The notes under the pieces: generated by a model
What the model was told of the DNA's origin: nothing
Seen by the model: only the letters and a program-made list of their open reading frames with translations
Database searches by the model: none
Part shown: piece by piece, positions 1 through 64,000 of the stretch
Numbering within the stretch: position 1 is the first letter of the stretch
Layout of the letters: every line of letters begins with the position of its first letter
Position numbers and translations under genes: made by a program
Source of the DNA: Streptomyces sp. NBC_01460
Lineage (GTDB): Bacteria; Actinomycetota; Actinomycetes; Streptomycetales; Streptomycetaceae
Reading direction: 5' to 3'
DNA length: 64,000 bases
Assembly: GCF_036227405.1 (NCBI RefSeq)
Contig: NZ_CP109473.1
Span: 2,914,001 to 2,978,000, forward strand

Positions 1-648
1 CGGCGCGCCCGGTACGGCGGCGTGCAGCGGGTTCACCTGGACGAATCCGCTGCCCAGGGTCCGCCCCGCCCAGGCGGCGAGGTCGGCCAGGTCCGCGAGG
101 TCGCCCATGCCCCAGGAGCGGGTGGAGAGCAGGGAGTAGAGCTGGACGAGGAATCCGTGAGTGCGCGCGGGCGGCTGGGGTACGCGGTCCGGGGCGACGA
201 CGAGCGTGGTGGTCGCGTACCGGCGATCGGCGGTCCGGACCGTCAGCCGGTGGACACCCAGGGGTGGTTCGGTCCACCAGGAGGGCGTGACCGGCGTGTC
301 CTCCGTCGGGGCCGGTGCGGGGAGCACGCGCATGCGCAGGGGCGCGGCGGGGCCGCAGGCGTCCGGATCGGGGTCGACCGTCAGGACCGCGCCGGGCGGG
401 AGTGCGGCGAGCGCGGCCGGCAGCGGCTCTCCCGACCAGGCCACCACCGTCGGCGGGAGCAGTCGGGAGGCCGCCGCCGATTCGGCTGCGGTGAGCGATC
501 TCCGCACCTCCGCGGGCGTGGCGGCGTCGACGCCCAGCGCGGCGAGCACGGCCGTGACCGTGTCGTCGGGGACGGACACCGTGACGTCCGCGGACGGGGA
601 GAAGGAGGTGGCGACGCCGTGCAGTGCGGCGAGCCGGGACAAGCCCAT
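1..648 (-). CDS. malQ: 4-alpha-glucanotransferase (MalQ), N-terminal part
   Basis: Amylomaltase of GH77: transfers alpha-1,4-glucan chains during cytoplasmic maltodextrin and glycogen metabolism. Only the first 216 codons lie in the window; the gene runs off the left edge. The N-terminus (MGLSRLAALHGVATSF) and the segment SWGMGDLGDLADLAAWAG followed by GFVQVNPLHAA are typical of actinobacterial MalQ, in which an extra N-terminal domain precedes the GH77 barrel. The ATG at 648-646 directly follows the TGA of an upstream small ORF in the same frame, so translation cannot start further upstream. An AGGAG lies about 8 nt before the ATG. The TGA-ATG junction implies translational coupling with that ORF. 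The catalytic residues lie outside the window. Confidence 0.9.
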   Translation of the reverse strand, partial: MGLSRLAALHGVATSFSPSADVTVSVPDDTVTAVLAALGVDAATPAEVRRSLTAAESAAASRLLPPTVVAWSGEPLPAALAALPPGAVLTVDPDPDACGPAAPLRMRVLPAPAPTEDTPVTPSWWTEPPLGVHRLTVRTADRRYATTTLVVAPDRVPQPPARTHGFLVQLYSLLSTRSWGMGDLADLADLAAWAGRTLGSGFVQVNPLHAAVPGAP

Positions 649-981
649 TCAGACTCCTGGGGACTCCATGCCCCCTGCGGTGCCGGGTGCTGTCGGCTCG
701 CTGGTCAGAGGGGCGACGGCGGCGAGCGGTGGCTCGCTCGTGAGGGGTGTGGCGTCGGCGAGCGGGGGCTCACTGGTGAGCGGGGGCTCGCTGATGAGAG
801 GAGCGCTGTCGGCGAACGCGGGTTCACCGACCAGGTGGGAGACGTCGGCGAGCGGGAGCTCGCTGATCATCGGAGGGGCGGTGAGGGCCGGGGACTTCGC
901 GCCTGCCGGCGTGCCGGACCCGGTGAGGCTCGGTACCTGTTTGGAGAGGGCGGAGAGCAGAAGCTGCGCGGAAGCGGGCAT
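649..981 (-). CDS. Small repeat-rich protein translated just ahead of malQ
   Basis: Hypothetical protein of 110 aa; I recognise no family. A strong ribosome binding site (GGAGG, 6 nt before the ATG at 981) supports real translation. The N-terminus (MPASAQLLLSALSKQVPSL) could form a short amphipathic helix. From about residue 36 to 95 the protein is imperfect repeats of a roughly 12-residue unit, PLxSEPPLADAx. The corresponding DNA carries degenerate direct repeats around gtcggcgagcgggggctc. The TGA at 651-649 abuts the malQ ATG in the same frame, so the two genes look coupled. It may be a leader ORF setting malQ translation or a fast-evolving small protein. Low complexity makes a spurious ORF possible, although the ribosome binding site argues against that. 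Confidence 0.5.
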   Translation of the reverse strand: MPASAQLLLSALSKQVPSLTGSGTPAGAKSPALTAPPMISELPLADVSHLVGEPAFADSAPLISEPPLTSEPPLADATPLTSEPPLAAVAPLTSEPTAPGTAGGMESPGV

Positions 982-1287
982 GTGGGCCTCCTGGCCGTGG
1001 ACAACAGGACACAGCAGGCCTACCCAGCAGGCGCGCGTGCAGGCGTGGACGTGACATACGCGTTATGACAACGAGCCCAACGTGCCGTGGGTCACATCAG
1101 GTTCCCCCACATGCCAGGTATGAACGGTTTTAGGCCACCCAGGGATACTTCCCCGAACGCCCACGCGCCACGCCAGGCAATACACCGGGCATATCAGTCA
1201 AAACAGCCATGCGCATTGACACCCCCGCGCCCGGGTGGTGGGCTCGGACGTCACTGCCGGGGCGAGGTCAGAGTGAGGGAGTACGGC
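982..1287. promoter_or_regulatory. Divergent intergenic region between malQ leader ORF and GH84-like gene
   Basis: This stretch separates two divergent units and must hold both promoters. A TTGACA at 1216-1221 is a possible -35 for the rightward gene, but I see no convincing -10 at the right distance. The stretch 1120-1215 is relatively AT-richer than its surroundings. I find no clear DasR-like site (TGGTCTAGACCA type), which might have been expected near an N-acetylglucosamine-related gene. Confidence 0.3.
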
Positions 1288-4200
1288 GTGCAGCTCGGGC
1301 GCAGGAGGCATGCGACAGCCGTCGCCGTCGCCGTGATCGGCGGGCTGCTCGGCCCGTTCGGGCCGGCCGCCGTCGCGGCCCCCGTCAATCCCTCCGGCCC
1401 CGCCGCGACCAGTCCGGACCACGCGGACGACACGGCCGACGCGCGGCTGCCCGCCGTCTGGCCGCGTCCGCAGTCCGTCGAGGCGTCCGGACGGTCCGTT
1501 CCCCTGGGTTCCGAGGTCACCCTCCTGGCCGACGCGCAGGCCGACCCGTACGCGGTGGACGCGCTCAGGGAGCTCCTGCGTGACACCGGGGTCCGGACGG
1601 TGCACGGCTCCCTGCCCGGCAAGGGCCCCGTGATCCGTCTCGGCGGCGCGGACGCGGGCCGGGCGCTGCGGGCCCTGCGCGCCCCCGAACGCGCCGACCT
1701 GCCGTCCGGGGGTTACCGCCTCGCCGTGGGCCGGGCCGACGACCGGCCCACCGTCGCCCTGGACGGTGTCGGTGAGGACGGCCTGTTCCACGCCGTGCAG
1801 ACCCTGCGCCAGCTCGTACGGAACGGCACCGTGGCCGGGGCGGTGGTCCGGGACTGGCCGGGTACCGCCGTGCGCGGCACGACCGAGGGGTTCTACGGGG
1901 AGCCGTGGAGCCAGGAGGAGCGGCTGGCCCAGCTCGCCTTCATGGGACGCACGAAGCAGAACCGCTACCTCTACGCGGCCGGCGACGACCCGTACCGGCA
2001 GACCCGCTGGCGTGAGCCGTACCCCGCCCAGGAACGGGCCGGCTTCCGCGCGCTGGCCGCGAAGGCGCGCGCCGAGCACGTGACGCTGGGCTGGGCCGTC
2101 TCCCCCGGGCAGGCCATGTGCATGAGCTCGGACACGGACGTCCGGGCGCTGACCCGGAAGATCGACGCGATGTGGGCGCTCGGGGTACGGGCCTTCCAGC
2201 TGCAGTTCCAGAACGTCAGCTACAGCGAGTGGCACTGCGACCAGGACGCCGAGACGTACGGCAGCGGGCCCGAGGCGGCGGCCAGGGCGCAGGCCCGGGT
2301 CGCGAGCGCCGTCGCCCGGCACCTCGCGGACCGGCACCCGGACGCGGAGCCGCTGTCGGTGATGCCGACCGAGTTCTACCAGGACGGCGCCACCGACTAC
2401 CGCACGGCGCTCGCCGCGGCGCTGGACCACCGGGTGCAGGTGGCCTGGACCGGTGTGGGGGTCGTGCCGAAGACGATCACCGGCCGGGAGCTGGCGGGCG
2501 CGCGGGCTGCCTTCCGCCACCCCCTCGTCACCATGGACAACTACCCGGTCAACGACTACGCGCAGGACCGGATCTTCCTCGGCCCCTACACGGGCCGCGA
2601 CCCGGCGGTGGCCGGTGGTTCGGCGGCGCTGCTGGCCAACGCCATGGAGCAGCCGTCGGCGTCCCGGATCCCGCTGTTCACGGCCGCGGACTTCGCCTGG
2701 AACCCGAAGCAGTACCGGCCTCAGGAGTCCTGGCAGGCCGCCCTGGACGATCTGGCGGACGGGGACACCGCCGCCCGGGAGGCCCTGGGCGCGCTGGCGG
2801 GCAACAGCGCCACCTCCGTGCTGGGCGGCGACGAGTCGGCGTACCTGAGGCCGCTGCTGAAGGCGTTCTGGACGTCGCGTACGGCCCCGGACCCGGCGGG
2901 AGGGGACAGGGCGGCGCGCGAGCTGCGGGCGGCCTTCGGAGTGATGCGGCAGGCGCCCGAGCGGCTGGGGACGCCCGCGAGCGGCCGGCTCCGGGACGAG
3001 GTGCGGCCGTGGACCGGGCAGCTGGCCAGGTACGGCCGGGCGGGTGAGCTCGCCGTCGATCTGCTGGAGGCCCAGGAACGCGGCGACGGGGCCGCCGCCT
3101 GGCGGGCCCAGCTGGCGCTCGAACCGCTGCGCGAGGAGATCGGGGCGCACCCGGCCACCGTCGGCAAGGGCGTCCTGGACCCCTTCCTGGACCGGGTCCT
3201 GGACGAGGCCGACGCCTGGAACGGCACCGACCGCGACGCGGGCACGGCGAGCCGGGACGCGCACGGCTACACCCTCCGTCTCGACCGGGCCCGCCCGCTG
3301 GAGGCCGTGACCACGCTGGCCCGGCCGGGTGACGGCTCGGCGGGCGCGGTCCTGGAGGCCCACGTGCCGGGTGAGGGCTGGCGCGGACTCGGCCCCCTGT
3401 CGGCCGCCGGCTGGACGCAGACGGCGGCGCGCGGGCTTCGGGCGGACGCCCTCCGGGTCACCGTCCCCTCCTCCCGCCCGGCCTTCGTCGGGCCTCCGGC
3501 CCCGGGCGTCACCGGGACGGCTCCCCCGTCCTCGGACGCCCCCCGGGTGCGGGCGCTGGTCCCGTGGTTCGGCGACGAGCCGGCGGCCCGGCTCGCGCTC
3601 GTACGCGACCGGACGGACGCCGTGATCGGCGGCGGTGCGCAGCGGGTCGAGGCGCGGCTGGCCGGCGGGCGCCCGGGCGAGGTGAAGGGCGAGCTGAAGG
3701 CGAAGGCACCGAAGGGCATCGAGGTGAAGGTGCCGAAGCAGTCGACCGTGACACGCGGCTCGCGCACCCACGTCCCCGTGGACATCACCGTGCCGGCCGA
3801 CACCCCGGCCGGTGAGTACGAGGTGCCGCTGAGCTTCGGGGGCCAGGAGAGCACGCTGACCGTGCGGGCCTATCCGCGCACGGCGGGCCCCGATCTGATG
3901 CGTACGGCCGAGGCGTCCTCCTCCGGCGACGAGACCCCGGACTTCCCGGCGTCGGCGGCCTCGGACGGTGACCCGGAGACCCGCTGGTCCTCACCCGTCG
4001 AGGACAACGCCTGGTGGCAGGCCGAGCTCCCCGCACCGGTGCGGCTGGGCCAGGTCGTCCTGCGCTGGCAGGACGCCTACGCCTCCCGCTACCGCGTGCA
4101 GGTCTCCCCGGACGGCCGCACCTGGCGTACGGCGGCGACCGTGCGGGAGGGCGCGGGCGGACGCGAGTCGGTCCGGATGGACGCGAAGGACACCCGCTTC

Positions 4201-4317
4201 ATCAGGGTCCAGGGCGACGGGCGGGCCACCGAGTACGGCTACTCGCTGTGGTCGGTCGAGGCCTACGCCGTCGCCGGCGAGGCCCCGAAGGCCCCTGAGG
4301 ACCCGGACGCCCCCTGA
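1288..4317 (+). CDS. Secreted GH84-like (beta-N-acetylglucosaminidase family) protein with NEW3 and F5/8 domains
   Basis: About 1009 aa, exported: a signal peptide (VQLGRRRHATAVAVAV to AVAA, residues 1-31). Then a GH20-type domain 2 (about 45-195), a GH84 catalytic-type barrel (about 195-500), a helical region, an NPCBM-associated NEW3-like domain (about 780-865) and a C-terminal F5/8 type C (CBM32-like) domain (about 869-1000). Family hallmarks GFYGEPW (about 199), DDPY with WREPYP, and DNYPVND (about 417) are present. The strand that normally carries the catalytic Asp-Asp pair reads LQFQNVSYSEWHC, with Gln308-Asn309, and the YAPKDD lysine is missing (YAAGDD). Enzyme activity is therefore doubtful; sugar binding is still likely. 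The GTG at 1288 was chosen for AGGGAG 6 nt upstream; GTG 1273 is an alternative. Open reading continues upstream but gives no sensible signal peptide. Confidence 0.82.
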   Translation: MQLGRRRHATAVAVAVIGGLLGPFGPAAVAAPVNPSGPAATSPDHADDTADARLPAVWPRPQSVEASGRSVPLGSEVTLLADAQADPYAVDALRELLRDTGVRTVHGSLPGKGPVIRLGGADAGRALRALRAPERADLPSGGYRLAVGRADDRPTVALDGVGEDGLFHAVQTLRQLVRNGTVAGAVVRDWPGTAVRGTTEGFYGEPWSQEERLAQLAFMGRTKQNRYLYAAGDDPYRQTRWREPYPAQERAGFRALAAKARAEHVTLGWAVSPGQAMCMSSDTDVRALTRKIDAMWALGVRAFQLQFQNVSYSEWHCDQDAETYGSGPEAAARAQARVASAVARHLADRHPDAEPLSVMPTEFYQDGATDYRTALAAALDHRVQVAWTGVGVVPKTITGRELAGARAAFRHPLVTMDNYPVNDYAQDRIFLGPYTGRDPAVAGGSAALLANAMEQPSASRIPLFTAADFAWNPKQYRPQESWQAALDDLADGDTAAREALGALAGNSATSVLGGDESAYLRPLLKAFWTSRTAPDPAGGDRAARELRAAFGVMRQAPERLGTPASGRLRDEVRPWTGQLARYGRAGELAVDLLEAQERGDGAAAWRAQLALEPLREEIGAHPATVGKGVLDPFLDRVLDEADAWNGTDRDAGTASRDAHGYTLRLDRARPLEAVTTLARPGDGSAGAVLEAHVPGEGWRGLGPLSAAGWTQTAARGLRADALRVTVPSSRPAFVGPPAPGVTGTAPPSSDAPRVRALVPWFGDEPAARLALVRDRTDAVIGGGAQRVEARLAGGRPGEVKGELKAKAPKGIEVKVPKQSTVTRGSRTHVPVDITVPADTPAGEYEVPLSFGGQESTLTVRAYPRTAGPDLMRTAEASSSGDETPDFPASAASDGDPETRWSSPVEDNAWWQAELPAPVRLGQVVLRWQDAYASRYRVQVSPDGRTWRTAATVREGAGGRESVRMDAKDTRFIRVQGDGRATEYGYSLWSVEAYAVAGEAPKAPEDPDAP

Positions 4318-4345
4318 GGGCCCCGGTACGTCGAAGGCCCGGTCC

Positions 4346-4882
4346 TCAGGCGGAAACGCCGTCGATCCGGGCCATCACGTCGTCCGCGCCGAACGGCTGC
4401 AGATAGGGCAGCCAGCGTGGGTCCCGGTGTCCGGTGCCGATGATCCGCCAGGCCAGGCCGCTGGGCGGCGCCGGCTGATGCCGCAGCCGCCAGCCCAGCT
4501 CGGGCAGATGGCGGTCCGCCTTGACGTGGTTGCAGCGGCGGCAGGCGGCCACCACGTTGTCCCAGGCGTGCTGCCCGCCGCGGCTGCGCGGGATGACGTG
4601 GTCGACGCTGGTCGCGGCGGCGCCGCAGTACATGCAGCGGCCGCCGTCCCGCGCGAAGAGCGCGCGGCGGGTGAGGGGGACGGGCCCCCGGTAGGGGACG
4701 CGCACGAACCGCTTGAGGCGGACGACGCTCGGCGCGGGCACGGCACGGGTGGCGCTGTGCATGAAGGCGCCGGACTCCTCGAGGCAGATGGCCTTGTTCT
4801 CGAGGACGAGGACGAGCGCGCGGCGGAGAGGTACGACGCCGAGCGGCTCGTACGAAGCGTTGAGAACCAGGACGTGCGGCAC
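4346..4882 (-). CDS. HNH endonuclease family protein
   Basis: 178 aa, cytoplasmic. The C-terminal half carries a zinc-ribbon HNH fold: CMYCG, then DHVIPRSRGGQHAWDN, then CRRCNHVK, giving two CxxC pairs around the His-Asn core. The N-terminus (MPHVLVLNASYEPL) is typical of the stand-alone actinobacterial HNH proteins encoded outside restriction systems; their substrate is unknown, and DNA repair or processing is usually guessed. The GTG start at 4882-4880 is fixed by AAGGAGG about 7 nt upstream. The gene converges on the GH84-like gene with 28 nt between stops and is divergent from mscS. No methyltransferase or toxin partner is adjacent. Confidence 0.85.
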   Translation of the reverse strand: MPHVLVLNASYEPLGVVPLRRALVLVLENKAICLEESGAFMHSATRAVPAPSVVRLKRFVRVPYRGPVPLTRRALFARDGGRCMYCGAAATSVDHVIPRSRGGQHAWDNVVAACRRCNHVKADRHLPELGWRLRHQPAPPSGLAWRIIGTGHRDPRWLPYLQPFGADDVMARIDGVSA

Positions 4883-5199
4883 GTGGATGCCTCCTTGTAC
4901 GCCGGCGACGCGTGGCTCGCGCCGGGACGATCCGCTCTCAGTCTCTCCTTATGCCTGGTCCGAGCGCCACCACGTGCGGGTAACGGGCCCGAGGGATTTT
5001 TCTCACCCGTCCGCCGCACGCCGGACCCGGGCACACCGGAACCGGTGCCCCGGCAGGGCGGCCGTCCCCGCCGTGGGGCCGGCCGCACCCCGCGCGTCCC
5101 GGGGTGAGACGTGTATCTCCCTCCTCCGCGGCAACGAACCACTCCCCCGGCTTCGTTACTGTGGTTGGTCTGCTCCCGCCCCACCTGGAGGTCCCCGCC
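4883..5199. promoter_or_regulatory. Divergent intergenic region, HNH gene / mscS
   Basis: 317 nt between divergent start codons. It must carry both promoters. A TACTGT at 5157-5162 fits the -10 pattern TAnnnT for mscS and would give a leader of roughly 30 nt; no good -35 matches. A large GC-rich stretch at 5010-5105 contains short hairpins only. No small gene with a ribosome binding site is evident. Confidence 0.3.
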
Positions 5200-6264
5200 G
5201 TGTCCCTGTCCGCCCTCCTGGCCGCAGCTCCGTCACCCGGGGCCGGCGGCTCGCTGGACGAAGCCGCCGAACGGGCGGGGAACGCCGCAGGCTGGGTCGA
5301 GGAGAACTGGTCCACCTGGCTGAACACCGGTCTCCGCATCATCCTCATCGCGGCCATCGCGATCGTGCTGCGCTACCTGATCCGGCGCGCCCTCACCAAC
5401 CTCATCGACCGGATGAACCGCAGTGCCCAGGCGGTGGAGGGCACGGCCCTCGGCGGCCTGCTGGTCAACGCGGAACGCCGCCGCCAGCGCTCCGAGGCCA
5501 TCGGCTCCGTGCTCCGCTCGGTCACGTCGTTCCTGATCCTCGGCACGGCGGCCCTGATGATCCTGGGGGCCTTCCAGATCAACCTGGCCCCCCTGCTGGC
5601 CTCCGCGGGGGTCGCCGGTGTGGCGCTGGGCTTCGGCGCGCGCAACCTCGTCACCGACTTCCTCTCCGGCGTCTTCATGATCCTGGAGGACCAGTACGGC
5701 GTCGGCGACACGGTCGACGCGGGCGTCGCCTCCGGTGAGGTCATCGAGGTCGGCCTGCGGGTCACCAAGCTGCGCGGCGACAACGGCGAGATCTGGTACG
5801 TCCGCAACGGCGAGGTGAAGCGGATCGGCAACCTCAGCCAGGGCTGGTCCACGGCCGGTGTCGACGTCACGGTCCGCCCCGTCGAGGACCTGGACCTGGT
5901 CCGCAAGGCGATCGCCGAGGCGGGCGACACCATGACCAAGGAGGAGCCCTGGTCGGAGCGGCTGTGGGGCCCGGTGGAGATCCTCGGCCTGGACGCGGTG
6001 CTGCTCGACTCGATGACCGTACGGGTCACGGCGAAGACCATGCCGGGCAAGTCGCTGGGAGTCGAGCGGGAGCTGCGCTGGCGGATCAAGCAGGCGCTGG
6101 ACGCGGCCGGCATCCGGATGGTCGGCGCCCTCCCCCTCCAGGCGGGCGGCGAGTCCACGGCCGACCCGACGGCGGCCATGGCGGCGCCTTCGGCGTACGC
6201 GTCGACGACGTCCCCCCAGTCCCTGGCGGCGACCCCGATACCCCCGCCGAACCTGACCAAGTAG
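5200..6264 (+). CDS. Small-conductance mechanosensitive channel (MscS family)
   Basis: 354 aa inner-membrane channel that releases solutes on hypo-osmotic shock. Three membrane segments near residues 46-64, 107-125 and 130-160 are followed by the MscS beta domain (YGVGDTVDAG, then VTKLRGDNGEIWYVRNGEV) and a cytoplasmic C-terminal domain. The third helix, rich in Ala and Gly (ASAGVAGVALGFGARNLVTD), is the pore-lining TM3 signature. The last 40 residues are low complexity. The GTG at 5200 is chosen because CTGGAGG lies 8 nt upstream; the frame is open further upstream without a ribosome binding site. It is followed by a strong terminator, so it is probably monocistronic. Confidence 0.9.
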   Translation: MSLSALLAAAPSPGAGGSLDEAAERAGNAAGWVEENWSTWLNTGLRIILIAAIAIVLRYLIRRALTNLIDRMNRSAQAVEGTALGGLLVNAERRRQRSEAIGSVLRSVTSFLILGTAALMILGAFQINLAPLLASAGVAGVALGFGARNLVTDFLSGVFMILEDQYGVGDTVDAGVASGEVIEVGLRVTKLRGDNGEIWYVRNGEVKRIGNLSQGWSTAGVDVTVRPVEDLDLVRKAIAEAGDTMTKEEPWSERLWGPVEILGLDAVLLDSMTVRVTAKTMPGKSLGVERELRWRIKQALDAAGIRMVGALPLQAGGESTADPTAAMAAPSAYASTTSPQSLAATPIPPPNLTK

Positions 6265-6272
6265 GACCCACG

Positions 6273-6310
6273 GGAAGGGGCGCTCCGCGAGACCGCGGGG
6301 CGCCCCTTCC
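6273..6310 (+). terminator. Rho-independent-type terminator after mscS
   Basis: Inverted repeat with 11-bp perfect arms, GGAAGGGGCGC (6273-6283) and GCGCCCCTTCC (6300-6310), and further pairing CCGCG/CGCGG inside the loop. There is no U tract, as usual for Streptomyces terminators. Confidence 0.85.
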
Positions 6311-6326
6311 GCGTGCCCGCGCCCAT

Positions 6327-6383
6327 GGTCAGGTAACGCTTCGGCACTCGTGTCACCTGACCCCATTGACGATCCGGTGACAC
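6327..6383. repeat. Two interlocked inverted repeats upstream of csnR
   Basis: GGTCAGGT (6327-6334) pairs with ACCTGACC (6355-6362), 20 nt apart. GTGTCACC (6350-6357) pairs with GGTGACAC (6376-6383), 18 nt apart and spanning the -35 hexamer. Both pairs are perfect 8-mers and share bases. They could be binding sites for a second regulator of the csn operon; no factor can be named from sequence alone. Confidence 0.5.
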
Positions 6384-6395
6384 GGGTCCTACGTT
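6366..6395 (+). promoter_or_regulatory. csn operon promoter
   Basis: TTGACG (6366-6371), an 18-nt spacer and TACGTT (6390-6395) match the vegetative Streptomyces consensus. The predicted start near 6402 places the csn box immediately downstream, where a bound repressor would block initiation or clearance. Confidence 0.7.
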
Positions 6396-6407
6396 CCTCC
6401 CAACGAA

Positions 6408-6422
6408 TAGGAAAGTTTCCTA
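6408..6422. promoter_or_regulatory. csn box, CsnR operator
   Basis: Perfect palindrome TAGGAAAGTTTCCTA: 7-bp arms around one base. The core AGGAAAGTTTCCT is the operator known for CsnR, the ROK-family repressor of chitosanase and of its own operon in Streptomyces. It sits between the predicted transcription start and the csnR start codon, so autoregulation is expected. Confidence 0.88.
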
Positions 6423-6444
6423 ACAGAGGGAAGGCGCGTCGCTC

Positions 6445-7605
6445 ATGGCCGGAACCACACCGGGTACCCCACGTGTCCTGCGCGCCATGAACGACCGGGC
6501 CGCGCTCGATCTCCTGGTCGCCCAGGGCCCCCTCACCCGCACCCGCATCGGCGAGCTCACCGGGCTCTCCAAGCCCACCGCCTCCCAGCTGCTCGCCCGA
6601 CTGGAGGACGCCGGCCTGGTCCGTTCGACCGGCAGCCAGAGCGGGCGTCCGGGCCCCCGGGCGGTGCTCTACGAGATCGACCCGGCCGCCGGACACGTCG
6701 CGGCGCTCGCCGTCGGTCACACCGGCATCGACGCCGTCGTCGCCGACATCACCGGCACCGTCATCGGCTCCTGCCGCGTGGAGGCCGAAGCCGTCGCGGA
6801 GGACGTACGCCACCGCACCGCCCAGCTCGTCGCCGAGGCCGTGGACGGCGCCCTGCGCGGGACCGGCCTCGGCCACGACGACCTCGACGGTGTGGTGATC
6901 GGGACCCCGGGGGCGATCGACCCGCACACCGGCCAGCTGCGCTACGCACCCCATCTGCCCGGCTGGCACTCGCGCACCCTCGTCGCCGACCTCGCCGAGG
7001 TCGTCGGCAGGCCGGTCGTCATCGAGAACGACGTGAACCTCGCCGCCATGGCCGAGCAGTACGAGGGCGCCGCGCAGGACCACGACCACTTCGTCCTCGC
7101 CTGGCTCGACGAGGGTGTGGGCGCGGCCATCGTGCTGGGAGGCTCCCTCCTGCGCGGCGCCACCGGCGGCGCGGGGGAGATCGGCTACATGCCGCTGCCG
7201 GGCGCCCCGCTCGCCCGCGGCGGCGAAAGGGACTGGGCGGGTCCGGACGCGGGGGGCGGCTTCCAGAGCCTCGTCTCCCGCCCCGCGATACGTGCCCTGG
7301 CCGGCGGGAGGCCGCTGGCGGAGGCGCTCGCCGACGAAGCCGTCCGCGCCGAGGTCGCCCGCCGGCTGGCCACGGGGCTCGCCGCCGTGGTCGCCGTGGT
7401 CGATCCCGAACTGGTCGTCCTCTCCGGACGCGTGGCCCAGGCGGGCGGCGAGGCGCTCCGCACGCTGGTCGAGGCCGAACTGACCGGCCTGGCACTGCCC
7501 AGGCCCCTGCTGCGCATCAGCGACATCGCGGGGAACCCGATCCTGACCGGCGCACTGCGCACCGCTCTCGCCCAGGCCCGCGACACCGTTTTCGACACCG
7601 TCTGA
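6445..7605 (+). CDS. csnR: ROK-family transcriptional repressor CsnR
   Basis: 386 aa. The N-terminal winged helix-turn-helix (about residues 15-70; LTRTRIGELTGLSKPTASQLL) binds DNA; the C-terminal ROK domain has the sugar-kinase fold with VIENDVNLAAMAE and GVGAAIVLGG. The zinc-binding Cys cluster found in many ROK kinases is not evident, fitting a regulator rather than an enzyme. First gene of a six-gene operon whose order (regulator, binding protein, two permeases, GH4 enzyme, kinase) equals the csnR-K operon for import of glucosamine oligosaccharides. In known relatives CsnR represses until chitosan oligomers relieve it. ATG 6445 has GAGGGAAGG about 11 nt upstream. Confidence 0.9.
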   Translation: MAGTTPGTPRVLRAMNDRAALDLLVAQGPLTRTRIGELTGLSKPTASQLLARLEDAGLVRSTGSQSGRPGPRAVLYEIDPAAGHVAALAVGHTGIDAVVADITGTVIGSCRVEAEAVAEDVRHRTAQLVAEAVDGALRGTGLGHDDLDGVVIGTPGAIDPHTGQLRYAPHLPGWHSRTLVADLAEVVGRPVVIENDVNLAAMAEQYEGAAQDHDHFVLAWLDEGVGAAIVLGGSLLRGATGGAGEIGYMPLPGAPLARGGERDWAGPDAGGGFQSLVSRPAIRALAGGRPLAEALADEAVRAEVARRLATGLAAVVAVVDPELVVLSGRVAQAGGEALRTLVEAELTGLALPRPLLRISDIAGNPILTGALRTALAQARDTVFDTV

Positions 7606-7705
7606 ACCACCCGTCACCCCGCGGCGGCGCCCCCGGTCCGGTGGCCCGTACGGCACCTCCATGCCTGCCGCTCCCTCCCTCCCCCTCCCGCTAAGGAAGT
7701 CCGAC

Positions 7706-9046
7706 ATGGCGCGATGGCACATCCGTACCCGGGTGCCCGTGGCGCTCGGCGCGGCCGCACTGCTGCTGGCCGGCTGCGCGAACCCGAGCACCGGCAGCAA
7801 CACCGACGACCCCACGAAACCGGTCACGCTGAAGTTCTGGCACGGCTGGTCGGCGCCGAGCGAGGCCAAGGCGATCAAGGAGAACATCGCCCGCTTCGAG
7901 AAACTCCACCCCAACATCGACGTCGTCTCCACGGGCAACGTGAGCGACGAGACCATCAACCAGGCGCTGCGGGCCGGCGGTGACGACGCACCCGACGTCG
8001 TCACGTCCTTCACGACCAACAACGTCGGGCAGTACTGCTCCTCCGGCATGTGGGTGGACCTCGACCCCTTCCTGAAGAAGAGCGGGATCGACAAGACGAA
8101 GGTCTTCCCGAAGACCCTGCTGGACTACACCCGGTACGAGGGCGTCCAGTGCGCGACGCCGCTGCTCGCCGACGCGTTCGGCATGTACTACAACAAGGAC
8201 GCCTTCGAGGAGGCCGGGATCAGCCGGCCCCCGCACACCATGTCCGAGATGAAGGCCGACGCGGTCAAGCTGACGCGGAAGAAGAAGGACGGCTCGCTCG
8301 AACGCGCCGGCTTCATGCCGAACTTCCAGCTCTACCAGAACGCCCCCGACCGGATGTTCGCGCAGTGGGGGCCGCGGTACTTCGACGACGAGGGCAAGGC
8401 GAAGCTCGCCGACGAGCCGAAGACCGAGCAGTTCTTCTCCGCCATGCGGGGTCTCTCCGACGCCCAGGGCGGCTACCACGCCATGGAGCGGCTGCGCGCC
8501 ACGTTCGGCGACGAGATGTCGTCCCAGAACGGCTTCCTGACCGGCAAGCTCGCCATGCATCTGGACGGCGAGTGGCGCGGGCTGATGCTCGACGAGGCCA
8601 AGGCGGACTTCGACTGGGGCGTGGCCCCGCTGCCGGTCCCCGACGACCAGGCCGACACCTACGGGCGGGGGTACCTCACCGGCACCGTCGCGGGCATCGC
8701 GCACAGCAGCGTGCACCAGAACGCCGCCTGGGAGCTGGTGAAGTACCTGACGATCGACACCGAGGCGGTCGTCCACTTCGCCAACGCCATCCACAACGTG
8801 CCCTCCACGTTCGACGCGCTGAAGTCGCCCGACCTGGACGCCGATCCGGCGTTCCGCGCCTTCCTCTCGATCGCCCGGAACCCGCACAGCCAGGCCGTTC
8901 CCCCCTCGAACAACGGCGGGCAGTACATCAACTCGTTCGGGGACTTCTCGCAGTCCGTCGAGGCCGGCAGGACGAAGAACCTGCACAAGGCCCTGCAGGA
9001 CCTCGACGACCAGATCGACGCCGACAACGTCCAGTCGGAGAACTGA
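7706..9046 (+). CDS. csnE: Sugar ABC transporter substrate-binding lipoprotein CsnE
   Basis: 446 aa extracytoplasmic solute-binding protein (family 1). The signal peptide ends in the lipobox LLAGC with the lipidated Cys24. KFWHGWSAPSEAKAIKENIARF near the mature N-terminus (read across two motifs) and the FNFK-like segment FGMYYNKDAFEEAGI are typical of oligosaccharide-binding proteins. It should capture chitosan (GlcN) oligomers for CsnF/CsnG. The ATG at 7706 is preceded by AAGGAAG with 7-nt spacing; the frame is open upstream to another ATG (7661) without a ribosome binding site. The ATPase is not encoded here; Streptomyces CUT1 importers commonly share MsiK, which is expected elsewhere. Confidence 0.9.
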   Translation: MARWHIRTRVPVALGAAALLLAGCANPSTGSNTDDPTKPVTLKFWHGWSAPSEAKAIKENIARFEKLHPNIDVVSTGNVSDETINQALRAGGDDAPDVVTSFTTNNVGQYCSSGMWVDLDPFLKKSGIDKTKVFPKTLLDYTRYEGVQCATPLLADAFGMYYNKDAFEEAGISRPPHTMSEMKADAVKLTRKKKDGSLERAGFMPNFQLYQNAPDRMFAQWGPRYFDDEGKAKLADEPKTEQFFSAMRGLSDAQGGYHAMERLRATFGDEMSSQNGFLTGKLAMHLDGEWRGLMLDEAKADFDWGVAPLPVPDDQADTYGRGYLTGTVAGIAHSSVHQNAAWELVKYLTIDTEAVVHFANAIHNVPSTFDALKSPDLDADPAFRAFLSIARNPHSQAVPPSNNGGQYINSFGDFSQSVEAGRTKNLHKALQDLDDQIDADNVQSEN

Positions 9047-9057
9047 GGAGCCGGGTC

Positions 9058-10056
9058 ATGGCACTTTCCCTTCCCACCTCGGCGAAGTCCGCCGGCCGGG
9101 GGACCGATCCGGCCCCCCGCACCACCCCGCTGCGACGCAAGAGGAACCGCGAGCGACTGCGCACCCTGGGGTTCCTCTCGCCCTGGCTGGTCGGCTTCTC
9201 GGTCTTCTTCGGCTATCCGCTGATCGCGACCGTCTACTTCTCGTTCATGCACTACAACCAGATCAAGGCGCCCACCTTCGTGGGGCTGCGGAACTGGAGG
9301 TACGTGTTCGAGCAGATGCCGCTGTTCGGCCCGGCCCTGTGGAACACCCTCTGGCTGGTCGTCGTCATGGTCGCGCTGCGCGTGGTGTTCGGCCTCGGCA
9401 TCGGGCTGCTCATCACGAAGATCAAGACCGGCGTGGGGCTGTTCCGTACGGCCTTCTACATCCCGTACCTGGCCCCGCCGGTCGCGGCCACCGTGGCCTT
9501 CGTCTTCCTCCTCAACCCGTCCACGGGACCGGTCAACGAGATGCTCTCGTGGGTCGGCCTGCACGGCCCGAGCTGGTTCAACGACCCGAACTGGTCGAAG
9601 CCCTCACTGGTCCTGCTCTCCCTGTGGGGCATCGGCGACCTGATGGTCATCTTCATGGCCTCGCTCCTGGACGTGCCGAAGGAGCAGTACGAGGCCGCCG
9701 ATCTCGACGGTGCCGGTGCCTGGACGAAGTTCCGTTTCGTCACCTGGCCCGCCATCACCCCGATCGTGCTGTTCGCCGTCGTCACCGGCGTCGTGCAGAC
9801 GATGCAGTACTACACGCAGGCCCTCGTCGCGGGGAAGCTCGCCTCGGGCGTCTCCATCGGCCCCGGCACGGTGATCCAGCCCGGATACCCGGACCACTCC
9901 ACCCTGACGGTGCCGCAGCTCGTCTACTCGATGGGCTTCCAGAACTTCAACACCGGTGCCGCGTGCGTGCTCTCCCTCGTGCTCTTCGCGATCGCCATGG
10001 GCGTCACCCTTCTGCTGATGCGCAAGAGCGTCGGCCTCATTCCGGCGGAGGACTGA
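9058..10056 (+). CDS. csnF: Sugar ABC transporter permease CsnF
   Basis: 332 aa MalF-type inner-membrane permease with about six transmembrane helices, first at about residue 38 (LGFLSPWLVGFSVFFGYPLI). The EAA loop that docks on the ATPase is visible (EAADLDGAGAWTKFRFVTWP). It lies 11 nt after csnE, and the start ATG at 9058 follows GAGGAG that overlaps the csnE stop. It forms a heterodimer with CsnG for uptake of glucosamine oligosaccharides. Confidence 0.9.
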   Translation: MALSLPTSAKSAGRGTDPAPRTTPLRRKRNRERLRTLGFLSPWLVGFSVFFGYPLIATVYFSFMHYNQIKAPTFVGLRNWRYVFEQMPLFGPALWNTLWLVVVMVALRVVFGLGIGLLITKIKTGVGLFRTAFYIPYLAPPVAATVAFVFLLNPSTGPVNEMLSWVGLHGPSWFNDPNWSKPSLVLLSLWGIGDLMVIFMASLLDVPKEQYEAADLDGAGAWTKFRFVTWPAITPIVLFAVVTGVVQTMQYYTQALVAGKLASGVSIGPGTVIQPGYPDHSTLTVPQLVYSMGFQNFNTGAACVLSLVLFAIAMGVTLLLMRKSVGLIPAED

Positions 10057-10057
10057 G

Positions 10058-10960
10058 ATGACCAGCACCACCCTGACCAGGCCGGAAGCTCCCGTGACGA
10101 CCCGGCCGCGCGGCGCGGACGCGGCCTCGCACCGGCGCAGGCGCGTCCTGAACTGGATCGCCGTCCACTCCGTGGCCGTGGCACTCGCCCTCTTCTTCGT
10201 CCTGCCGTTCGTCTTCGTCCTCCTCACCTCGGTGATGAGCGACAGCCAGGCGATGAGCGGCGACCTGTGGCCGGACTCCTGGCACTGGTCGAACTACTCG
10301 ACCGTCTTCCACACCCCGGGGTTCCTCGACTGGTGGCGCAACTCGCTGATGTACGCCCTGCTCGGCACGGTGTTCACGGTGTGCTCGTCGGTGCCGGTCG
10401 CCTACGCCCTGGCCAAGTTCCGCTTCCGCGGCCGGCGCACCGCGATGATCCTCGTCATCTCCACGATGATGCTGCCGCCGCAGGTCATCGTCATCCCGAT
10501 GTACCTGGTCTGGTCGCAGCAGCTCCACCTCTCGGGCTCGCTGTGGCCGCTGATCATCCCGATGGCGTTCGGCGACGCCTACTCGATCTTCCTGCTGCGG
10601 CAGTTCCTGCTCACCATCCCGCAGGAGTACATCGAGTCGGCGAAGGTCGACGGGTGCGGTGAGCTCCGGACGCTCCTGCGGATCGTCGTGCCGATGGCCA
10701 AGCCGGGCATCGCCGCCGTCGCGCTCTTCCAGTTCTTCTACTGCTGGAACGACTACTTCGGACCCCAGATCTACGCGGCGCAGAATCCGGGCGCCTGGAC
10801 GCTGAGTTACGGCCTGGAGTCCTTCAAGAGCGCCCACGCGGTCAACTGGAACCTGACGATGGCGGCGACCCTGCTGGTCATGGCGCCGGTCATCATCGTG
10901 TTCTTCTTCGCACAAAAGGCCTTCGTAGAAGGCGTCACACTGACTGGAGTGAAGGGCTGA
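10058..10960 (+). CDS. csnG: Sugar ABC transporter permease CsnG
   Basis: 300 aa MalG-type permease, about six membrane helices after a cytoplasmic N-terminal tail of about 35 residues. The EAA motif is ESAKVDGCGELRTLLRIVVP. One nucleotide separates its ATG from the csnF stop, showing translational coupling. The C-terminus ends with the usual FVEGVTLTGVKG of family members. Partner of CsnF. Confidence 0.9.
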   Translation: MTSTTLTRPEAPVTTRPRGADAASHRRRRVLNWIAVHSVAVALALFFVLPFVFVLLTSVMSDSQAMSGDLWPDSWHWSNYSTVFHTPGFLDWWRNSLMYALLGTVFTVCSSVPVAYALAKFRFRGRRTAMILVISTMMLPPQVIVIPMYLVWSQQLHLSGSLWPLIIPMAFGDAYSIFLLRQFLLTIPQEYIESAKVDGCGELRTLLRIVVPMAKPGIAAVALFQFFYCWNDYFGPQIYAAQNPGAWTLSYGLESFKSAHAVNWNLTMAATLLVMAPVIIVFFFAQKAFVEGVTLTGVKG

Positions 10961-10961
10961 C

Positions 10962-12227
10962 ATGAAGCTCGCAGTAGTGGGTGGCGGGTCCACCTACACA
11001 CCTGAACTGATCGACGGGTTCGCACGGCTGCGGGACACCCTGCCCGTCGAGGAGCTGGTGCTCGTCGACCCGGCGGCCGACCGGCTGGAGCTCGTCGGCG
11101 GCCTGGCGCGCCGCATCTTCGCCAAGCAGGGCCACCCCGGCCGGATCACCACCACCTCCGACGTGGACGCGGGGGTGGAGGGCGCCGACGCGGTGCTGCT
11201 CCAGCTGCGCGTCGGCGGGCAGGCCGCGCGCAACCAGGACGAGACGTGGCCGCTGGAGTGCGGCTGCGTCGGCCAGGAGACCACCGGCGCCGGTGGTCTC
11301 GCCAAGGCGCTGCGCACGGTGCCGGTCGTCCTCGACATCGCCGAGCGGGTCCGGCGCACCAACCCGGACGCCTGGATCATCGACTTCACCAACCCGGTCG
11401 GCATCGTGACCCGCGCCCTGCTGCAGGCCGGCCACAGGACCGTCGGGCTGTGCAACGTCGCGATCGGCTTCCAGCGGAAGTTCGCGCGGCTCCTGGACGT
11501 CGCTCCGGCCGAGATCCACCTGGACCACGTCGGGCTCAACCACCTGTCGTGGGAGCTCGGGGTGCGGCTCGGCGGCCCGGACGGCGAGGACGTCCTGCCG
11601 AAGCTGCTCGCGGAGCACGGCGACACGATCGCCGGCGACCTGCGCATGCCCCGGCAGATCGTCGACCGGCTCGGTGTCGTCCCGTCGTACTACCTGCGCT
11701 ACTTCTACGCGCACGACGAGGTCGTGCGGGAGCTCGGCACCAAGCCGTCCCGGGCGGCGGAGGTCGCCGCGATGGAGAAGGAGCTCCTGGCCATGTACGG
11801 CGATCCCGCGCTGGACGAGAAGCCGGCGCTGCTCGGCAAGCGGGGCGGGGCCTTCTACTCGGAGGCGGCCGTGGACCTGGCCGCCTCGCTGCTCGGAGGG
11901 GGCGGCCCGGCCGTGCAGGTGGTCAACACGTACAACAACGGCACGCTGCCGTTCCTGCCGGACGACGCGGTGATCGAGACCCAGGCCCGGGTGGACGGCA
12001 CGGGCGCCTCCCCTCTCGCGGTCCCGGCCCTCGACCCGCTGTACGCCGGGCTCATCGCCAACGTGACGGCGTACGAGGACCTGGCGCTGGACGCCGCGCT
12101 GCGGGGCGGCCGGGACCGGGTGTTCAAGGCGCTGCTCTCGCACCCGCTCGTCGGCCAGTTCGAGTACGCCGAGGCCCTCACCGACCGGCTGATCGCACAC
12201 AACCGGGAGCACCTGGCGTGGGCGTGA
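10962..12227 (+). CDS. csnH: GH4 family NAD-dependent glycosidase CsnH
   Basis: 421 aa cytoplasmic enzyme of glycoside hydrolase family 4, which cleaves (phospho)glycosides by a redox mechanism needing NAD and Mn2+. The Rossmann start is KLAVVGGGSTYTPEL. The metal site is represented by LCN (Cys at about residue 167) and LNH (His at about 189); IDFTNPVGIVT is the family motif before the Cys. It probably splits imported glucosamine oligomers inside the cell. The ATG is 1 nt after the csnG stop, and its 3' end overlaps csnK by 10 nt. Confidence 0.88.
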   Translation: MKLAVVGGGSTYTPELIDGFARLRDTLPVEELVLVDPAADRLELVGGLARRIFAKQGHPGRITTTSDVDAGVEGADAVLLQLRVGGQAARNQDETWPLECGCVGQETTGAGGLAKALRTVPVVLDIAERVRRTNPDAWIIDFTNPVGIVTRALLQAGHRTVGLCNVAIGFQRKFARLLDVAPAEIHLDHVGLNHLSWELGVRLGGPDGEDVLPKLLAEHGDTIAGDLRMPRQIVDRLGVVPSYYLRYFYAHDEVVRELGTKPSRAAEVAAMEKELLAMYGDPALDEKPALLGKRGGAFYSEAAVDLAASLLGGGGPAVQVVNTYNNGTLPFLPDDAVIETQARVDGTGASPLAVPALDPLYAGLIANVTAYEDLALDAALRGGRDRVFKALLSHPLVGQFEYAEALTDRLIAHNREHLAWA

Positions 12228-13192
12228 ACGCTTCGGTCCTCGCCATCGACGCGGGCAACAGCAAGACCGATGTGGCACTGATCGGCGAGGACGGCACCGT
12301 CCTGTCCACGGCGCGCGGCGGCGGCTTCCAGCCGCCCGTCGTCGGTGTGGAGACGGCGGTGGACGTCCTGGCCTCGGCGATCGGACAGGCCCTGGCCGCG
12401 TCCGGGGAGCCCGTCGGGAGCGTGGAGCACGTGTCGGCGTGCCTGGCCAACGCCGATCTCCCGGTGGAGGAGGCCGAGCTGGCCGAGGCCCTGCTCGCCC
12501 GGGGCTGGGGCCGCACGGTCGAGGTGCGCAACGACACCTTCGCGATCCTGCGGGCGGCGCTGGACGAGCCCCGCGGGGTGGCCGTCGTCTGCGGTGCCGG
12601 GATCAACTGCGTGGGCATGGTCCCGGACGGCCGTACGGCCCGGTTCCCCGCGATCGGCCGGATATCGGGTGACTGGGGCGGCGGTTCGGGCCTCGCCGAG
12701 GAGGCCCTCTGGTTCGCCGCGCGGGCCGAGGACGGCCGCGGGGAGCCGACGGAGCTGGTGCGTACGCTGCCGGGGCACTTCGGCCTCGGCTCGATGTACG
12801 AGCTGATCGAGGCGCTGCACCGGGGGCTGATCCCCGCGGGGCGCCGCCACGAGCTGACGCCGGTGCTGTTCGCGACGAGCGCGGCCGGGGACACGGTGGC
12901 GAGCGCCCTGGTGGACCGGCTGGCCGGCGAGGTCGTCTCCATGGCGACGGTGGCGCTGGGACGGCTGGGACTGCTGGCCGAGGAGGTGCCGGTCGTCCTG
13001 GGCGGCAGCGTGCTGGCGGCCCGGCACTCCCGGCTGGACGACGGCATCGCCCGGCTGTTGTCGGAGCGTGCCCCGAAGGCGGTGGTCCAGGTGGTCGCGG
13101 AGCCGCCCGTCCTGGGCGCCGCGCTGCTCGGCCTGGACCACACGGGAGCGCCGGCCGGGGCGCACCGTAGGCTGCGGGCGTACTACACCTGA
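12218..13192 (+). CDS. csnK: BadF/BadG-type sugar kinase CsnK
   Basis: 324 aa ASKHA-fold kinase, likely glucosamine or N-acetylglucosamine kinase acting on the monosaccharide released by CsnH. Phosphate-1 motif IDAGNSKTDVALI at residue 9, a second glycine motif GAGINCVG, and GGSVLAARHS near the end. GTG at 12218 is preferred because GGGAG lies 8 nt upstream, giving a 10-nt overlap with csnH; GTG 12224 would give a GTGA-type overlap but worse spacing. Last gene of the operon, closed by a terminator about 20 nt downstream. Confidence 0.85.
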   Translation: MGVNASVLAIDAGNSKTDVALIGEDGTVLSTARGGGFQPPVVGVETAVDVLASAIGQALAASGEPVGSVEHVSACLANADLPVEEAELAEALLARGWGRTVEVRNDTFAILRAALDEPRGVAVVCGAGINCVGMVPDGRTARFPAIGRISGDWGGGSGLAEEALWFAARAEDGRGEPTELVRTLPGHFGLGSMYELIEALHRGLIPAGRRHELTPVLFATSAAGDTVASALVDRLAGEVVSMATVALGRLGLLAEEVPVVLGGSVLAARHSRLDDGIARLLSERAPKAVVQVVAEPPVLGAALLGLDHTGAPAGAHRRLRAYYT

Positions 13193-13211
13193 CACACTGG
13201 TCACAGAGGTG

Positions 13212-13246
13212 GGGGCGTCTCCCGGTCCGTCGCCGGGGGGCGCCCC
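13212..13246 (+). terminator. Terminator of the csn operon
   Basis: Stem of about 14 bp with one or two imperfect pairs: GGGGCG..CCCGG (from 13212) against CCGGGGGGCGCCCC (to 13246). No U tract. Confidence 0.75.
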
Positions 13247-13422
13247 TTCCGTACGGGAACCGATCAGATGTCCCGAACGTGTTCTTGGTGGGGAGATCGA
13301 TTCGGTGCAGGATCCAGGTATTCCTGGTGAATGCCGGTCCCTGCGGCCATACTTCTGGCCGGGCGCCAGTCTCCCGGCCGGCCGGGGCCGGGGCCGACGT
13401 CGGAGACCGAGGGGGAGGTCGA

Positions 13423-14814
13423 GTGACACACCCGCCGAGCGGGGCCGCACTGCGGGAGCCGGGGACGGACGGTCCCGTCGCGCCCGCGGCCGTGCCCGCG
13501 CAGCGCCGTGGTCTCCGGTCCGAGGCCGCCGGGCGGCTGCGCGCCGCGGCGACCACCGAGCCGGGCCGGCTGCAGATCATCGGCGCCGTACTGGCCCTGC
13601 TGGTCGTGGTGTTCGGGATGGTCACCTTCCTGGAGATCTCCGGGCGGGCGGCCTCCGCCGACGACGTGGTGGAGCGCAGCCAGCCGCTGAGCGCGGACGC
13701 CGCGAGCATCTACCGTTCTCTGGCCGACGCCGACACGATGGCCGCGAGCGGCTTCCTCGCCGGGGCGGAGGAGCCCAAGGATGTCCACGAGCAGTACGAG
13801 AAGGACATCAAGGAGGCCTCCCGGCTGCTGGTGAAGGCCGCGGCGAGCACGGACCCCTCGACCCCCTCGCACCGGGAGATCACCGAGCTGGGCGAGGGGC
13901 TCCCCGAGTACACGGGCCTGATCGAGCGGGCGAGGGCCAACAACCGCCAGGGGCTGCCGCTCGGCGGCGCCTACCTCCGGTACGCCAACCAGAAGATGAC
14001 CAACGAACTCCTCCCGGCGGCCGAGCGGTTGTACGCGGCGGAGACGGGCCGGCTCGGCACGGACTCGGCCGACGCGCGGCGGTGGCCGTTCCTCTCGCTG
14101 GCCGCCGGGATCGTCGCGCTGGCCGCGCTGGTGTGGATGCAGCGGCGCAACTACCGCCGGACGCACCGGGTCTTCAACCACGGGCTGCTCGTGGCCACGG
14201 CCGCGGCCACGGTGGTGCTGCTGTGGCTGGCCGTGGGTCACACGGTGGCCAGGGCCGAGCTGCGGGGGGCGATGGTGAACGGGCAGGAGTCGCTGGACGT
14301 CCTCAACAAGGCCCGGATCAGCTCCCTGAAGGCGCGGGCGAACGAGAACCTCACGCTGGTGGCCCGGGGCGCGGTCCTGACCCCGGACGGCACGCGGGAC
14401 AAGTACGAGAACGACTACAGCACGGGCATGAAGGCGCTCGGCGCACAGCTCGGCACCGCGGAGAAGCTCGCCGGCGACGACGCGACGGGGAGCGGACCGG
14501 TGAAGGACGCCATCAGCGGTGTCTCCGAGTGGCAGGACCGCCACAGGAAGGCCCGGACGACCGACGACCGGGGCGAGTACGATGCCGCGCTCAAGCAGAT
14601 CATCGGGCCGAAGGGCACCACGGGTCAGTCCTTCGAGCAGGTCGACGACGCGCTGCAGCAGGCGCTCGCCCATGAGCAGGGCGAGTTCGACGCGGCGGCC
14701 GGGAGCGGCCGCAGGGCACTGGGCGGGCTCCCGGCCGGCGCCGCCGTCCTCGCCCTGCTGGGCGCGGTCGCCGCGATCGTCGGGGTCAACCGCAGGCTCG
14801 CGGAGTACCGGTGA
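13423..14814 (+). CDS. Four-helix membrane protein, GlnX-like
   Basis: 463 aa with membrane helices at about 50-73, 221-240, 250-276 and 433-455. This makes two extracytoplasmic helical domains of about 145 and 155 residues with few cysteines. The layout and its position directly before a glutamate-binding-type protein and a PknG-type kinase match mycobacterial GlnX, the membrane partner that relays amino-acid occupancy of GlnH to PknG. I infer the same role; residue-level similarity could not be tested. The GTG at 13423 is chosen for GGGGGAGG just upstream; an upstream in-frame ATG (13279) has no ribosome binding site. The next gene begins about 11 nt after its stop. Confidence 0.7.
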   Translation: MTHPPSGAALREPGTDGPVAPAAVPAQRRGLRSEAAGRLRAAATTEPGRLQIIGAVLALLVVVFGMVTFLEISGRAASADDVVERSQPLSADAASIYRSLADADTMAASGFLAGAEEPKDVHEQYEKDIKEASRLLVKAAASTDPSTPSHREITELGEGLPEYTGLIERARANNRQGLPLGGAYLRYANQKMTNELLPAAERLYAAETGRLGTDSADARRWPFLSLAAGIVALAALVWMQRRNYRRTHRVFNHGLLVATAAATVVLLWLAVGHTVARAELRGAMVNGQESLDVLNKARISSLKARANENLTLVARGAVLTPDGTRDKYENDYSTGMKALGAQLGTAEKLAGDDATGSGPVKDAISGVSEWQDRHRKARTTDDRGEYDAALKQIIGPKGTTGQSFEQVDDALQQALAHEQGEFDAAAGSGRRALGGLPAGAAVLALLGAVAAIVGVNRRLAEYR

Positions 14815-14825
14815 GGGGACGAGCG

Positions 14826-15860
14826 ATGACCAGGGTGAAGGGCTGGGCGGCGCGGAGCAGGCTGCGCGGCTGGGGCGGTGTGACGGGCATGGCGGTGGCC
14901 TGCGCGGTCACGGCCTCGCTCACCCTGCTGCCGCTGGCGCACGGCGACGGGACCTTCGGCGGACTGAGCGCGGGGCAGGAGACCACCTCGGCCGTGCCGG
15001 CCAGGGCCGAGACGTGCAAGGACCCGGAGGCGAGCGTCCCCGCGTCGACCGACGACGGCCCGAGCCTCCGGAAGATCCGGGAGCGCGGGAAGCTGATCGC
15101 CGGTGTCGACCAGAACAGCTTCCAGTGGGGCTACCGGAATCCGGAGAGCCGCACCCTCGAAGGCTTCGACATCGATCTGGTGCACGCCATCGCGGAGGAC
15201 ATCCTCGGTGACCGGGACGCGGTGATCTTCCGCGCCATCCCCACCAACCAGCGGATCGCCGCCCTGGAGAACGGGAAGGTCGACGTCGTCGTCCGTACGA
15301 TGACGATCAACTGCAAGCGCGTCGGCCAGGTCGCCTTCTCCACGGCGTACTTCCAGGCCGGCCAGCAGGTCCTGGCTCCCAAGGAGTCCACGATCGACGG
15401 CTACGACGAGTCGCTGAAGGGCAAGCGCGTCTGCACGGCCGAGGGCTCCACGGCGAACGACGCGCTGAAGGAGAAGTCCTTCGGGGCGGTGTTCGAGGAC
15501 GAACACGAGGACACCGAGCGCGACGAGGACCAGCTGACCGTCCCCAACCAGCTGGACTGCCTGGTGCGGCTGCAGCTCGGTGAGGTCGACGCCGTGGTCA
15601 CGGACAACGCGCTGGCGGCCGGTCAGGCGGCGCAGGACCCGGCGGTGGAGCTCAAGGGCGACGAGCCGTTCACCACCGAGTACTACGGCGTCGCGGCCAA
15701 GCTCGGCGCCGACGACCTGGTGGCCCGGGTCAACCACGTGCTGGACGGCTACCGCCGGGGCGGTGCGAACAGCCCCTGGATGACGTCGTACCGCACCTGG
15801 CTGGCGGAGGGGCTGCCGGGCATCGAGGGGCCCCCCGCGCCGAAGTACCGGAGCAACTGA
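14826..15860 (+). CDS. glnH: Glutamate/polar amino acid-binding protein, GlnH-like
   Basis: 344 aa extracytoplasmic family 3 solute-binding protein. An uncleaved or cleaved signal segment spans about residues 20-40; there is no lipobox Cys, unlike mycobacterial GlnH, so it may stay membrane-anchored by its N-terminal helix. Binding-protein motifs: GVDQNSFQWGYRNPESRTLEG (two parts), GFDIDLVHAIAEDI and VDVVVRTMTIN. No amino-acid permease or ATPase genes are adjacent, which favours a sensor role over transport. The ATG at 14826 has GAGGGGA 7 nt upstream; GTG 14811 would overlap the preceding stop (GTGA) and is the alternative. Confidence 0.82.
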   Translation: MTRVKGWAARSRLRGWGGVTGMAVACAVTASLTLLPLAHGDGTFGGLSAGQETTSAVPARAETCKDPEASVPASTDDGPSLRKIRERGKLIAGVDQNSFQWGYRNPESRTLEGFDIDLVHAIAEDILGDRDAVIFRAIPTNQRIAALENGKVDVVVRTMTINCKRVGQVAFSTAYFQAGQQVLAPKESTIDGYDESLKGKRVCTAEGSTANDALKEKSFGAVFEDEHEDTERDEDQLTVPNQLDCLVRLQLGEVDAVVTDNALAAGQAAQDPAVELKGDEPFTTEYYGVAAKLGADDLVARVNHVLDGYRRGGANSPWMTSYRTWLAEGLPGIEGPPAPKYRSN

Positions 15861-15907
15861 ACGTGTCCGGACCCTCGGGTCCGGCTGCTGGAACGGAGAG
15901 GTGATCG

Positions 15908-17245
15908 ATGGGCGTGGCGGGATCCTTCCCCGGATTCGCGGGGAGGCCCCCCGGCCCGGTCATGGGCCGGGACGAGGCGGACCGTACGCTGGCCCGGCTC
16001 GGTGCGGAGCACGAGGCCATCGAGACCTCGCTCCTCGCCCTGGAGGAACACGCCGGTCGCCGGCTCCTGGAGGGCGCCACGCTGGCCGGTGTCACCGAGG
16101 AGCGCTGGGGTTCCACCAAGCGGTCGATCACGTTGCTCTGGCGGTACTTCGACGCGTACGCCGGGGCGCTGGCCTCGGCCCGTGAGATCCGGGCCAGGCG
16201 CCGCTACCCCGGCAGGAGCGACCTGGTGGCCCTGACCGACCTGCTGCGCGGTGACGGTGTGACCGTGGCGAACCAGGGAGCGACCGGCCCCGGTGTCTCG
16301 CTCACCCGACCGGCCCGGCTCTCCGAGCGGTTCACGCTGGAGGAGCTGGTCGCCCGGATGAACGACCTGTACGCCCAGGCGCTGGACATGATCCTCGCGT
16401 CGGACTCCGTATGGTCGGCACTGCCCGCCCGGATAGACCTGCTGGCCGCCGAGCTGCGCCGCACCGCCTCGCTGGCGCACTCCGTCGGGGTGCGGCCCGG
16501 GGAGCATCCGGCCGGTGACGACCTGGAGGCGATCGCCGAGGAGCTGGCCGCGCTGCGGAAGCAGGTGATCTCGGATCCACTGGCGTTCTGGGTGCCGGGC
16601 CCCGGCAGTGCCGCCCCCGGCGGAGGGCGGCCCGACACCACGCGCTACGACCGCGCGGCACTCGCCCTGGAGGAGGTACGCCGGGAGATCGAAGCGGTGC
16701 TGGCGGTCCGGCAGGACGCCGAGCAGCGCCTGATCCAGGTGCGTGACCTGCTGTCGCGCGCGAACCGCACGCTCGCCGAGGCCCGGTTGGCGCGCGGCGA
16801 GGTGCTGGCGAAGATCGCCGCCTCCGAGGTGCCCGCGGTCAGCGGGCCGCCGACCGTGCTGCAGGAGCGGCTCGCGACGGCGTCGGCGTACCGCAGGCAC
16901 GCCCAGTGGAACCGGCTGTCGCCTCTGCTGGAGTCGCTGGAGCGGGAGGCCGAGGACGAACTGCTGCGCGCCCGGGAGTCGCTGACGTCCGTCACGGGGC
17001 CGCTCGCGGTCCGGGCGGAGCTGCGGGGCAGGCTGGACGCGTACAAGGCGAAGGTGGCCCGGCACGGTCTGGCCGAGGACCCGCTCCTGATCGAGCGGTA
17101 CGACGCGGCCCGCCGGATGCTGTGGAGCGCGCCGTGCGACCTTCGCGTCGCCGAACAGGCGGTCCTGCGCTACCAGCTGGCCGCCACCGACCTGCTGACA
17201 CAGCACCGTCCGGACAGGCACGACGGACAGGGGGAGACATCATGA
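15908..17245 (+). CDS. Coiled-coil protein of the PknG-type kinase cluster
   Basis: 445 aa, predicted soluble, no signal peptide or membrane helix. Almost entirely helical with long Ala/Glu/Arg/Leu heptad-like stretches at about 20-110, 150-215 and 245-400. No enzyme motif recognised. It overlaps the kinase gene by 4 nt (ATGA at 17242-17245), so the two proteins are made together; a scaffold between the membrane sensor and the kinase is a reasonable guess. The start ATG at 15908 has GGAGAGG about 7 nt upstream; ATG 15962 is a possible internal alternative. Confidence 0.72.
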   Translation: MGVAGSFPGFAGRPPGPVMGRDEADRTLARLGAEHEAIETSLLALEEHAGRRLLEGATLAGVTEERWGSTKRSITLLWRYFDAYAGALASAREIRARRRYPGRSDLVALTDLLRGDGVTVANQGATGPGVSLTRPARLSERFTLEELVARMNDLYAQALDMILASDSVWSALPARIDLLAAELRRTASLAHSVGVRPGEHPAGDDLEAIAEELAALRKQVISDPLAFWVPGPGSAAPGGGRPDTTRYDRAALALEEVRREIEAVLAVRQDAEQRLIQVRDLLSRANRTLAEARLARGEVLAKIAASEVPAVSGPPTVLQERLATASAYRRHAQWNRLSPLLESLEREAEDELLRARESLTSVTGPLAVRAELRGRLDAYKAKVARHGLAEDPLLIERYDAARRMLWSAPCDLRVAEQAVLRYQLAATDLLTQHRPDRHDGQGETS

Positions 17246-20028
17246 GTACGGAGTGCCAGCGCCCCGCGTGCGAGGGCAGTTACGAGGACATGGGCGGCGG
17301 TGAGCTGTACTGCGGCACCTGCGGCCTCGCGCCGGTCGTGTCGCCGACGGGCATGGTGAGTTCACCGCCCACCGGCATCGCGGGCGGTGGCAGGGCTGCC
17401 GGCGGCAGGGGGAGCGGCAGCACCTCGCAGCGGACCGGTTCCCAGGCGTCCGCCCGCTCCTCGTCGCGCTCGTCGACCTCCCGGCGTTCGGTCTCCGGGC
17501 GGCTCTCCCGCTCCTTGTCCGGGAGCTCCACGTCCCGCTCCGTGTCGGTGCGCTCCTCGGGCACCTCCACGGGCTCCACCTCCGGACGCGGCAGGCTGGG
17601 CGCGGGCCTGGTGCTCGTCCCCGACGTGCCGCGGCCCGACCCGCGCACCGCGGTGATGGACAACCCCGAGGTCCCCGAGCGGAAGCGCTTCTGCTCGCGG
17701 TCCGACTGCGGGGCGCCGGTCGGCCGGGCCCGCGGGGACCGGCCCGGCCGTACCGAGGGGTTCTGCACCAAATGCGGCCACCCCTACTCCTTCGTGCCGA
17801 AGCTGCGCGGCGGCGACGTCGTGCACGGGCAGTACGAGGTCGCCGGCTGCCTGGCCCACGGCGGGCTCGGCTGGGTCTACCTCGCCGTGGACCGCGCCGT
17901 CTCCGACCGCTGGGTGGTCCTCAAGGGCCTGCTGGACACCGGGGACCAGGACGCCATGGCCGCGGCCATCTCCGAGCGGCGCTTCCTCGCGGAGATCGAG
18001 CACTCCAACATCGTCCGCATCTACAACTTCGTGGAGCACCTGGACCAGCGCACCGGTTCGCTCGACGGCTACATAGTGATGGAGTACGTCGGCGGCAAGG
18101 CGCTCAAGGAGATCGCCAACGAGCGCCGGACACCGGGCGGGAGGCGGGACCCGCTGCCGGTCGAGCAGGCCTGCGCGTACGGGATCGAGGCGCTGGAGGC
18201 GCTGGGACACCTGCACAGCCGCAACCTGCTGTACTGCGACTTCAAGGTCGACAACGCGATCCAGACCGAGGACCAGCTCAAGCTCATCGACATGGGCGCG
18301 GTGCGCCGGATGGACGACGACGAGTCGGCCATCTACGGCACCGTCGGCTACCAGGCGCCCGAGGTGGCCGAGACCGGCCCGTCCGTCGCCTCCGACCTCT
18401 ACACGGTGGCGCGGACGCTCGCGGTGCTGACCTTCGACTTCCAGGGGTACACGAACGTCTTCGTGGACTCCCTGCCCGATCCGGACAACATCGAGGTGTT
18501 CCGGAGGTACGAGTCGTTCTACCGGCTGCTCGTGCGGGCGACGGACCCGGACCCGGCCCGCCGCTTCTCCTCGGCCTCGGAGATGGCGGAGCAGCTGACC
18601 GGGGTCCTGCGAGAGGTGGTCGCCCTGCAGACGGGCCGTCCGCGCCCGGCGCTCTCGACCCTCTTCGGCACGGAACTGCGCGTGACGGACACGGAGTTGT
18701 TCGCGGAGCTGACCGGCGAGGCGTCCCGGCTCGGCGCCCGGACGGGCCCGTCCGGCGGCGCGGGGTTCTTCGGGCGCCGCCGCAGGCCGGCCGTCACCAC
18801 CACGACGCACCCCGCGTCGGCGCTGACGGCCGCGTTTCCCGTCGCCCCCACCGTCGCCGCCCCGCAGCCGGTGCCGGCCGGCGCGGGCCCTCTGTACGCG
18901 CCCGCCACCCATGTCCGGGGAAGCACGGGGAGCACAGGGGGCACGGGAAGCACGGGGAGCGCGGCGACGGGCGGCGCGCCGTCGTACGTGCCACCGCTGC
19001 CGGCGGTCCCCGCTCCCCGGGCGGCGGTCGTGGAACCGGGCCCCGTCCCGGGGGCGTACCCGGCCGCGGGTCCCCGGCTCGCCGCGTTCGACGCACGGGC
19101 GACCTCGCTGGCCCTGCCGGTCCCCCGGGTGGACCCGAACGACCCCAACGCCGGTTTTCTGGCCGGGGTGATGGCCTCGGCGCCCGCCGAGCTGGTCTCC
19201 GCACTGCACTCCGTGCCGGCCGCCTCGCTGGAGACCAGGCTGCGGGAGCTCCGCGCCCGCCTGGAGATGGACGAACTCGGCTCCGCCGTACGGGCGCTGA
19301 CGGCGGTGGAGTCGGAGCACCCGGACGACTGGCGGGTCGTCTGGTACCGCGGGATCGCCTCCCTGGTGACCGGTGACCACGAGAACGCCGCGCTGTCCTT
19401 CGACGCGGTGTACGACGCGTTCCCCGGCGAGCCCGCCCCGAAGCTCGCGCTCGGCATCTGCGCGGAGGTGCTGGGGCAGCTGGACAACGCCGCGGAGTAC
19501 TACCGCCTGGTGTGGGTGACCGACCCGAGTTTCGTCAGCGCGGCGTTCGGTCTGGCCCGGGTGCAGCTCGCCGCCGGCAACAGGGCCACGGCGGTGCACA
19601 CCCTGGAGTCCGTGCCGGAGTCGTCCATCCATTACACGGCGGCCCGGGTGGCGGCGGTGCGGGCACGGCTCCGTGAGCGGGCCCCGCACGAGCCGCTGAT
19701 CCAGGACCTCTCCGCGGCCGCCGACCAGGTGACCGCGCTGCGGGCCTACGGCCTGGACGCGGTGAGACGCGAGCAGTTGTCGACCGAGGTACTGGGTACG
19801 GCGCTCGACTGGGTACTCTCCGGTAGTCCCACGGCTCAGCCGGCCGCTCCGTCCTCCCCCGCGACCGCGGCGCCGAGGACGGTGCTCGGCAGTGAGCTGG
19901 ACGAGCGGGGCCTCAGGTTCGGTCTCGAACGCTCGTACCGGATGCTCGCCCGGCTCGCGCAGCGGGGCGACGAGAGGATCGAACTGGTGGAGCGGGCCAA
20001 CCGTTTCCGCCCCCGGACCTGGGTGTGA
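17242..20028 (+). CDS. pknG: PknG-type serine/threonine protein kinase with zinc ribbons and TPR domain
   Basis: 928 aa soluble kinase. Order: zinc ribbon at 5-27 (Cys5, Cys10, Cys24, Cys27), a Ser/Thr/Arg-rich linker, a second rubredoxin-like ribbon at about 150-180 (FCSRSDCG, then FCTKCGHPYSF), kinase domain about 195-470, a Pro/Gly/Ser/Thr linker, and TPR-like helical repeats from about 650 onward. Kinase residues: Lys in VVLKG, catalytic loop YCDFKVDN (YCD replaces HRD), metal motif IDMG instead of DFG, as in mycobacterial PknG (LIDLG). Mycobacterial PknG controls glutamate metabolism through GarA; here the FHA protein encoded downstream is a candidate substrate. ATG 17242 overlaps the previous stop. 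Confidence 0.88.
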   Translation: MSTECQRPACEGSYEDMGGGELYCGTCGLAPVVSPTGMVSSPPTGIAGGGRAAGGRGSGSTSQRTGSQASARSSSRSSTSRRSVSGRLSRSLSGSSTSRSVSVRSSGTSTGSTSGRGRLGAGLVLVPDVPRPDPRTAVMDNPEVPERKRFCSRSDCGAPVGRARGDRPGRTEGFCTKCGHPYSFVPKLRGGDVVHGQYEVAGCLAHGGLGWVYLAVDRAVSDRWVVLKGLLDTGDQDAMAAAISERRFLAEIEHSNIVRIYNFVEHLDQRTGSLDGYIVMEYVGGKALKEIANERRTPGGRRDPLPVEQACAYGIEALEALGHLHSRNLLYCDFKVDNAIQTEDQLKLIDMGAVRRMDDDESAIYGTVGYQAPEVAETGPSVASDLYTVARTLAVLTFDFQGYTNVFVDSLPDPDNIEVFRRYESFYRLLVRATDPDPARRFSSASEMAEQLTGVLREVVALQTGRPRPALSTLFGTELRVTDTELFAELTGEASRLGARTGPSGGAGFFGRRRRPAVTTTTHPASALTAAFPVAPTVAAPQPVPAGAGPLYAPATHVRGSTGSTGGTGSTGSAATGGAPSYVPPLPAVPAPRAAVVEPGPVPGAYPAAGPRLAAFDARATSLALPVPRVDPNDPNAGFLAGVMASAPAELVSALHSVPAASLETRLRELRARLEMDELGSAVRALTAVESEHPDDWRVVWYRGIASLVTGDHENAALSFDAVYDAFPGEPAPKLALGICAEVLGQLDNAAEYYRLVWVTDPSFVSAAFGLARVQLAAGNRATAVHTLESVPESSIHYTAARVAAVRARLRERAPHEPLIQDLSAAADQVTALRAYGLDAVRREQLSTEVLGTALDWVLSGSPTAQPAAPSSPATAAPRTVLGSELDERGLRFGLERSYRMLARLAQRGDERIELVERANRFRPRTWV

Positions 20029-20030
20029 AG

Positions 20031-21389
20031 ATGTCAGAGATCCACGGGCGGGCCTCCTTGGCGGGGTGCCCCGGCTGCGAGGAACCGCTGGAATCGGGCG
20101 ACCTGTTCTGCGGGGCGTGCGGGTACGACCTCTCGGCGGTGCCGACGCCGCCGGGCGACCGTCCGACGGTCGCCATCACGGTGCCCGCACAGGGCGTGGC
20201 GTCGTCCGCCGCCGGTCCCGTGGCGTGGCCGGCCGCCTCCGAGGCCGACAGCTCCGACGTGCCGGCTCCGACGCACCGCCCGGCCGACCTCCCGGGCGTG
20301 GACTCGGGCGGCAGGCCCCTGCCCACCGCGGAGCGGGCGGCGGTCCGCTTCGACGAGCCCGGCGGCACCGCCCCGGAGCCTCCCGGCGAGCCCTCGGGCG
20401 ACTTCGAGCTGGCCGCGCCCGACCCCCGTACCGTGGAGCACGCCGCCGCGGGGGCCTCGGCGGCCGGTGCCAAGATCTGTGTGGCGTGCCGCTCGGGCCG
20501 GGTGGACCCCGACGGCTACTGCGAGAACTGCGGCCACGCCCAGCCCCGCGAGCGCGACCACATGGAGCAGGAGCTCGGTTCGGTGGCCGCGGTCAGCGAC
20601 CGCGGCCTGCGTCACCACCGCAACGAGGACGCGTTCGCGGTGTCCTGCACCGCCCTGCCGGACGGCTCGCCGGCGGTCGTCGCCGTCGTGTGCGACGGCG
20701 TCTCCTCCGCGAGCCGCCCCGACGAGGCCTCGGCCGCGGCCGCGAGCGCGGCCAACGAGGCGCTGCTGGAGTCGCTGCCGCGCGGGACCCATCCGCAGCA
20801 GGCGATGCACGAGGCGATCCTCGCGGCGTCGGAGGCCGTCAACGCGCTGGCCCAGGACTCCGGTCAGGCCCTGGAACACGAGCAGCAGCGCCACCAGAAC
20901 GCCCCGGCGTGCACCCTGGTCGGCGCGATCGCGGCGGGCGGCCTGCTGGTCGTCGGCTGGGTGGGTGACAGCCGCGTCTACTGGGTCCCCGAGGACCGCG
21001 CCGATCCGCCGGCCCGGCTCACGGAGGACGACTCCTGGGCCGCGCAGATGGTGGCGGCCGGCCTGATGAACGAGGCGGAGGCGTACGCCGACGAGCGCGC
21101 CCACGCCATCACGGGCTGGCTCGGCGCCGACGCGTACGACCTGGAGCCGCACACCGCGTCCTTCAAACCGGACCGGCCCGGCCTGGTCGTGGTGTGCACC
21201 GACGGCTTGTGGAACTACGCGGAGGGCGCGGCGGAGATTGCCGCGGCCGTGCCGCCCGACGCGTACGAACGGCCGTTGCACGGGGCCCAGGTGCTGGTCG
21301 GTCACGCGCTCGACGGCGGGGGCCACGACAACGTAACAGTGGCGCTCCTGCCGTTCGCCGTGGCCGCACCAGGGGCAGGATCGGCCTGA
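20031..21389 (+). CDS. PP2C-family protein phosphatase with two zinc ribbons
   Basis: 452 aa soluble Ser/Thr phosphatase. Zinc ribbon 1 (CPGCEEPLESGDLFCGACG, about residues 14-33) and ribbon 2 (CVACRSG to CENCG, about 150-170) are joined by a Pro-rich linker. The PP2C domain (about 187-440) keeps the metal-binding residues: SDRGLRHHRNEDAF, VCDGVSS, GWVGDSRVYWV, CTDGLWNYAEG and GGHDNVTVALL. It should reverse phosphorylation by the kinase encoded immediately upstream. The ATG at 20031 is 2 nt after the kinase stop; GTG 20025 would give a GTGA overlap. Neither has a clear ribosome binding site, so coupling is likely. Confidence 0.9.
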   Translation: MSEIHGRASLAGCPGCEEPLESGDLFCGACGYDLSAVPTPPGDRPTVAITVPAQGVASSAAGPVAWPAASEADSSDVPAPTHRPADLPGVDSGGRPLPTAERAAVRFDEPGGTAPEPPGEPSGDFELAAPDPRTVEHAAAGASAAGAKICVACRSGRVDPDGYCENCGHAQPRERDHMEQELGSVAAVSDRGLRHHRNEDAFAVSCTALPDGSPAVVAVVCDGVSSASRPDEASAAAASAANEALLESLPRGTHPQQAMHEAILAASEAVNALAQDSGQALEHEQQRHQNAPACTLVGAIAAGGLLVVGWVGDSRVYWVPEDRADPPARLTEDDSWAAQMVAAGLMNEAEAYADERAHAITGWLGADAYDLEPHTASFKPDRPGLVVVCTDGLWNYAEGAAEIAAAVPPDAYERPLHGAQVLVGHALDGGGHDNVTVALLPFAVAAPGAGSA

Positions 21390-21435
21390 GCCCACGCCCG
21401 GTCCGCCGGCGCCCGGCCGGTGGTCCGGCCGGCCC

Positions 21436-21525
21436 GTCGCCCCTACGCCGTCCCGTCCCTACGCCGTCCCGTCCCCACGCTTACCGGTCCCTACGCTTCC
21501 CGGTCTTCACGCCTTCCCGTCCGCG
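21436..21525. repeat. Degenerate 16-bp tandem repeats between PP2C and VWA genes
   Basis: Five to six copies of a roughly 16-nt unit close to GTCCCTACGCCGTCCC, becoming more divergent towards 21525. The repeats fill the gap between the PP2C stop and the VWA gene. Function unknown; possibly a spacer, an mRNA element or slippage product. Confidence 0.7.
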
Positions 21526-21624
21526 CACGCCGGGGCCGCCGCGCTCGCCCCGGTCCTTCGGCCGTAAGTCCGTCCGCACACCTGTCTTCGTCCGACCTAC
21601 GTGGAGCCTCAAGGAGCCGCTCAG

Positions 21625-22986
21625 ATGGCCAACTTCTCCAAGTCCAACGTGCCGCAGTTCTCCGTCGAGGTGTACCAGAACGAATTCCTGCCCGAGGGCG
21701 GCCGTGACGTCAACGCGATCGTCACCGTCACGTCCACGGGCGGGGGGACGACGGGCCGTGTCCCCCTGGCCGACGGCACCCCGGCCGCCGTGCGCGTCCC
21801 GGGGCAGGCGCCGAACGCGGCCGTGGTGCTCATGGTCGACTGCTCGGGCTCGATGGACTACCCGCCGACGAAGATGCGCAACGCGCGCGACGCGACGGCG
21901 GCGGCCATCGACACCCTGCGTGACGGCACGCGGTTCGCCGTGGTGGCGGGAACGCACGTGGCCAACGACGTGTACCCGGGCAACGGGCAGTTGGCGACGG
22001 CCGATCCGGGGACCAAGGCGCAGGCGAAGGAGGCCCTGCGCCGGCTGAGCGCGGGCGGGGGAACCGCCATCGGGACCTGGCTGCGGCTGGCCGACCGGCT
22101 GCTGGGGGCCGCCGAGGTGGACATCCGGCACGGCATCCTCCTGACGGACGGGCGCAACGAGCACGAGTCCCCGGAGGATCTGCGGGCCGCCCTCGACTCC
22201 TGTGCGGGCCGGTTCACCTGTGACGCGCGAGGTGTCGGCACCGACTGGGAGGTGAAAGAGGTCACAGCGATCGCCTCCGCCCTGCTCGGCACGGCGGACA
22301 TCGTCGCCGATCCGGCCGGCCTCGCCGCGGACTTCACCCGGATGATGGAGAACGCGATGGGCAAGGAGGTCGCGGACGTGGCGCTGCGGCTCTGGACGCC
22401 CGTCGGGGTCGAGATCGTGTTCGTCAAGCAGGTGGCGCCGACGGTCGCCGAACTGACCGGCCGCCGCACCGAGTCCGGGCCGCGGTCCGGTGACTACCCG
22501 ACCGGGTCCTGGGGTGACGAGTCCCGGGACTACCACGTGTGCGTGAGGGTTCCGGAGGCCGGGATCGGTCAGGAGATGCTGGCGGCCCGGGTCTCGCTGA
22601 TCCTGCCGGCCCCGTCGGACGGCGGTGCCCCGCAGACCCTCTCCCAGGGTCTCGTCCGCGCGGTGTGGACGGACGACATGGCCGCTTCGACCTCGATCAA
22701 CCCCCAGGTGGCGCACTACACGGGGCAGGCCGAACTGGCGCAGGTCATCCAGCAGGGACTGGATGCGCGCAAATCGGGAGACTTCGACGGCGCTACGGCG
22801 AAACTGGGGCGTGCGGTGCAGCTCGCGTCGGCCTCCGGAAACGCGGATACTGCGAAACTGCTTTCGAAGGTGGTCGACGTCGTCGACGCGGCGACGGGTA
22901 CTGTGCGACTGAAAGCAAGGGTCGCGGAAGCGGACGAGATGACCCTCGAAACGCGCTCGACCAAGACAGTTCGCGTCAAGAAATAG
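21625..22986 (+). CDS. VWA-domain protein (TerY/YegL-like chaperone or adaptor)
   Basis: 453 aa, no signal peptide, so cytoplasmic. The von Willebrand factor A domain occupies about 65-250, with MIDAS residues VDCSGSMDYP (Asp72), GGGTAIGT and LTDGRNEHES. It is followed by a beta-rich region and a C-terminal helical segment (about 390-440) with QAELAQVIQQGLDARKSGD. VWA, PP2C and kinase genes together recall the TerY-P triads, in which VWA proteins help assemble phospho-signalling complexes. The start at ATG 21625 (MANFSKSN) is preferred over 21601 because AAGGAG lies just upstream. Confidence 0.85.
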   Translation: MANFSKSNVPQFSVEVYQNEFLPEGGRDVNAIVTVTSTGGGTTGRVPLADGTPAAVRVPGQAPNAAVVLMVDCSGSMDYPPTKMRNARDATAAAIDTLRDGTRFAVVAGTHVANDVYPGNGQLATADPGTKAQAKEALRRLSAGGGTAIGTWLRLADRLLGAAEVDIRHGILLTDGRNEHESPEDLRAALDSCAGRFTCDARGVGTDWEVKEVTAIASALLGTADIVADPAGLAADFTRMMENAMGKEVADVALRLWTPVGVEIVFVKQVAPTVAELTGRRTESGPRSGDYPTGSWGDESRDYHVCVRVPEAGIGQEMLAARVSLILPAPSDGGAPQTLSQGLVRAVWTDDMAASTSINPQVAHYTGQAELAQVIQQGLDARKSGDFDGATAKLGRAVQLASASGNADTAKLLSKVVDVVDAATGTVRLKARVAEADEMTLETRSTKTVRVKK

Positions 22987-23098
22987 CGACGCGGACGACA
23001 ACGGCAGAACCGCACCGAGAGCCGTCCCGGCCGACCGGACGGTGCACCGACACGCATGACGGCCTCCGGGCCGGACGAGGAGAGGGGGAAGCGCCGAC

Positions 23099-24535
23099 AT
23101 GCCGACCTGCCCGAACGGACACCAGTCGGGTTCCGAGGACTGGTGCGAGGTCTGCGGACATCGCATGGCCGGGGCGAGCGCGCCCGCGGGCGCCGTCCCG
23201 CCGCCGCCTCCCCCGCCGCCCGCGCCCGGTTACGGCTATCCGCAGGGCCCGGGCCCCGGACAGCAGACCGTCCAGGCCGAGCTCTGCCCGCAGTGCCGCA
23301 CCCCGCGTGAGCCGATGGCTCCGTACTGCGAGGAGTGCCGCTGGAACTTCCTCACGAACACGGCGACGTCGTACACGCCGCTGGCCCCGCAGGGCGGTGT
23401 CGGTGGACCGCCCGGGCTGAACCTGCCGCCCGGCTTCCAGGCCCAGCAGGGCCCGCCGCAGCAGCGGGATCCGTTCGAGTACCAGGGCTCCCGGCCTTCG
23501 CAGATGAACCGGCCGGCCGAGCCGCTCTCGCCGGAGCAGGACGACCGGCAGGGCCCGCCGCCGCCCCCGCACTCCTTCCAGCAGGGGCCGCCGCCCCCGC
23601 CGTCGTTCCAGCAGCAGTCGCCGTCCCCGTTCGAGGCGCAGGGCCGCCCGGGCCAGGGGCCGGGCCAGCAGGGACCGGGGCCGCAGGGCCCCGGTCAGCA
23701 GGGTCCCGGTCAGCAGGCCGGCCCGCCGTCGCCGTTCGACCCGCAGGGCAGGCCGGGTCAGCCGGGCCCCCAGGGGCCCGGACACCAGGGTCCCGGACAC
23801 CAGGGTCCCGGACAGCAGGGGCCCGGACAGCAGGGACCGGGCGGGCAGAGTGGCCCGCCGTCGCCGTTCGAGCCGCAGCGGCAGGGGCCGCCTCCCCCGC
23901 CGTCGTTCCAGCAGCAGTCCGCGCCGCCCGCGCCGCAGCGGCCCCAGGCGCCGCAGACCGGTGGGGGCGACGACTGGATGCTGCCGCCGCCCTCGCAGCA
24001 GCAGCCGCCGCAGGGCTTCCAGCAGGCACCGCAGGCCCCCCAGGCGCCTCAAGCACCGCAGGCATCCCAGCCTCCTCAGCAGCAGTTCCCCGGCCAGAGC
24101 TTCGCCCAGGGCGGGCCCGACCAGGGGCCGGGCAGTTGGACGGCCGTCATCGCGCCGGACCGCGACTACTTCCTGGCGATGATGCAGCGGAGCGGCCCGG
24201 AGGCGACCGGACTGAACCTGCCCGCGTACTCCCCGGAGCAGCGCCTCGCGCTCACCGGCAGCCAGATCACCATCGGCCGCCGCCGGCACAGCACCGGCGA
24301 GTCCCCCGACATCGATCTCGCCGTGCCGCCGGAGGATCCGGGTGTCTCGCACCAGCACGCCGTGCTGGTGCAGCAGCCGGACGGCACCTGGGCCGTCGTC
24401 GACCAGAACTCCACCAACGGCACCACGCTCAACGGCGCCGAGGACCCGATCCAGCCCTATGTCCCCGTCCCGCTCCAGGACGGCGACCAGGTGCACGTCG
24501 GGGCCTGGACGACGATCACGGTCCGCCGCGACTGA
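23099..24535 (+). CDS. FHA-domain protein with zinc ribbons and Gly-Pro-Gln repeat linker
   Basis: 478 aa. N-terminal zinc ribbons: TCPNGHQSGSEDWCEVCGH (residues 3-22) and CPQCR to CEEC (about 63-81). Then a long Pro/Gly/Gln linker (about 95-345) with collagen-like GPGQQ, GPQ and GPGHQ repeats, and a C-terminal FHA domain (about 375-478) with ITIGRRRHS, VSHQHAVL and NSTNGTTLNG, a canonical phosphothreonine-binding set. It is a candidate substrate and effector of the PknG-type kinase, analogous to GarA/OdhI, though those lack zinc ribbons and the long linker. ATG 23099 follows a purine-rich GAGAGGGGGAAG. A 42-bp palindrome follows the stop. Confidence 0.88.
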   Translation: MPTCPNGHQSGSEDWCEVCGHRMAGASAPAGAVPPPPPPPPAPGYGYPQGPGPGQQTVQAELCPQCRTPREPMAPYCEECRWNFLTNTATSYTPLAPQGGVGGPPGLNLPPGFQAQQGPPQQRDPFEYQGSRPSQMNRPAEPLSPEQDDRQGPPPPPHSFQQGPPPPPSFQQQSPSPFEAQGRPGQGPGQQGPGPQGPGQQGPGQQAGPPSPFDPQGRPGQPGPQGPGHQGPGHQGPGQQGPGQQGPGGQSGPPSPFEPQRQGPPPPPSFQQQSAPPAPQRPQAPQTGGGDDWMLPPPSQQQPPQGFQQAPQAPQAPQAPQASQPPQQQFPGQSFAQGGPDQGPGSWTAVIAPDRDYFLAMMQRSGPEATGLNLPAYSPEQRLALTGSQITIGRRRHSTGESPDIDLAVPPEDPGVSHQHAVLVQQPDGTWAVVDQNSTNGTTLNGAEDPIQPYVPVPLQDGDQVHVGAWTTITVRRD

Positions 24536-24557
24536 TCCGGCGATCCCACGACGCCCG

Positions 24558-24599
24558 CCGGCCGAGGACCGGGGTCCTAGGACCCCGGTCCTCGGCCGG
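24558..24599. terminator. 42-bp perfect palindrome between FHA gene and truncated haemoglobin gene
   Basis: Arms 24558-24577 and 24580-24599 are perfect reverse complements around TA; the centre reads GGTCCTAGGACC. As RNA it gives a very stable hairpin ending the upstream operon. It finishes only 21 nt before the next start codon, unusually close. Confidence 0.8.
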
Positions 24600-24620
24600 T
24601 GCGTCTGCGACGATGGACGG

Positions 24621-25025
24621 GTGACAGAGATTCCGCGCGACACGCTTCAGGAGCAGACCTTCTACGAGCAGGTCGGCGGCGAGGAGACCTTCCGGCGCCT
24701 GGTGCACCGCTTCTACCAGGGCGTAGCCGAGGACCCGCTGCTGCGGCCGATGTACCCGGAGGCGGATCTCGGCCCGGCCGAGGAACGGTTCACGCTGTTC
24801 CTCATGCAGTACTGGGGCGGTCCGCGCACCTACAGCGACCAGCGGGGGCACCCGCGGCTCCGGATGCGCCACGCCCCGTTCCAGGTGGACAGGGCGGCGC
24901 ACGACGCCTGGCTCGGTCACATGCGGGTGGCCCTCGACGAGCTCGGCCTTCCCCCCGAGCACGAGAGGCAGTTGTGGGACTACCTCACCTACGCCGCCGC
25001 CTCGATGGTCAACACCGCGGGGTGA
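24621..25025 (+). CDS. glbO: Group II truncated haemoglobin (GlbO type)
   Basis: 134 aa haem protein of the 2-over-2 globin fold. FYEQVGGEETFRRLVHRFY near the start, MQYWGGPRTYSDQRGHPRLR in the middle and RMRHAPF with the proximal histidine (about residue 77) match GlbO. These proteins bind O2 or handle NO and reactive oxygen. The GTG at 24621 gives the standard N-terminus TEIPRDTLQEQTF; no good ribosome binding site precedes it, and the large palindrome ends 21 nt upstream. A short-leader or near-leaderless transcript, or readthrough, would be needed. Confidence 0.9.
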   Translation: MTEIPRDTLQEQTFYEQVGGEETFRRLVHRFYQGVAEDPLLRPMYPEADLGPAEERFTLFLMQYWGGPRTYSDQRGHPRLRMRHAPFQVDRAAHDAWLGHMRVALDELGLPPEHERQLWDYLTYAAASMVNTAG

Positions 25026-25184
25026 TCCAGGTGTGCGGAATCCGGTGCTCCACGGCCGGATAACGATCACGATCCCGTCAAGGTGCTCCCCGGGACGGTT
25101 CCCAGGAGCCCGTGCACTCTGAAAGCATCCGGAGTGCGCCGGGGGGCGTACGAGGCGTGCGGCTGCTGAGGTACGGGGGATCGG

Positions 25185-28100
25185 GTGACGGGGTTCGTCT
25201 TTCTACGGGCGCGCGCCCATCGGCTCCTGCTCGCCGCCGCCTTCCTGGCCGTGCTGCTCACCACCTGCGTGCTGGCCGCGCTGACGGCGTTCTCCGGTTC
25301 GACGGGCGACGCCGCCCTGCGGCACACGCTCACCCACCGCTCCGCGGAGCAGGCCTCTCTGTTCGTCTCCGCCGACGTGGACCGCGAGCGGCGTGAGGAG
25401 GCCGACGCCGCCGTGCGTGAGGCGGCCGGCGACACGTTCGACGGACTGCCGGTGGCCGTACGGAAGCTGGAGAGTTCGGGGCCCTACGCGCTGCCGCGGG
25501 ACCTCCGGGCGCCCGCCGCGCGGCGTGGCCAGCCCGACCTGACGCATCTCGCCTCGCTCGACCGCAGCCGTGTCCGCCTGACCACGGGACGCATGCCGGA
25601 CGCCGGGGGCGGGGGCGCGGGGCGTCCCGTGCAGGTGGCGCTGCCCCGTGCCGCCGCCGAGGCGCTGAAGCTGAAGCCCGGTGTCCGTCTCACCCTTACC
25701 GACCGGCTGGACGAGACACCCCTGCCGATCGAGATCACCGGTCTCTACGAGGCGTCCGACCTGGACGACCCGTACTGGCGGCTGGACCCGCTCGGCGGGC
25801 GCGGTGCCCGGAAGGTCGTCTTCACCACCTACGGCCCGCTGCTGGCCGACCCGGCCGTGCTGGGTTCCGGCCGGGTCAGCGCCGGTCCGGTGTCCTGGCT
25901 GGCCGCCGCCGACTTCCGCTCGGTGACCACCGGCCGGACCGGGGCGCTGCACCGGTCCTCGACGGCCGGACCGAAGGCGCTGTCCGCCTCGGGGGCCCTC
26001 GGGGGCGGCGCCACGGTGAGGACCTCGCTGCCGACCGTCCTCGACGAGATCGAACGGGCCCTGCTCGTGTCCCGTTCCACCATCATGATCGTCGCCGTCC
26101 AGCTCGTCCTGCTCGCCGGGTACACCCTGCTGCTCGTCGCCCGGTTGCTGAGCAGCGAGCGCGGCGGCGAGACCGAACTGCTGCGCGCCCGGGGCGGCTC
26201 CCGGGGCCGGATCGCCTCGTCGGCCGCGATCGAGGCGGTCCTCCTGGCGGTGCCCGCCGCCGTCGTGGCGCCCCTGCTGGCCGGTCCGCTGACCCGGCTG
26301 CTCGCGGAGCGGAGCGAGCTCGGCAGGATCGGGCTGAGGCTCGACGGCGGGGCGGGCGGCACGGTCTGGCTGGTGGCGGGTGCCGTCGCGCTGGCGTGCG
26401 CGCTCGCCGTGGTCGCGCCCGCGCTCACCGCGGGCATGGGCGGGCGCCGGGGCGCCCGCGCCGCGTCGTTGCCCACTCCGGTGCGGGCGGGCGCCGACAT
26501 CGGGCTGCTGCTGATCGCCGGGGTGGCCTACTGGCAGCTCGACCGGCAGACCGGGGCCTCCGGCGGCGGCGCGCTCAGCGGCGACCGGGAGGGTGAGCTC
26601 GGCATCGATCCGCTCCTGGTCGCCGCCCCCGCACTGGCCCTGCTCGCGGGCACCGTCCTGACCCTGCGTCTGCTCCCGCCTGCCGCCCGGCTCGCGGAAC
26701 GCCGTGCGGCGGGCGGTCGTGGACTGTCAGCAGCCCTGGCGGGCTGGCAGTTCAGCCGACGGCCGCTGCGTGGCGCGGGTCCGGTGCTGCTCCTGGTCCT
26801 GTCGGTCGCGATGGGCATGCTGGCCATCGGACAGAGCGCGTCCTGGGACCGCTCCCAGGGTGACCAGGCCGACTTCCGGTCGGGTGCGTCGGTGCGCGTC
26901 GTGGGCACGCTGTCCGGCGATCCGGCGAAGGCCGCGGCGTACACGGACCTGCCGGGTGTGCGGGAGGCGGCTCCGGCGTTCCGCACGACGGCCGACCTGT
27001 CCGGCGGGCGGACGGCCGAGGTGCTCGCGCTGGACACCGCGCACGCGGACGAGCGGATGCTGATGCGCGGGGACCTCTCCGGCGCGTCGTCGCGGAAGCT
27101 GTTCGACGCGGTCGCCCCGCCGAGGACGGCACGGACCGGGGTCGTCCTGCCCGAGGGCGGTGAGCGGGTGCTCCTCGACGTGCGGATCAGGGACACCGCG
27201 GCGCCGGGCGGCAGGTCACCGTCCGGCTCCGCACCGATGGTCAGCGTCCTGCTGGAGGACCGTTACGGCATCGGCTACCGGATCGGGGCGGGAAGGGTCC
27301 CGGTCGACGGACGCGCCCACACCCTGTCCTTCCCCGTCTCTGCACCGGGCGGACTGGCGGTGACCGGCTTCGAGGTGGACGGTGACGTGCCGTCCGCCCG
27401 CTCCGAGAAGCGGCTGGTCGCGGTGACCGGCCTCCGGGCCGTCACCGCGGACGGCGAGCGGCCGGCGCCCCCTTCGGACGGAGTGCGCTGGAGCGCCGCC
27501 ACGACCGTGTCGGAGGGGAGCGAGACCCGTCCCGGGGAGAAGGCCCAGGAGGTCACCGGCTCAGGTGCCGCGCCTGCCTTCCGGTACGACACCGGGGCCG
27601 TCCCGCCCGACGACTCGTTCTTCGGCAGCGGCTCCGCGGTCGGCACCCTCCGGATCACCGCCGTCCGTCCGGCGGCCCCCGTGCTGAAGGCGGTGGCCAC
27701 CGACGCGTACCTGACGTACGCGGGGGCGGAGCTCGGCCAGGAGGTCGACCTCACGCTGGCGGGCAACACGGTCCGGGTGAAGCTGGCCGAGGCGGTGCGA
27801 CAGCTCCCGACGACCGGCCCCGGCACGGCCTCCGACGCGCTCGAAGGCGCACAGGAAGGCACCTCGGAGGTCTCGTCCACCGAGCCGGGCGGCGCCCTTC
27901 TGCTGGACCTCAGGGCGGTGTCTGAGGTGCTCGCCCACCGCTCCGGGGCCACCCTCGCGCCCACCGAGTGGTGGCTGAGCGCGGCGCCCGGCGACGGGCC
28001 GGAGGTGGCGTCGGAACTGCGTGCGCTGCCCGGCATCGATCCCGCGCAGGTACGGGTCAGGGACGAGGTGGCGCGGGAGCTGGCGGACGACCCGCTGGGC

Positions 28101-28526
28101 GCGGGGCCGCAGTCCGCGATGCTGGCCGTCGCGGTCGTGGCCGCCGCCCTGGCCGCCGTCGGATTCGCCGTGGGGCTCGTGGGCTCGCAGCGCGAACGGG
28201 GCGCCGAGTTCGCCGTGTTGCGCGCCCTGGGCGCGCCCCGGAGGGGGCTGGCCCGGATGATGGCGGCCGAACAGGGGGTGCTGATCACCCTGGCCCTGCT
28301 GATCGGGCTCGCCCTCGGGGCGGTGCTCACCAGGGCCGTCGTGCCGCTCGTCGTGCTGACGGGGCAGGCGGCCCGGCCCGTGCCGGACGTGCTGGTGCTG
28401 CTGCCGGCCGGGCAGGTCGCGGTCCTGCTGGCATCGGTCGCCGCGCTGCCGCTGCTGACCGTCGCCGCGCTCACACTGCGCCGCGGTGATCCTGCGGTGT
28501 CGCTGCGCCACCAGGGGGACAACTGA
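25185..28526 (+). CDS. ABC transporter permease, FtsX/MacB-like, large
   Basis: 1113 aa membrane protein. One N-terminal helix (LLLAAAFLAVLLTTCVLAALTAF reads across about 13-35), a large extracytoplasmic domain, a cluster of helices near 300-440 (MIVAVQLVLLAGYTLLLVARLL), a further helix set at about 455-550, a second extracytoplasmic domain and a C-terminal FtsX unit at about 980-1100. LLRARGGSRGRI and LRALGAPRRGLARM are the paired FtsX coupling motifs. GTG 25185 follows GGGGGA. The next permease starts 1 nt after its stop and the ATPase follows with overlap, so the three make one complex. Substrate unknown; lipids, peptides or cell-wall control are possible. Confidence 0.85.
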   Translation: MTGFVFLRARAHRLLLAAAFLAVLLTTCVLAALTAFSGSTGDAALRHTLTHRSAEQASLFVSADVDRERREEADAAVREAAGDTFDGLPVAVRKLESSGPYALPRDLRAPAARRGQPDLTHLASLDRSRVRLTTGRMPDAGGGGAGRPVQVALPRAAAEALKLKPGVRLTLTDRLDETPLPIEITGLYEASDLDDPYWRLDPLGGRGARKVVFTTYGPLLADPAVLGSGRVSAGPVSWLAAADFRSVTTGRTGALHRSSTAGPKALSASGALGGGATVRTSLPTVLDEIERALLVSRSTIMIVAVQLVLLAGYTLLLVARLLSSERGGETELLRARGGSRGRIASSAAIEAVLLAVPAAVVAPLLAGPLTRLLAERSELGRIGLRLDGGAGGTVWLVAGAVALACALAVVAPALTAGMGGRRGARAASLPTPVRAGADIGLLLIAGVAYWQLDRQTGASGGGALSGDREGELGIDPLLVAAPALALLAGTVLTLRLLPPAARLAERRAAGGRGLSAALAGWQFSRRPLRGAGPVLLLVLSVAMGMLAIGQSASWDRSQGDQADFRSGASVRVVGTLSGDPAKAAAYTDLPGVREAAPAFRTTADLSGGRTAEVLALDTAHADERMLMRGDLSGASSRKLFDAVAPPRTARTGVVLPEGGERVLLDVRIRDTAAPGGRSPSGSAPMVSVLLEDRYGIGYRIGAGRVPVDGRAHTLSFPVSAPGGLAVTGFEVDGDVPSARSEKRLVAVTGLRAVTADGERPAPPSDGVRWSAATTVSEGSETRPGEKAQEVTGSGAAPAFRYDTGAVPPDDSFFGSGSAVGTLRITAVRPAAPVLKAVATDAYLTYAGAELGQEVDLTLAGNTVRVKLAEAVRQLPTTGPGTASDALEGAQEGTSEVSSTEPGGALLLDLRAVSEVLAHRSGATLAPTEWWLSAAPGDGPEVASELRALPGIDPAQVRVRDEVARELADDPLGAGPQSAMLAVAVVAAALAAVGFAVGLVGSQRERGAEFAVLRALGAPRRGLARMMAAEQGVLITLALLIGLALGAVLTRAVVPLVVLTGQAARPVPDVLVLLPAGQVAVLLASVAALPLLTVAALTLRRGDPAVSLRHQGDN

Positions 28527-28527
28527 C

Positions 28528-31299
28528 ATGAACGCCGCCAAGCTCCCGGCCGCCTGCGCCCCGTGGGTGCGGACGAGGCTGCGCACCGCCCCCGGCGTCT
28601 CCGCCGCCCTGGCCGTCCTGGTCCTCCTGACCGCCTTCCTCGCCGCGGCGTTCCCGCGCTCCGTGGACGCGTACGAGACGAAGGCGCTGCGCCATGACGT
28701 CGCGTCCGCGCCGCCGGGGCAGAGCGTGCTCGAAGTGGCGACGCCGCCGCCCTCCCTCGGGCGGGCTCCCTCGGTCCGTGAGAGCGCGGTGCGGGAGAAG
28801 GCCCTGTCCTCCGCCCGTGACGCGCTGGTGAAGGCGCTCCCCGCCCCCGCGCGCGCCGACCTGCGCAACTCCTCGTACGGCGTGCACACCACGAAGCCCC
28901 TCGTCGCGGACGAGGCCTGGCTTCCGCGCCCCGATGCCCTTCCGCCGCAGCTCACCTACGCCGCCCCGTCGGCGCTCCCCGGACACAGCACCCTGCGGTC
29001 GGGGCGCTGGCCCGCCGCCCGGGGCCCGGTGACGCTGGACACCCGTGAGGTGGAGGCCGCCGTCACGGAGGAGACGGCGAGGACGCTGAGGATGAAGCCG
29101 GGCTCCACCGTGGCGGTGCCCACCCGGAGCGGGGTGGAACTCACCGTACGGATCACCGGGATCGTCGCGCCGCTGCGGCCGGAGAGCGGCTACTGGGCGG
29201 TCGACCCACTGTTCCGCGCCCCGTCCCTGATCCGGGACCCGGGGTCCCGGACGCCCGTCTTCTACTGGCGGGGGACGCTGCTCCTGCCGCCGGACACGGG
29301 CCCGGCGCTGCTCGCCACCATGGGCGAGCCGGAGCTGTACTGGCGCCTGGCGCCGGACGCCTCCGGGCTCACCGCGGCCGACGTGCCCGCGCTGGCGTCC
29401 GGGATCGCGGCGGTCGAGAACGGCCCCGGTCTGCTCAAGCTGCGCGACGTCGCCGGGCCGAACACCACACTCACGACGGACCTGGACGCGATCCTCGGCG
29501 CGTACACCTCGATGCGCGCCGCGATCGGCCCCGTCGTCACCGTCGCCGCCGTCGGCATCGGCGCGGTGGCCGCCGTCGTCCTGCTGATGACGGGCGCGCT
29601 GATCGGCGCCCGCCGCCACCACGAGCTGGCCCTGCTGCGATCCCGCGGCGGCTCGCTGCGGGGCATCGGCGGGCGGCTGCTGGCCGAGACAGCGGTGGCC
29701 GTGCTGCCCTCGGCGGCGCTCGGACTGCTGCTGGCCGTGCTGCTCGTCGGCGACGCACGCTTCCTGCCGGCGCTGCTGGGCGCCTGCGCCGTGGCGGCGC
29801 TCGTCTGCGTGGCGCTCCCGCTCCGCACGGCTCTGCACCACCGCACGCCGTTGCTGCACGGCGCCCGGGACGACGTGATGGACTCCAGGCCCTCCCGGCG
29901 CCGTACGGTGGCCGAACTGACCCTGCTCGTCCTGGCCGTGGGGGCCGTCGCTGCGCTGCGCCGGCGGGGCACGTCGGCGGGCTCGGGTGCCGATCTGCTG
30001 GTCAGTGCCGCGCCCGTCCTGGTGGGGCTGATCGCCGCGCTCGTCCTCGTGCGGCTGTACCCCCTGCCGCTGCGGCTGGCGGCCCGCCCGGTGGCGCGGC
30101 TGCGCGGCGCGGTCGGCTTCCTGTCGCTGGCCCGCGCGGGCCGGGCCTCGTCGAGCGGCACACTGCCGCTCCTGGCCCTGCTGATCGCGCTGACGACGGC
30201 GGCGTTCGGCGGCTCGGTCCTCGCCGGGGTCGCGGACGCGCGGGACGAGGCGGCGCTGCGGGCGGTCGGCGCGGACGCGAGGATCAGCGGGGAGGGCGCG
30301 CCCTCCCCCGTCCCCGACGGCGTCCTGCGCCAGGTGCGGGCGGTGGACGGCGTCGAGGACGTCGCCCCCGTGCGCATCGAGTACAGGACCGCGCTCGCGG
30401 CTTCCCTGGACGTCAGGTCGGACACGAAGCGCGCCACGCTCATGGGCGTCGAGCCGGAGTCGTACGCGCGACTGGCCCGCGACGGCGGGCTGCCCGCCTT
30501 CCCCGCAGCCTCACTGCGCAGCGGACCCGGGCAGGACGAGGCGCTCCCCGCGGTCGTCTCACCGGCGCTCGCGGACCGGCTCGGTGAGCGTCCGCACACC
30601 ATCCGGTCACAGGCCGGGGACATCACGGTGCGGGTCGCGGCGGTGCTCTCGCGCACCTCCGCGGTGAGCGACGCGGAGTTCCTGATCGTCGACGCGAAGG
30701 GGCTCGCCCTGCCGGAGCCCACGACGCTGCTGGTCACGGGTGCCGCGCTCGACACCCAGCGGCTGCTGGCCGCCGCGAAGAAGGCGGGGCCGGACTTCAG
30801 GGTGGGGCTGCGGGCCGCGGAGCGTGAACGGTTCGTCGACACCCCGATGCAGTCGGGCGCCGAACGGATCTACGGCGCGGCGGTCGTGGCGGGCGCCGGA
30901 TACGCGTTGCTCGCCGTGCTCCTCTCCCTGCTGCAGACGGCCCCGGAGCGCACCACGCTCCTGGCCCGGCTCCGCACGATGGGGCTCACCACCCGGCAGG
31001 GGCGGCGGCTGCTCGCGTTCGAGGCGATGCCGCAGGCGCTGCTGGCCGCGTTCGGCGGGCTCCTCGTCGGCTGGGCGACCATCGCCCTGCTGGCACCCGG
31101 CATCGACCTCGGCTCACTCGCCCTGGCCGGCGCCACGGCCCCCACCACGTACACGGCCACGCTGCGGGCCGACCTCCGGTCGCTGGCGCTCCCGGCGGTG
31201 GGCGTGGTCGTCCTCGCCGCCGCCGTGGCCGGCGTCCAGGCCTGGTGGGCGGGCCGCCGTGGATCGATCAAGGAACTCAGGGCAGGAGACACCCGGTGA
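28528..31299 (+). CDS. ABC transporter permease, FtsX-like
   Basis: 923 aa. N-terminal helix (about 22-45), extracytoplasmic domain, FtsX core at about 330-460 (LLRSRGGSLRGIGG), intermediate helices, a second periplasmic-side domain and a final FtsX set (about 790-910) with LRTMGLTTRQGRRLLAFEA. Its ATG has AGGGGGA 7 nt upstream, and the following ATPase gene overlaps its stop by 4 nt (GTGA). Together with the preceding gene it probably forms a heterodimeric permease. Substrate unknown. Confidence 0.85.
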   Translation: MNAAKLPAACAPWVRTRLRTAPGVSAALAVLVLLTAFLAAAFPRSVDAYETKALRHDVASAPPGQSVLEVATPPPSLGRAPSVRESAVREKALSSARDALVKALPAPARADLRNSSYGVHTTKPLVADEAWLPRPDALPPQLTYAAPSALPGHSTLRSGRWPAARGPVTLDTREVEAAVTEETARTLRMKPGSTVAVPTRSGVELTVRITGIVAPLRPESGYWAVDPLFRAPSLIRDPGSRTPVFYWRGTLLLPPDTGPALLATMGEPELYWRLAPDASGLTAADVPALASGIAAVENGPGLLKLRDVAGPNTTLTTDLDAILGAYTSMRAAIGPVVTVAAVGIGAVAAVVLLMTGALIGARRHHELALLRSRGGSLRGIGGRLLAETAVAVLPSAALGLLLAVLLVGDARFLPALLGACAVAALVCVALPLRTALHHRTPLLHGARDDVMDSRPSRRRTVAELTLLVLAVGAVAALRRRGTSAGSGADLLVSAAPVLVGLIAALVLVRLYPLPLRLAARPVARLRGAVGFLSLARAGRASSSGTLPLLALLIALTTAAFGGSVLAGVADARDEAALRAVGADARISGEGAPSPVPDGVLRQVRAVDGVEDVAPVRIEYRTALAASLDVRSDTKRATLMGVEPESYARLARDGGLPAFPAASLRSGPGQDEALPAVVSPALADRLGERPHTIRSQAGDITVRVAAVLSRTSAVSDAEFLIVDAKGLALPEPTTLLVTGAALDTQRLLAAAKKAGPDFRVGLRAAERERFVDTPMQSGAERIYGAAVVAGAGYALLAVLLSLLQTAPERTTLLARLRTMGLTTRQGRRLLAFEAMPQALLAAFGGLLVGWATIALLAPGIDLGSLALAGATAPTTYTATLRADLRSLALPAVGVVVLAAAVAGVQAWWAGRRGSIKELRAGDTR

Positions 31300-32270
31300 C
31301 ATCATCGACAGAGACCACCCTGGCGGAGCTCGAACAGCGGGCCGCCGCCCGCCGCGACCGGCCGTCGTACGGGCACGACGCGTTGATCGCCTGCGACCGG
31401 CTGGTGCGCATCTTCTCCGCGGACGGCGTCGAGGTGCAGGCGCTCCAGGGCCTCGATCTGCTGGTGACCGAGGGCGAGTTGATGGCGCTGGTCGGCGCGT
31501 CGGGCAGCGGGAAGTCGACCCTGATGAACATCCTGGCGGGCTTGGACGTGCCCACGGCCGGCTCGGCGAAGGTCGCGGGCGGCGATCTGCTGGCGATGGG
31601 GCAGAAGGAGCGGCTGCGCTACCGCCGCGACGTCGTGGGGTTCGTCTGGCAGCAGACCTCGCGCAATCTGCTGTCGTACCTGACGGCCGTTCAGAACGTC
31701 ACGCTGCCCATGCAGCTGCGCGGTGGCGGGCGGAACCGTGAACGGGCCGCGCGGGCCGATTCGTTGCTGGAGATGCTCGATGTCGGTGACTGCCGCGACC
31801 GCCGTCCCGCCCAGATGTCCGGCGGCCAGCAGCAGCGGGTGGCGATCGCGGTCGCCCTGGCCAACAACCCCTCGGTGCTGCTCGCCGACGAACCGACCGG
31901 CGAGCTGGACTCCGCGACGGGCGAGCAGGTGTTCGCCGCGTTCCGCCGCGCCAACGAGGAGCTCGGCACGACGATCGTGATCGTCACGCACGACCAGGCG
32001 GTGGCGAACGAGGTGCGCCGTACGGTCGCGATCCGCGACGGCCGTACGTCCTCCGAGGTGCTGCGGCGCACCGAGGTGGACGCGGTGACGGGGCAGGAGT
32101 CCCAGGTGGCGCGGGAGTACGCGATGCTCGACCGGGCGGGCCGGCTGCAGCTGCCCGCGGAGTACACCGCGGCGCTGGGCATGGAGCACCGGGTGATGCT
32201 CGAGCTGGAGCAGGACCACATCGGGGTGTGGCCGGACGCGCCCGAGGAGCGGGACGCGCCGAAGGAGTAG
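31296..32270 (+). CDS. ABC transporter ATP-binding protein (LolD/MacB type)
   Basis: 324 aa cytoplasmic ATPase. Walker A GASGSGKST (about residue 66), Q-loop in FVWQQTSRNLL, signature MSGGQQQR, Walker B VLLADEPTGELDS and switch His in VTHDQ. All catalytic residues are intact. A C-terminal extension of about 60 residues carries EYAMLDRAGRLQLPAEY, seen in actinobacterial relatives that work with FtsX-type permeases. GTG 31296 overlaps the upstream stop and has GGAG 8 nt upstream. Ends the operon; it converges with the minus-strand gene ending at 32343. The gap has two direct copies of CGGAACGCGTCG (32286 and 32304). Confidence 0.9.
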   Translation: MTSSTETTLAELEQRAAARRDRPSYGHDALIACDRLVRIFSADGVEVQALQGLDLLVTEGELMALVGASGSGKSTLMNILAGLDVPTAGSAKVAGGDLLAMGQKERLRYRRDVVGFVWQQTSRNLLSYLTAVQNVTLPMQLRGGGRNRERAARADSLLEMLDVGDCRDRRPAQMSGGQQQRVAIAVALANNPSVLLADEPTGELDSATGEQVFAAFRRANEELGTTIVIVTHDQAVANEVRRTVAIRDGRTSSEVLRRTEVDAVTGQESQVAREYAMLDRAGRLQLPAEYTAALGMEHRVMLELEQDHIGVWPDAPEERDAPKE

Positions 32271-32342
32271 ACCGCGTCCATCAGACGGAACGCGTCGGCC
32301 AGGCGGAACGCGTCGTCGGAGAAGCGGGCGCTCCGCTCCGCC

Positions 32343-33038
32343 TCAGACGGTGCCGACGGTCACGGCGAGCGTGCCGAGGCCACCGCCCGCGCCCCGCAGG
32401 GCCACCGACCCGAAGGGCGTGCGCAGTCGCAGCCAGGGTCCGGCCGTGAGCAGGGTGACGGGGAAGTCGGGGGCGGGGCGCAGGAAGCCGAGGGACTGGG
32501 CGGCGTGCACGGCGCGCAGCGGGAGCTCCGTGTCCCCGACCGTCCGGGACCAGATGTCGCGGCCGATCACGTCGCGTTCCGCGCGGGTGCGCCGGTCCTC
32601 GGGGAGTGCCGCGTCCCGGGCCCGGAATTCGGCCACGGCGTCCGTGAGGCCGGTGCGCAGGTCGAGGGGGCCCGGCAGCCCGGGGCGTTCCCTCCATCCG
32701 CCGCGGGGCGGCAGCATCCCCGCCCACGGCGGCCCGGTGACCGGTGTGGGCAGGGCGCTCACGCCGGGCGCCTCCCCGGCACCGTCCGTGTCCACCGCTT
32801 CGAGGAGCTCGCCGGCCGAGACCGTGACGTCGAGGTCGTGGATCCCGGACAGCCGGACCGTGCGGATCGCGAGGACCTCGAACGACGGCGGCCGGCCGAA
32901 GACGGCCAGCGCGCCGCCGCCCGCCTGGAGGCGGACGGCGGCGGCCCGGTCGTAGTGCAGGAGCCTGCCGAGGAAGGCGGCGAGATCCGCCGCCTCCCTC
33001 GCGTCGGCGAACCTCAGCGACCGTACGGGCACAGTCAT
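32343..33038 (-). CDS. Conserved protein of unknown function, coupled to thioesterase gene
   Basis: 231 aa, no signal peptide, no membrane helix, no family recognised. Arg/Leu/Gly-rich; the middle part (GPPWAGMLPPRGGW to AEFRARDAALPEDRRTR) is Pro- and Arg-rich and the C-terminus is beta-like (LLTAGPWLRLRTPFGSVALRG). Its ATG at 33038 overlaps the thioesterase stop (ATGA), so it is the third gene of an ettA-thioesterase-unknown operon. Coding is supported by codon bias and coupling only. Confidence 0.68.
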   Translation of the reverse strand: MTVPVRSLRFADAREAADLAAFLGRLLHYDRAAAVRLQAGGGALAVFGRPPSFEVLAIRTVRLSGIHDLDVTVSAGELLEAVDTDGAGEAPGVSALPTPVTGPPWAGMLPPRGGWRERPGLPGPLDLRTGLTDAVAEFRARDAALPEDRRTRAERDVIGRDIWSRTVGDTELPLRAVHAAQSLGFLRPAPDFPVTLLTAGPWLRLRTPFGSVALRGAGGGLGTLAVTVGTV

Positions 33039-33457
33039 GCGACGGCGGGCTCCTGGTCGAGGTACTCCTGGAGGAAGAGCTTCTCCTCGGCGGTGATCCG
33101 CCGGGGCCGCTCCGCAGCCAGGTCGTAGGGCACGACGACCGTCGACGCCCGGACGTAGAGCTGCTCGGGATCCTTGACCTCGTACGCGATCGTCAGCGAC
33201 GCCGCGCTGATCTTCGTGACCCAGGACTCGATGGTCACCGGCGCGTGCCGGTGGACCAGCGGGCGCACGTAGTCGATCTCGTGCCGGGCCACGACGGATC
33301 CGCCGGCGAAGGACGGCGAGCCGTCCCCCGGCGCCAGCCGGAACATGAAGTCGATGCGCGCCTCCTCCAGGTAGCGGAGGAAGACCACGTTGTTCACGTG
33401 GCCGAAGGCATCCATGTCCGACCAGCGCAGCGGGCAGCTGTAGATGTGACGGGCCAA
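33035..33457 (-). CDS. Acyl-CoA thioesterase, hotdog fold (4HBT type)
   Basis: 140 aa. WSDMDAFGHVNNVVFLRYLEEAR carries the 4-hydroxybenzoyl-CoA-thioesterase motif (split here at the Asp-x-Phe-Gly-His-Val-Asn-Asn core) with the catalytic Asp. The remaining strands (VARHEIDYVRPL, VTIESWVTKI) fit the hotdog fold. It hydrolyses acyl-CoA or acyl thioesters in the cytoplasm; the physiological substrate is unknown. TTG at 33457 is chosen: it gives the usual N-terminus (ARHIYSCPLRW), lies 5 nt after the ettA stop and has GAGG 9 nt upstream. The frame stays open upstream inside ettA. Confidence 0.85.
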   Translation of the reverse strand: MARHIYSCPLRWSDMDAFGHVNNVVFLRYLEEARIDFMFRLAPGDGSPSFAGGSVVARHEIDYVRPLVHRHAPVTIESWVTKISAASLTIAYEVKDPEQLYVRASTVVVPYDLAAERPRRITAEEKLFLQEYLDQEPAVA

Positions 33458-33462
33458 GTCGA

Positions 33463-35127
<1,665 letters not shown>

Positions 35128-35267
35128 GAGAAACCGTCCGGCAGCAATAGAGGTGTGGGCAGATACACCCATCTTGCCTGACGTCCGCGCCCGGAAGGAA
35201 ACCCGTCCGGTCCCCGGTACGGCCCCGGCACGCCCCCGCCGGCCCCCGCCGGGAGCCCCGGGAACGC

Positions 35268-35303
35268 GAAGTGCCTGGTACGGGGGTCCGTACCAGGCAC
35301 TTC
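35268..35303 (-). terminator. Terminator after the thioester surface protein gene
   Basis: Perfect 16-bp arms, GAAGTGCCTGGTACGG (35268-35283) and its complement (35288-35303), with a 4-nt loop. It lies 32 nt past the stop of the minus-strand surface-protein gene and ahead of ettA. Confidence 0.85.
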
Positions 35304-35334
35304 ACCGGCGCATTCCCGCTGCGCCTGTGCTCAG

Positions 35335-36807
35335 TCACTCACCGCTGGTCTGCGTCTTCTTCCGGCGGAGGAAGAAGACCGCGCCGCCGCCGAGGACGAC
35401 GAGGGCGATCGCGACACCCGCGATGACGGGGGTGGCGCTGGAGCCGCCGGTCGCGGCGAGGTCACCCTCGGTGGCGGGGGTGCTCACGGCGGGCGTGGGC
35501 TCGGAGCCGGTCTGCGTGGTCACGTCGTCACCCGGGGCGGGGGTGCCTGCGGTCTCGCAGTCCAGGACGCCCTTGAAGTTCTTGCTGAAGCCGCCGGGGC
35601 CGGTGATCGTGAAGTCGTAGGCCTCGTCCTCGCCGACCGGGACGGTCACCGTGCGGGTCTCGCCGGCCGGGATGGTGTGCTCGGTGCCGGCGAGCTCGAA
35701 GGTGAACGCCTCGTCACCGGTGTTGCTCGCGGTGATGTCGACGCCGCCCTTGGCGCAGTTCTTCTCCGCGGTCACCGCCGGGACGGCGCCCTTCTCGGCC
35801 CAGGTGGCGGTCGCCGTCGCGGAGACGGTGGACTCGCTGGAGCCGGCGAGGATCATCGTCTGGCTCTTGATCAGCCCGGCGAAGACCCGGCCCACGGGCA
35901 CGGAGGTCGAGGCCTGGACGGAGAACGAGGCGGAGCCGTCGGTGGCGTCCTCGGGGACGGAGAAGTACAGGTCGGTGCCGTCGGCGGCCTCGGTGACGGG
36001 CTTGCCGGCCTTGTCGGTGACCTGGACCCCGCTGGCGGCGGCGTCGGCGGGCGGTGCCACCGAGACCTGGCCGGCGTCGGTGTGGACGGTGATCGGACCC
36101 AGCTGCTCACCGGCCTTGCCGGAGACAGCGGCCGGGGACAGCTCCACGGACGCCTTGGGCTCCGCGACGTTCTGGGCGTTCGCCTCCAGCCAGTCGGCGA
36201 GCTTCTCGGCGTCCGCGTCCTTGGCCGTCACGTCGGCCTTGTCCGAGAAGCGCCAGATCGCGACCTGGGTGCCGGCGGCGGCGGTCTTCTCGTCGAGAGG
36301 ACCGGTACCGGCCTTCTCGGCGAGCGCCGCGAAGTCGTTGACCTGCGGGTAGGAGTGCTGCAGGATCCAGCGCACCTTGCCGGCGTCCGGGTTGGCGCCG
36401 AGCGAAGACTGGTCCCAGGGGGTCTCCAGGTACTTCGCGTCGTCCTTGGTGGGCGTGTGGAAGTCGATGCAGTACGTCTGGATGGTGCCGCCGCCGTCGA
36501 CCTTCATCTCGAACAGGCCGGCGGGCAGCTCCTGGGGCTTGTTGCCCTCACCGGTGTTGAGCTCGGCGGTGCCGTAGGTCTTCAGACCGTCCAGTACGGC
36601 CACCGCACCACCCTGGTGCTGACCGTTCTCGTCCGCCGGCGCGGCCGTGGCGGCCGTCGCTCCGACGATCGTTCCCGCAGCGACCAGCCCGGTGGCCAGC
36701 ACCGCGGCGGCCGTCCTGACGAGACCGCGGCCGTGGCCCTTGCTCCGGCCCCCTGGGGAGCCCCCCGTCGCCGACGACGACGTGGATGCTGAAGACACAG
36801 AAAACAC
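35335..36807 (-). CDS. Sortase-anchored thioester-domain (TED) surface protein
   Basis: 490 aa cell-wall protein. A long signal peptide has its hydrophobic core at about 31-55. The thioester domain follows: Cys113 in TYCIDF and Gln181 in TQVAIW match the Cys-Gln pair that forms an internal thioester in Gram-positive adhesins and covalently captures host or surface nucleophiles. Then Ig/beta domains and a stalk ending in LAATG (450-454), a class E sortase signal, a membrane helix (about 462-482) and an RRKK tail. GTG 36807 has AGGGG 6 nt upstream. It may mediate attachment of hyphae to surfaces; saprophyte targets are unknown. Confidence 0.88.
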   Translation of the reverse strand: MFSVSSASTSSSATGGSPGGRSKGHGRGLVRTAAAVLATGLVAAGTIVGATAATAAPADENGQHQGGAVAVLDGLKTYGTAELNTGEGNKPQELPAGLFEMKVDGGGTIQTYCIDFHTPTKDDAKYLETPWDQSSLGANPDAGKVRWILQHSYPQVNDFAALAEKAGTGPLDEKTAAAGTQVAIWRFSDKADVTAKDADAEKLADWLEANAQNVAEPKASVELSPAAVSGKAGEQLGPITVHTDAGQVSVAPPADAAASGVQVTDKAGKPVTEAADGTDLYFSVPEDATDGSASFSVQASTSVPVGRVFAGLIKSQTMILAGSSESTVSATATATWAEKGAVPAVTAEKNCAKGGVDITASNTGDEAFTFELAGTEHTIPAGETRTVTVPVGEDEAYDFTITGPGGFSKNFKGVLDCETAGTPAPGDDVTTQTGSEPTPAVSTPATEGDLAATGGSSATPVIAGVAIALVVLGGGAVFFLRRKKTQTSGE

Positions 36808-36913
36808 AGAATTCCCCTCCGGGCGAGACCTTCACGCTTGAGGCGCGTGTGGGAGGTGTCTCGCCAGCAAACTCAAGTGCCGCATGAGTACGGGGGAATC
36901 GTAAGGAGCGAGC

Positions 36914-36931
36914 GAAGGGGAATCCCCCTTC
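36914..36931. promoter_or_regulatory. Short palindrome upstream of the surface protein gene
   Basis: GAAGGGG-AATC-CCCCTTC, 7-bp perfect arms, about 110 nt before the GTG at 36807. It could be an operator or leader hairpin. It also lies just past the ssbB stop (36996) and may help to end that transcript. Not assignable to a known regulator. Confidence 0.35.
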
Positions 36932-36995
36932 ATGCCGTCACATAAGCATTCCGACTCGTAATCGTTATCGCTCTGTTCGGCGCGCCCCCTCCGCT

Positions 36996-37421
36996 TCAGG
37001 ACATCGATACCATTTCCGTGGCCGGTTTCTGACGATGCGTAGGCGCCGTCAGCGTGGGATCGGCTCTGGCCACCCGCCGGAACGCGGCCGTTCCCCTGGT
37101 CAGGTCGTGCCCGACGGCCACGGCCTCGATGTCCACGGAGGTCCTCCACACCCCGTCCCGCTCCTCCTCACGCACCTTCAGGCGGCCGTGTACGACGAGC
37201 GGCTCCCCTACCGAGACCGATCCGGACAGATTTGCCGCGAGTGTCCGCCGGGCCCACACGGTGTAGAAACCGGTACGCCCGTCCGTCCAGATCTGCTGCT
37301 CCCGGTCCCACCGCCGGGGCGTCACCGCCAGACGGAGTCTGGCCGTCGATCCGGTCGCCGTCTCCCGGAAGTCCACCGGTGTCGCGACGTTTCCCACCAG
37401 CGTCACCAAGGTCTCGTTCAT
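36996..37421 (-). CDS. ssbB: Single-stranded DNA-binding protein SsbB
   Basis: 141 aa with the SSB OB-fold: NETLVTLVGNVATPVDFR, ARLRLAVTPRRWDREQQIWTD split over strands, FYTVWARRTLAANL and GEPLVVHGRLKVREEERDG. It lacks the long Gly-rich linker and acidic DDDIPF-type tail of the main SSB, as expected for the paralogue SsbB, which in S. coelicolor is needed for chromosome segregation during sporulation. ATG 37421 has GGGGGGACGGGAA immediately upstream. Monocistronic and upstream of the surface-protein gene on the same strand. Confidence 0.87.
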   Translation of the reverse strand: MNETLVTLVGNVATPVDFRETATGSTARLRLAVTPRRWDREQQIWTDGRTGFYTVWARRTLAANLSGSVSVGEPLVVHGRLKVREEERDGVWRTSVDIEAVAVGHDLTRGTAAFRRVARADPTLTAPTHRQKPATEMVSMS

Positions 37422-37529
37422 TTCCCGTCCCCCCGATTCCCTGCCACATTCCGTACGCTTTCCGTCCCGCGGCCCTCCTGCACCGGTGCGGTGCGAAGAG
37501 GCGCGATCCGGTACGCCTGTCTGTCTCCT

Positions 37530-37637
37530 CGGGCGCCCTTCCGGTCATGGGCGCCCTTCCTGTCCCCGGGCGTCCGCCCGATCCCGGGCGCCCTGCCGAT
37601 CCGAGGCGTCCTGCCGGAGCAGGGCGCCGTCCGATCC
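37530..37637. repeat. Degenerate 18-19-bp tandem repeats upstream of ssbB
   Basis: About six copies of a unit near GGGCGCCCTGCCGATCC lie in the 266-nt gap between the GTPase stop (37688) and the ssbB start (37421). The GGGCGCCC core is palindromic, so each copy could form a hairpin or bind a dimer. Confidence 0.6.
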
Positions 37638-37687
37638 GCTGCGCACCATCCTGGACGGGAACCGGGAATCCCGCCGAGGCCTGTGGA

Positions 37688-39643
37688 CTACCCGCTGGTT
37701 GTGGACAACTCCGTCACCGCCACGTAGCGCTCCCGCACCTCGCGGTAGCGCGCCAGCTCCGCCGCCACCGGGTCGAGGACCCTGGCCCGGCCGCAGCCGG
37801 ACGCCGCCTCGCGGAGCCGCCGCTCGGCCTCCTGCCCGTACCTGCGCGCGGGCCCTCGTGCCGCTGCCGCGCACGACCACTCGACGAGCGGGCCGCCGAT
37901 CACCCCGGCCAGCATGAGCAGGGCCGGGACGAGCAGGCCGGGCTCGATCACGCCCACGATCTGCCCGAGCAGCCACAGCCCGCCGAAGATCTGGAGCAGC
38001 GTCATCGAGGCCTGTGCGAACACCGCCGCCGGCCACCACGCCGGGCGCGGCGGCCTGGCGGCACGGTTCCCCCGCCCCCCGGCGGCGGGAGAAGCGGCGG
38101 TGTCCGGCAGACCGGAACCGCGCCTCCCCGAGCCCGTGGCCGGGCCCTTCCCGCCCGCTCCCACCGCGGTGGATCCGGTGTCCCCGGCCCTCCCGCGCCC
38201 CCGGCCGGGGGCTCCCGCCTGGGCGTTCCGCGCGAGTTCGTCGAGCGCCTCCGGCAGCCCCTTCGCCCCGTTCACCGCCGCTTCCCGTACGGCCTGCGCC
38301 CACGGTGCGGGCAGTCCGTCCACCGCGTCGTCCGACAGCTTCCGGACGGCCTGCTCCACCCGCTGCCGGGCGGTGAGCTCCTCCTCCGGCGGCGCGAGCG
38401 CCTGAGCCATCAGGTCGAGGCCGCCGAGCTGCCTGGTGGACTCGTACCAGCGCCACAGCCGCAGCCAGGGCGTCCCGCAGGCCCGTCCCGCGTTCCTGCG
38501 CCACTCGCGCTCCGCCGCCTGCCCGGCCGCGGCCGCGCCCACGGCTTCGGCGAGCCGGTCGGTGAACTGCTCGCGGGCCCGCTCGCCGAGCCCCGGCCGG
38601 CCCTCGGCGACGTACACCGGCCGGAGGCGGGCGGCGGCGGCGTCCACGTCGGCGGAGAGCCTGCGGGCGGCAGCCGTACGGGCCTGGACGAATCTGCCGA
38701 GCAGCTCGCGCAGGTCACCCACACCGGCCCCGCTGAGCGCGGACAGGGGCATGACGGTGACGCCGGGTTCGCCGTGCTCCCCCACCGCCATGCCGTCCTC
38801 GTCGAGCAGCCGGCGCAGATCGTCCAGGACCAGGTCGGCGGCCTCACCGGAGAGCCGGTCGATCTGGTTGAGCACGACGAAGGAGACCTCGGCGTGCCCG
38901 GCCAGCGGTCGCAGATAGCGTTCGTGCAGGGCCGCGTCGGCGTACTTCTCCGGGTCGACGACCCAGATCACCGCGTCGACCAGGGCGAGCACCCGGTCCA
39001 CCTGCTCCCGGTGGCCCGTCGCCGCCGAGTCGTGGTCGGGCAGGTCCACCAGGACGAGCCCCTGGAGCGCCTCGTCCGTGGCCGTGCCGCCCTGCACCGG
39101 CCTGCGCCGCAGTCGGCCGGGGACGGCCAGCCGGTCGAGCAGCCCGGCGGCGCCGTCGGTCCAGCTGCAGGCGATCGGGGCCGAGGTGGTCGGCCTGCGC
39201 AGTCCGGTGTCGGAGATCTGGACGCCGGCGAGCGCGTTGAAGAGGGTGGACTTCCCGCTGCCGGTGGCTCCCGCGACGGCGACGACCGTGTGCCGGGAGG
39301 AGAGCCGCTGGCGGGCCGACGCCTCGTCGAGCACGCGCCCCGCCTCGGCGAGGGTGTCCCCGTCCAGCCGGGCGCGGGAGAGTCCGACCAGCTCGCGCAG
39401 CGCGTCCAGTCGTGGCCGCAGCGGGCTGCCGGGCAGTCCGTACGCCTCGACCTGGGGCCCGGGCTCGTCCTGCGGGTCGGGCTCGCCCCGGGGAGGCAGC
39501 TCGTCCTGGGCCGCGTCGGCGGCACGGCGGGCGATCAGCCCGTCGTCCCAGCGCCGCTCCTCCTCCCGGGGGTCCTCCGGGCCGTCGCGCTCCGGTTCCG
39601 GCCCCGGTCCGTGGTCCCGGCCCTGGTCAGTGACGGCAGTCAT
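37688..39643 (-). CDS. Dynamin-like/YfjP-type GTPase with membrane helices
   Basis: 651 aa. The P-loop is [14 protein letters not shown]3 is VDLPDHDS and G4 is NQIDR. Acidic Pro-rich N-terminus of about 70 residues, G domain about 105-330, helical middle, Gly/Ala/Arg-rich linker, then two membrane helices near 540-595 ([20 protein letters not shown] to [16 protein letters not shown], two segments) and a helical tail. The architecture fits bacterial dynamin-like or Era-family membrane-remodelling GTPases; Streptomyces DynA/DynB act in sporulation septation but are encoded elsewhere as a different pair. ATG 39643 overlaps the upstream stop (ATGA), so two GTPases are co-translated. Confidence 0.8.
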
Positions 39644-41283
39644 CGCTGCCACCTCTCCTTCTGCAGTACGGACAGCGCGGCGATGAGTGCGGCCTGCGGC
39701 TCGGGGGCGACTTCGAGCGCGTCCAGCGGGGCGAGCCGCCGGTCGCGCTCGCCGTGCACGACCTGGTCCAGGCAGCCGGTGAGCAGGGCCCCGCCCTTGT
39801 CGCGGAGCCGCAGCGCCCCCTGGGCGCCGATCCGCTCGGCGAGCTGCTCCCCTGCGCCCCGGGCACGGCGTCCGCCGAGGAGGACGGCGGCGAGCAGCGC
39901 CGCCACCGTCTCGGCGTCGGGCGCGGCGTTGCGTTCGAGCAGCCGCGTCTCCTCCTCGGCCAGTTCCTCCAGGACCCGACGCCAGCGGCGTACGGCCATG
40001 CCGATCCGGCCCTGGATGTCCTCGGCCGGCCCCCATCCGCCGGCCTCCCGGCCGGCGTCCTCGAAGCGGAAGATCCCGGCGGCGGGCTCGCGCTGCCACG
40101 TGGTGCGGATCTGCTCGTCGGACGACGCCACGGCACACTGCAGCAGGGCCGCCAGGCTCTCCACGAGGGCGTCCAGCAGCTCTCCCGCGGTGCTGTAGAG
40201 CGGGTAACCGCGCCACCGGGTGCGGGCACCCCCCGCGAGCACCGCGCCGTCCCGGAGGCGCCGCCGCACGCGCGCCAGCTCCTTCCCGTACGCCTCCTCG
40301 ACCACCCCGGTCAGCCGCACGGCCGCCGCGTACTGCGCGGCCACCGCCCCGGCGAGCTCGGGCATCCGCACGTTGAGCGAGTCGATGACCCCGGACGCCG
40401 TGCGCCCGACGGCCTGCTGACGGGCCGCCGGGTCCTGCGCCCGGTGCGTGAGCCAGGCGCGCAGGGGCGCGACGGCGGTGGTGGGCAGCAGTCCGCTGCC
40501 GCCGCCCGCGGACTCGGGCAGCTCCGGGATGGTGAAGCGGGGCACCTCACCCAGGCCGGCCCGGGTGAGCAGGGCCGCGTACTGCCGGGACACCTCGCCG
40601 ATCACCTGGTGCGGCACCCGGTCCAGGACGATGACCAGGGAGGCGTCGTACTCCTTGGCGGTGCGCAGCAGATGCCACGGCACGGCGTCGGCGTACCGGG
40701 ACGCGGTGGTCACCATGACCCATACGTCGGCGGCGCAGATGAGCTCGGCGGCCAGGACCCTGTTCCGTACGACGAGCGAGTCGATGTCGGGGGCGTCCAG
40801 GAGGGCCAGCCCCCGGGGGAGGGTCGCGGCGGTCTCCACCCGCAGCACGGTGTCGTCCCGCTCGCCGTCGGCGCCGAGGTGGTCGAGCCCGTCCGGGTCC
40901 GGGACCTGCCCCGGAGGCAGCCACACGCGGGTGAGCTGCGGGAGCACCCGCACCCCGGCGAACCAGTGGTGGTCGTCCGGGTGGCAGACGAGTACGGGCG
41001 TGCGCGTCGTCGGGCGCAGCACACCGGCCTCACTGACCCGGCACCCCACCAGCGAATTGACGAGCGTCGACTTGCCCGCGCCGGTGGATCCCCCGATGAC
41101 CGCGAGCAGCGGCGCCTCGGGATCCTTGAGCCGGGGTACGAGGTAGTCGTCGAGCTGGGCGAGGAGTTCGGTCCGCGTCTGCCGGGCGCGCGGGGCGCCC
41201 GGCAGCGGAAGTGGAAGACGCACGGCAGCGACACGGTCGCGCAGGGCGGAAAGTGCGTCGATGAGCTGGGGCCGTACGTCCAT
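39640..41283 (-). CDS. Dynamin-like GTPase, partner of the downstream GTPase
   Basis: 547 aa, no clear membrane helix. P-loop [17 protein letters not shown] (about residue 63), switch I Thr in RPTTRTP, G3 [10 protein letters not shown]4 appears as VLDRV instead of N/TKxD, so base specificity is uncertain. The rest is helical. It is translationally coupled to the membrane-anchored GTPase; a soluble/membrane pair acting as a heteromer is likely. ATG 41283 ([16 protein letters not shown]) is chosen as the sensible N-terminus; no good ribosome binding site is seen, and GTG 41292 is an alternative. A short leader or leaderless transcript is possible. Confidence 0.78.
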
Positions 41284-41601
41284 GGTTACCACATGTGAAG
41301 AATGCCCAATTTTGACGCCTTTTTGAAGCGTATAGGCCTCTCTGCGCGGCGGATCCACCCCGGGGGACAGAGGGGACGAGTGGGGCGCAGGCATAACGAG
41401 TGCACAACACCCGGGGCGTGAGGCGCGAAAAGCGATGCAGGAATCGCACCCACCTGCGATTATCGGTTCGCTTCACCGAACCTCCACATCGTGCCACGCA
41501 GGTGAAGCAACCGGGACGAGGTGATCGGAGCCCTATCCTTGTCCCGGCAAGGTCACGGATGGCTTGAACCAGCGCCCTCCGGGACACCAGGCCGGCACCC
41601 G
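41284..41601. promoter_or_regulatory. Intergenic region: GTPase promoter and tRNA promoter
   Basis: 318 nt between the leftward GTPase pair and the tRNA. A hairpin GGTTCG-N6-CGAACC lies near 41465-41482. A TATCCT at 41534-41539 is a candidate -10 for the tRNA about 60 nt downstream. AT-rich sequence around 41296-41340 should contain the leftward promoter. No protein gene is evident. Confidence 0.4.
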
Positions 41602-41674
41602 GCCCCCGTAGCTCAGTGGATAGAGCAGGCGCCTTCTAAGCGCTTGGCCGCAGGTTCGAGTCCTGCCGGGGGCG
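41602..41674 (+). tRNA. tRNA-Arg (anticodon TCT)
   Basis: 73 nt that fold as a cloverleaf: acceptor GCCCCCG/CGGGGGC, D-arm GCTC/GAGC, anticodon stem GGCGC/GCGCT (one G-U pair), loop CTTCTAA with anticodon TCT at 41635-41637, T-arm GCAGG/CCTGC with loop TTCGAGT. CCA is not encoded. It reads AGA, a rare codon in this GC-rich genome. tRNA genes often serve as integration sites, but no integrase or repeat of the 3' end is seen nearby. Confidence 0.96.
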
Positions 41675-41693
41675 CACAACGCGCACCACTGTG

Positions 41694-41718
41694 AGGCCCT
41701 CCGAACCGGGGGGCCTTT
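41694..41718 (+). terminator. Terminator after tRNA-Arg
   Basis: 10-bp stem AGGCCCTCCG / CGGGGGGCCT with one G-U pair and a 3-nt loop, followed by TT. It is about 20 nt past the tRNA. Confidence 0.75.
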
Positions 41719-41823
41719 CCCGTGGGTCACAGCACGGTAGCGAGGGCCGCGTAGCGAGCGCGTAAGCGCCGGACCCGCCCCGTGGTCAGGACGGGGAGAG
41801 CCCGGCGCCGTACGGCTGCCGCG

Positions 41824-42420
41824 TCACGCCGGGTAGGGCTCCGCCTCTCGCGCCGTCCGCAGGGCACCCGCCCACCAGGCCAGCTGCTCGAGCAGCGTCT
41901 TGGCGTACCCGGGGGCCGCGGCGTCGAGGGGGCGGCCGTTCTCCCACGCCGTGAAGTAGTTCGGGAAGGCGAGGCCGTCCCGGATCGTCACGGCGTGCAG
42001 CTCGGTCAGCACGTTCTCCAGGTGCAGCACAGCGTGCCGGCCGCCTGCCGCGCCGCCGTAGCTGACGAAGGCGACGGGCTTGGCCGTCCACTGGGTGAAG
42101 TGCCAGTCGATGGCCGCCTTCAGCGAGGCGGGATAGCTGTGGTTGTACTCGGGCGACACCACGATGAAGGCGTCGGCACCCTCCAGGGCGGCCGTCAACG
42201 CCGCCATCCCGGCCGGACGGGGGTAGTCGGCCCCCGCGTACTTCGGTGATTCCGCCGGAAGCTCCAACGGGATGTCGGTATCGGCCAGATCGACGACCTC
42301 CACGTCGAAGGCGCCGTGGCCGTAAGCCTGTTCGGCGACCCAGGAGGCCACGACCGGGCCGAACCGCCCCTCCCGGACGCTTCCGACGAGGATCACCAGC
42401 TTGTGCCTGTTGTTGTCCAT
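41824..42420 (-). CDS. NADPH-dependent FMN reductase
   Basis: 198 aa flavodoxin-like oxidoreductase. The FMN phosphate loop is GSVREGRFGPVVASW (residue 13 on) and the second FMN motif is VSPEYNHSYPASLKAAIDW; the flavin-ring region has SYGGAAGGRHA. It reduces FMN, quinones or azo compounds at NAD(P)H expense. ATG 42420 has no clear ribosome binding site. It is divergent from the MmyB-like regulator with 111 nt between starts, a typical regulator/target arrangement for this family. Confidence 0.9.
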   Translation of the reverse strand: MDNNRHKLVILVGSVREGRFGPVVASWVAEQAYGHGAFDVEVVDLADTDIPLELPAESPKYAGADYPRPAGMAALTAALEGADAFIVVSPEYNHSYPASLKAAIDWHFTQWTAKPVAFVSYGGAAGGRHAVLHLENVLTELHAVTIRDGLAFPNYFTAWENGRPLDAAAPGYAKTLLEQLAWWAGALRTAREAEPYPA

Positions 42421-42519
42421 GCCCACACGATCGGACCGCGCCCCGGCTCCAGCCAGACCGTGCTCAGACCGGCCCCCGCAGGGCCACCCTGAGCCCTCGG
42501 CGCGCCGCGGGCCGCGCCC

Positions 42520-42525
42520 TATCCT
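42520..42525 (+). promoter_or_regulatory. Candidate -10 of the MmyB-like regulator gene
   Basis: TATCCT ends 6 nt before the ATG at 42532, so transcription would begin at or next to the start codon, giving a leaderless mRNA, which is common in Streptomyces. No good -35 is visible. Confidence 0.4.
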
Positions 42526-42531
42526 CGAAGC

Positions 42532-43371
42532 ATGGGGACGCCGTTGGGGGATTTCATCCGGGCCAAGCGTGACAGCATCCAGCCGCGGTCGCTGGGACTG
42601 CCGGACCACGGCCGCCGCAGGGCACCGGGGCTGAGGCGCTCGGACCTCGCCGGCCGGGCCGGGATCAGCGTGGAATACCTGACCCGCCTGGAACAGGGCC
42701 GGGACCGCAACCCTTCGGTCGCGGTGGTGAACGCGGTCGCGGACGCGCTCAGCCTCTCCCCCTCGGAACGCGGCCATCTGCGCTACCTCACGAAGATCAG
42801 CGGCGGCGAGTGCACCGCCCACGCCGAGCCCGCGCCACCGGCCCGCGAGATCCGTCCGCCGGTCCTGGAGACCCTCCGCCTCCTGGAGCCCGGCATCGCC
42901 ATGGTGACCAACCGGCTGGGCGACGTCCTCGCCCGCACCAGTGCGTACGAGTCCGTCACGAGCGGGACCGGGCTGCTCGACGACGACTCCCCGAACCTCA
43001 CGCGCTACGTCTTCACCGACCCCCGCGCCCGGACGTTCTTCGCCGACTGGGAGGAGATCGCGGACGAGCAGGCCTTCGACCTGTGGCACGCCCCGTCCGT
43101 CGAGAGCTCCGAGTGGTTCACCGCGGAGCTCGCCCCCGTGGCCGGCGCCGAATTCACCCGCCGTCTGCACGCTCACGCGGTTCCCCGTCGCGGCCCTCTG
43201 CGCCTCAACCATCCGTCCGGGTGTGAACTCCGCCTGCTCCGCGAGACGCTCGATCTCTCCGCCGACTCCCAGCAGCTGGTCGTCCTCCTGCCCCTGGACG
43301 AGGCCACGGCCCAGGCCGTGGACCGCCTCCGCGGCCTGCCACCGCACGGCCGGCTCCGGGCCCTCTCCTGA
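42532..43371 (+). CDS. XRE-family regulator with MmyB-like ligand-binding domain
   Basis: 279 aa. The N-terminal helix-turn-helix (about 20-85) includes RRSDLAGRAGISVEYLTRLEQGRDRNPS. The C-terminal MmyB-like PAS-type domain (about 105-270) has VTNRLGDVLARTSAYE and LNHPSGCELRLLRETLDL. In related pairs the regulator represses a divergent oxidoreductase gene, and the ligand may be a fatty acid or aromatic compound; here the FMN reductase is the obvious target. ATG 42532 lacks a ribosome binding site and seems leaderless. Confidence 0.88.
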   Translation: MGTPLGDFIRAKRDSIQPRSLGLPDHGRRRAPGLRRSDLAGRAGISVEYLTRLEQGRDRNPSVAVVNAVADALSLSPSERGHLRYLTKISGGECTAHAEPAPPAREIRPPVLETLRLLEPGIAMVTNRLGDVLARTSAYESVTSGTGLLDDDSPNLTRYVFTDPRARTFFADWEEIADEQAFDLWHAPSVESSEWFTAELAPVAGAEFTRRLHAHAVPRRGPLRLNHPSGCELRLLRETLDLSADSQQLVVLLPLDEATAQAVDRLRGLPPHGRLRALS

Positions 43372-43582
43372 CGCCCACGGGTCCGGCCGTCCCCCGACAC
43401 CAGGACCGCACCCTCGCCGGCACCGTGGCCGCCGTCGCCGCCGCCGTCGCCGTCGATCAGGCACGCCGGTTAGTACCGCGGGACCGGCCGTCCCGACTTG
43501 CCGATCCGGTGCACATGGGATTGTTTCGAAGGTGGGGATGTACGCGTGTTACGCCCCTCTCTCCTCCCGGAGGTGAACCACC

Positions 43583-44857
43583 GTGCTGTTCACCGACCGC
43601 ACGGACGCCGGGCGCCGGCTCGCCCAGGCGCTCGGCCACCTGGAGTCGCGCCGGCCCGTCGTCCTGGGGCTGCCCCGCGGGGGTGTCCCGGTCGCGTTCG
43701 AGGTGGCTCGGGAGCTCGGCGCCCCGCTCGATGTGATCGTGGTCCGCAAGCTCGGGGTGCCGTCCCATCCGGAGCTTGGGTTCGGTGCCATCGGCGAGGG
43801 CGGGGTGCGGGTCATCAGCGACGAGATCGTCCGCCACGCAGGGGTCCGCGAGAAGGATCTCCTGTCCGTCGAGCGCGCCGAGGAGGCGGAGCTCCTCCGC
43901 CGGGCCCGGGCGTACCGGGAGGGGCGGCCGCGTCTGCCGCTGAAGGGGCGGTCGGTCGTCGTGGTGGACGACGGGGTCGCCACCGGGGCGACGGCGAGGG
44001 CCGCCTGCCGGGTGGTGCGGGCGCAGGGCGCCGCCCATGTCGTCCTGGCCGTGCCCGTCGCGTCGCCGGACACCGCCGCCCGGCTGCGTGAGGACGTCGA
44101 CGAGGTCGTGTGCCTCGCCACGCCGAGCCTCTTCTCCGCCGTGGGCGAGTGGTACACGGACTTCTCCCAGACCTCCGACGAGGAGGTCGTCGCCCTGTTG
44201 GCGCGGGCCTCGGGCGGCGCCGTCACGGCCGAGGACGTCGAGGTGGACGCGGGCGGGGTCCCGCTCGCCGGGGACCTCGCGCTGCCCGCGGACGCGGGAG
44301 CGGTCGTGGTGTTCGCCCACGGCTCGGGCAGCAGCCGCCACAGCCCGCGCAACCGCGCCGTGGCCGCGGCCCTGAACCGCGCCGGCCTGGGCACCCTCCT
44401 CTTCGACCTGCTCACGCCCGGCGAGGAGGTCTACCGCGCGAACGTCTTCGACATCGGGCTGCTCGCCGGGCGGCTGGCCGACACCACCCGCTGGCTGAGG
44501 AACCGCGTGGACCTCCCGGTCGGCTCGTTCGGGGCGAGCACGGGGGCGGCGGCCGCGCTGAGGGCCGCCGCCGCGGCGGACTCGGGCATCGGCGCCGTGG
44601 TCTCCCGGGGCGGGCGTCCCGATCTGGCCGGTGCCGATCTGTCCGGCGTACGGGCGCCCACCCTGCTCGTCGTGGGCGGCGACGACACCACCGTGATCGA
44701 CCTCAACCGTCAGGCGCAGGCGGCGCTGCACTGCGAGAACCGGCTGGAGATCGTCCCCGGCGCCACGCATCTGTTCGAGGAGGCGGGCGCCCTGGACCGG
44801 GTCGCGGACCTCGCCCAGGACTGGTTCACAGCACACCTTTTTCCCGGTCAGCCGTAA
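43583..44857 (+). CDS. Phosphoribosyltransferase / alpha-beta hydrolase fusion
   Basis: 424 aa, cytoplasmic. Residues 1-210 are a type I phosphoribosyltransferase: VLGLPRGGVPVAFEVA, VRKLGVP and the PRPP motif VVVVDDGVATGATA (about 126). Residues 215-424 are a dienelactone-hydrolase-like alpha/beta hydrolase: oxyanion region FAHGSGSS, nucleophile elbow FGASTGAAAAL, acid GGDDT and His in GATHLFEE, so the triad looks complete. Such fusions occur in actinobacteria, some linked to stress or dormancy regulons; substrates unknown. GTG 43583 follows GGAGG with about 9-nt spacing. An inverted repeat (GAAAGTG-N6-CACTTTC, 44874-44893) after the stop may end its transcript. Confidence 0.85.
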   Translation: MLFTDRTDAGRRLAQALGHLESRRPVVLGLPRGGVPVAFEVARELGAPLDVIVVRKLGVPSHPELGFGAIGEGGVRVISDEIVRHAGVREKDLLSVERAEEAELLRRARAYREGRPRLPLKGRSVVVVDDGVATGATARAACRVVRAQGAAHVVLAVPVASPDTAARLREDVDEVVCLATPSLFSAVGEWYTDFSQTSDEEVVALLARASGGAVTAEDVEVDAGGVPLAGDLALPADAGAVVVFAHGSGSSRHSPRNRAVAAALNRAGLGTLLFDLLTPGEEVYRANVFDIGLLAGRLADTTRWLRNRVDLPVGSFGASTGAAAALRAAAAADSGIGAVVSRGGRPDLAGADLSGVRAPTLLVVGGDDTTVIDLNRQAQAALHCENRLEIVPGATHLFEEAGALDRVADLAQDWFTAHLFPGQP

Positions 44858-44904
44858 TCTCCCGGGACGCGCAGAAAGTGTGAACTCACTTTCACAAGAA
44901 GTGA

Positions 44905-44932
44905 TTTGACAGGCCATCGGCTGTCGTAGGCT
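44905..44932 (+). promoter_or_regulatory. Promoter of the membrane Ser/Thr kinase gene
   Basis: TTTGACA (44905-44911) and TAGGCT (44927-44932), a close fit to Streptomyces -35 and -10 with a short spacer of 15-16 nt. The predicted start near 44939 leaves a leader of about 38 nt before the proposed ATC start. Confidence 0.55.
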
Positions 44933-44963
44933 CCCGTTCGGGCATTTTTTGCAGGGACGAGCA

Positions 44964-44970
44964 GGGGAGG
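44964..44970 (+). promoter_or_regulatory. Ribosome binding site that decides the kinase start
   Basis: GGGGAGG, 6 nt before ATC at 44977. It is the only strong site in the leader; the sequence GGGGA-GGC-TCCCC could also form a small hairpin masking it. Confidence 0.7.
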
Positions 44971-44976
44971 CTCCCC

Positions 44977-46731
44977 ATCAGCACCGACGGCGACATCTTC
45001 AGACCTCTCGGGCCCCAGGATCCGCGCGAGACCGCCGGTTACCGGCTCCTCGCCCGCATCGGCGAGGGAGGGATGGGCACCGTCTACCTGTCGCACACAC
45101 GGGGCGGGCAGGCCGTGGCCCTGAAGCTCATCCGGCAGGAGTTCGGTGACGACCCCGAATTCCGCCGCCGGTTCGAACAGGAGGTGCAGGCCGCCCGCCG
45201 GGTCCAGGGGTACCACCTCGTCCCCGTCGTCGACCACGACACCTCGGGACCGCTGCCCTGGCTGGCGTCCGCCTACGTCCCCGGAGTGGCGCTCCACACC
45301 GCGCTGGAGACGTACGGACCGCTGCCGATCCCGGCGGTGTTCCAGCTCGTCGGCTGCACCGCGCAGGCCCTGGCCGCGATCCACGCCGCCGGGGTCGTGC
45401 ACCGGGACCTCAAGCCCGGCAACATCCTGCTGGGCCCGGCGGGACCGTGCGTCATCGACTTCGGCATCGCCCGCGCGGCCGACGCCACCCAGCTCACCCG
45501 CAGCGGCGGCCTGATCGGCACCCCGCAGTTCATGTCGCCGGAGCACGCGCTCGGTGACGCCGTCGGCCCCGCCACCGATGTCTTCTCGCTCGGGCTGATC
45601 GCGGCCCTCGCCGCCACCGGACGGCACCCGTACGGGGAGGGCGGTGCCATCACCATCGCCGCCCAGATCGCCAACACCTCGCACCGGCCGCCCCGGCTGG
45701 ACGGGTATCCGGAGGCGCTGCACCCCCTCCTGGAGCGCTGTCTGACCGCCGCGCCCGAGGACCGCGCCACCCCGGCCGAGCTGGCCGGGCTGTGCGAGCG
45801 GGCCGCGGGCCGCTCGCTGCGCGACTTCGGCGGCTGGCTGCCACCGGCGCTCACCGCGGAGATCGCCCGCCGGGAGCAGGCCTCCCGGCAGCAGCCGCCC
45901 GCCCCCGCCCAGGGGACCGGCCAGGGCACCGCGGGGACCGGCTGGGGCGCCACCGTGCCCCCCTCCTCCGGCACGGCCGGCGGGCAGCCCGCACCGTCCG
46001 GCACCTGGACGCCGGCCTCGCCGGGTACCGCGCCCCGGCCCCCCGCCACGGCCCCGCCCGGCCCCACGCCGCCCGCCGCTCCGGCCCGCCGCCTGCCGCG
46101 CGCCCTGCTCGTGGCCGGCGCGGTGGTCGCCCTCGTCCTCGCGGTCACGGTGACCTGGATGATCGCGCGCCCCGACGACGACGCCAAGGGCGCCGGTACC
46201 ACGGCTGGGCCCACCAAGGCAGCGCAGACGGGCGGAGGTTCGCCCTCGAAGAAGGAGGAGGGCGGATCGGCCGCGCCGGAGGCCGGGGCCACGTACACGG
46301 AGGTCTTCGCGGACAAGCCGCTGACGATCCGGGCGCCCGCCTACGGCACCGGCACCCACGTGGACCTGGATGCGCCGAAGCTGTTCCCGAACGGCATGAT
46401 CGGCGAGAAGGAGGACCTGGAGATGACCTATCAGGACTGGTCCAACGACGACCTGCAGTTCCTCACCCCCATGGGCAGGAGCACGGGCACCAGTCCGCAG
46501 GAGTGCCGGGACGGCGCGGACACCGACACCCTGCCGTCGAGCGTCCTGTCGGAGGACCTGACGTCGGGCGAGGTCATCGCCAAGGGCACGATCCTCTGCA
46601 CGGTGACGGCCGAGGGCTCACTCGCGATGCTGGAGATCACCGACGTCCTGCCGAACTCGGTCAAGGGCGAGCTGGCCAACGAGCTGCCGGACTTCGTGAC
46701 GAAGCTGACCCTCTGGAAGATCGACGAGTAG
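44977..46731 (+). CDS. Membrane serine/threonine protein kinase with apparent ATC start
   Basis: 584 aa from ATC 44977: kinase domain about 18-280 (ARIGEGGMGTVYLSHTRGG, Lys in VALKLI, VVHRDLKPGNIL, VIDFGIARAAD, GTPQFMSPEHA), Ala/Pro/Gly linker, membrane helix about 374-396 and an extracytoplasmic domain of about 180 residues. No ATG, GTG, TTG or CTG lies in frame between the upstream stop (44902-44904) and ATG 45073, and that ATG is inside the glycine-rich loop, so starting there would destroy the ATP site. A GGGGAGG 6 nt before ATC-AGC-ACC, and the usual N-terminus MSTDGDIF in relatives, point to ATC as start or to a G-to-C change or sequencing error in ATG. Followed by the nuclease-like/FHA gene after 26 nt. 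Confidence 0.85.
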   Translation: MSTDGDIFRPLGPQDPRETAGYRLLARIGEGGMGTVYLSHTRGGQAVALKLIRQEFGDDPEFRRRFEQEVQAARRVQGYHLVPVVDHDTSGPLPWLASAYVPGVALHTALETYGPLPIPAVFQLVGCTAQALAAIHAAGVVHRDLKPGNILLGPAGPCVIDFGIARAADATQLTRSGGLIGTPQFMSPEHALGDAVGPATDVFSLGLIAALAATGRHPYGEGGAITIAAQIANTSHRPPRLDGYPEALHPLLERCLTAAPEDRATPAELAGLCERAAGRSLRDFGGWLPPALTAEIARREQASRQQPPAPAQGTGQGTAGTGWGATVPPSSGTAGGQPAPSGTWTPASPGTAPRPPATAPPGPTPPAAPARRLPRALLVAGAVVALVLAVTVTWMIARPDDDAKGAGTTAGPTKAAQTGGGSPSKKEEGGSAAPEAGATYTEVFADKPLTIRAPAYGTGTHVDLDAPKLFPNGMIGEKEDLEMTYQDWSNDDLQFLTPMGRSTGTSPQECRDGADTDTLPSSVLSEDLTSGEVIAKGTILCTVTAEGSLAMLEITDVLPNSVKGELANELPDFVTKLTLWKIDE

Positions 46732-46757
46732 CGTCCTGCCGCGCGGAGGGTGACCCG

Positions 46758-47897
46758 ATGGACGACCACTTGACCACGGACTTCAACGAGGCGTGCTTCC
46801 TCGTGGACCTGTCCAACGTGGTGCGCGACCGGCGGCTCGGGGAGCCCGGCGCGCGCTCCCTTCGGCGGCTGCGCCTGCTCGTCGACGCCGCGAAGGAGCT
46901 GGCCCGCGACCCGGACGTCAAGCTCTATCTGGTGGCCGACAGGAGCCTGCGGCACGGCGGACGGCGGGAGTTCAGCGACCTGGGGGACATCCGGCAGCTC
47001 GGCAGCTGGGTCCGGCGCGGACTCGTCGAGGAGCTGCCCGACGCGGACGACCGGCTGCTGGAGCTCTGCGAGCTGACGGGCATCCCCGTCATCACGGGCG
47101 ACCGCTTCCGCGGCGCCCGCGGCGAACGCCCCTGGCTCCAGGGCAACACGGACGACTTCCTGGAGCCGCTCCCGGGCCCGGGCGGCACCGTGCGCCTCGC
47201 TCCCGTCGACATGGGCCTCGCGCACGCCTCGGCCATCTCCATGAAGCTGGAGGAGGACGTCCTCAAGAAGCAGGGGCTGCTGGACACCCACCGCCGGCCC
47301 CGCTTCGACGTGGTGTCCCGCAACTGGCGGTGCGAGGAACGGCGCTGCACGCTGTACGACACCACCAAGGGCTCCGCGGCCCTGCTCCCCAGGATGCGCG
47401 GGACCGCCCCGACCTGCGAGATGCACGGCGGTGTCCTCGTCGACGACGGTCCGCGCACGGCGACGGTCCAGCTGAAGCTGCTGCTGGACGGGGAGCTGAA
47501 GGCCAGGTTCACCCTGGAGAACGGCACCACGGTGCCGGTCGGGCGGGCACCCGGGCCGGGCGGCATCGCGCTCCACGGCCTGGTCCCTCCCGGGCGGACC
47601 ACCGGCCTGAGCCGCGTCCATCTGACCCTGCGGATCAGTGACGGCCTCGTCCACGTCCTGGACCGGAGCAGTTACGGCACCACCCGGCTGCGTTCCACGG
47701 CGGGGCGTGGCGGCCCCGGCCGCTGGCGCGGTCTCGGCGCGGCGGAGGAACGCTTCGGCGGCGGGGACGAACTCCTGCTGGTGGAGGGCGTGGTGCTGGC
47801 CCGCAGCGGGCGCCGGTTCCCGACCGAGCTGGCACAGGAGTGGCAGCGGCGGAGGCCGCTCCCGCCCGGAGCCGCAGAGGTGACCAGGATGCACTGA
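46758..47897 (+). CDS. PIN/NYN nuclease-like domain fused to FHA domain
   Basis: 379 aa, cytoplasmic. The N-terminal part (about 10-140) resembles a NYN/PIN ribonuclease fold: strand with acidic residue FLVDLSNVVRD, LYLVADRSL, an acidic pair in DADDRLLELC and PVITGDRFR, leaving several Asp residues for a metal site. A middle Cys cluster (WRCEERRCTLYD, TCEMHGG) may bind zinc. The C-terminal FHA-like domain (about 261-315) has VPVGRAPG, LSRVHLTL and DRSSYGTT. Lying 26 nt after a Ser/Thr kinase gene, it is a likely phospho-regulated target. ATG 46758 has GGAGGG 7 nt upstream. The nuclease assignment is by pattern only. Confidence 0.65.
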   Translation: MDDHLTTDFNEACFLVDLSNVVRDRRLGEPGARSLRRLRLLVDAAKELARDPDVKLYLVADRSLRHGGRREFSDLGDIRQLGSWVRRGLVEELPDADDRLLELCELTGIPVITGDRFRGARGERPWLQGNTDDFLEPLPGPGGTVRLAPVDMGLAHASAISMKLEEDVLKKQGLLDTHRRPRFDVVSRNWRCEERRCTLYDTTKGSAALLPRMRGTAPTCEMHGGVLVDDGPRTATVQLKLLLDGELKARFTLENGTTVPVGRAPGPGGIALHGLVPPGRTTGLSRVHLTLRISDGLVHVLDRSSYGTTRLRSTAGRGGPGRWRGLGAAEERFGGGDELLLVEGVVLARSGRRFPTELAQEWQRRRPLPPGAAEVTRMH

Positions 47898-48024
47898 CCC
47901 CGGTGACGGCAGTGGTCGCACCCTGCGCGGGCGCCGACGCCGTGGGTCGGGCGGCCCCCTGAGGCGCCGCAGGTGTGCGTCCTATCCTGTGCGGATCGGT
48001 CCAGGGACGGGGAGTGGTGCGGTC

Positions 48025-48591
48025 ATGCGGGTCCGACTGGTCGGGAGCGGGAGCCTTCCGGCGTACGCCGACGGGATCCGGCGGGTCTACGCCGACGTGT
48101 TCTCGGCGCCGCCGTGGAACGAGGACCGCTCGGCGGGCGCGCGGTACACCGAGCGGCTCGCCGCCGACGCCGGACGCCCGGGGTTCACCGCCGCGCTGGC
48201 CCTCGACGGGGACACGGTGAGCGGCTTCGCGACCGCCTGGACCACGCCCCGCGCCTTCCCCTCCGACCGGAGCTACGGGCATGTCGCCGAGGCCTTGGGG
48301 CCCGGCCGCACCGAGACGTGGCTCAGCGGGGCCTTGGAGGTCGACGAACTGGCGGTCACCCCGGACGCGCGCGGCACCGGGCTCGGCGCGGAACTGCTGG
48401 CGGCGGTCACCCGGGCCGCCCCGGACGGACGGTGCTGGCTGCTCACGTCCGCGGGTGCGGAGGCGACGCTGCGCTTCTACCGGCGCGCGGGCTGGCACCG
48501 GGTCCCGGTGCCCGTGCCCGGCCGGGCGGGACTGGTCGTCCTCCTCGGGCCGGAGCATCCGGCGGTCGCCGGACCCACCCCCGGCCCCTGA
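48025..48591 (+). CDS. GNAT-family N-acetyltransferase
   Basis: 188 aa. The acetyl-CoA site is ELAVTPDARGTGLGAELL (motif A, Q/RxxGxG/A form), followed by LLTSAGAEATLRFYRRAGW, the usual motif B. Substrate unknown. ATG 48025 has GGGGAG about 10 nt upstream; GTG 47989 is too close to the candidate -10 TATCCT (47983-47988). Probably transcribed alone. Confidence 0.83.
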   Translation: MRVRLVGSGSLPAYADGIRRVYADVFSAPPWNEDRSAGARYTERLAADAGRPGFTAALALDGDTVSGFATAWTTPRAFPSDRSYGHVAEALGPGRTETWLSGALEVDELAVTPDARGTGLGAELLAAVTRAAPDGRCWLLTSAGAEATLRFYRRAGWHRVPVPVPGRAGLVVLLGPEHPAVAGPTPGP

Positions 48592-48643
48592 GGCGGGAGC
48601 TCCTGGTGCGCACCTGTGAGAGGCGCGGTGCGTGGCCGTTGCA

Positions 48644-48655
48644 TGAATCGATTCA
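48644..48655. promoter_or_regulatory. LacI-like operator, distal, upstream of rhamnose importer
   Basis: TGAATCGATTCA, a perfect 12-bp palindrome with the central CG typical of LacI-family operators. It lies about 110 nt upstream of the predicted -35. The cognate regulator is not encoded in this window. Confidence 0.55.
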
Positions 48656-48765
48656 AAAAGCGGGAAGATAGTGGGCCTCCCCGAACACTGTCAAGACCAC
48701 CTCCCCATTCCCCCCATGCAGTCCGCACATCCGCCCGCTTCCTGGAACTTCTCGGCATCAACCCA

Positions 48766-48795
48766 TTGACTGTGCCCGCAATCCCCGTTTAGCTT
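48766..48795 (+). promoter_or_regulatory. Promoter of the rhamnose importer operon
   Basis: TTGACT (48766-48771), an 18-nt spacer and TAGCTT (48790-48795). The predicted start is near 48802, just ahead of the second operator. Confidence 0.65.
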
Positions 48796-48809
48796 CCGAG
48801 CAACCTCAT

Positions 48810-48821
48810 TGAAACCTTTCA
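48810..48821. promoter_or_regulatory. LacI-like operator, proximal
   Basis: TGAAACCTTTCA: arms TGAAA/TTTCA with a CC centre, close to the LacI-family consensus TGAAACGTTTCA. It sits just downstream of the predicted transcription start, a repressing position. Confidence 0.55.
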
Positions 48822-48862
48822 CGGCGGGTGGAGCGGAACAGTCCCACCGCTGAGGAGCTCCC

Positions 48863-50386
48863 ATGAACCAGTCCGCCCCGGACCCGGCCCCGGTCCTGGC
48901 CCTGAAGGGCGTGAGCAAGTCCTTCGGTGCCGTACGGGCCCTGCAGGACGTGTCCCTGCGGTTGTTCCCCGGCGAGGCGCACGCACTCGCGGGGGAGAAC
49001 GGCGCCGGCAAATCGACCCTGATCAAGGCCCTCGCCGGGGTGCACCGCCCGGACAGCGGCGAGGTGCTCCTCGACGGTGAGCCCGTCGTCTTCCACGGCC
49101 CGGCGGACGCACGGGACGCCGGCATCGCCGTCATCTACCAGGAGCCGACGCTCTTCCCCGACCTGTCCATCGCGGAGAACATCTTCATGGGCCGCCAGCC
49201 CCGGCGGTCCCTGGGCCGGATCGACCGCAGGGCCGTCCACGAGACCACCGCAGCCCTCATGCGCAGGCTCGGCGTCGACCTGGCACCGGACCGGCCCGCC
49301 CGCGGACTCTCGATCGCCGACCAGCAGATCGTGGAGATCGCCAAGGCGCTCTCCTTCGACGCGCGCGTCCTGATCATGGACGAGCCCACCGCCGCCCTGA
49401 CCGGCAGCGAGACCGCCAGGCTCTTCTCCGTCGTCCGGACGCTGCGCTCCGAGGGCGCGGCGGTGCTGTTCATCTCGCACCGCCTCGACGAGATCTTCGA
49501 ACTGTGCCAGCGCGTCACGACCCTGCGCGACGGCCGGTGGATCTCCTCGGAGCCACTGGAGGGTCTCACCGAGGACGACCTGGTGCGCAGGATGGTCGGC
49601 CGTGACCTCGACGACCTCTACCCCAAGCAGGACGCCGAGGTCGGCGAGGTCGCCCTCTCGGTGCACCGGCTGACCCGCGAGGGCGTCTTCCGCGACGTGT
49701 CCTTCGACGTCCGCCGCGGCGAGATCGTCGCCCTCGCCGGACTCGTCGGCGCCGGGCGCACGGAGGTCGCCCAGGCGGTCTTCGGCGTCGACCGCCCCGA
49801 CGCGGGCGAGGTGAAGGTGGCGGGCACGGTGCTGCGCCCCGGTTCACCGACCGCCGCGATGGACGCCGGGCTCGCGCTGGTGCCCGAGGACCGGCGCCAG
49901 CGCGGACTGGTCATGGATATGTCGATCGAGCGCAACATCGGCCTGACCGGCCTGACCGAGGTCCGTAAGCGCGGGCTCGTCAGCAGGGCCCTGGAGCACG
50001 ACCGGGCCGCCGACTGGGCGGTGCGGCTCCAGCTCAAGTACAACCGGCTGGCCGACACCGTGGGCGTGCTCTCCGGCGGCAACCAGCAGAAGGTCGTCCT
50101 CGCGAAGTGGCTGGCGACCGGCCCCGCCGTGCTGATCGTCGACGAACCGACCCGCGGGATCGACGTCGGCACCAAGGCGGAGGTGCACCGGCTGCTCTCC
50201 TTGCTCGCGGCGGACGGCCTCGCCGTACTGATGATCTCCTCCGACCTCCCCGAGGTCATCGGCATGGCCGACCGGGTGCTCGTGATGCACGAGGGCCGGC
50301 TCGTCGCCGAGATCCCGCGCGCGGGCGCCACCGAGGAGTCGGTCATGGCCGCGGCCACCGGACGCAACGAGAGGGCAGCGGCATGA
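48863..50386 (+). CDS. rhaT: Sugar (L-rhamnose-type) ABC transporter ATP-binding protein
   Basis: 507 aa duplicated CUT2 ATPase. First half: Walker [27 protein letters not shown], signature region [12 protein letters not shown] and Walker [11 protein letters not shown]. Second half: Walker A degenerate (GLVGAGRTE), signature LSGGNQQKV and [11 protein letters not shown], the normal asymmetry for this family. First gene of an ATPase-permease-permease-binding protein-mutarotase operon; the mutarotase indicates L-rhamnose. The ATG is preceded by GAGGAG. Downstream permease overlaps by 4 nt. Confidence 0.85.
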
Positions 50387-51435
50387 CCACCACCATCGAG
50401 AGCCCTCCGGACACCGCGAAAGCGCCGGAGCGGAGTGCCTCCTCGCTCGTGGACGCGGTCTTCCGGGCGCGCGAGATCTCCATCGCGGGGGCCCTGGCCC
50501 TGCTGATCGTCGGCACCTACCTGGCCAATCCGCGCTTCCTGTCCGACCAGGGCGTCAAGGACCTGCTGCTCAACGCGTCGATCCTGGTGCTGCTCGCCGT
50601 CGGCCAGTCCGCCGTCGTGATCACGCGCAACATCGACCTGTCCGTCGGCTCCGTCGTCGGGCTGTCCGCCTTCGCCTGCGGCAAGTTCGTCGCCGGGAGC
50701 GACCACGGTGTGCTGACGGTGATGCTGCTCGGCATCGCCATCGGGATCGTCTGCGGGCTCGTCTCCGGCGCCCTCGTCAGCTTCGGCAAGGTCCCCGCGC
50801 TCGTCGTGACCCTGGGCATGCTCTACATCATCCAGGGCGTCGACTACTGGTGGGCGCAGGGCGAGCAGATCAGCGCCTCCGACGTGCCGGACGCGGTCCT
50901 GGGCCTCGGCAGCGGCAGCGTGCTGGGCATCCCGTACCTGCCGCTGATCGCGGTCGTCCTGCTCGCGGCGACGGCGTACTTCCTGCGCGGCTACCGCTCG
51001 GGGCGTGAGCTGTACGCCATCGGGTCGAGCCCCGAGGCCGCCCGCCTCGCCGGCATCCCGATCCGCCGCCGGGTGCTCGCCGCGTACGCCTTCTCCGGGG
51101 CCGTCGCCGGCTTCGCCGGTGCCCTGTGGCTGGCCCGCTTCGGCACGGTCGTCGCGGACAACGCGCACGGCTGGGAGCTGACCGTCGTCAGCGCCGTCGT
51201 CGTCGGCGGTGTCGCGATCACCGGCGGCACCGGCACCGTCTGGGGCGCCGCGCTCGGTGCCCTGCTGCTCACCACCATCGGCAGCGTCCTGGTCGTGCTC
51301 AAGGTGGACTCCTTCTGGCAGGGCGCCATCACCGGCGCGCTCCTCCTGCTGGCCATCAGCGTCGACCGGATCGTGAACCTGCGGATGACCGCCGCCCTGA
51401 GGAAGAGGAACGCCCGCCATGACCACGGCGCCTGA
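50383..51435 (+). CDS. rhaP: Sugar ABC transporter permease (rhamnose type), first
   Basis: 350 aa CUT2 (RbsC-like) permease with about ten hydrophobic segments. Family motifs: [23 protein letters not shown] and [17 protein letters not shown], and the coupling-type [15 protein letters not shown] near the end. ATG overlaps the ATPase stop (ATGA). It pairs with the next permease. Substrate deduced from the mutarotase gene. Confidence 0.83.
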
Positions 51436-52471
51436 CACGAAGACGGCCTCCGCACCGCGCGCCGTGACGAAACCCTCCCTCGTGCGCGCCCTGGCGCTGC
51501 GCTGGGACACCGCGGTCGGTGTCCTGCTGGTGGCGGTCCTCGTCGTCGGGCTGGGCACCACCGAGGGGTTCGGTTCGACCGAGAACCTCGCGTTCGCCTT
51601 CAACGACATCGCCGAGGTCGCCCTCATCGCCCTGCCGATGACCCTGCTGGTCGTCGCCGGACAGGTCGACCTGTCGGTCGCCTCCATGCTGGGCCTGGGC
51701 AGCGCGCTGACCGGCGCGCTGTGGGAGGCCGGCTGGGCCTTCGAGACGATCGTCCCGGTGGTGCTCCTGGTGGGCGTCGCGGGAGGCCTCCTCAACGGAT
51801 GGCTGGTCACCAAGGTGGGGCTGCCGTCCCTGGCCGTCACCATCGGCACCCTGGCGCTCTACCGGGGCCTGGCGTCTGTGGCGCTCGGCAGCGACGCGGT
51901 GACGGACTTCCCTCAGGTCTACGCGGACTGGGCCGTGGACACCACGACCGTCCCCGGCACCTTCCTCACGTATCCCGTGCTGCTCTTCGTCGTCCTGGCC
52001 GCGGTCACCGCCGTGGTGCTGCACGCCACCGGGCTGGGCCGCTCCCTCTTCGCGATCGGCGCCCAGGAGGAGGCCGCGTACTTCGCCGGGATCCGGGTCA
52101 AGCGGATCAAGCTGCTGCTCTTCGTGGTCACCGGCCTGTTCTCCGCCTTCGCGGGGGTCGTCTTCACCCTCCGGTACGGAAGTGCCCGCGCGGACAACGG
52201 ACTCGGCTTCGAGATGCTCGTCATCGCGTCCGTCCTGCTCGGCGGCATCGACTTCGACGGCGGCAAGGGCACGCTCTTCGGCGCGGTCGCCGGTGTCCTG
52301 CTGATCGGCCTGCTGAAGAACCTGCTCACGCTCAACGACATCGCCAACGAGGTGCAGGTCATCGTGACCGGGCTGCTGCTCGTGGCCTCCGTCCTGACCC
52401 CACGGGTCGTCGCCGCGGTCGTCGAACGACGGCACAGGCGGGCCGCGAACACCCCCGCGCCCCAGCAGTAG
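51419..52471 (+). CDS. rhaQ: Sugar ABC transporter permease (rhamnose type), second
   Basis: 350 aa CUT2 permease: LLVVAGQVDLSVASMLGLG and FAIGAQEEAAYFAGIRV are the conserved stretches; GGIDFDGGKGTLFGA near the C-terminus. Its start lies 17 nt inside the preceding gene, with GAGGAAGAGGAA before the ATG, so translation is strongly coupled. Forms the transmembrane channel with the preceding permease. Confidence 0.83.
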   Translation: MTTAPDTKTASAPRAVTKPSLVRALALRWDTAVGVLLVAVLVVGLGTTEGFGSTENLAFAFNDIAEVALIALPMTLLVVAGQVDLSVASMLGLGSALTGALWEAGWAFETIVPVVLLVGVAGGLLNGWLVTKVGLPSLAVTIGTLALYRGLASVALGSDAVTDFPQVYADWAVDTTTVPGTFLTYPVLLFVVLAAVTAVVLHATGLGRSLFAIGAQEEAAYFAGIRVKRIKLLLFVVTGLFSAFAGVVFTLRYGSARADNGLGFEMLVIASVLLGGIDFDGGKGTLFGAVAGVLLIGLLKNLLTLNDIANEVQVIVTGLLLVASVLTPRVVAAVVERRHRRAANTPAPQQ

Positions 52472-52506
52472 TCCCTCCTCCCCTTCTTCGAAAGGCACAC
52501 GCCGCC

Positions 52507-53592
52507 ATGATGCTCCGCAATGCCGCCGGGCGCCGCGCCGTCGCGACCGCAGCCACCGCCGTCTCCCTCGCCCTCGCCCTCACGGCCTGTTCCGGCACCA
52601 CGAAGGACAGCGAGGACACCGGCGGCGCGAAGGCCGGCAGCTCGGCGAAGGCCGACCCGGACGCCCCGCTGAAGAAGGGGCTGAAGCTCGGTTTCCTGCC
52701 GAAGCAGATCAACAACCCGTACGAGAAGATCGTCGACGAGGCGGGCATCGCGGCGGCGAAGGAGTACGGCGGCACGGGCAAGGAGGTCGGCCCGTCCGAC
52801 GCGAACGCGTCCTCGCAGGTCTCCTACATCAACACCCTGATCCAGCAGCGCCAGGACGCGATCCTCATCGCGGCGAACGACCCGAACGCGGTCTGCGGCC
52901 CGCTCAAGCAGGCCATGAAGAAGGACATCAAGGTTGTCGCGTACGACTCGGACACCGCGAAGGACTGCCGTCAGCTCTTCATCAACCAGGCCAGCTCCGA
53001 GGAGATCGGCCGCAGCCTGGTCCAGCACCTCGGCGAGCAGATCGGCTACAAGGGCAAGGTCGCGATCCTGTCGGCCACTCAGAACGCGACGAACCAGAAC
53101 ACCTGGATCGAGTACATGAAGGAGGAGCTGAAGCTCCCGAAGTACAAGGACATGAAGCTGGTCAAGGTGGCGTACGGCGACGACGCTGACCAGAAGTCCT
53201 TCCAGCAGACGCAGGGCCTCATGCAGGCCTACCCGGACCTCAAGGGCATCATCTCCCCCACGACGGTCGGCATCGCGGCGGCCGCGCGCTACCTGAGCGA
53301 CTCCTCGTACAAGGGGAAGGTCGTGCTCAACGGGCTCGGCACGCCGAACCAGATGCGCAAGTACGTCAAGGACGGCACCGTCGAGCAGTTCTCGCTCTGG
53401 AACCCGGAGGAGCTCGGCTACCTCGGCTCGTACGCGGCCGCCGCGCTGGCGTCGGGGCAGATCACCGGCGCGGAGGGCGAGAAGTTCGAGGCGGGCAAGC
53501 TCGGCGAGTACACCGTCGGCAAGGACGGCGAGGTCATCCTGGGTGAGCCGACCGTCTTCGACTCCAAGAACATCGACACGTTCGACTTCTGA
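52507..53592 (+). CDS. rhaS: Rhamnose ABC transporter substrate-binding lipoprotein
   Basis: 361 aa periplasmic-binding-protein type 1 (RbsB/LacI-like) lipoprotein. Signal with lipobox LTAC (Cys at about 28), then acidic linker and LGFLPKQINNPYEKIVDEAG. The ligand-cleft residues include NDPNAVCGPLKQAM and VVAYDSDTAKDCR; RhaS proteins typically carry this NDP motif. ATG at 52507 (a second ATG follows directly) with AAAGG about 11 nt upstream. Binds the sugar outside and delivers it to the permease pair. Confidence 0.87.
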   Translation: MMLRNAAGRRAVATAATAVSLALALTACSGTTKDSEDTGGAKAGSSAKADPDAPLKKGLKLGFLPKQINNPYEKIVDEAGIAAAKEYGGTGKEVGPSDANASSQVSYINTLIQQRQDAILIAANDPNAVCGPLKQAMKKDIKVVAYDSDTAKDCRQLFINQASSEEIGRSLVQHLGEQIGYKGKVAILSATQNATNQNTWIEYMKEELKLPKYKDMKLVKVAYGDDADQKSFQQTQGLMQAYPDLKGIISPTTVGIAAAARYLSDSSYKGKVVLNGLGTPNQMRKYVKDGTVEQFSLWNPEELGYLGSYAAAALASGQITGAEGEKFEAGKLGEYTVGKDGEVILGEPTVFDSKNIDTFDF

Positions 53593-53609
53593 CCGGGGGG
53601 AACGGCTCC

Positions 53610-53924
53610 ATGCAGCGCGTCTGCTTTCTGCTGAAGGTCCGTGAGGACCGCAAGGACGAGTACCGCGAGCGCCATGCCGCGGTGTGGCCGGAGATGCTCG
53701 CCGCGCTGTCGGAAGCGGGCTGGCACAACTACTCGCTGTTCCTCCGCGAGGACGGCCTGCTGGTCGGCTACCTGGAGACGGAGGACTTCGACGCGGCCAG
53801 GGAGGCGATGGCGACGACCGAGGTCAACGCACGGTGGCAGCGGGAGATGGGTGAGTTCTTCGAGCAGTCGGAGGCCGCCGACGAGGCCATGGTCCCGCTG
53901 AGCGAGGTGTTCCACCTGGCCTGA
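53610..53924 (+). CDS. rhaM: L-rhamnose mutarotase
   Basis: 104 aa, the usual family length. It interconverts alpha and beta anomers of L-rhamnose. Tyr18 and His22 in EYRERHAAVWPEM occupy the positions of the catalytic pair in E. coli RhaM; NYSLFLRED and the C-terminal ARWQREMGEFFE fit the family. It begins 18 nt after the binding-protein gene with GGGGGGAA ahead of the ATG and is the best evidence that the operon handles rhamnose. Isomerase, kinase and aldolase genes are not in the window. Confidence 0.93.
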   Translation: MQRVCFLLKVREDRKDEYRERHAAVWPEMLAALSEAGWHNYSLFLREDGLLVGYLETEDFDAAREAMATTEVNARWQREMGEFFEQSEAADEAMVPLSEVFHLA

Positions 53925-53934
53925 GCCCGGCGCT

Positions 53935-53970
53935 GTCCGCCCTGGCTGCCGAGCGGCAGTCAGGGCGGAC
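53935..53970 (+). terminator. Terminator of the rhamnose importer operon
   Basis: Outer arms GTCCGCCCTG / CAGGGCGGAC (10 bp) and inner arms CTGCC / GGCAG, one unpaired base on each side, 4-nt loop. Begins 10 nt after the mutarotase stop. Confidence 0.88.
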
Positions 53971-54028
53971 GTCATTTCAGGTGGTCTCTCCAGGACGTCC
54001 GCTCACGACGTCTCCTCACGACGTCTTC

Positions 54029-55222
54029 TCACGACGCGGCGAGAACCCCTCGTGTCTCCGGGTACTCCACCTCGTCGGGCAGTGTGTGGCCGAGGGCCGT
54101 CAGCCGCGCGGCGACGTCCGCCGGGCTCCGGCCCGTCAGTCCGGCGCTGCGCAGGACGTGCTCCAGGTGGACGCGGTCCAGGTACGAGCGGTCGACGGTC
54201 TCCAGCAGCCGGATGTCCGCCTCGTCGGCGGTCTCGGGCAGCTTCGCGTTCTCGTGCAGCGTGTGCCCCAGCTCGGCCAGCCGCGCGGTGATCGCGGCGG
54301 GGGTCCGCCCGGTGACGAGGGAGGCGCGCAGGATGTGCCCCATCCGCAGCCCGACGACGGTGTTCTTCACCAACCATGGTTCGCGGCCGTCGAGTTCCTC
54401 GCTGAGGAGGACGAAGTCGTCGTCCTGGGGGGACTCGGGCACCGTGCCGTCCGGCCGCCCGACCCCCAGCATCTTCAACCGGGCGACGATGTCCGAGGGA
54501 CTGCGTCCCGTCTCCCGCGCGACGGCGAGGACGTGCCCGACGGGTGCCGACGAGTAGCGGCCGGGGTAGTGGGCGCGGTACGTGGTGGCGAACGTGAGGA
54601 TCCGCTCGTCGTCCGGTTCGGGGGTGTACGGCAGCCGGAGGCCGAGCGCCGCGAGCCGCGCGGCGGCGGTCAGCGGACTGCAGGCCAGGTACGCGGCCAC
54701 GTCGAGCACATGCGCGGCGGACGCCTCGTCGCCCCAGCCCAGCCAGTCTCCCTGTCCCCCGCGGGCTGTGCGGAGCAGCATGACGTCGCGGGGATTCGGC
54801 GTCCCGGGCAGCGGAGCGCTGCCCCCGAGCCGGTAGCCGAGTGCGGTCAGCCGGGTCGCGACATCGGCGGGTGAGCGCCTGGCGTGCCCCGCCGTCCCGA
54901 CGATCTCGAGCAGGGAGACCGGCTCACCGACATCGATCCACTGCCGCAGGTACCTCTCGGACCCCTCCCTCTTGACCAGTGCGGCGTCCTCGATGTCCAC
55001 GGAGGCGGGCCAGGGGGACCCGGAGTGCTGGACATCGGCGTACCCCAGGGTGACCAGCCGGGACACGACGTCGGCGGGGGCCCGCCCCGACACGGCCGCG
55101 GCGTACAGCACGTGCGCGTACGGCACCTGCCCGGCGGGGTCCAGCCAGGGGTGCCGGCCGTTCAGGTAGCGGCTGACGAGCAGGAGGTCGTCCGGGTCCT
55201 GGAACTCGGGGGCACGGGTCAT
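54029..55222 (-). CDS. Protein of six tandem wHTH-like repeats
   Basis: 397 aa without signal or membrane helix, built almost wholly of six degenerate repeats of about 60-70 residues. Each has an acidic start (DDxxLL), a variable loop with one or two aromatics, a helix hVLxxA and the ending TGRSPADVAARLTALGYxLP. Clear endings: SGRAPADVVSRLVTLGY, RRSPADVATRLTALGY, GRSPSDIVARLKMLG, GRTPAAITARLAELGH and GRSPADVAARLTALGH. Repeat 3 is divergent (ACSPLTAAARLAALG). Such repeats are known as winged-helix-like modules attached to Hsp90-like ATPases in actinobacteria; here they stand alone, so function is unknown. ATG 55222 follows AAAGG. Second gene after the LRR protein. Confidence 0.75.
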   Translation of the reverse strand: MTRAPEFQDPDDLLLVSRYLNGRHPWLDPAGQVPYAHVLYAAAVSGRAPADVVSRLVTLGYADVQHSGSPWPASVDIEDAALVKREGSERYLRQWIDVGEPVSLLEIVGTAGHARRSPADVATRLTALGYRLGGSAPLPGTPNPRDVMLLRTARGGQGDWLGWGDEASAAHVLDVAAYLACSPLTAAARLAALGLRLPYTPEPDDERILTFATTYRAHYPGRYSSAPVGHVLAVARETGRSPSDIVARLKMLGVGRPDGTVPESPQDDDFVLLSEELDGREPWLVKNTVVGLRMGHILRASLVTGRTPAAITARLAELGHTLHENAKLPETADEADIRLLETVDRSYLDRVHLEHVLRSAGLTGRSPADVAARLTALGHTLPDEVEYPETRGVLAAS

Positions 55223-55277
55223 CGTGGGTGCCTTTCGACGGCGGCGGAACGGGACGGTGGGAGAGCCGCGAGGACGG

Positions 55278-56243
55278 TCATTCGGCGACCGCGATGTACC
55301 TGCCGGGCTCCTCGGCCCAGTCGGGGTCGTCGTCCTCCTCCTCCTGGCGGTCGGTGAGGTTCACGCGCACCCCGTGCGGCTCCAGCCCGGTCCAGAGCCG
55401 CAGCATCATCTCCCTGCTCAGGAAGTGGTGCGAGAGGTCCAGCTCCCGCAGGTGGGTGAGCGGCTGCCCGCCCAGCAACGCCTCCGCCCCCTCGTCCCCG
55501 AACGTGCCCATCGACAGGCTCAGCGACCTCAGCCGGCCCACGACCGGCGCGGAGGCCAGCTCCGCGGCCAGCTCGTCCTGGATCGCGCTGTTCTGCAGCC
55601 CCAGGTGACGCAGCGCGGGCTTGCCCACGCCGGTGAACAGCGGGGCGAGGTCCTCGACCGTGGTGCCACCGCCGTAGTCCTCGTCGCCCAGCCACAGGTC
55701 CAGGCGCTCCAGCGCCGGCAGCTCGGCGGCGGCGATCCGGGCCGCCGCCGCGGGGGGCAGGCCGCCGGATTCGACGCGCAGCACCCGCAGCCCTTCGTGG
55801 CCCGTCAGGGGGAACTCCAGGCCCTCCCCGCCGCGCATGGCCAGCTCCCGCAGCCCGGGGAACGCATCGAGAAGGTCCGTGAGGTCCGTCAGCCCGATCG
55901 TGGAGATCATCGCCTCCTCGTCCTCCAGATCGCCGAGGAACACCGCTTCGAGCCCGCCCAACCGGGGCTGTAACGCCAGCAGTTCACCCAGGTCGCTCCC
56001 GCCGTCTCCGTCGAACCAGGGGCTGCCGAAGACCAGGGCCCGTATCTTCCCCAGGTCGACCGACTCGGTGAACCGCGTCCAGTACGAACCGGAGTCCTCG
56101 TCGGTCGCGTACGGACCGCAGTGGAGGCGCCAGGCGACGGCGGCCGCGTCGGGCAGATCCGCGGGGTCCGCGTACGGCGGGAAGGTGAAGACGGGCAGTC
56201 CGTGGAACTGCTCCACGTGCTCGACATGGTGGACATAGGACAA
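55278..56243 (-). CDS. Leucine-rich-repeat protein, STM4015 family
   Basis: 321 aa cytoplasmic protein. N-terminal part (about 1-95) has GLPVFTFPPYADPADLPDAA and ALVFGSPWFDGDG; from about 100 to 295 there are bacterial leucine-rich repeats (LRELAMRGGEGLE, LRVLRVESGGL, LERLDLWLGDE, LRHLGLQNSAI, LRSLSLSMGTF, LRELDLSHHFLS). The tail is acidic. It matches the STM4015 family, whose role is unknown. The TTG at 56243 is chosen because AGGAG lies 7 nt upstream. It precedes the six-repeat protein by 55 nt on the same strand, likely one operon of interaction-type proteins. Confidence 0.83.
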   Translation of the reverse strand: MSYVHHVEHVEQFHGLPVFTFPPYADPADLPDAAAVAWRLHCGPYATDEDSGSYWTRFTESVDLGKIRALVFGSPWFDGDGGSDLGELLALQPRLGGLEAVFLGDLEDEEAMISTIGLTDLTDLLDAFPGLRELAMRGGEGLEFPLTGHEGLRVLRVESGGLPPAAAARIAAAELPALERLDLWLGDEDYGGGTTVEDLAPLFTGVGKPALRHLGLQNSAIQDELAAELASAPVVGRLRSLSLSMGTFGDEGAEALLGGQPLTHLRELDLSHHFLSREMMLRLWTGLEPHGVRVNLTDRQEEEDDDPDWAEEPGRYIAVAE

Positions 56244-56350
56244 GGCGGCGCTCCTGACGGTCCGTTCGATGGCTGTGCGATGTTCTACCAGCAGCCACCG
56301 ACAGGCCGGGCCCGGCAGAGGCGTTCCCTGCCGGGCCCGGCCTGTTCGTG

Positions 56351-57931
56351 TCAGCCGATCTCGCCCTCACCGCCGTCATCCTGCGGTCCGCCGCCGCCGC
56401 TCCTGATCCGGTCGGCCTGTTCGATCATCGTCGCGAGCTTCTCCACCGAGCTGTCCTCGGTGGAGGAGGCCAGCTTCCGCGCCCGGGAGGCGAGTTCACC
56501 GAGCGCGGGCGTCCCCGGCAGCTCGCCGCCGCGCAGGGTGTCCGCGAAGTAGGCGGCCACCGCCGTCACCTGGAGCCGTGCGCCGGCGCCGTCCCACAGC
56601 TTTCCGCCGATCGCGCCGGTCGCCACCGACCCGGTCTCCTCGTGCGCCTTCCGTGTCTTCGGGTCCAGCCAGCGCACCGTCGCCGTCGCCACGTGACCGG
56701 AGGCTCCCTCACGGAGCCGTACGGCGTAGAGAGCGGTCACGGTGTGGCCGGGGCCGACCTCGCCGCCGTCGACGCTGTCGTCACGGAAGTCCTCGTCGGC
56801 GACCTTGCGGTCCTCGTAGCCGATCAGCCGGAACTGCTCGACGGTCCTACGGTCGAACTCGACCTGGGCCTTGGCGTCACGGGCCCGGAGCTCGACGTGG
56901 GCGGGCAGCTGGTCGACGAAGACCTTCCTGGCCTGGGTCTCGTCGGCGATGTAGGTGGTGTTGCCGTCGCCCTTGTTGGTGAGGCGTTCCATCAGCGCGT
57001 CGCCGTAGTCGCTGCCGACCCCCACGCCGAACAGGGTGATGCCGTGCTCCTCGCGTGCGTCCCCGATCCGCTCCAGGATCGCGTCGGCGTCCGTCTCACC
57101 GGTGTTGGCGAGCGCGTCGGAGAGCAGGACGACCCGGTTGGTGGCGCCTTTGCGGTGGCCCTCGACCGCTTCCTCGTAGCCCCGCTCGACGCCGGCCGCC
57201 ACGTTCGTGGAGTCGGCGGGCTCCATCGCCTCGACGGCGTCCCTGACCTTGGTGCGGTTGCCCCGGAGGCGAGTCATCGGCAGCCGGGTCTCGGCCTCGT
57301 CGCTGAAGGTGACCAGGGAGACGGAGTCGTCGTCGCGCAGTTCGTCGGTGAGGATGCCCAGCGAGGTCTTCGCCAGGTCGAGGCGGCCGGGTTCGGCCAT
57401 CGATCCGGAGATGTCGACGACGAAGGTGAGGGCGGCGGGCGGGCGTTCGCCGGCGTCGGAGGCGGCCTTCGTGGCCAGCCCGACCCGTACGAGGGACCAG
57501 TCGGAGGCATCGGGCCGGGCGCCGTCGACGCTCACCGAGAAGCCGTTGCCCTTCGGCCGCTCGTAGCCCTGGCGGAAGCTGTTGACGAATTCCTCCGGGC
57601 GCACCGTGCCGGCGGCCGGCAGCTGCCCGTCGTCCAGGGTGCGGCGCGCGTATCCGTAGCTCGCGGTGTCCACGTCGAGGGCGAAGGTGGACAGGTAGTC
57701 GGGCGCCGCGCTCTCCCGCGCGAGGCCGTCCTCCGCCGCACTCGCCCCGTCCTCCCGCTGCCCCGGGGCGGCGGGGGCCGGGTTGCCCCCGGCCGGTCCG
57801 CCGCTGCCGGCGACACCGCGTTCGGCGGCGGAGTCGTTGGTCGTGCCCGATCCGCTGCACCCGGTCATCAGGACCCCGCCCGCCACCAGCAGTGCGAGCG
57901 CTCCCCTGTACGTCCTTGCCCTGCGTTCCAT
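56351..57931 (-). CDS. VWA-domain lipoprotein (YfbK-like)
   Basis: 526 aa. Signal peptide with lipobox LMTGC (Cys at about 25), a Gly/Ala/Pro-rich linker, a YfbK N-terminal domain (FALDVDTASYGYARRTL, PEEFVNSF), and a VWA domain (about 165-345) with intact MIDAS: VVDISGSM, STNVAAGV and LLSDALANTG. A C-terminal domain of about 140 residues follows. Displayed on the outer membrane face; ligand unknown. ATG 57931 has GGGGGGT just upstream; ATG 57955 is an in-frame alternative that would weaken the signal peptide. Monocistronic by spacing. Confidence 0.87.
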   Translation of the reverse strand: MERRARTYRGALALLVAGGVLMTGCSGSGTTNDSAAERGVAGSGGPAGGNPAPAAPGQREDGASAAEDGLARESAAPDYLSTFALDVDTASYGYARRTLDDGQLPAAGTVRPEEFVNSFRQGYERPKGNGFSVSVDGARPDASDWSLVRVGLATKAASDAGERPPAALTFVVDISGSMAEPGRLDLAKTSLGILTDELRDDDSVSLVTFSDEAETRLPMTRLRGNRTKVRDAVEAMEPADSTNVAAGVERGYEEAVEGHRKGATNRVVLLSDALANTGETDADAILERIGDAREEHGITLFGVGVGSDYGDALMERLTNKGDGNTTYIADETQARKVFVDQLPAHVELRARDAKAQVEFDRRTVEQFRLIGYEDRKVADEDFRDDSVDGGEVGPGHTVTALYAVRLREGASGHVATATVRWLDPKTRKAHEETGSVATGAIGGKLWDGAGARLQVTAVAAYFADTLRGGELPGTPALGELASRARKLASSTEDSSVEKLATMIEQADRIRSGGGGPQDDGGEGEIG

Positions 57932-58057
57932 CCGTACCCCCCACGTCGTCGACATCTGTGAATGTGACGTGTGAGGGGTCCGGGCGGAGTCGTCAGAAGC
58001 GTTGCGGAACCGTCTCGATGGTGCAACGACGGGCCGTGACGTGGCGGAACATCAGGG

Positions 58058-58945
58058 TCAGGACACGATGTCCTTACGACTGAACCCTCGGAAGGCGAGC
58101 GCGAACAGGATCAGGGCATAGGTCACCGACACGGCGGCGCCCTTGGCCATCCCTCCCCATTCGAGATCGGGCTGGAGCGCGTCGGCCCAGGCGAACTGCC
58201 AGTGCGCGGGCAGGAACTCGCGCCAGGAACCGAGCGCGGTGACCGCGTCCAGGACGTTGCCGACGATGGTCAGCCCGACCGCGCCGCCCACCGCGCCGAG
58301 CGGTGCGTCCGTCTTCGTCGACAGCCAGAACGCCAGCCCCGCGGTGACGAGCTGGGAGACGAAGACGAAGGCGACGACGAGCGCGAGGCGCGGCACGGTG
58401 TCCGAGGTGGCGAGCGCACCCCCGGTGGGCAGTTCGAGCGGCCCCCAGCCGTACGCGGCGGCTCCCGCGGCCAGTGCGACGAGCGGCAGCAGCACCATCG
58501 CGGCGAGGCTGAAGCCGAGCGCGACGACGAGCTTGCTCCACAGCAGCCTGGACCGGGGCACGGGCGCCGCGAGCAGGTAGCGCAGCGAGGACCAGCTCGC
58601 CTCGGATGCCACGGTGTCCCCGCAGAACAGGGCCACCGGCACCACCAGCAGGAAGCCGGCGGAGACGAAGAGGCAGGTCGCCGCGAAGTTCGCAGCGGAC
58701 TCGGTCGCGACGTCCATGAGGTTGATCCGGGAGCCGCCTCCGCCGCCTCCCCCTTCACCGTCCGGGGTGCCGCCGATGGCGAAGGCGATGATCAGGATGA
58801 ACGGCAGGGCGGCCAGCACCCCGCCCATGAGCAGGGTGCGCCGCCTGCGCAGCTGTCTCATCGCCTCCACGCGCAGCGGCAGGGTGCGGCGGGCGTGGTA
58901 TCCGGGGGCTTCGGCGAGTGCCTGGATCTCTGGTGCGGAGCTCAT
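58058..58945 (-). CDS. ABC-2-type transporter permease
   Basis: 295 aa with about six membrane helices beginning at about 38 (LLMGGVLAALPFILIIAFAI), after an N-terminal cytoplasmic RRRR cluster. A poly-Gly loop (about 64-72) lies in the first external segment. VASEASWSSLRYLLAAPVPRSRLLWSKL is the ABC-2 coupling region (two motifs). ATG 58945 overlaps the stop of the hydrolase-ATPase fusion (ATGA), making it the membrane partner of that ATPase. Confidence 0.87.
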   Translation of the reverse strand: MSSAPEIQALAEAPGYHARRTLPLRVEAMRQLRRRRTLLMGGVLAALPFILIIAFAIGGTPDGEGGGGGGGSRINLMDVATESAANFAATCLFVSAGFLLVVPVALFCGDTVASEASWSSLRYLLAAPVPRSRLLWSKLVVALGFSLAAMVLLPLVALAAGAAAYGWGPLELPTGGALATSDTVPRLALVVAFVFVSQLVTAGLAFWLSTKTDAPLGAVGGAVGLTIVGNVLDAVTALGSWREFLPAHWQFAWADALQPDLEWGGMAKGAAVSVTYALILFALAFRGFSRKDIVS

Positions 58946-61773
58946 GCGGATCCTTGGGAGATGAGGGTGAGGAACGCGTCCTCCAGGCGGCGGTGCGGCC
59001 CGACGCCCGTCACCGGCACGTCGAGACGCACCAGTTCGGCGACCAGCTGCGCCGCCGTGGCGCCGTCGAGGCGGACCAGCAGGCCGTGGCCTTCGTCCAG
59101 GGGGACGGCGGAGGCGATGCCCGGGAGTGCGGCCACCTTCCGCACGACCGGTTCGGCGACCTCGGTGGCCGTGGTGACGAGCAGCATGTCGCCGGACCCG
59201 GTGATCTCGGCGACCGGACCGGCCTGGACCAGCCGCCCGCGGTCCATGACCACGAGGTGGGTGCAGGACTGTTCGACCTCGGAGAGGAGGTGGCTGGAGA
59301 CGATCACGGTCCGGCCCCCGGCCGCGTACCGGATCATCACGTCCCGCATCTCGCGGATCTGGGGCGGGTCCAGCCCGTTGGTCGGTTCGTCGAGGATGAG
59401 GAGGTCCGGCATGCCGAGCATGGCCTGGGCGATGGCGAGGCGCTGCCGCATGCCCTGGGAGTAGGTGCGCACGGCGCGGGCCAGGGCGTCGCCGAGGCCG
59501 GCGATCTCCAGCGCCTCGCCGATGTGGGCGTCCTCGGCGGGCCGCCCGGTGGCCTGCCAGTACAGCTCCAGGTTGGAGCGGCCCGACAGGTGCGGGAGGA
59601 AGCCCGCGCCCTCGACGAAGGACCCCACGCGGGACAGCACGGGCGCCCCGGGGCGGATCGCGTGTCCGAAGACGCGGATCTCCCCGGCGTCGGGGGTGAT
59701 GAGCCCCATCAGCATGCGCAGGGTGGTGGTCTTGCCCGCGCCGTTCGGTCCGAGCAGGCCGAGGACCTGCCCCTTCTCGACCCGGAAGCCGAGGTCCCGG
59801 ACGGCGTACCGGTCCGAGGACTTCGCGTACTTCTTGGACAGGTCCGTGATCTGGAGCGGCACGTCGGCCAGCGCCGGGTCGGGGGCGGGGGTCGCGGTGC
59901 GCCGGCGCGCGGTGAGCAGGAGCGCGGCGGCGATGACGAGCGCGGCGGCCGGGAGTCCCCAGGTCCACCAGGGGAGCGTGGCGGCCGCGGTCCTCACGCC
60001 GGGTGCGGTGGGCACGGTCAGCGGCCCGTCGAGGGAGACGGTGTACGTCGCGGGCTCGGCGGGTGAGGCGTAGGCGAGGTCGGTCGCGGAGAGGACGAGG
60101 CGGAGCCGGTGCCCGGCCTCGACCTCGTGGTCGACGGCGGGCAGGGCCAGCTCGACCGGCTTGCCCTGCTGACCGGGGGTGATCCGGTACGGGGAGACGA
60201 GCTGCGAGGGCAGCACCTGCTGCTTCCCGTCCGGCGACACGTCGTAGACCTTGCCGAACAGGACCGCGTCACCGTGGTCCGCCGTGACGTTCACCCTGAC
60301 CGTGGGCGATCCGGTGACGTGGACCGTGCTGTCCAGCGGGGCCGATTCGAAGCGCGCGTACTGCCCGGGGAAGTCGAGGGAGAACCCGACGCCGAGCGAG
60401 GACAGCTGGGAGAGCCCGCCTCCGATGCCGGGGACGGCGGAGATGGAGGGCGGATTGGCCCCGGCGGGGTTGCGGAAGGTCTGGGTGACGCCGCCGGCAG
60501 CGGCGCTCCGGCCCCCGCCGCCCTGACCACCGGCCGAGGAGGCGTCCTGACCACCGGTCGAGGAGGCGCCCTCACCGCTGTCGGAGGGGGCGTCCTGGTC
60601 ACCGTTCGAGGGGGCGTCCTGACCGCCGGGTGTGATGCCCTGCGGGCCCGCGCCGGGCTGCCCCGCTCCGGTCAGGGGGATCTTCCGGCCGCCGCTGGTC
60701 AGACCCGGGTACGTCGCGCTGCTCGCGCCGCGCTTGAGGGCCGCGCCGTCGGTGGAGTCGACGCCGCCGGTCCGGGTCACGCGGAATCCCGGCCCCGTGT
60801 CGGCGCCCTTGTCCTCCTTCAGGTACCGGTCGAACCAGTCGCCGACCCGGCCCTGGACACGGTCGCCCTCGTCGTCGCCGCCGTCGTGGCCTCCGGCGAT
60901 CCAGTCGACGGACACCGGGGCGCCGTTCTTCTCGATGGCCCTGGCCATGGCGTCGGACTGGCCGAGCGGGAAGAGCGAGTCGCTCTGTCCCTGGAGGATC
61001 AGCGCGGGTACGTCGATGCGGTCGGCCACGGCCTCGGGGGAACGTTCCGTCAGGAGCTGGCGCGCTGCGGCGTCCGGCTTGCCGTTGACGGCGACCCGCT
61101 CGTACATGTCGCACAGCTGCTTCGAGAACCGCTCGCAGCCGCCACCGGAGCTGACGAAGATCCCGGCCCAGAGCTTCTTGAACACGCCGTTCGGGAAGAG
61201 CGCGTCCGCGAGGTTCCAGTAGCTGATGACCGGGGCGATGGCGTCGACCCGGTCGTCGTGCCCGGCTGCGAGCAGCGAGATGGCGCCACCGTAGGACGCG
61301 CCGGTGACTCCGACGCGCGGGTCGCCCTTCGCGTCGAGCTCCACCTCGGGACGCTGTGCCAGCCAGTCGATGAGTCCGGAGACGTCCTCGACCTCGGCGT
61401 CGGGGGCGTTGAGCGTGATCTCCCCGGTGGTCCTCCCGAATCCGCGGGCGGACCAGGTCATCACGGCGTACCCGTCGGCTGCCAGCTTCTCGGCCTGGGC
61501 GCGCACGTCGTTCTTGCTGCCGCCGAAGCCGTGCCCGATGAGGACGGCCGGGCGGCGCTCCGAGCCCCCGGTGGTGAAGTACGAGGTGTCGACCGACACC
61601 CCGTTCATCTTCATCATCCGGTCCTGCCGGTGCACGGACGGCTTACTGTCGTCGTCTGCGGCGGCGGTCCAGGTACCGGCGCCCACGAGGACGGCGAGGG
61701 CGGCGACGACCGCGGCCCACCGGCCTGGGGTGCGGGGCAGCCGGTGACGCCACCGGGAAGTCGGTTTCTCCAT
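58942..61773 (-). CDS. Secreted-side alpha/beta hydrolase fused through a TM helix to an ABC ATPase
   Basis: 943 aa. N-terminal membrane helix (about 19-38), then an extracytoplasmic X-Pro dipeptidyl-peptidase/CocE-like hydrolase: GHGFGGSKND, nucleophile GASYGGA, acid near LILQGQSDSLFPL and His in AGGHDGG. A Gly/Ser/Ala/Gln-rich linker (about 370-430), a CocE-type C-terminal beta domain (about 435-600) and a second helix (about 610-635) follow. Then a cytoplasmic ABC ATPase (about 650-943): Walker A GPNGAGKTT, YSQGMRQR, LLILDEPTNGLD and SSHLL. Both catalytic sets look intact. Co-translated with the ABC-2 permease downstream. Suggests transport coupled to hydrolysis of a secreted ester or peptide. 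ATG 61773 has GAGG close upstream. Confidence 0.87.
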   Translation of the reverse strand: MEKPTSRWRHRLPRTPGRWAAVVAALAVLVGAGTWTAAADDDSKPSVHRQDRMMKMNGVSVDTSYFTTGGSERRPAVLIGHGFGGSKNDVRAQAEKLAADGYAVMTWSARGFGRTTGEITLNAPDAEVEDVSGLIDWLAQRPEVELDAKGDPRVGVTGASYGGAISLLAAGHDDRVDAIAPVISYWNLADALFPNGVFKKLWAGIFVSSGGGCERFSKQLCDMYERVAVNGKPDAAARQLLTERSPEAVADRIDVPALILQGQSDSLFPLGQSDAMARAIEKNGAPVSVDWIAGGHDGGDDEGDRVQGRVGDWFDRYLKEDKGADTGPGFRVTRTGGVDSTDGAALKRGASSATYPGLTSGGRKIPLTGAGQPGAGPQGITPGGQDAPSNGDQDAPSDSGEGASSTGGQDASSAGGQGGGGRSAAAGGVTQTFRNPAGANPPSISAVPGIGGGLSQLSSLGVGFSLDFPGQYARFESAPLDSTVHVTGSPTVRVNVTADHGDAVLFGKVYDVSPDGKQQVLPSQLVSPYRITPGQQGKPVELALPAVDHEVEAGHRLRLVLSATDLAYASPAEPATYTVSLDGPLTVPTAPGVRTAAATLPWWTWGLPAAALVIAAALLLTARRRTATPAPDPALADVPLQITDLSKKYAKSSDRYAVRDLGFRVEKGQVLGLLGPNGAGKTTTLRMLMGLITPDAGEIRVFGHAIRPGAPVLSRVGSFVEGAGFLPHLSGRSNLELYWQATGRPAEDAHIGEALEIAGLGDALARAVRTYSQGMRQRLAIAQAMLGMPDLLILDEPTNGLDPPQIREMRDVMIRYAAGGRTVIVSSHLLSEVEQSCTHLVVMDRGRLVQAGPVAEITGSGDMLLVTTATEVAEPVVRKVAALPGIASAVPLDEGHGLLVRLDGATAAQLVAELVRLDVPVTGVGPHRRLEDAFLTLISQGSA

Positions 61774-61905
61774 GCCTCGACCCTAGACGGAGCCGCCGAC
61801 GGACCTGGGTGCCCCCGGGGGGAGGTGTACGGCATCCCTGGGAGGTACGGCCTCCTCCTCCCGTACTCCGCATGCGGTACACCGCCGTCACGAAAGGCCC
61901 TATAT

Positions 61906-62349
61906 ATGGACACCGGCACCAACACCGGATTCCGTATCCGTCCCGCCACCACCACGGCGGAGCTCCTCGCCGCCGCGCACCTCTACGACGCCCCGCCGCG
62001 CCCCGGGTGGGCGGACCGCTTCCTCGCGGCGGACGGTCATCTGATGCTGATCGCCTACGTGGACGGCGCCCCGGCGGGGTTCGTCTCGGGCATCGAGATG
62101 CTCCACCCGGACAAGGGCACCGAGATGTGCCTGTACGAGCTCTCCGTCGACGAGGCGCACCGCCGCCGGGGCATCGGGCGTGCCCTGACGGAGGCCCTGG
62201 CCGGCGAGGCCCGGGGGCGCGGCTGCTACGACATGTGGGTGGGCGTGGAGCGCGACAACGAGGCGGCGCTCGCCGCCTACCGCTCGGCGGGCGCGGCGGA
62301 CGACGGGGTGTTCGCCATGCTGACCTGGGACTTCGCTACGGTCCGCTGA
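61906..62349 (+). CDS. GNAT-family acetyltransferase (AAC(3)-I-like)
   Basis: 147 aa. Acetyl-CoA motif LSVDEAHRRRGIGRALTEAL and a C-terminal DNEAALAAYRSAGA. FVSGIEMLHPDKGTEMCLYEL resembles the aminoglycoside 3-N-acetyltransferase type I subgroup, but many members have other substrates; no resistance claim is made. ATG 61906 has GAAAGG 8 nt upstream, and TATATATGG spans the start. It is divergent from the hydrolase-ABC fusion with 132 nt between starts. Confidence 0.85.
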   Translation: MDTGTNTGFRIRPATTTAELLAAAHLYDAPPRPGWADRFLAADGHLMLIAYVDGAPAGFVSGIEMLHPDKGTEMCLYELSVDEAHRRRGIGRALTEALAGEARGRGCYDMWVGVERDNEAALAAYRSAGAADDGVFAMLTWDFATVR

Positions 62350-62379
62350 CGGTCGTCCGGCGCGCCGGGCCGCTGCCCG

Positions 62380-63141
62380 CTATCCGAGCCCGCCGTTGCT
62401 CTGCAGCAGCTGGCCGTTGACCCAGCCGCCCTCAGCCGAGCAGAGGAAGGTGACCAGGTTCGCGCAGTCCTGCGGCATCCCGAGACGCCCCAGGGGGGTG
62501 TGGCGCGCCAGGTCCGCCTTCTGGTCCTCCGCCATCCATCCGGTGTCGGTGGGACCGGGGTTGACGGCGTTGCAGGTCACTCCGAGGTGGGCCAGTTCGT
62601 GGGAGGCGGCCAGCGTGATCCGGTCCATCGCCCCCTTGCTCGCCCCGTACGGCAGGTTCCCGGCGGTGTGGTCGCTGGTCAGGCTGACGATCCGCCCGGT
62701 TCCGTGCCGCCCGGTGAAGCGGAGCCCGTACTCGCGGATCAGCAGCCAGGTGGCGCGCGCGTTGACCGCGAAGTGCCGGTCGAAGCTCTCCACGGTGGTG
62801 TCCAGCAGGCCGGAGTCGACCGACTCGGCGTGGCAGAGCACCAGGGCGGTCACGCTTCCCCGCTCGCGCTCGACGCGCTCGAAGAGCTGGGCCGGCACGG
62901 CCGGGTCGCTCAGGTCCGCCTCGACGGCGAGTGTCGTCGCCCCGAGGGCCGCCGCAGCCTTGCCGAGCGCGTCCTCCGCACCCGGGTCCGCGCCCCACGC
63001 CATCCGCGCGTCGTACGGCGTCCAGTAGGTGAAGGCCACGTCCCAGCCGGTCCGTGCCAGGTCCAGCACCACGGAGGCTGCGATCCCCGCCGACCGCCCG
63101 GCTCCCGTGACCAGGGCCACCGGGCGGGTCCCGGCGTTCAC
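62380..63141 (-). CDS. Short-chain dehydrogenase/reductase
   Basis: 253 aa NAD(P)-dependent SDR. Cofactor motif VTGAGRSAGIA, catalytic Ser in SLTSDH and Tyr-x-x-x-Lys in YGASKGAMDR, then NAVNPGPTDTGWM. The C-terminus AEGGWVNGQLLQSNGGLG is typical. Substrate unknown. GTG 63141 overlaps the DUF4291 stop (GTGA), so the two are translated together. Confidence 0.88.
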   Translation of the reverse strand: MNAGTRPVALVTGAGRSAGIAASVVLDLARTGWDVAFTYWTPYDARMAWGADPGAEDALGKAAAALGATTLAVEADLSDPAVPAQLFERVERERGSVTALVLCHAESVDSGLLDTTVESFDRHFAVNARATWLLIREYGLRFTGRHGTGRIVSLTSDHTAGNLPYGASKGAMDRITLAASHELAHLGVTCNAVNPGPTDTGWMAEDQKADLARHTPLGRLGMPQDCANLVTFLCSAEGGWVNGQLLQSNGGLG

Positions 63142-63734
63142 CGGCCCGCCGGTACGGGCCGGGGCGCGCCGAGGCCGGTGAGCGGCGTCTCCGCCGGGAG
63201 CAGCCGGGCCGCCGCGTCCTGGTCGCCCGCCCTGACGAGACCGTGGATCTCGTGCGCGAGCGGCGTGACGTCGGTGACCGAGACCAGCCACTCGTCCGCG
63301 TACCGCCGTGCCGCCTCTCCGCTCAGTCCGAGCTGGAGGGAGCGGTAGGGCAGCGGGTTCAGATGGAGGTCGCGCTCCGGGTCCCACTGGACACGGGTGG
63401 GGCTGCGGCGCAGGCCGCGCTGCCAGGTGGCCCGGTCGGGGTGCACGCCCCTCACGTAGTGCGAGAGTTCGGCGTTCTCCAGGGCCCACGCGAAACCCTC
63501 GCGGGTGATCTCGACGGCGAGCACCGTCTCCTGGCCCTCCTTGGCGCCCCAGCCGCAGCGGTACATCATCCACAGGAAGCTCGGCTTGATCCACGTCATG
63601 CGGTCGCGCTTCCAGGCCGGTGGGAAGCGGCCGTCCCGGGCGGCGGGCAGCCCGATGTCCGGCCGGTACGCCTGGTAGACGGTGACCGTGCCGGCCGTGT
63701 GGCGGGCCCGGATCTCGTGTCGCGGTGCGGTCAT
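63138..63734 (-). CDS. DUF4291 family protein
   Basis: 198 aa cytoplasmic protein of unknown function. Conserved family core: TVTVYQAYRPDIGL, MTWIKPSFLWMMYRCGW and VQWDPERDLHL. No membrane or signal segments. ATG 63734 gives the usual start; an earlier in-frame ATG (63764) is less likely. No clear ribosome binding site. Operon with the SDR downstream. Confidence 0.88.
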   Translation of the reverse strand: MTAPRHEIRARHTAGTVTVYQAYRPDIGLPAARDGRFPPAWKRDRMTWIKPSFLWMMYRCGWGAKEGQETVLAVEITREGFAWALENAELSHYVRGVHPDRATWQRGLRRSPTRVQWDPERDLHLNPLPYRSLQLGLSGEAARRYADEWLVSVTDVTPLAHEIHGLVRAGDQDAAARLLPAETPLTGLGAPRPVPAGR

Positions 63735-63788
63735 GGCACCCAGGATGGCGGGGCACCCGCCCACCGGCCACGGGTTTTCCGGCAGGGG

Positions 63789-63813
63789 CGCCCCCGCCTG
63801 CGCGGCGGGGGCG
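63789..63813 (-). terminator. Terminator after mmsA
   Basis: Perfect 10-bp arms CGCCCCCGCC and GGCGGGGGCG with a 5-nt loop, 17 nt past the mmsA stop. Confidence 0.8.
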
Positions 63814-63829
63814 GCGGACCGGATGTGGG

Positions 63830-64000
63830 TCAGTGGTTGCGGGGGAAGCCGAGGTCGACGCCCGCGGGGGCGTCGGCCGGGTCGGGCCAGCGGGTGGTGA
63901 CGACCTTGCCGCGGGTGTAGAAGTGCACGCCGTCGTTGCCGTAGATGTGGTGGTCGCCGAAGAGCGAGTCCTTCCAGCCACCGAAGGAGTGGTAGCCCAC
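63830..64000 (-). CDS. mmsA: Methylmalonate-semialdehyde dehydrogenase (CoA-acylating), C-terminal end
   Basis: Last 56 codons plus stop; the gene runs in from the right edge. [21 protein letters not shown] and [15 protein letters not shown] (two motifs) are the diagnostic C-terminus of MmsA, which converts methylmalonate or malonate semialdehyde to propionyl- or acetyl-CoA in valine and inositol breakdown. Catalytic residues lie outside the window. A hairpin follows the stop. Confidence 0.92.

Follow-up and report, generated by a model that had tools for sequence, protein, structure and literature searches.

A seven-gene PknG locus in Streptomyces probably combines a sensor-kinase module with a separable output and reset module

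Introduction

Do the seven genes surrounding a PknG-type kinase in Streptomyces form a single signaling circuit, or do they join parts that can exist on their own? The pathway of GlnH, GlnX, PknG and OdhI/GarA is described from mycobacteria and Corynebacterium (available portions of PMC6069109, PMC9769921 and PMC8546545). The conservation of GlnX-GlnH-PknG is already published, and we found no report of the seven-gene form in the literature. The available text of the same three papers mentions neither a phosphatase nor a VWA or CC gene in connection with the operon. We analyzed a window of 64,000 nucleotides from Streptomyces sp. NBC_01460 and compared the locus among genomes of the genus and the class. 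Our main reading, to which we assign a probability of about 0.6, is that the locus consists of two modules, a sensor-kinase module (GlnH-GlnX-PknG, often with VWA) and an output and reset module (CC-PP2C-FHA). Gene losses that occurred in nature suggest that each half can persist on its own.

Results

The window encodes the following genes:
13423..14814, plus strand: GlnX-family four-helix membrane signal transducer, 463 aa (NF058618, four hydrophobic segments)
14811..15860, plus strand: GlnH-like extracytoplasmic amino-acid-binding protein, 349 aa (SBP_bac_3, PDB 6h1u)
15908..17245, plus strand: CC, coiled-coil-like soluble protein without family, 445 aa
17242..20028, plus strand: PknG kinase, 928 aa (PknG_rubred, Pkinase, PknG_TPR)
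20025..21389, plus strand: PP2C phosphatase with two N-terminal zinc ribbons, 454 aa (PP2C_2)
21625..22986, plus strand: VWA protein with intact MIDAS and a VWA_3_C domain, 453 aa (VWA_3_C)
23099..24535, plus strand: FHA protein, 478 aa (FHA domain)

The VWA gene has an alternative GTG start at 21601. Coordinates and family matches far above chance confirm the seven consecutive plus-strand genes claimed in an earlier note at 13423-24535, with a third-position GC of 0.89-0.95. The same note described several junctions as overlapping or nearly touching. These lie among the first five genes, with 4-nt overlaps at GlnX/GlnH, CC/PknG and PknG/PP2C and a gap of 47 nt at GlnH/CC. The last two genes follow gaps of 235 nt (PP2C/VWA) and 112 nt (VWA/FHA). 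Coupling is thus tight for genes 1-5 and looser for VWA and FHA. A promoter and terminator scan of the locus, based on a model ill-suited to this genome, found none. No eighth conserved gene was recognized near PknG in a search that returned mostly shadow frames.

The sensor and kinase assignments of the earlier note are supported. The membrane protein matched NF058618 at 8.9e-146 (486.2 bits, cut-off 250) and is thus a GlnX, with the narrower equivalog NF041460 matched below its cut-off (184.4 against 780). Four hydrophobic segments were found in GlnX and none in CC. The extracytoplasmic amino-acid-binding protein contains SBP_bac_3 (9.4e-21), has GlnH 6h1u as its top PDB match (4.2e-43) and carries a single N-terminal hydrophobic segment, with no clear lipobox by eye. 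Based on contact-residue roles given in the available part of PMC6069109, four of the seven pocket residues are identical to the known GlnH (R147, T162, R169 and D250), two are conservatively exchanged (K161R and S164T), and W232 is replaced by Q, in contrast to the mycobacterial protein. Of 25 Streptomyces, 24 have Q at this position, and all 16 f62 loci carry Y there. The kinase is of the PknG type given its matches to PknG_TPR (9.3e-88), PknG_rubred (2e-32) and Pkinase (8.8e-25), as well as an alignment to 2pzi at 2.9e-164. An N-terminal zinc ribbon and an S/T/R-rich linker precede the rubredoxin, kinase and TPR domains of the PknG architecture. The K, the catalytic D and the DFG-type D are conserved; the helix-C Glu column is not conserved outside Streptomyces (29/69).

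Family matches and mostly conserved functional residues also uphold the proposed PP2C, VWA and FHA identities. The PP2C protein (PP2C_2, 4.5e-15) has its metal-site residues in 25/25 Streptomyces and nearly all of 38 others. The VWA protein (VWA_3_C 1.4e-22, VWA_2 6e-9; in the NCBIfam scan only TIGR03788, below its cut-off) retains the MIDAS residues in 26/26 Streptomyces and 34/35 others. The FHA protein consists of two N-terminal zinc ribbons, a Pro/Gln/Gly-rich linker and a C-terminal FHA domain (2.1e-15), and its phospho-pocket residues GR, S, H and NG are found in 25/25 Streptomyces and 33-36 of 36 elsewhere. It is distinct from the OdhI/GarA orthologue, which sits elsewhere in the genome (G000:C1:1245855-1246187; 188.9 bits, short of the 200-bit family threshold). 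CC appears coiled-coil-like. In 32 of 34 members the coiled-coil Myosin_tail_1 is the highest-ranking Pfam family, although below cut-off, and neither Pfam nor NCBIfam yielded a match to CC at 1e-3. The best PDB profile match (0.0033) was to CMPX-383B over 90 residues. Within the genus, CC was matched in 292 of 295 genomes (E <= 1e-50).

The Streptomyces locus resembles the pathway of mycobacteria and Corynebacterium in its homologous and adjacent GlnX, GlnH and PknG genes, as well as in the presence of an OdhI/GarA orthologue with the ETTS motif. It differs by four further genes (CC, PP2C, VWA and FHA) and by additional zinc ribbons, one on PknG and one on OdhI/GarA. The locus might alternatively be a TerY-P-like VWA-PP2C-kinase triad for stress or defense that borrowed an amino-acid sensor. 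TerY-P triads likewise encode a VWA protein, a PP2C and a Ser/Thr kinase together and feature zinc ribbons, with the kinase C-terminally fused to a zinc ribbon or OB fold (PMC11090510, as far as available). The kinase, PP2C and MIDAS-bearing VWA genes indeed adjoin here, and triads of this kind are found repeatedly, Actinobacteria included (available parts of PMC11090510 and PMC7159879). However, the kinase is a PknG with an N-terminal ribbon and a C-terminal PknG_TPR in place of the TerY-P zinc ribbon or OB fold, and its gene neighbors include an amino-acid sensor and an FHA protein. PADLOC matches of the seven proteins amount to kinase-domain matches and one weak PP2C match, and PknG is common rather than patchy in Streptomyces (272 of 295 genus genomes), which together make a TerY-P-like triad very improbable. 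Actinobacterial kinase-PP2C-vWA genes also accompany GTPase conflict systems of the GAP1-N2 type, according to the available part of PMC7159879. These share a zinc-ribbon kinase, an adjacent PP2C and a stand-alone vWA with our locus, whereas the neighbors here are GlnH, GlnX and FHA.

In Streptomyces the genes stay together, a point in favor of the earlier interpretation. All seven occur in order in 24 of 26 main loci, with the other two cut by contig ends, and 61 of 80 named loci share a single gene order. The PP2C-VWA-FHA tail is also present in seven other family codes. PknG was matched in 99 of the 296 genomes sampled across the class, and these 99 include all 97 genomes with GlnX (E <= 1e-25) and all 64 with VWA (E <= 1e-60). 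Such co-occurrence, which also suits two modules, the tight junctions and the order conserved across families would fit a single dedicated circuit, in which GlnH-GlnX-CC-PknG phosphorylates the FHA protein, PP2C resets it, VWA acts as a bridge and the soluble parts are joined by zinc ribbons. In favor of two modules, 15 of the 18 loci fetched in family f3 carry GlnX-GlnH-PknG alone. The family includes a genus with M. tuberculosis-like PknG, and the one g3 kinase tried aligned to 2pzi along its full length with 1399.8 bits. Likewise, among 19 PknG loci sorted as paralogues, VWA was on the same strand in 7 and PP2C in none. Against two modules, FHA and CC remain but PP2C is absent at two f63 paralogue loci. 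The three-gene mycobacterial operon looks like a reduced form, depending on rooting. The earlier view that Streptomyces extended a mycobacterial-type sensor is thus probably backwards.

Losses of the kinase within Streptomyces speak against a single circuit. We surveyed CC, PP2C and FHA at PknG loci and beside CC, and recognized eight genomes without kinase by looking beside CC. PknG is a remnant or gone in 8/8. Next to CC, GlnX and GlnH turned up broken or not at all, and VWA is missing or disrupted in 6/8 and intact in 2/8. The frames of CC (422-483 aa), PP2C and FHA, judged stop to stop, are open in 8/8, and most active-site motifs persist. The losses correspond to five changes on the CC tree, i.e. 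five independent events. Hence, CC, PP2C and FHA probably have a use apart from PknG, and the proposal of one complete circuit is not borne out, as its components are not all lost with the kinase.

The surviving frames might instead be in slow decay, as would be consistent with longer CC branches in four kinase-less rows and with a CC dN/dS of 0.26-0.34 in the kinase-less clade, somewhat above the keeper median of 0.23. In the same clade, PP2C (0.33-0.49) and FHA (0.40-0.59) exceed CC, with the keeper comparison covering CC. Yet CC dN/dS stays far below 1 at a protein divergence of 17-29%, and CC is under purifying selection in this clade. The same three frames remained open after five independent losses, while PknG (8/8) and VWA (6/8) were deleted or broken. 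Slow decay is therefore quite unlikely.

Genus-wide, 23 of 295 genomes had no PknG match, of which 20 were listed and three (G682, G688 and G704) inferred from absence. Seven represent kinase losses seen in the DNA, the eighth loss (G414) coming from the class sample, and three (3/295) match neither CC nor PknG. The remaining 13 comprise 12 with PknG DNA beside CC and one in which the contig ends first. Among these 12, the miss by the TPR search is explained where a contig end is evident, which leaves out G561 and G610. The kinase-less genomes are few, and whole-locus losses are under-counted because kinase losses were recognized by looking beside CC.

Could zinc ribbons nevertheless assemble the soluble proteins with the kinase? 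Two N-terminal ribbons had been described on each of kinase, PP2C and FHA protein. This is correct for PP2C and FHA, whereas the second ribbon of the kinase is the known PknG rubredoxin domain. Among Streptomyces main loci, the FHA protein has two ribbons in 25/25, the kinase its N-terminal ribbon in 25/25, and PP2C two in 18/25 and one in 7/25 by pattern search. Ribbons are less regular outside Streptomyces. Several f63 kinases show no N-terminal ribbon, and f63 PP2C proteins have two in 4/12, one in 2/12 and none in 6/12, with the search pattern partly at fault. Ribbons on three proteins would suit a single circuit, as would the kinase ribbon in the sole seven-gene f3 copy and the lack of a clear N-terminal one in short f3 loci. 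Independent pairs for kinase ribbon and PP2C/FHA tail pointed the same way in 1.8 and the opposite way in 0.1 on average, but 7 pairs are too small a number to favor either direction, and the automatic calls mistook the rubredoxin for a ribbon in some rows. PP2C and FHA ribbons mostly persist after kinase loss. The OdhI/GarA ribbon was assessed at 79 loci out of 285 genomes with a match. Of 34 rows without PknG, 30 carry it, two are ribbonless, one was parsed wrongly and one could not be located. Of 45 rows with PknG, 31 carry it, the 14 ribbonless ones being 12/12 in f3, one f72 and one f89. The ribbon is therefore not tied to PknG, and we rejected it as a tag of the PknG pathway. Assembly with the kinase through ribbons is not supported, and a single dedicated circuit appears unlikely overall.

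Discussion

We favor the two-module reading, in which contacts, substrates and ligand are predicted from sequence. By analogy with mycobacteria and Corynebacterium, the first module (GlnH, GlnX, PknG and usually VWA) would turn extracytoplasmic amino-acid sensing into PknG kinase activity, with VWA probably serving PknG as a metal-dependent adaptor. The placement of VWA is loose because it is intact in two of the eight kinase losses. The second module would read and remove Ser/Thr phosphorylation, with the FHA protein binding phosphothreonine and PP2C acting as the dephosphorylating enzyme. Where PknG is present, this module would most likely provide its output and reset in addition to OdhI/GarA, which is encoded far away. 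Following PknG loss, it would carry on, presumably for other Ser/Thr kinases.

A broader version seems possible at somewhat less than even odds, with CC-PP2C-FHA as a separate unit reading and erasing phospho-signals for several kinases and the mycobacterial GlnX-GlnH-PknG operon as a stripped remnant of an ancestral seven-gene system. If true, this would explain why no phosphatase gene sits beside the mycobacterial kinase. PknG signaling has so far been known from an operon that looks reduced. The fuller form brings in a phosphatase encoded alongside, a phospho-reader and two other proteins, which makes a reset step and further outputs testable in Streptomyces, which are harmless. Kinase-less species such as S. 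fulvorobeus (L263) are natural knock-outs separating PknG-dependent from PknG-independent parts. CC would probably act as a scaffold. Sequencing errors aside, CC is not indispensable. One kinase keeper (G023/L053) has CC divided between two frames, in G695 the match fell into two pieces, and the G533 copy contains one internal TGA.

Conservation of the seven-gene locus

The locus consists of seven successive genes, all on the plus strand.

7661-13192: upstream flank with a sugar ABC transporter, a GH4 enzyme and a sugar-kinase-like gene (named by eye)
13423-24535, plus strand: GlnX, GlnH, CC (coiled-coil-like), PknG (17242-20028), PP2C, VWA and FHA genes
24342-25025: downstream flank with a truncated-globin-like frame (named by eye)

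The earlier note had related the membrane protein to GlnX, and the protein matches NF058618 with 486 bits against a cut-off of 250 (NCBIfam). Pfam and NCBIfam place GlnH among family-3 solute-binding proteins, recognize rubredoxin, kinase and TPR parts in PknG, identify the PP2C, VWA (with VWA_3_C) and FHA genes, and assign no family to CC. Three junctions overlap by 4 nt and one has a 47-nt gap, with longer gaps before VWA (235 nt) and FHA (112 nt). The zinc ribbons proposed for the kinase, PP2C and FHA proteins are present, except that the second "ribbon" of the kinase corresponds to its known rubredoxin domain.

Of 296 class genomes, 99 gave a PknG_TPR match. The 100 neighbourhoods fetched, together with the window, cover 84 of these 99 and do not represent 15 genomes and a number of additional places. 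Each neighbourhood was scored with profiles made from the window proteins, and genes were ordered by stop codon. GlnX was matched in 97 and VWA in 64 of the 296 genomes, every one of them among the PknG genomes, though the Fisher values for this co-occurrence ignore relatedness. PknG occurs without a GlnX match in G172 and G361, and one Streptomyces genome, G290, was scored for PknG, GlnX and VWA through fragments.

The order GlnX-GlnH-CC-PknG-PP2C-VWA-FHA is found in 24 of 26 main Streptomyces loci, the other two being cut by contig ends, and in 61 of 80 named Streptomyces loci retrieved through CC, so the genes are not scattered in this genus. Among the 24, CC is split into two frames in L053 and PknG in L061. 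Contig ends shorten 17 of the 19 remaining named loci; the long named loci L263 (a kinase loss) and L271 have no GlnX match. The same order, with CC detected or not, recurs in families f56, f71 and f85, in nine loci of f63 and in one of f3. The f62 loci have GlnX-GlnH at the opposite end of the cluster, which indicates that the association outlasts rearrangement. The PP2C metal, VWA MIDAS and FHA pocket residues are near-invariant, and the catalytic and DFG-type Asp of PknG are invariant. The helix-C Glu column holds E in 25 of 25 Streptomyces kinases and in only 29 of 69 others.

Conservation of GlnH, GlnX and PknG throughout Actinobacteria, Streptomyces included, is already known from PMC6069109. 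Open-licence PMC papers, taken without figures and supplements, yielded no description of the seven-gene arrangement or of its additional genes. We rate as new the proposed behaviour of the locus as two modules, a sensor-kinase module (GlnH-GlnX-PknG, often with VWA) and an output/reset module (CC-PP2C-FHA).

Persistence of the proposed output module without the kinase

Among 295 genomes of the genus, CC was matched in 292 and PknG in 272. The three matching neither have a completeness of 79%, 98% and 99% and consist of 480-740 contigs. Inspection of the DNA adjoining CC in PknG-less genomes that carry CC identified eight real kinase losses (G290, G414, G510, G633, G649, G682, G688 and G704), in all of which PknG is absent or a short remnant. 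G290 and G510 have a broken GlnH; in the remaining six none was found adjoining CC. A genome-wide search for GlnX covered only G290 (a fragment) and G414 (none); a fragment is left in G682, and for the other five the view was confined to the near upstream DNA. The CC of G510 equals that of S. fulvorobeus (L263), where GlnX has no match across 10 kb. VWA is missing or broken in six genomes and intact in G649 and G688.

In all eight genomes, CC, PP2C and FHA have open frames when these are taken from stop to stop. By pattern, PP2C motifs are complete in seven (G649 misses one), as are FHA motifs (G704 misses one). The second PP2C ribbon is kept in eight and the first in five; the FHA protein keeps its first ribbon in eight and its second in seven. 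GH4-like and globin-like frames are likewise close to the locus in G414.

On the bootstrapped CC tree the kinase losses require five changes. A single clade of losses is rejected (p-AU 1.4e-111), in a test where four lost rows are long-branched and the group is named for its trait. One clade (100/90) unites four of the lost rows. Six pairs within it gave dN/dS of 0.26-0.34 for CC, 0.33-0.49 for PP2C and 0.40-0.59 for FHA, with a control for CC only (0.23, 5-95%: 0.17-0.30, from 239 of 250 random pairs among 56 named loci). If the kinase was lost once in this clade, selection has acted on CC ever since. Two points count against the two-module reading: CC is damaged in a few kinase keepers (split in G023, two pieces in G695, one TGA in G533), where sequencing error is possible, and the three genomes noted above match neither CC nor PknG.

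The short operon as a probably derived form

The kinase-TPR tree (83 rows, SH-aLRT support only) unites 18 f3 rows (99), and the 17 rows with the short operon form a clade inside them (100). L152, which has all seven genes and comes from G419, with the same family and genus code (g3), is sister to this clade. The one g3 kinase tried scored 1399.8 bits across the entire 2pzi, and g3 is in all likelihood Mycobacterium. G419, of Mycobacterium type, carries three pknG loci, L345 and L346 with GlnX-GlnH-PknG and the complete L152 (G419:C144). Another short locus, L127, is nested within f62, where most loci have the PP2C-VWA-FHA tail. Given the accepted species order, parsimony and the tail in Streptomyces, f63, f71 and f62, the short operon looks reduced; this would be reversed if the root, weakly placed as drawn (63), fell on the short-f3 branch.

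Predicted signalling through the locus

By family membership, GlnH would bind amino acids outside the cell and GlnX would pass the signal on, with the PknG TPR as proposed receiver and FHA-domain regulators as likely kinase substrates (steps based on PMC6069109, PMC8546545 and PMC9769921). GlnH may have a ligand other than Asp/Glu, since its pocket lacks W232 while retaining the backbone contacts. Classic OdhI/GarA, with ETTS and an N-terminal ribbon, is encoded away from the operon in the window's genome, which makes the operon's FHA protein a second possible output. Among this orthologue (G000:C1:1245855-1246187, L153) and L161-L250, the ribbon is present in 61 of 79 rows and absent from 12 of 12 f3 rows and from f72, f80 and f89 rows.

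The PknG linker between ribbon and rubredoxin is rich in S/T and R, and lies in roughly the same place as the N-terminal autophosphorylation sites that, in mycobacterial and corynebacterial PknG, recruit FHA substrates. By analogy, the linker may recruit FHA substrates likewise. In Streptomyces PknG, residues about 30-150 hold a conserved RSVSGRLSRSLSG...RSVSVRSSG tract in this interval, which looks like a phosphorylation or docking segment. Phosphorylated GarA withstands phosphatase and is replaced by turnover, according to PMC6554272, which agrees with the absence of a linked phosphatase there.

PMC9600765 lists SCO2666 as one of the four phosphorylated kinases of S. coelicolor, detected on solid medium, and PMC6520443 describes SCO2662 as a saccharide kinase tied to chitosan uptake. 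The gene 5' of the window's GlnX is sugar-kinase-like and adjoins a sugar uptake cluster. From SCO2662 as the saccharide kinase and gene counting, we infer that SCO2666 is the counterpart of the window's PknG.

Further PknG loci vary in composition. In nine second loci of f63 (L085, L098, L106, L119, L144, L089, L095, L112 and L146), GlnH-GlnX are divergently oriented; PP2C is found in none, and CC, VWA and FHA are kept in L089, L112 and L146. Among five distant Streptomyces paralogues (L147, L148, L149, L150 and L151), neither rubredoxin nor a strong match to a neighbouring gene from the set was detected in four, with one GlnX score of 25 bits at L150; L151 has both rubredoxin and VWA.
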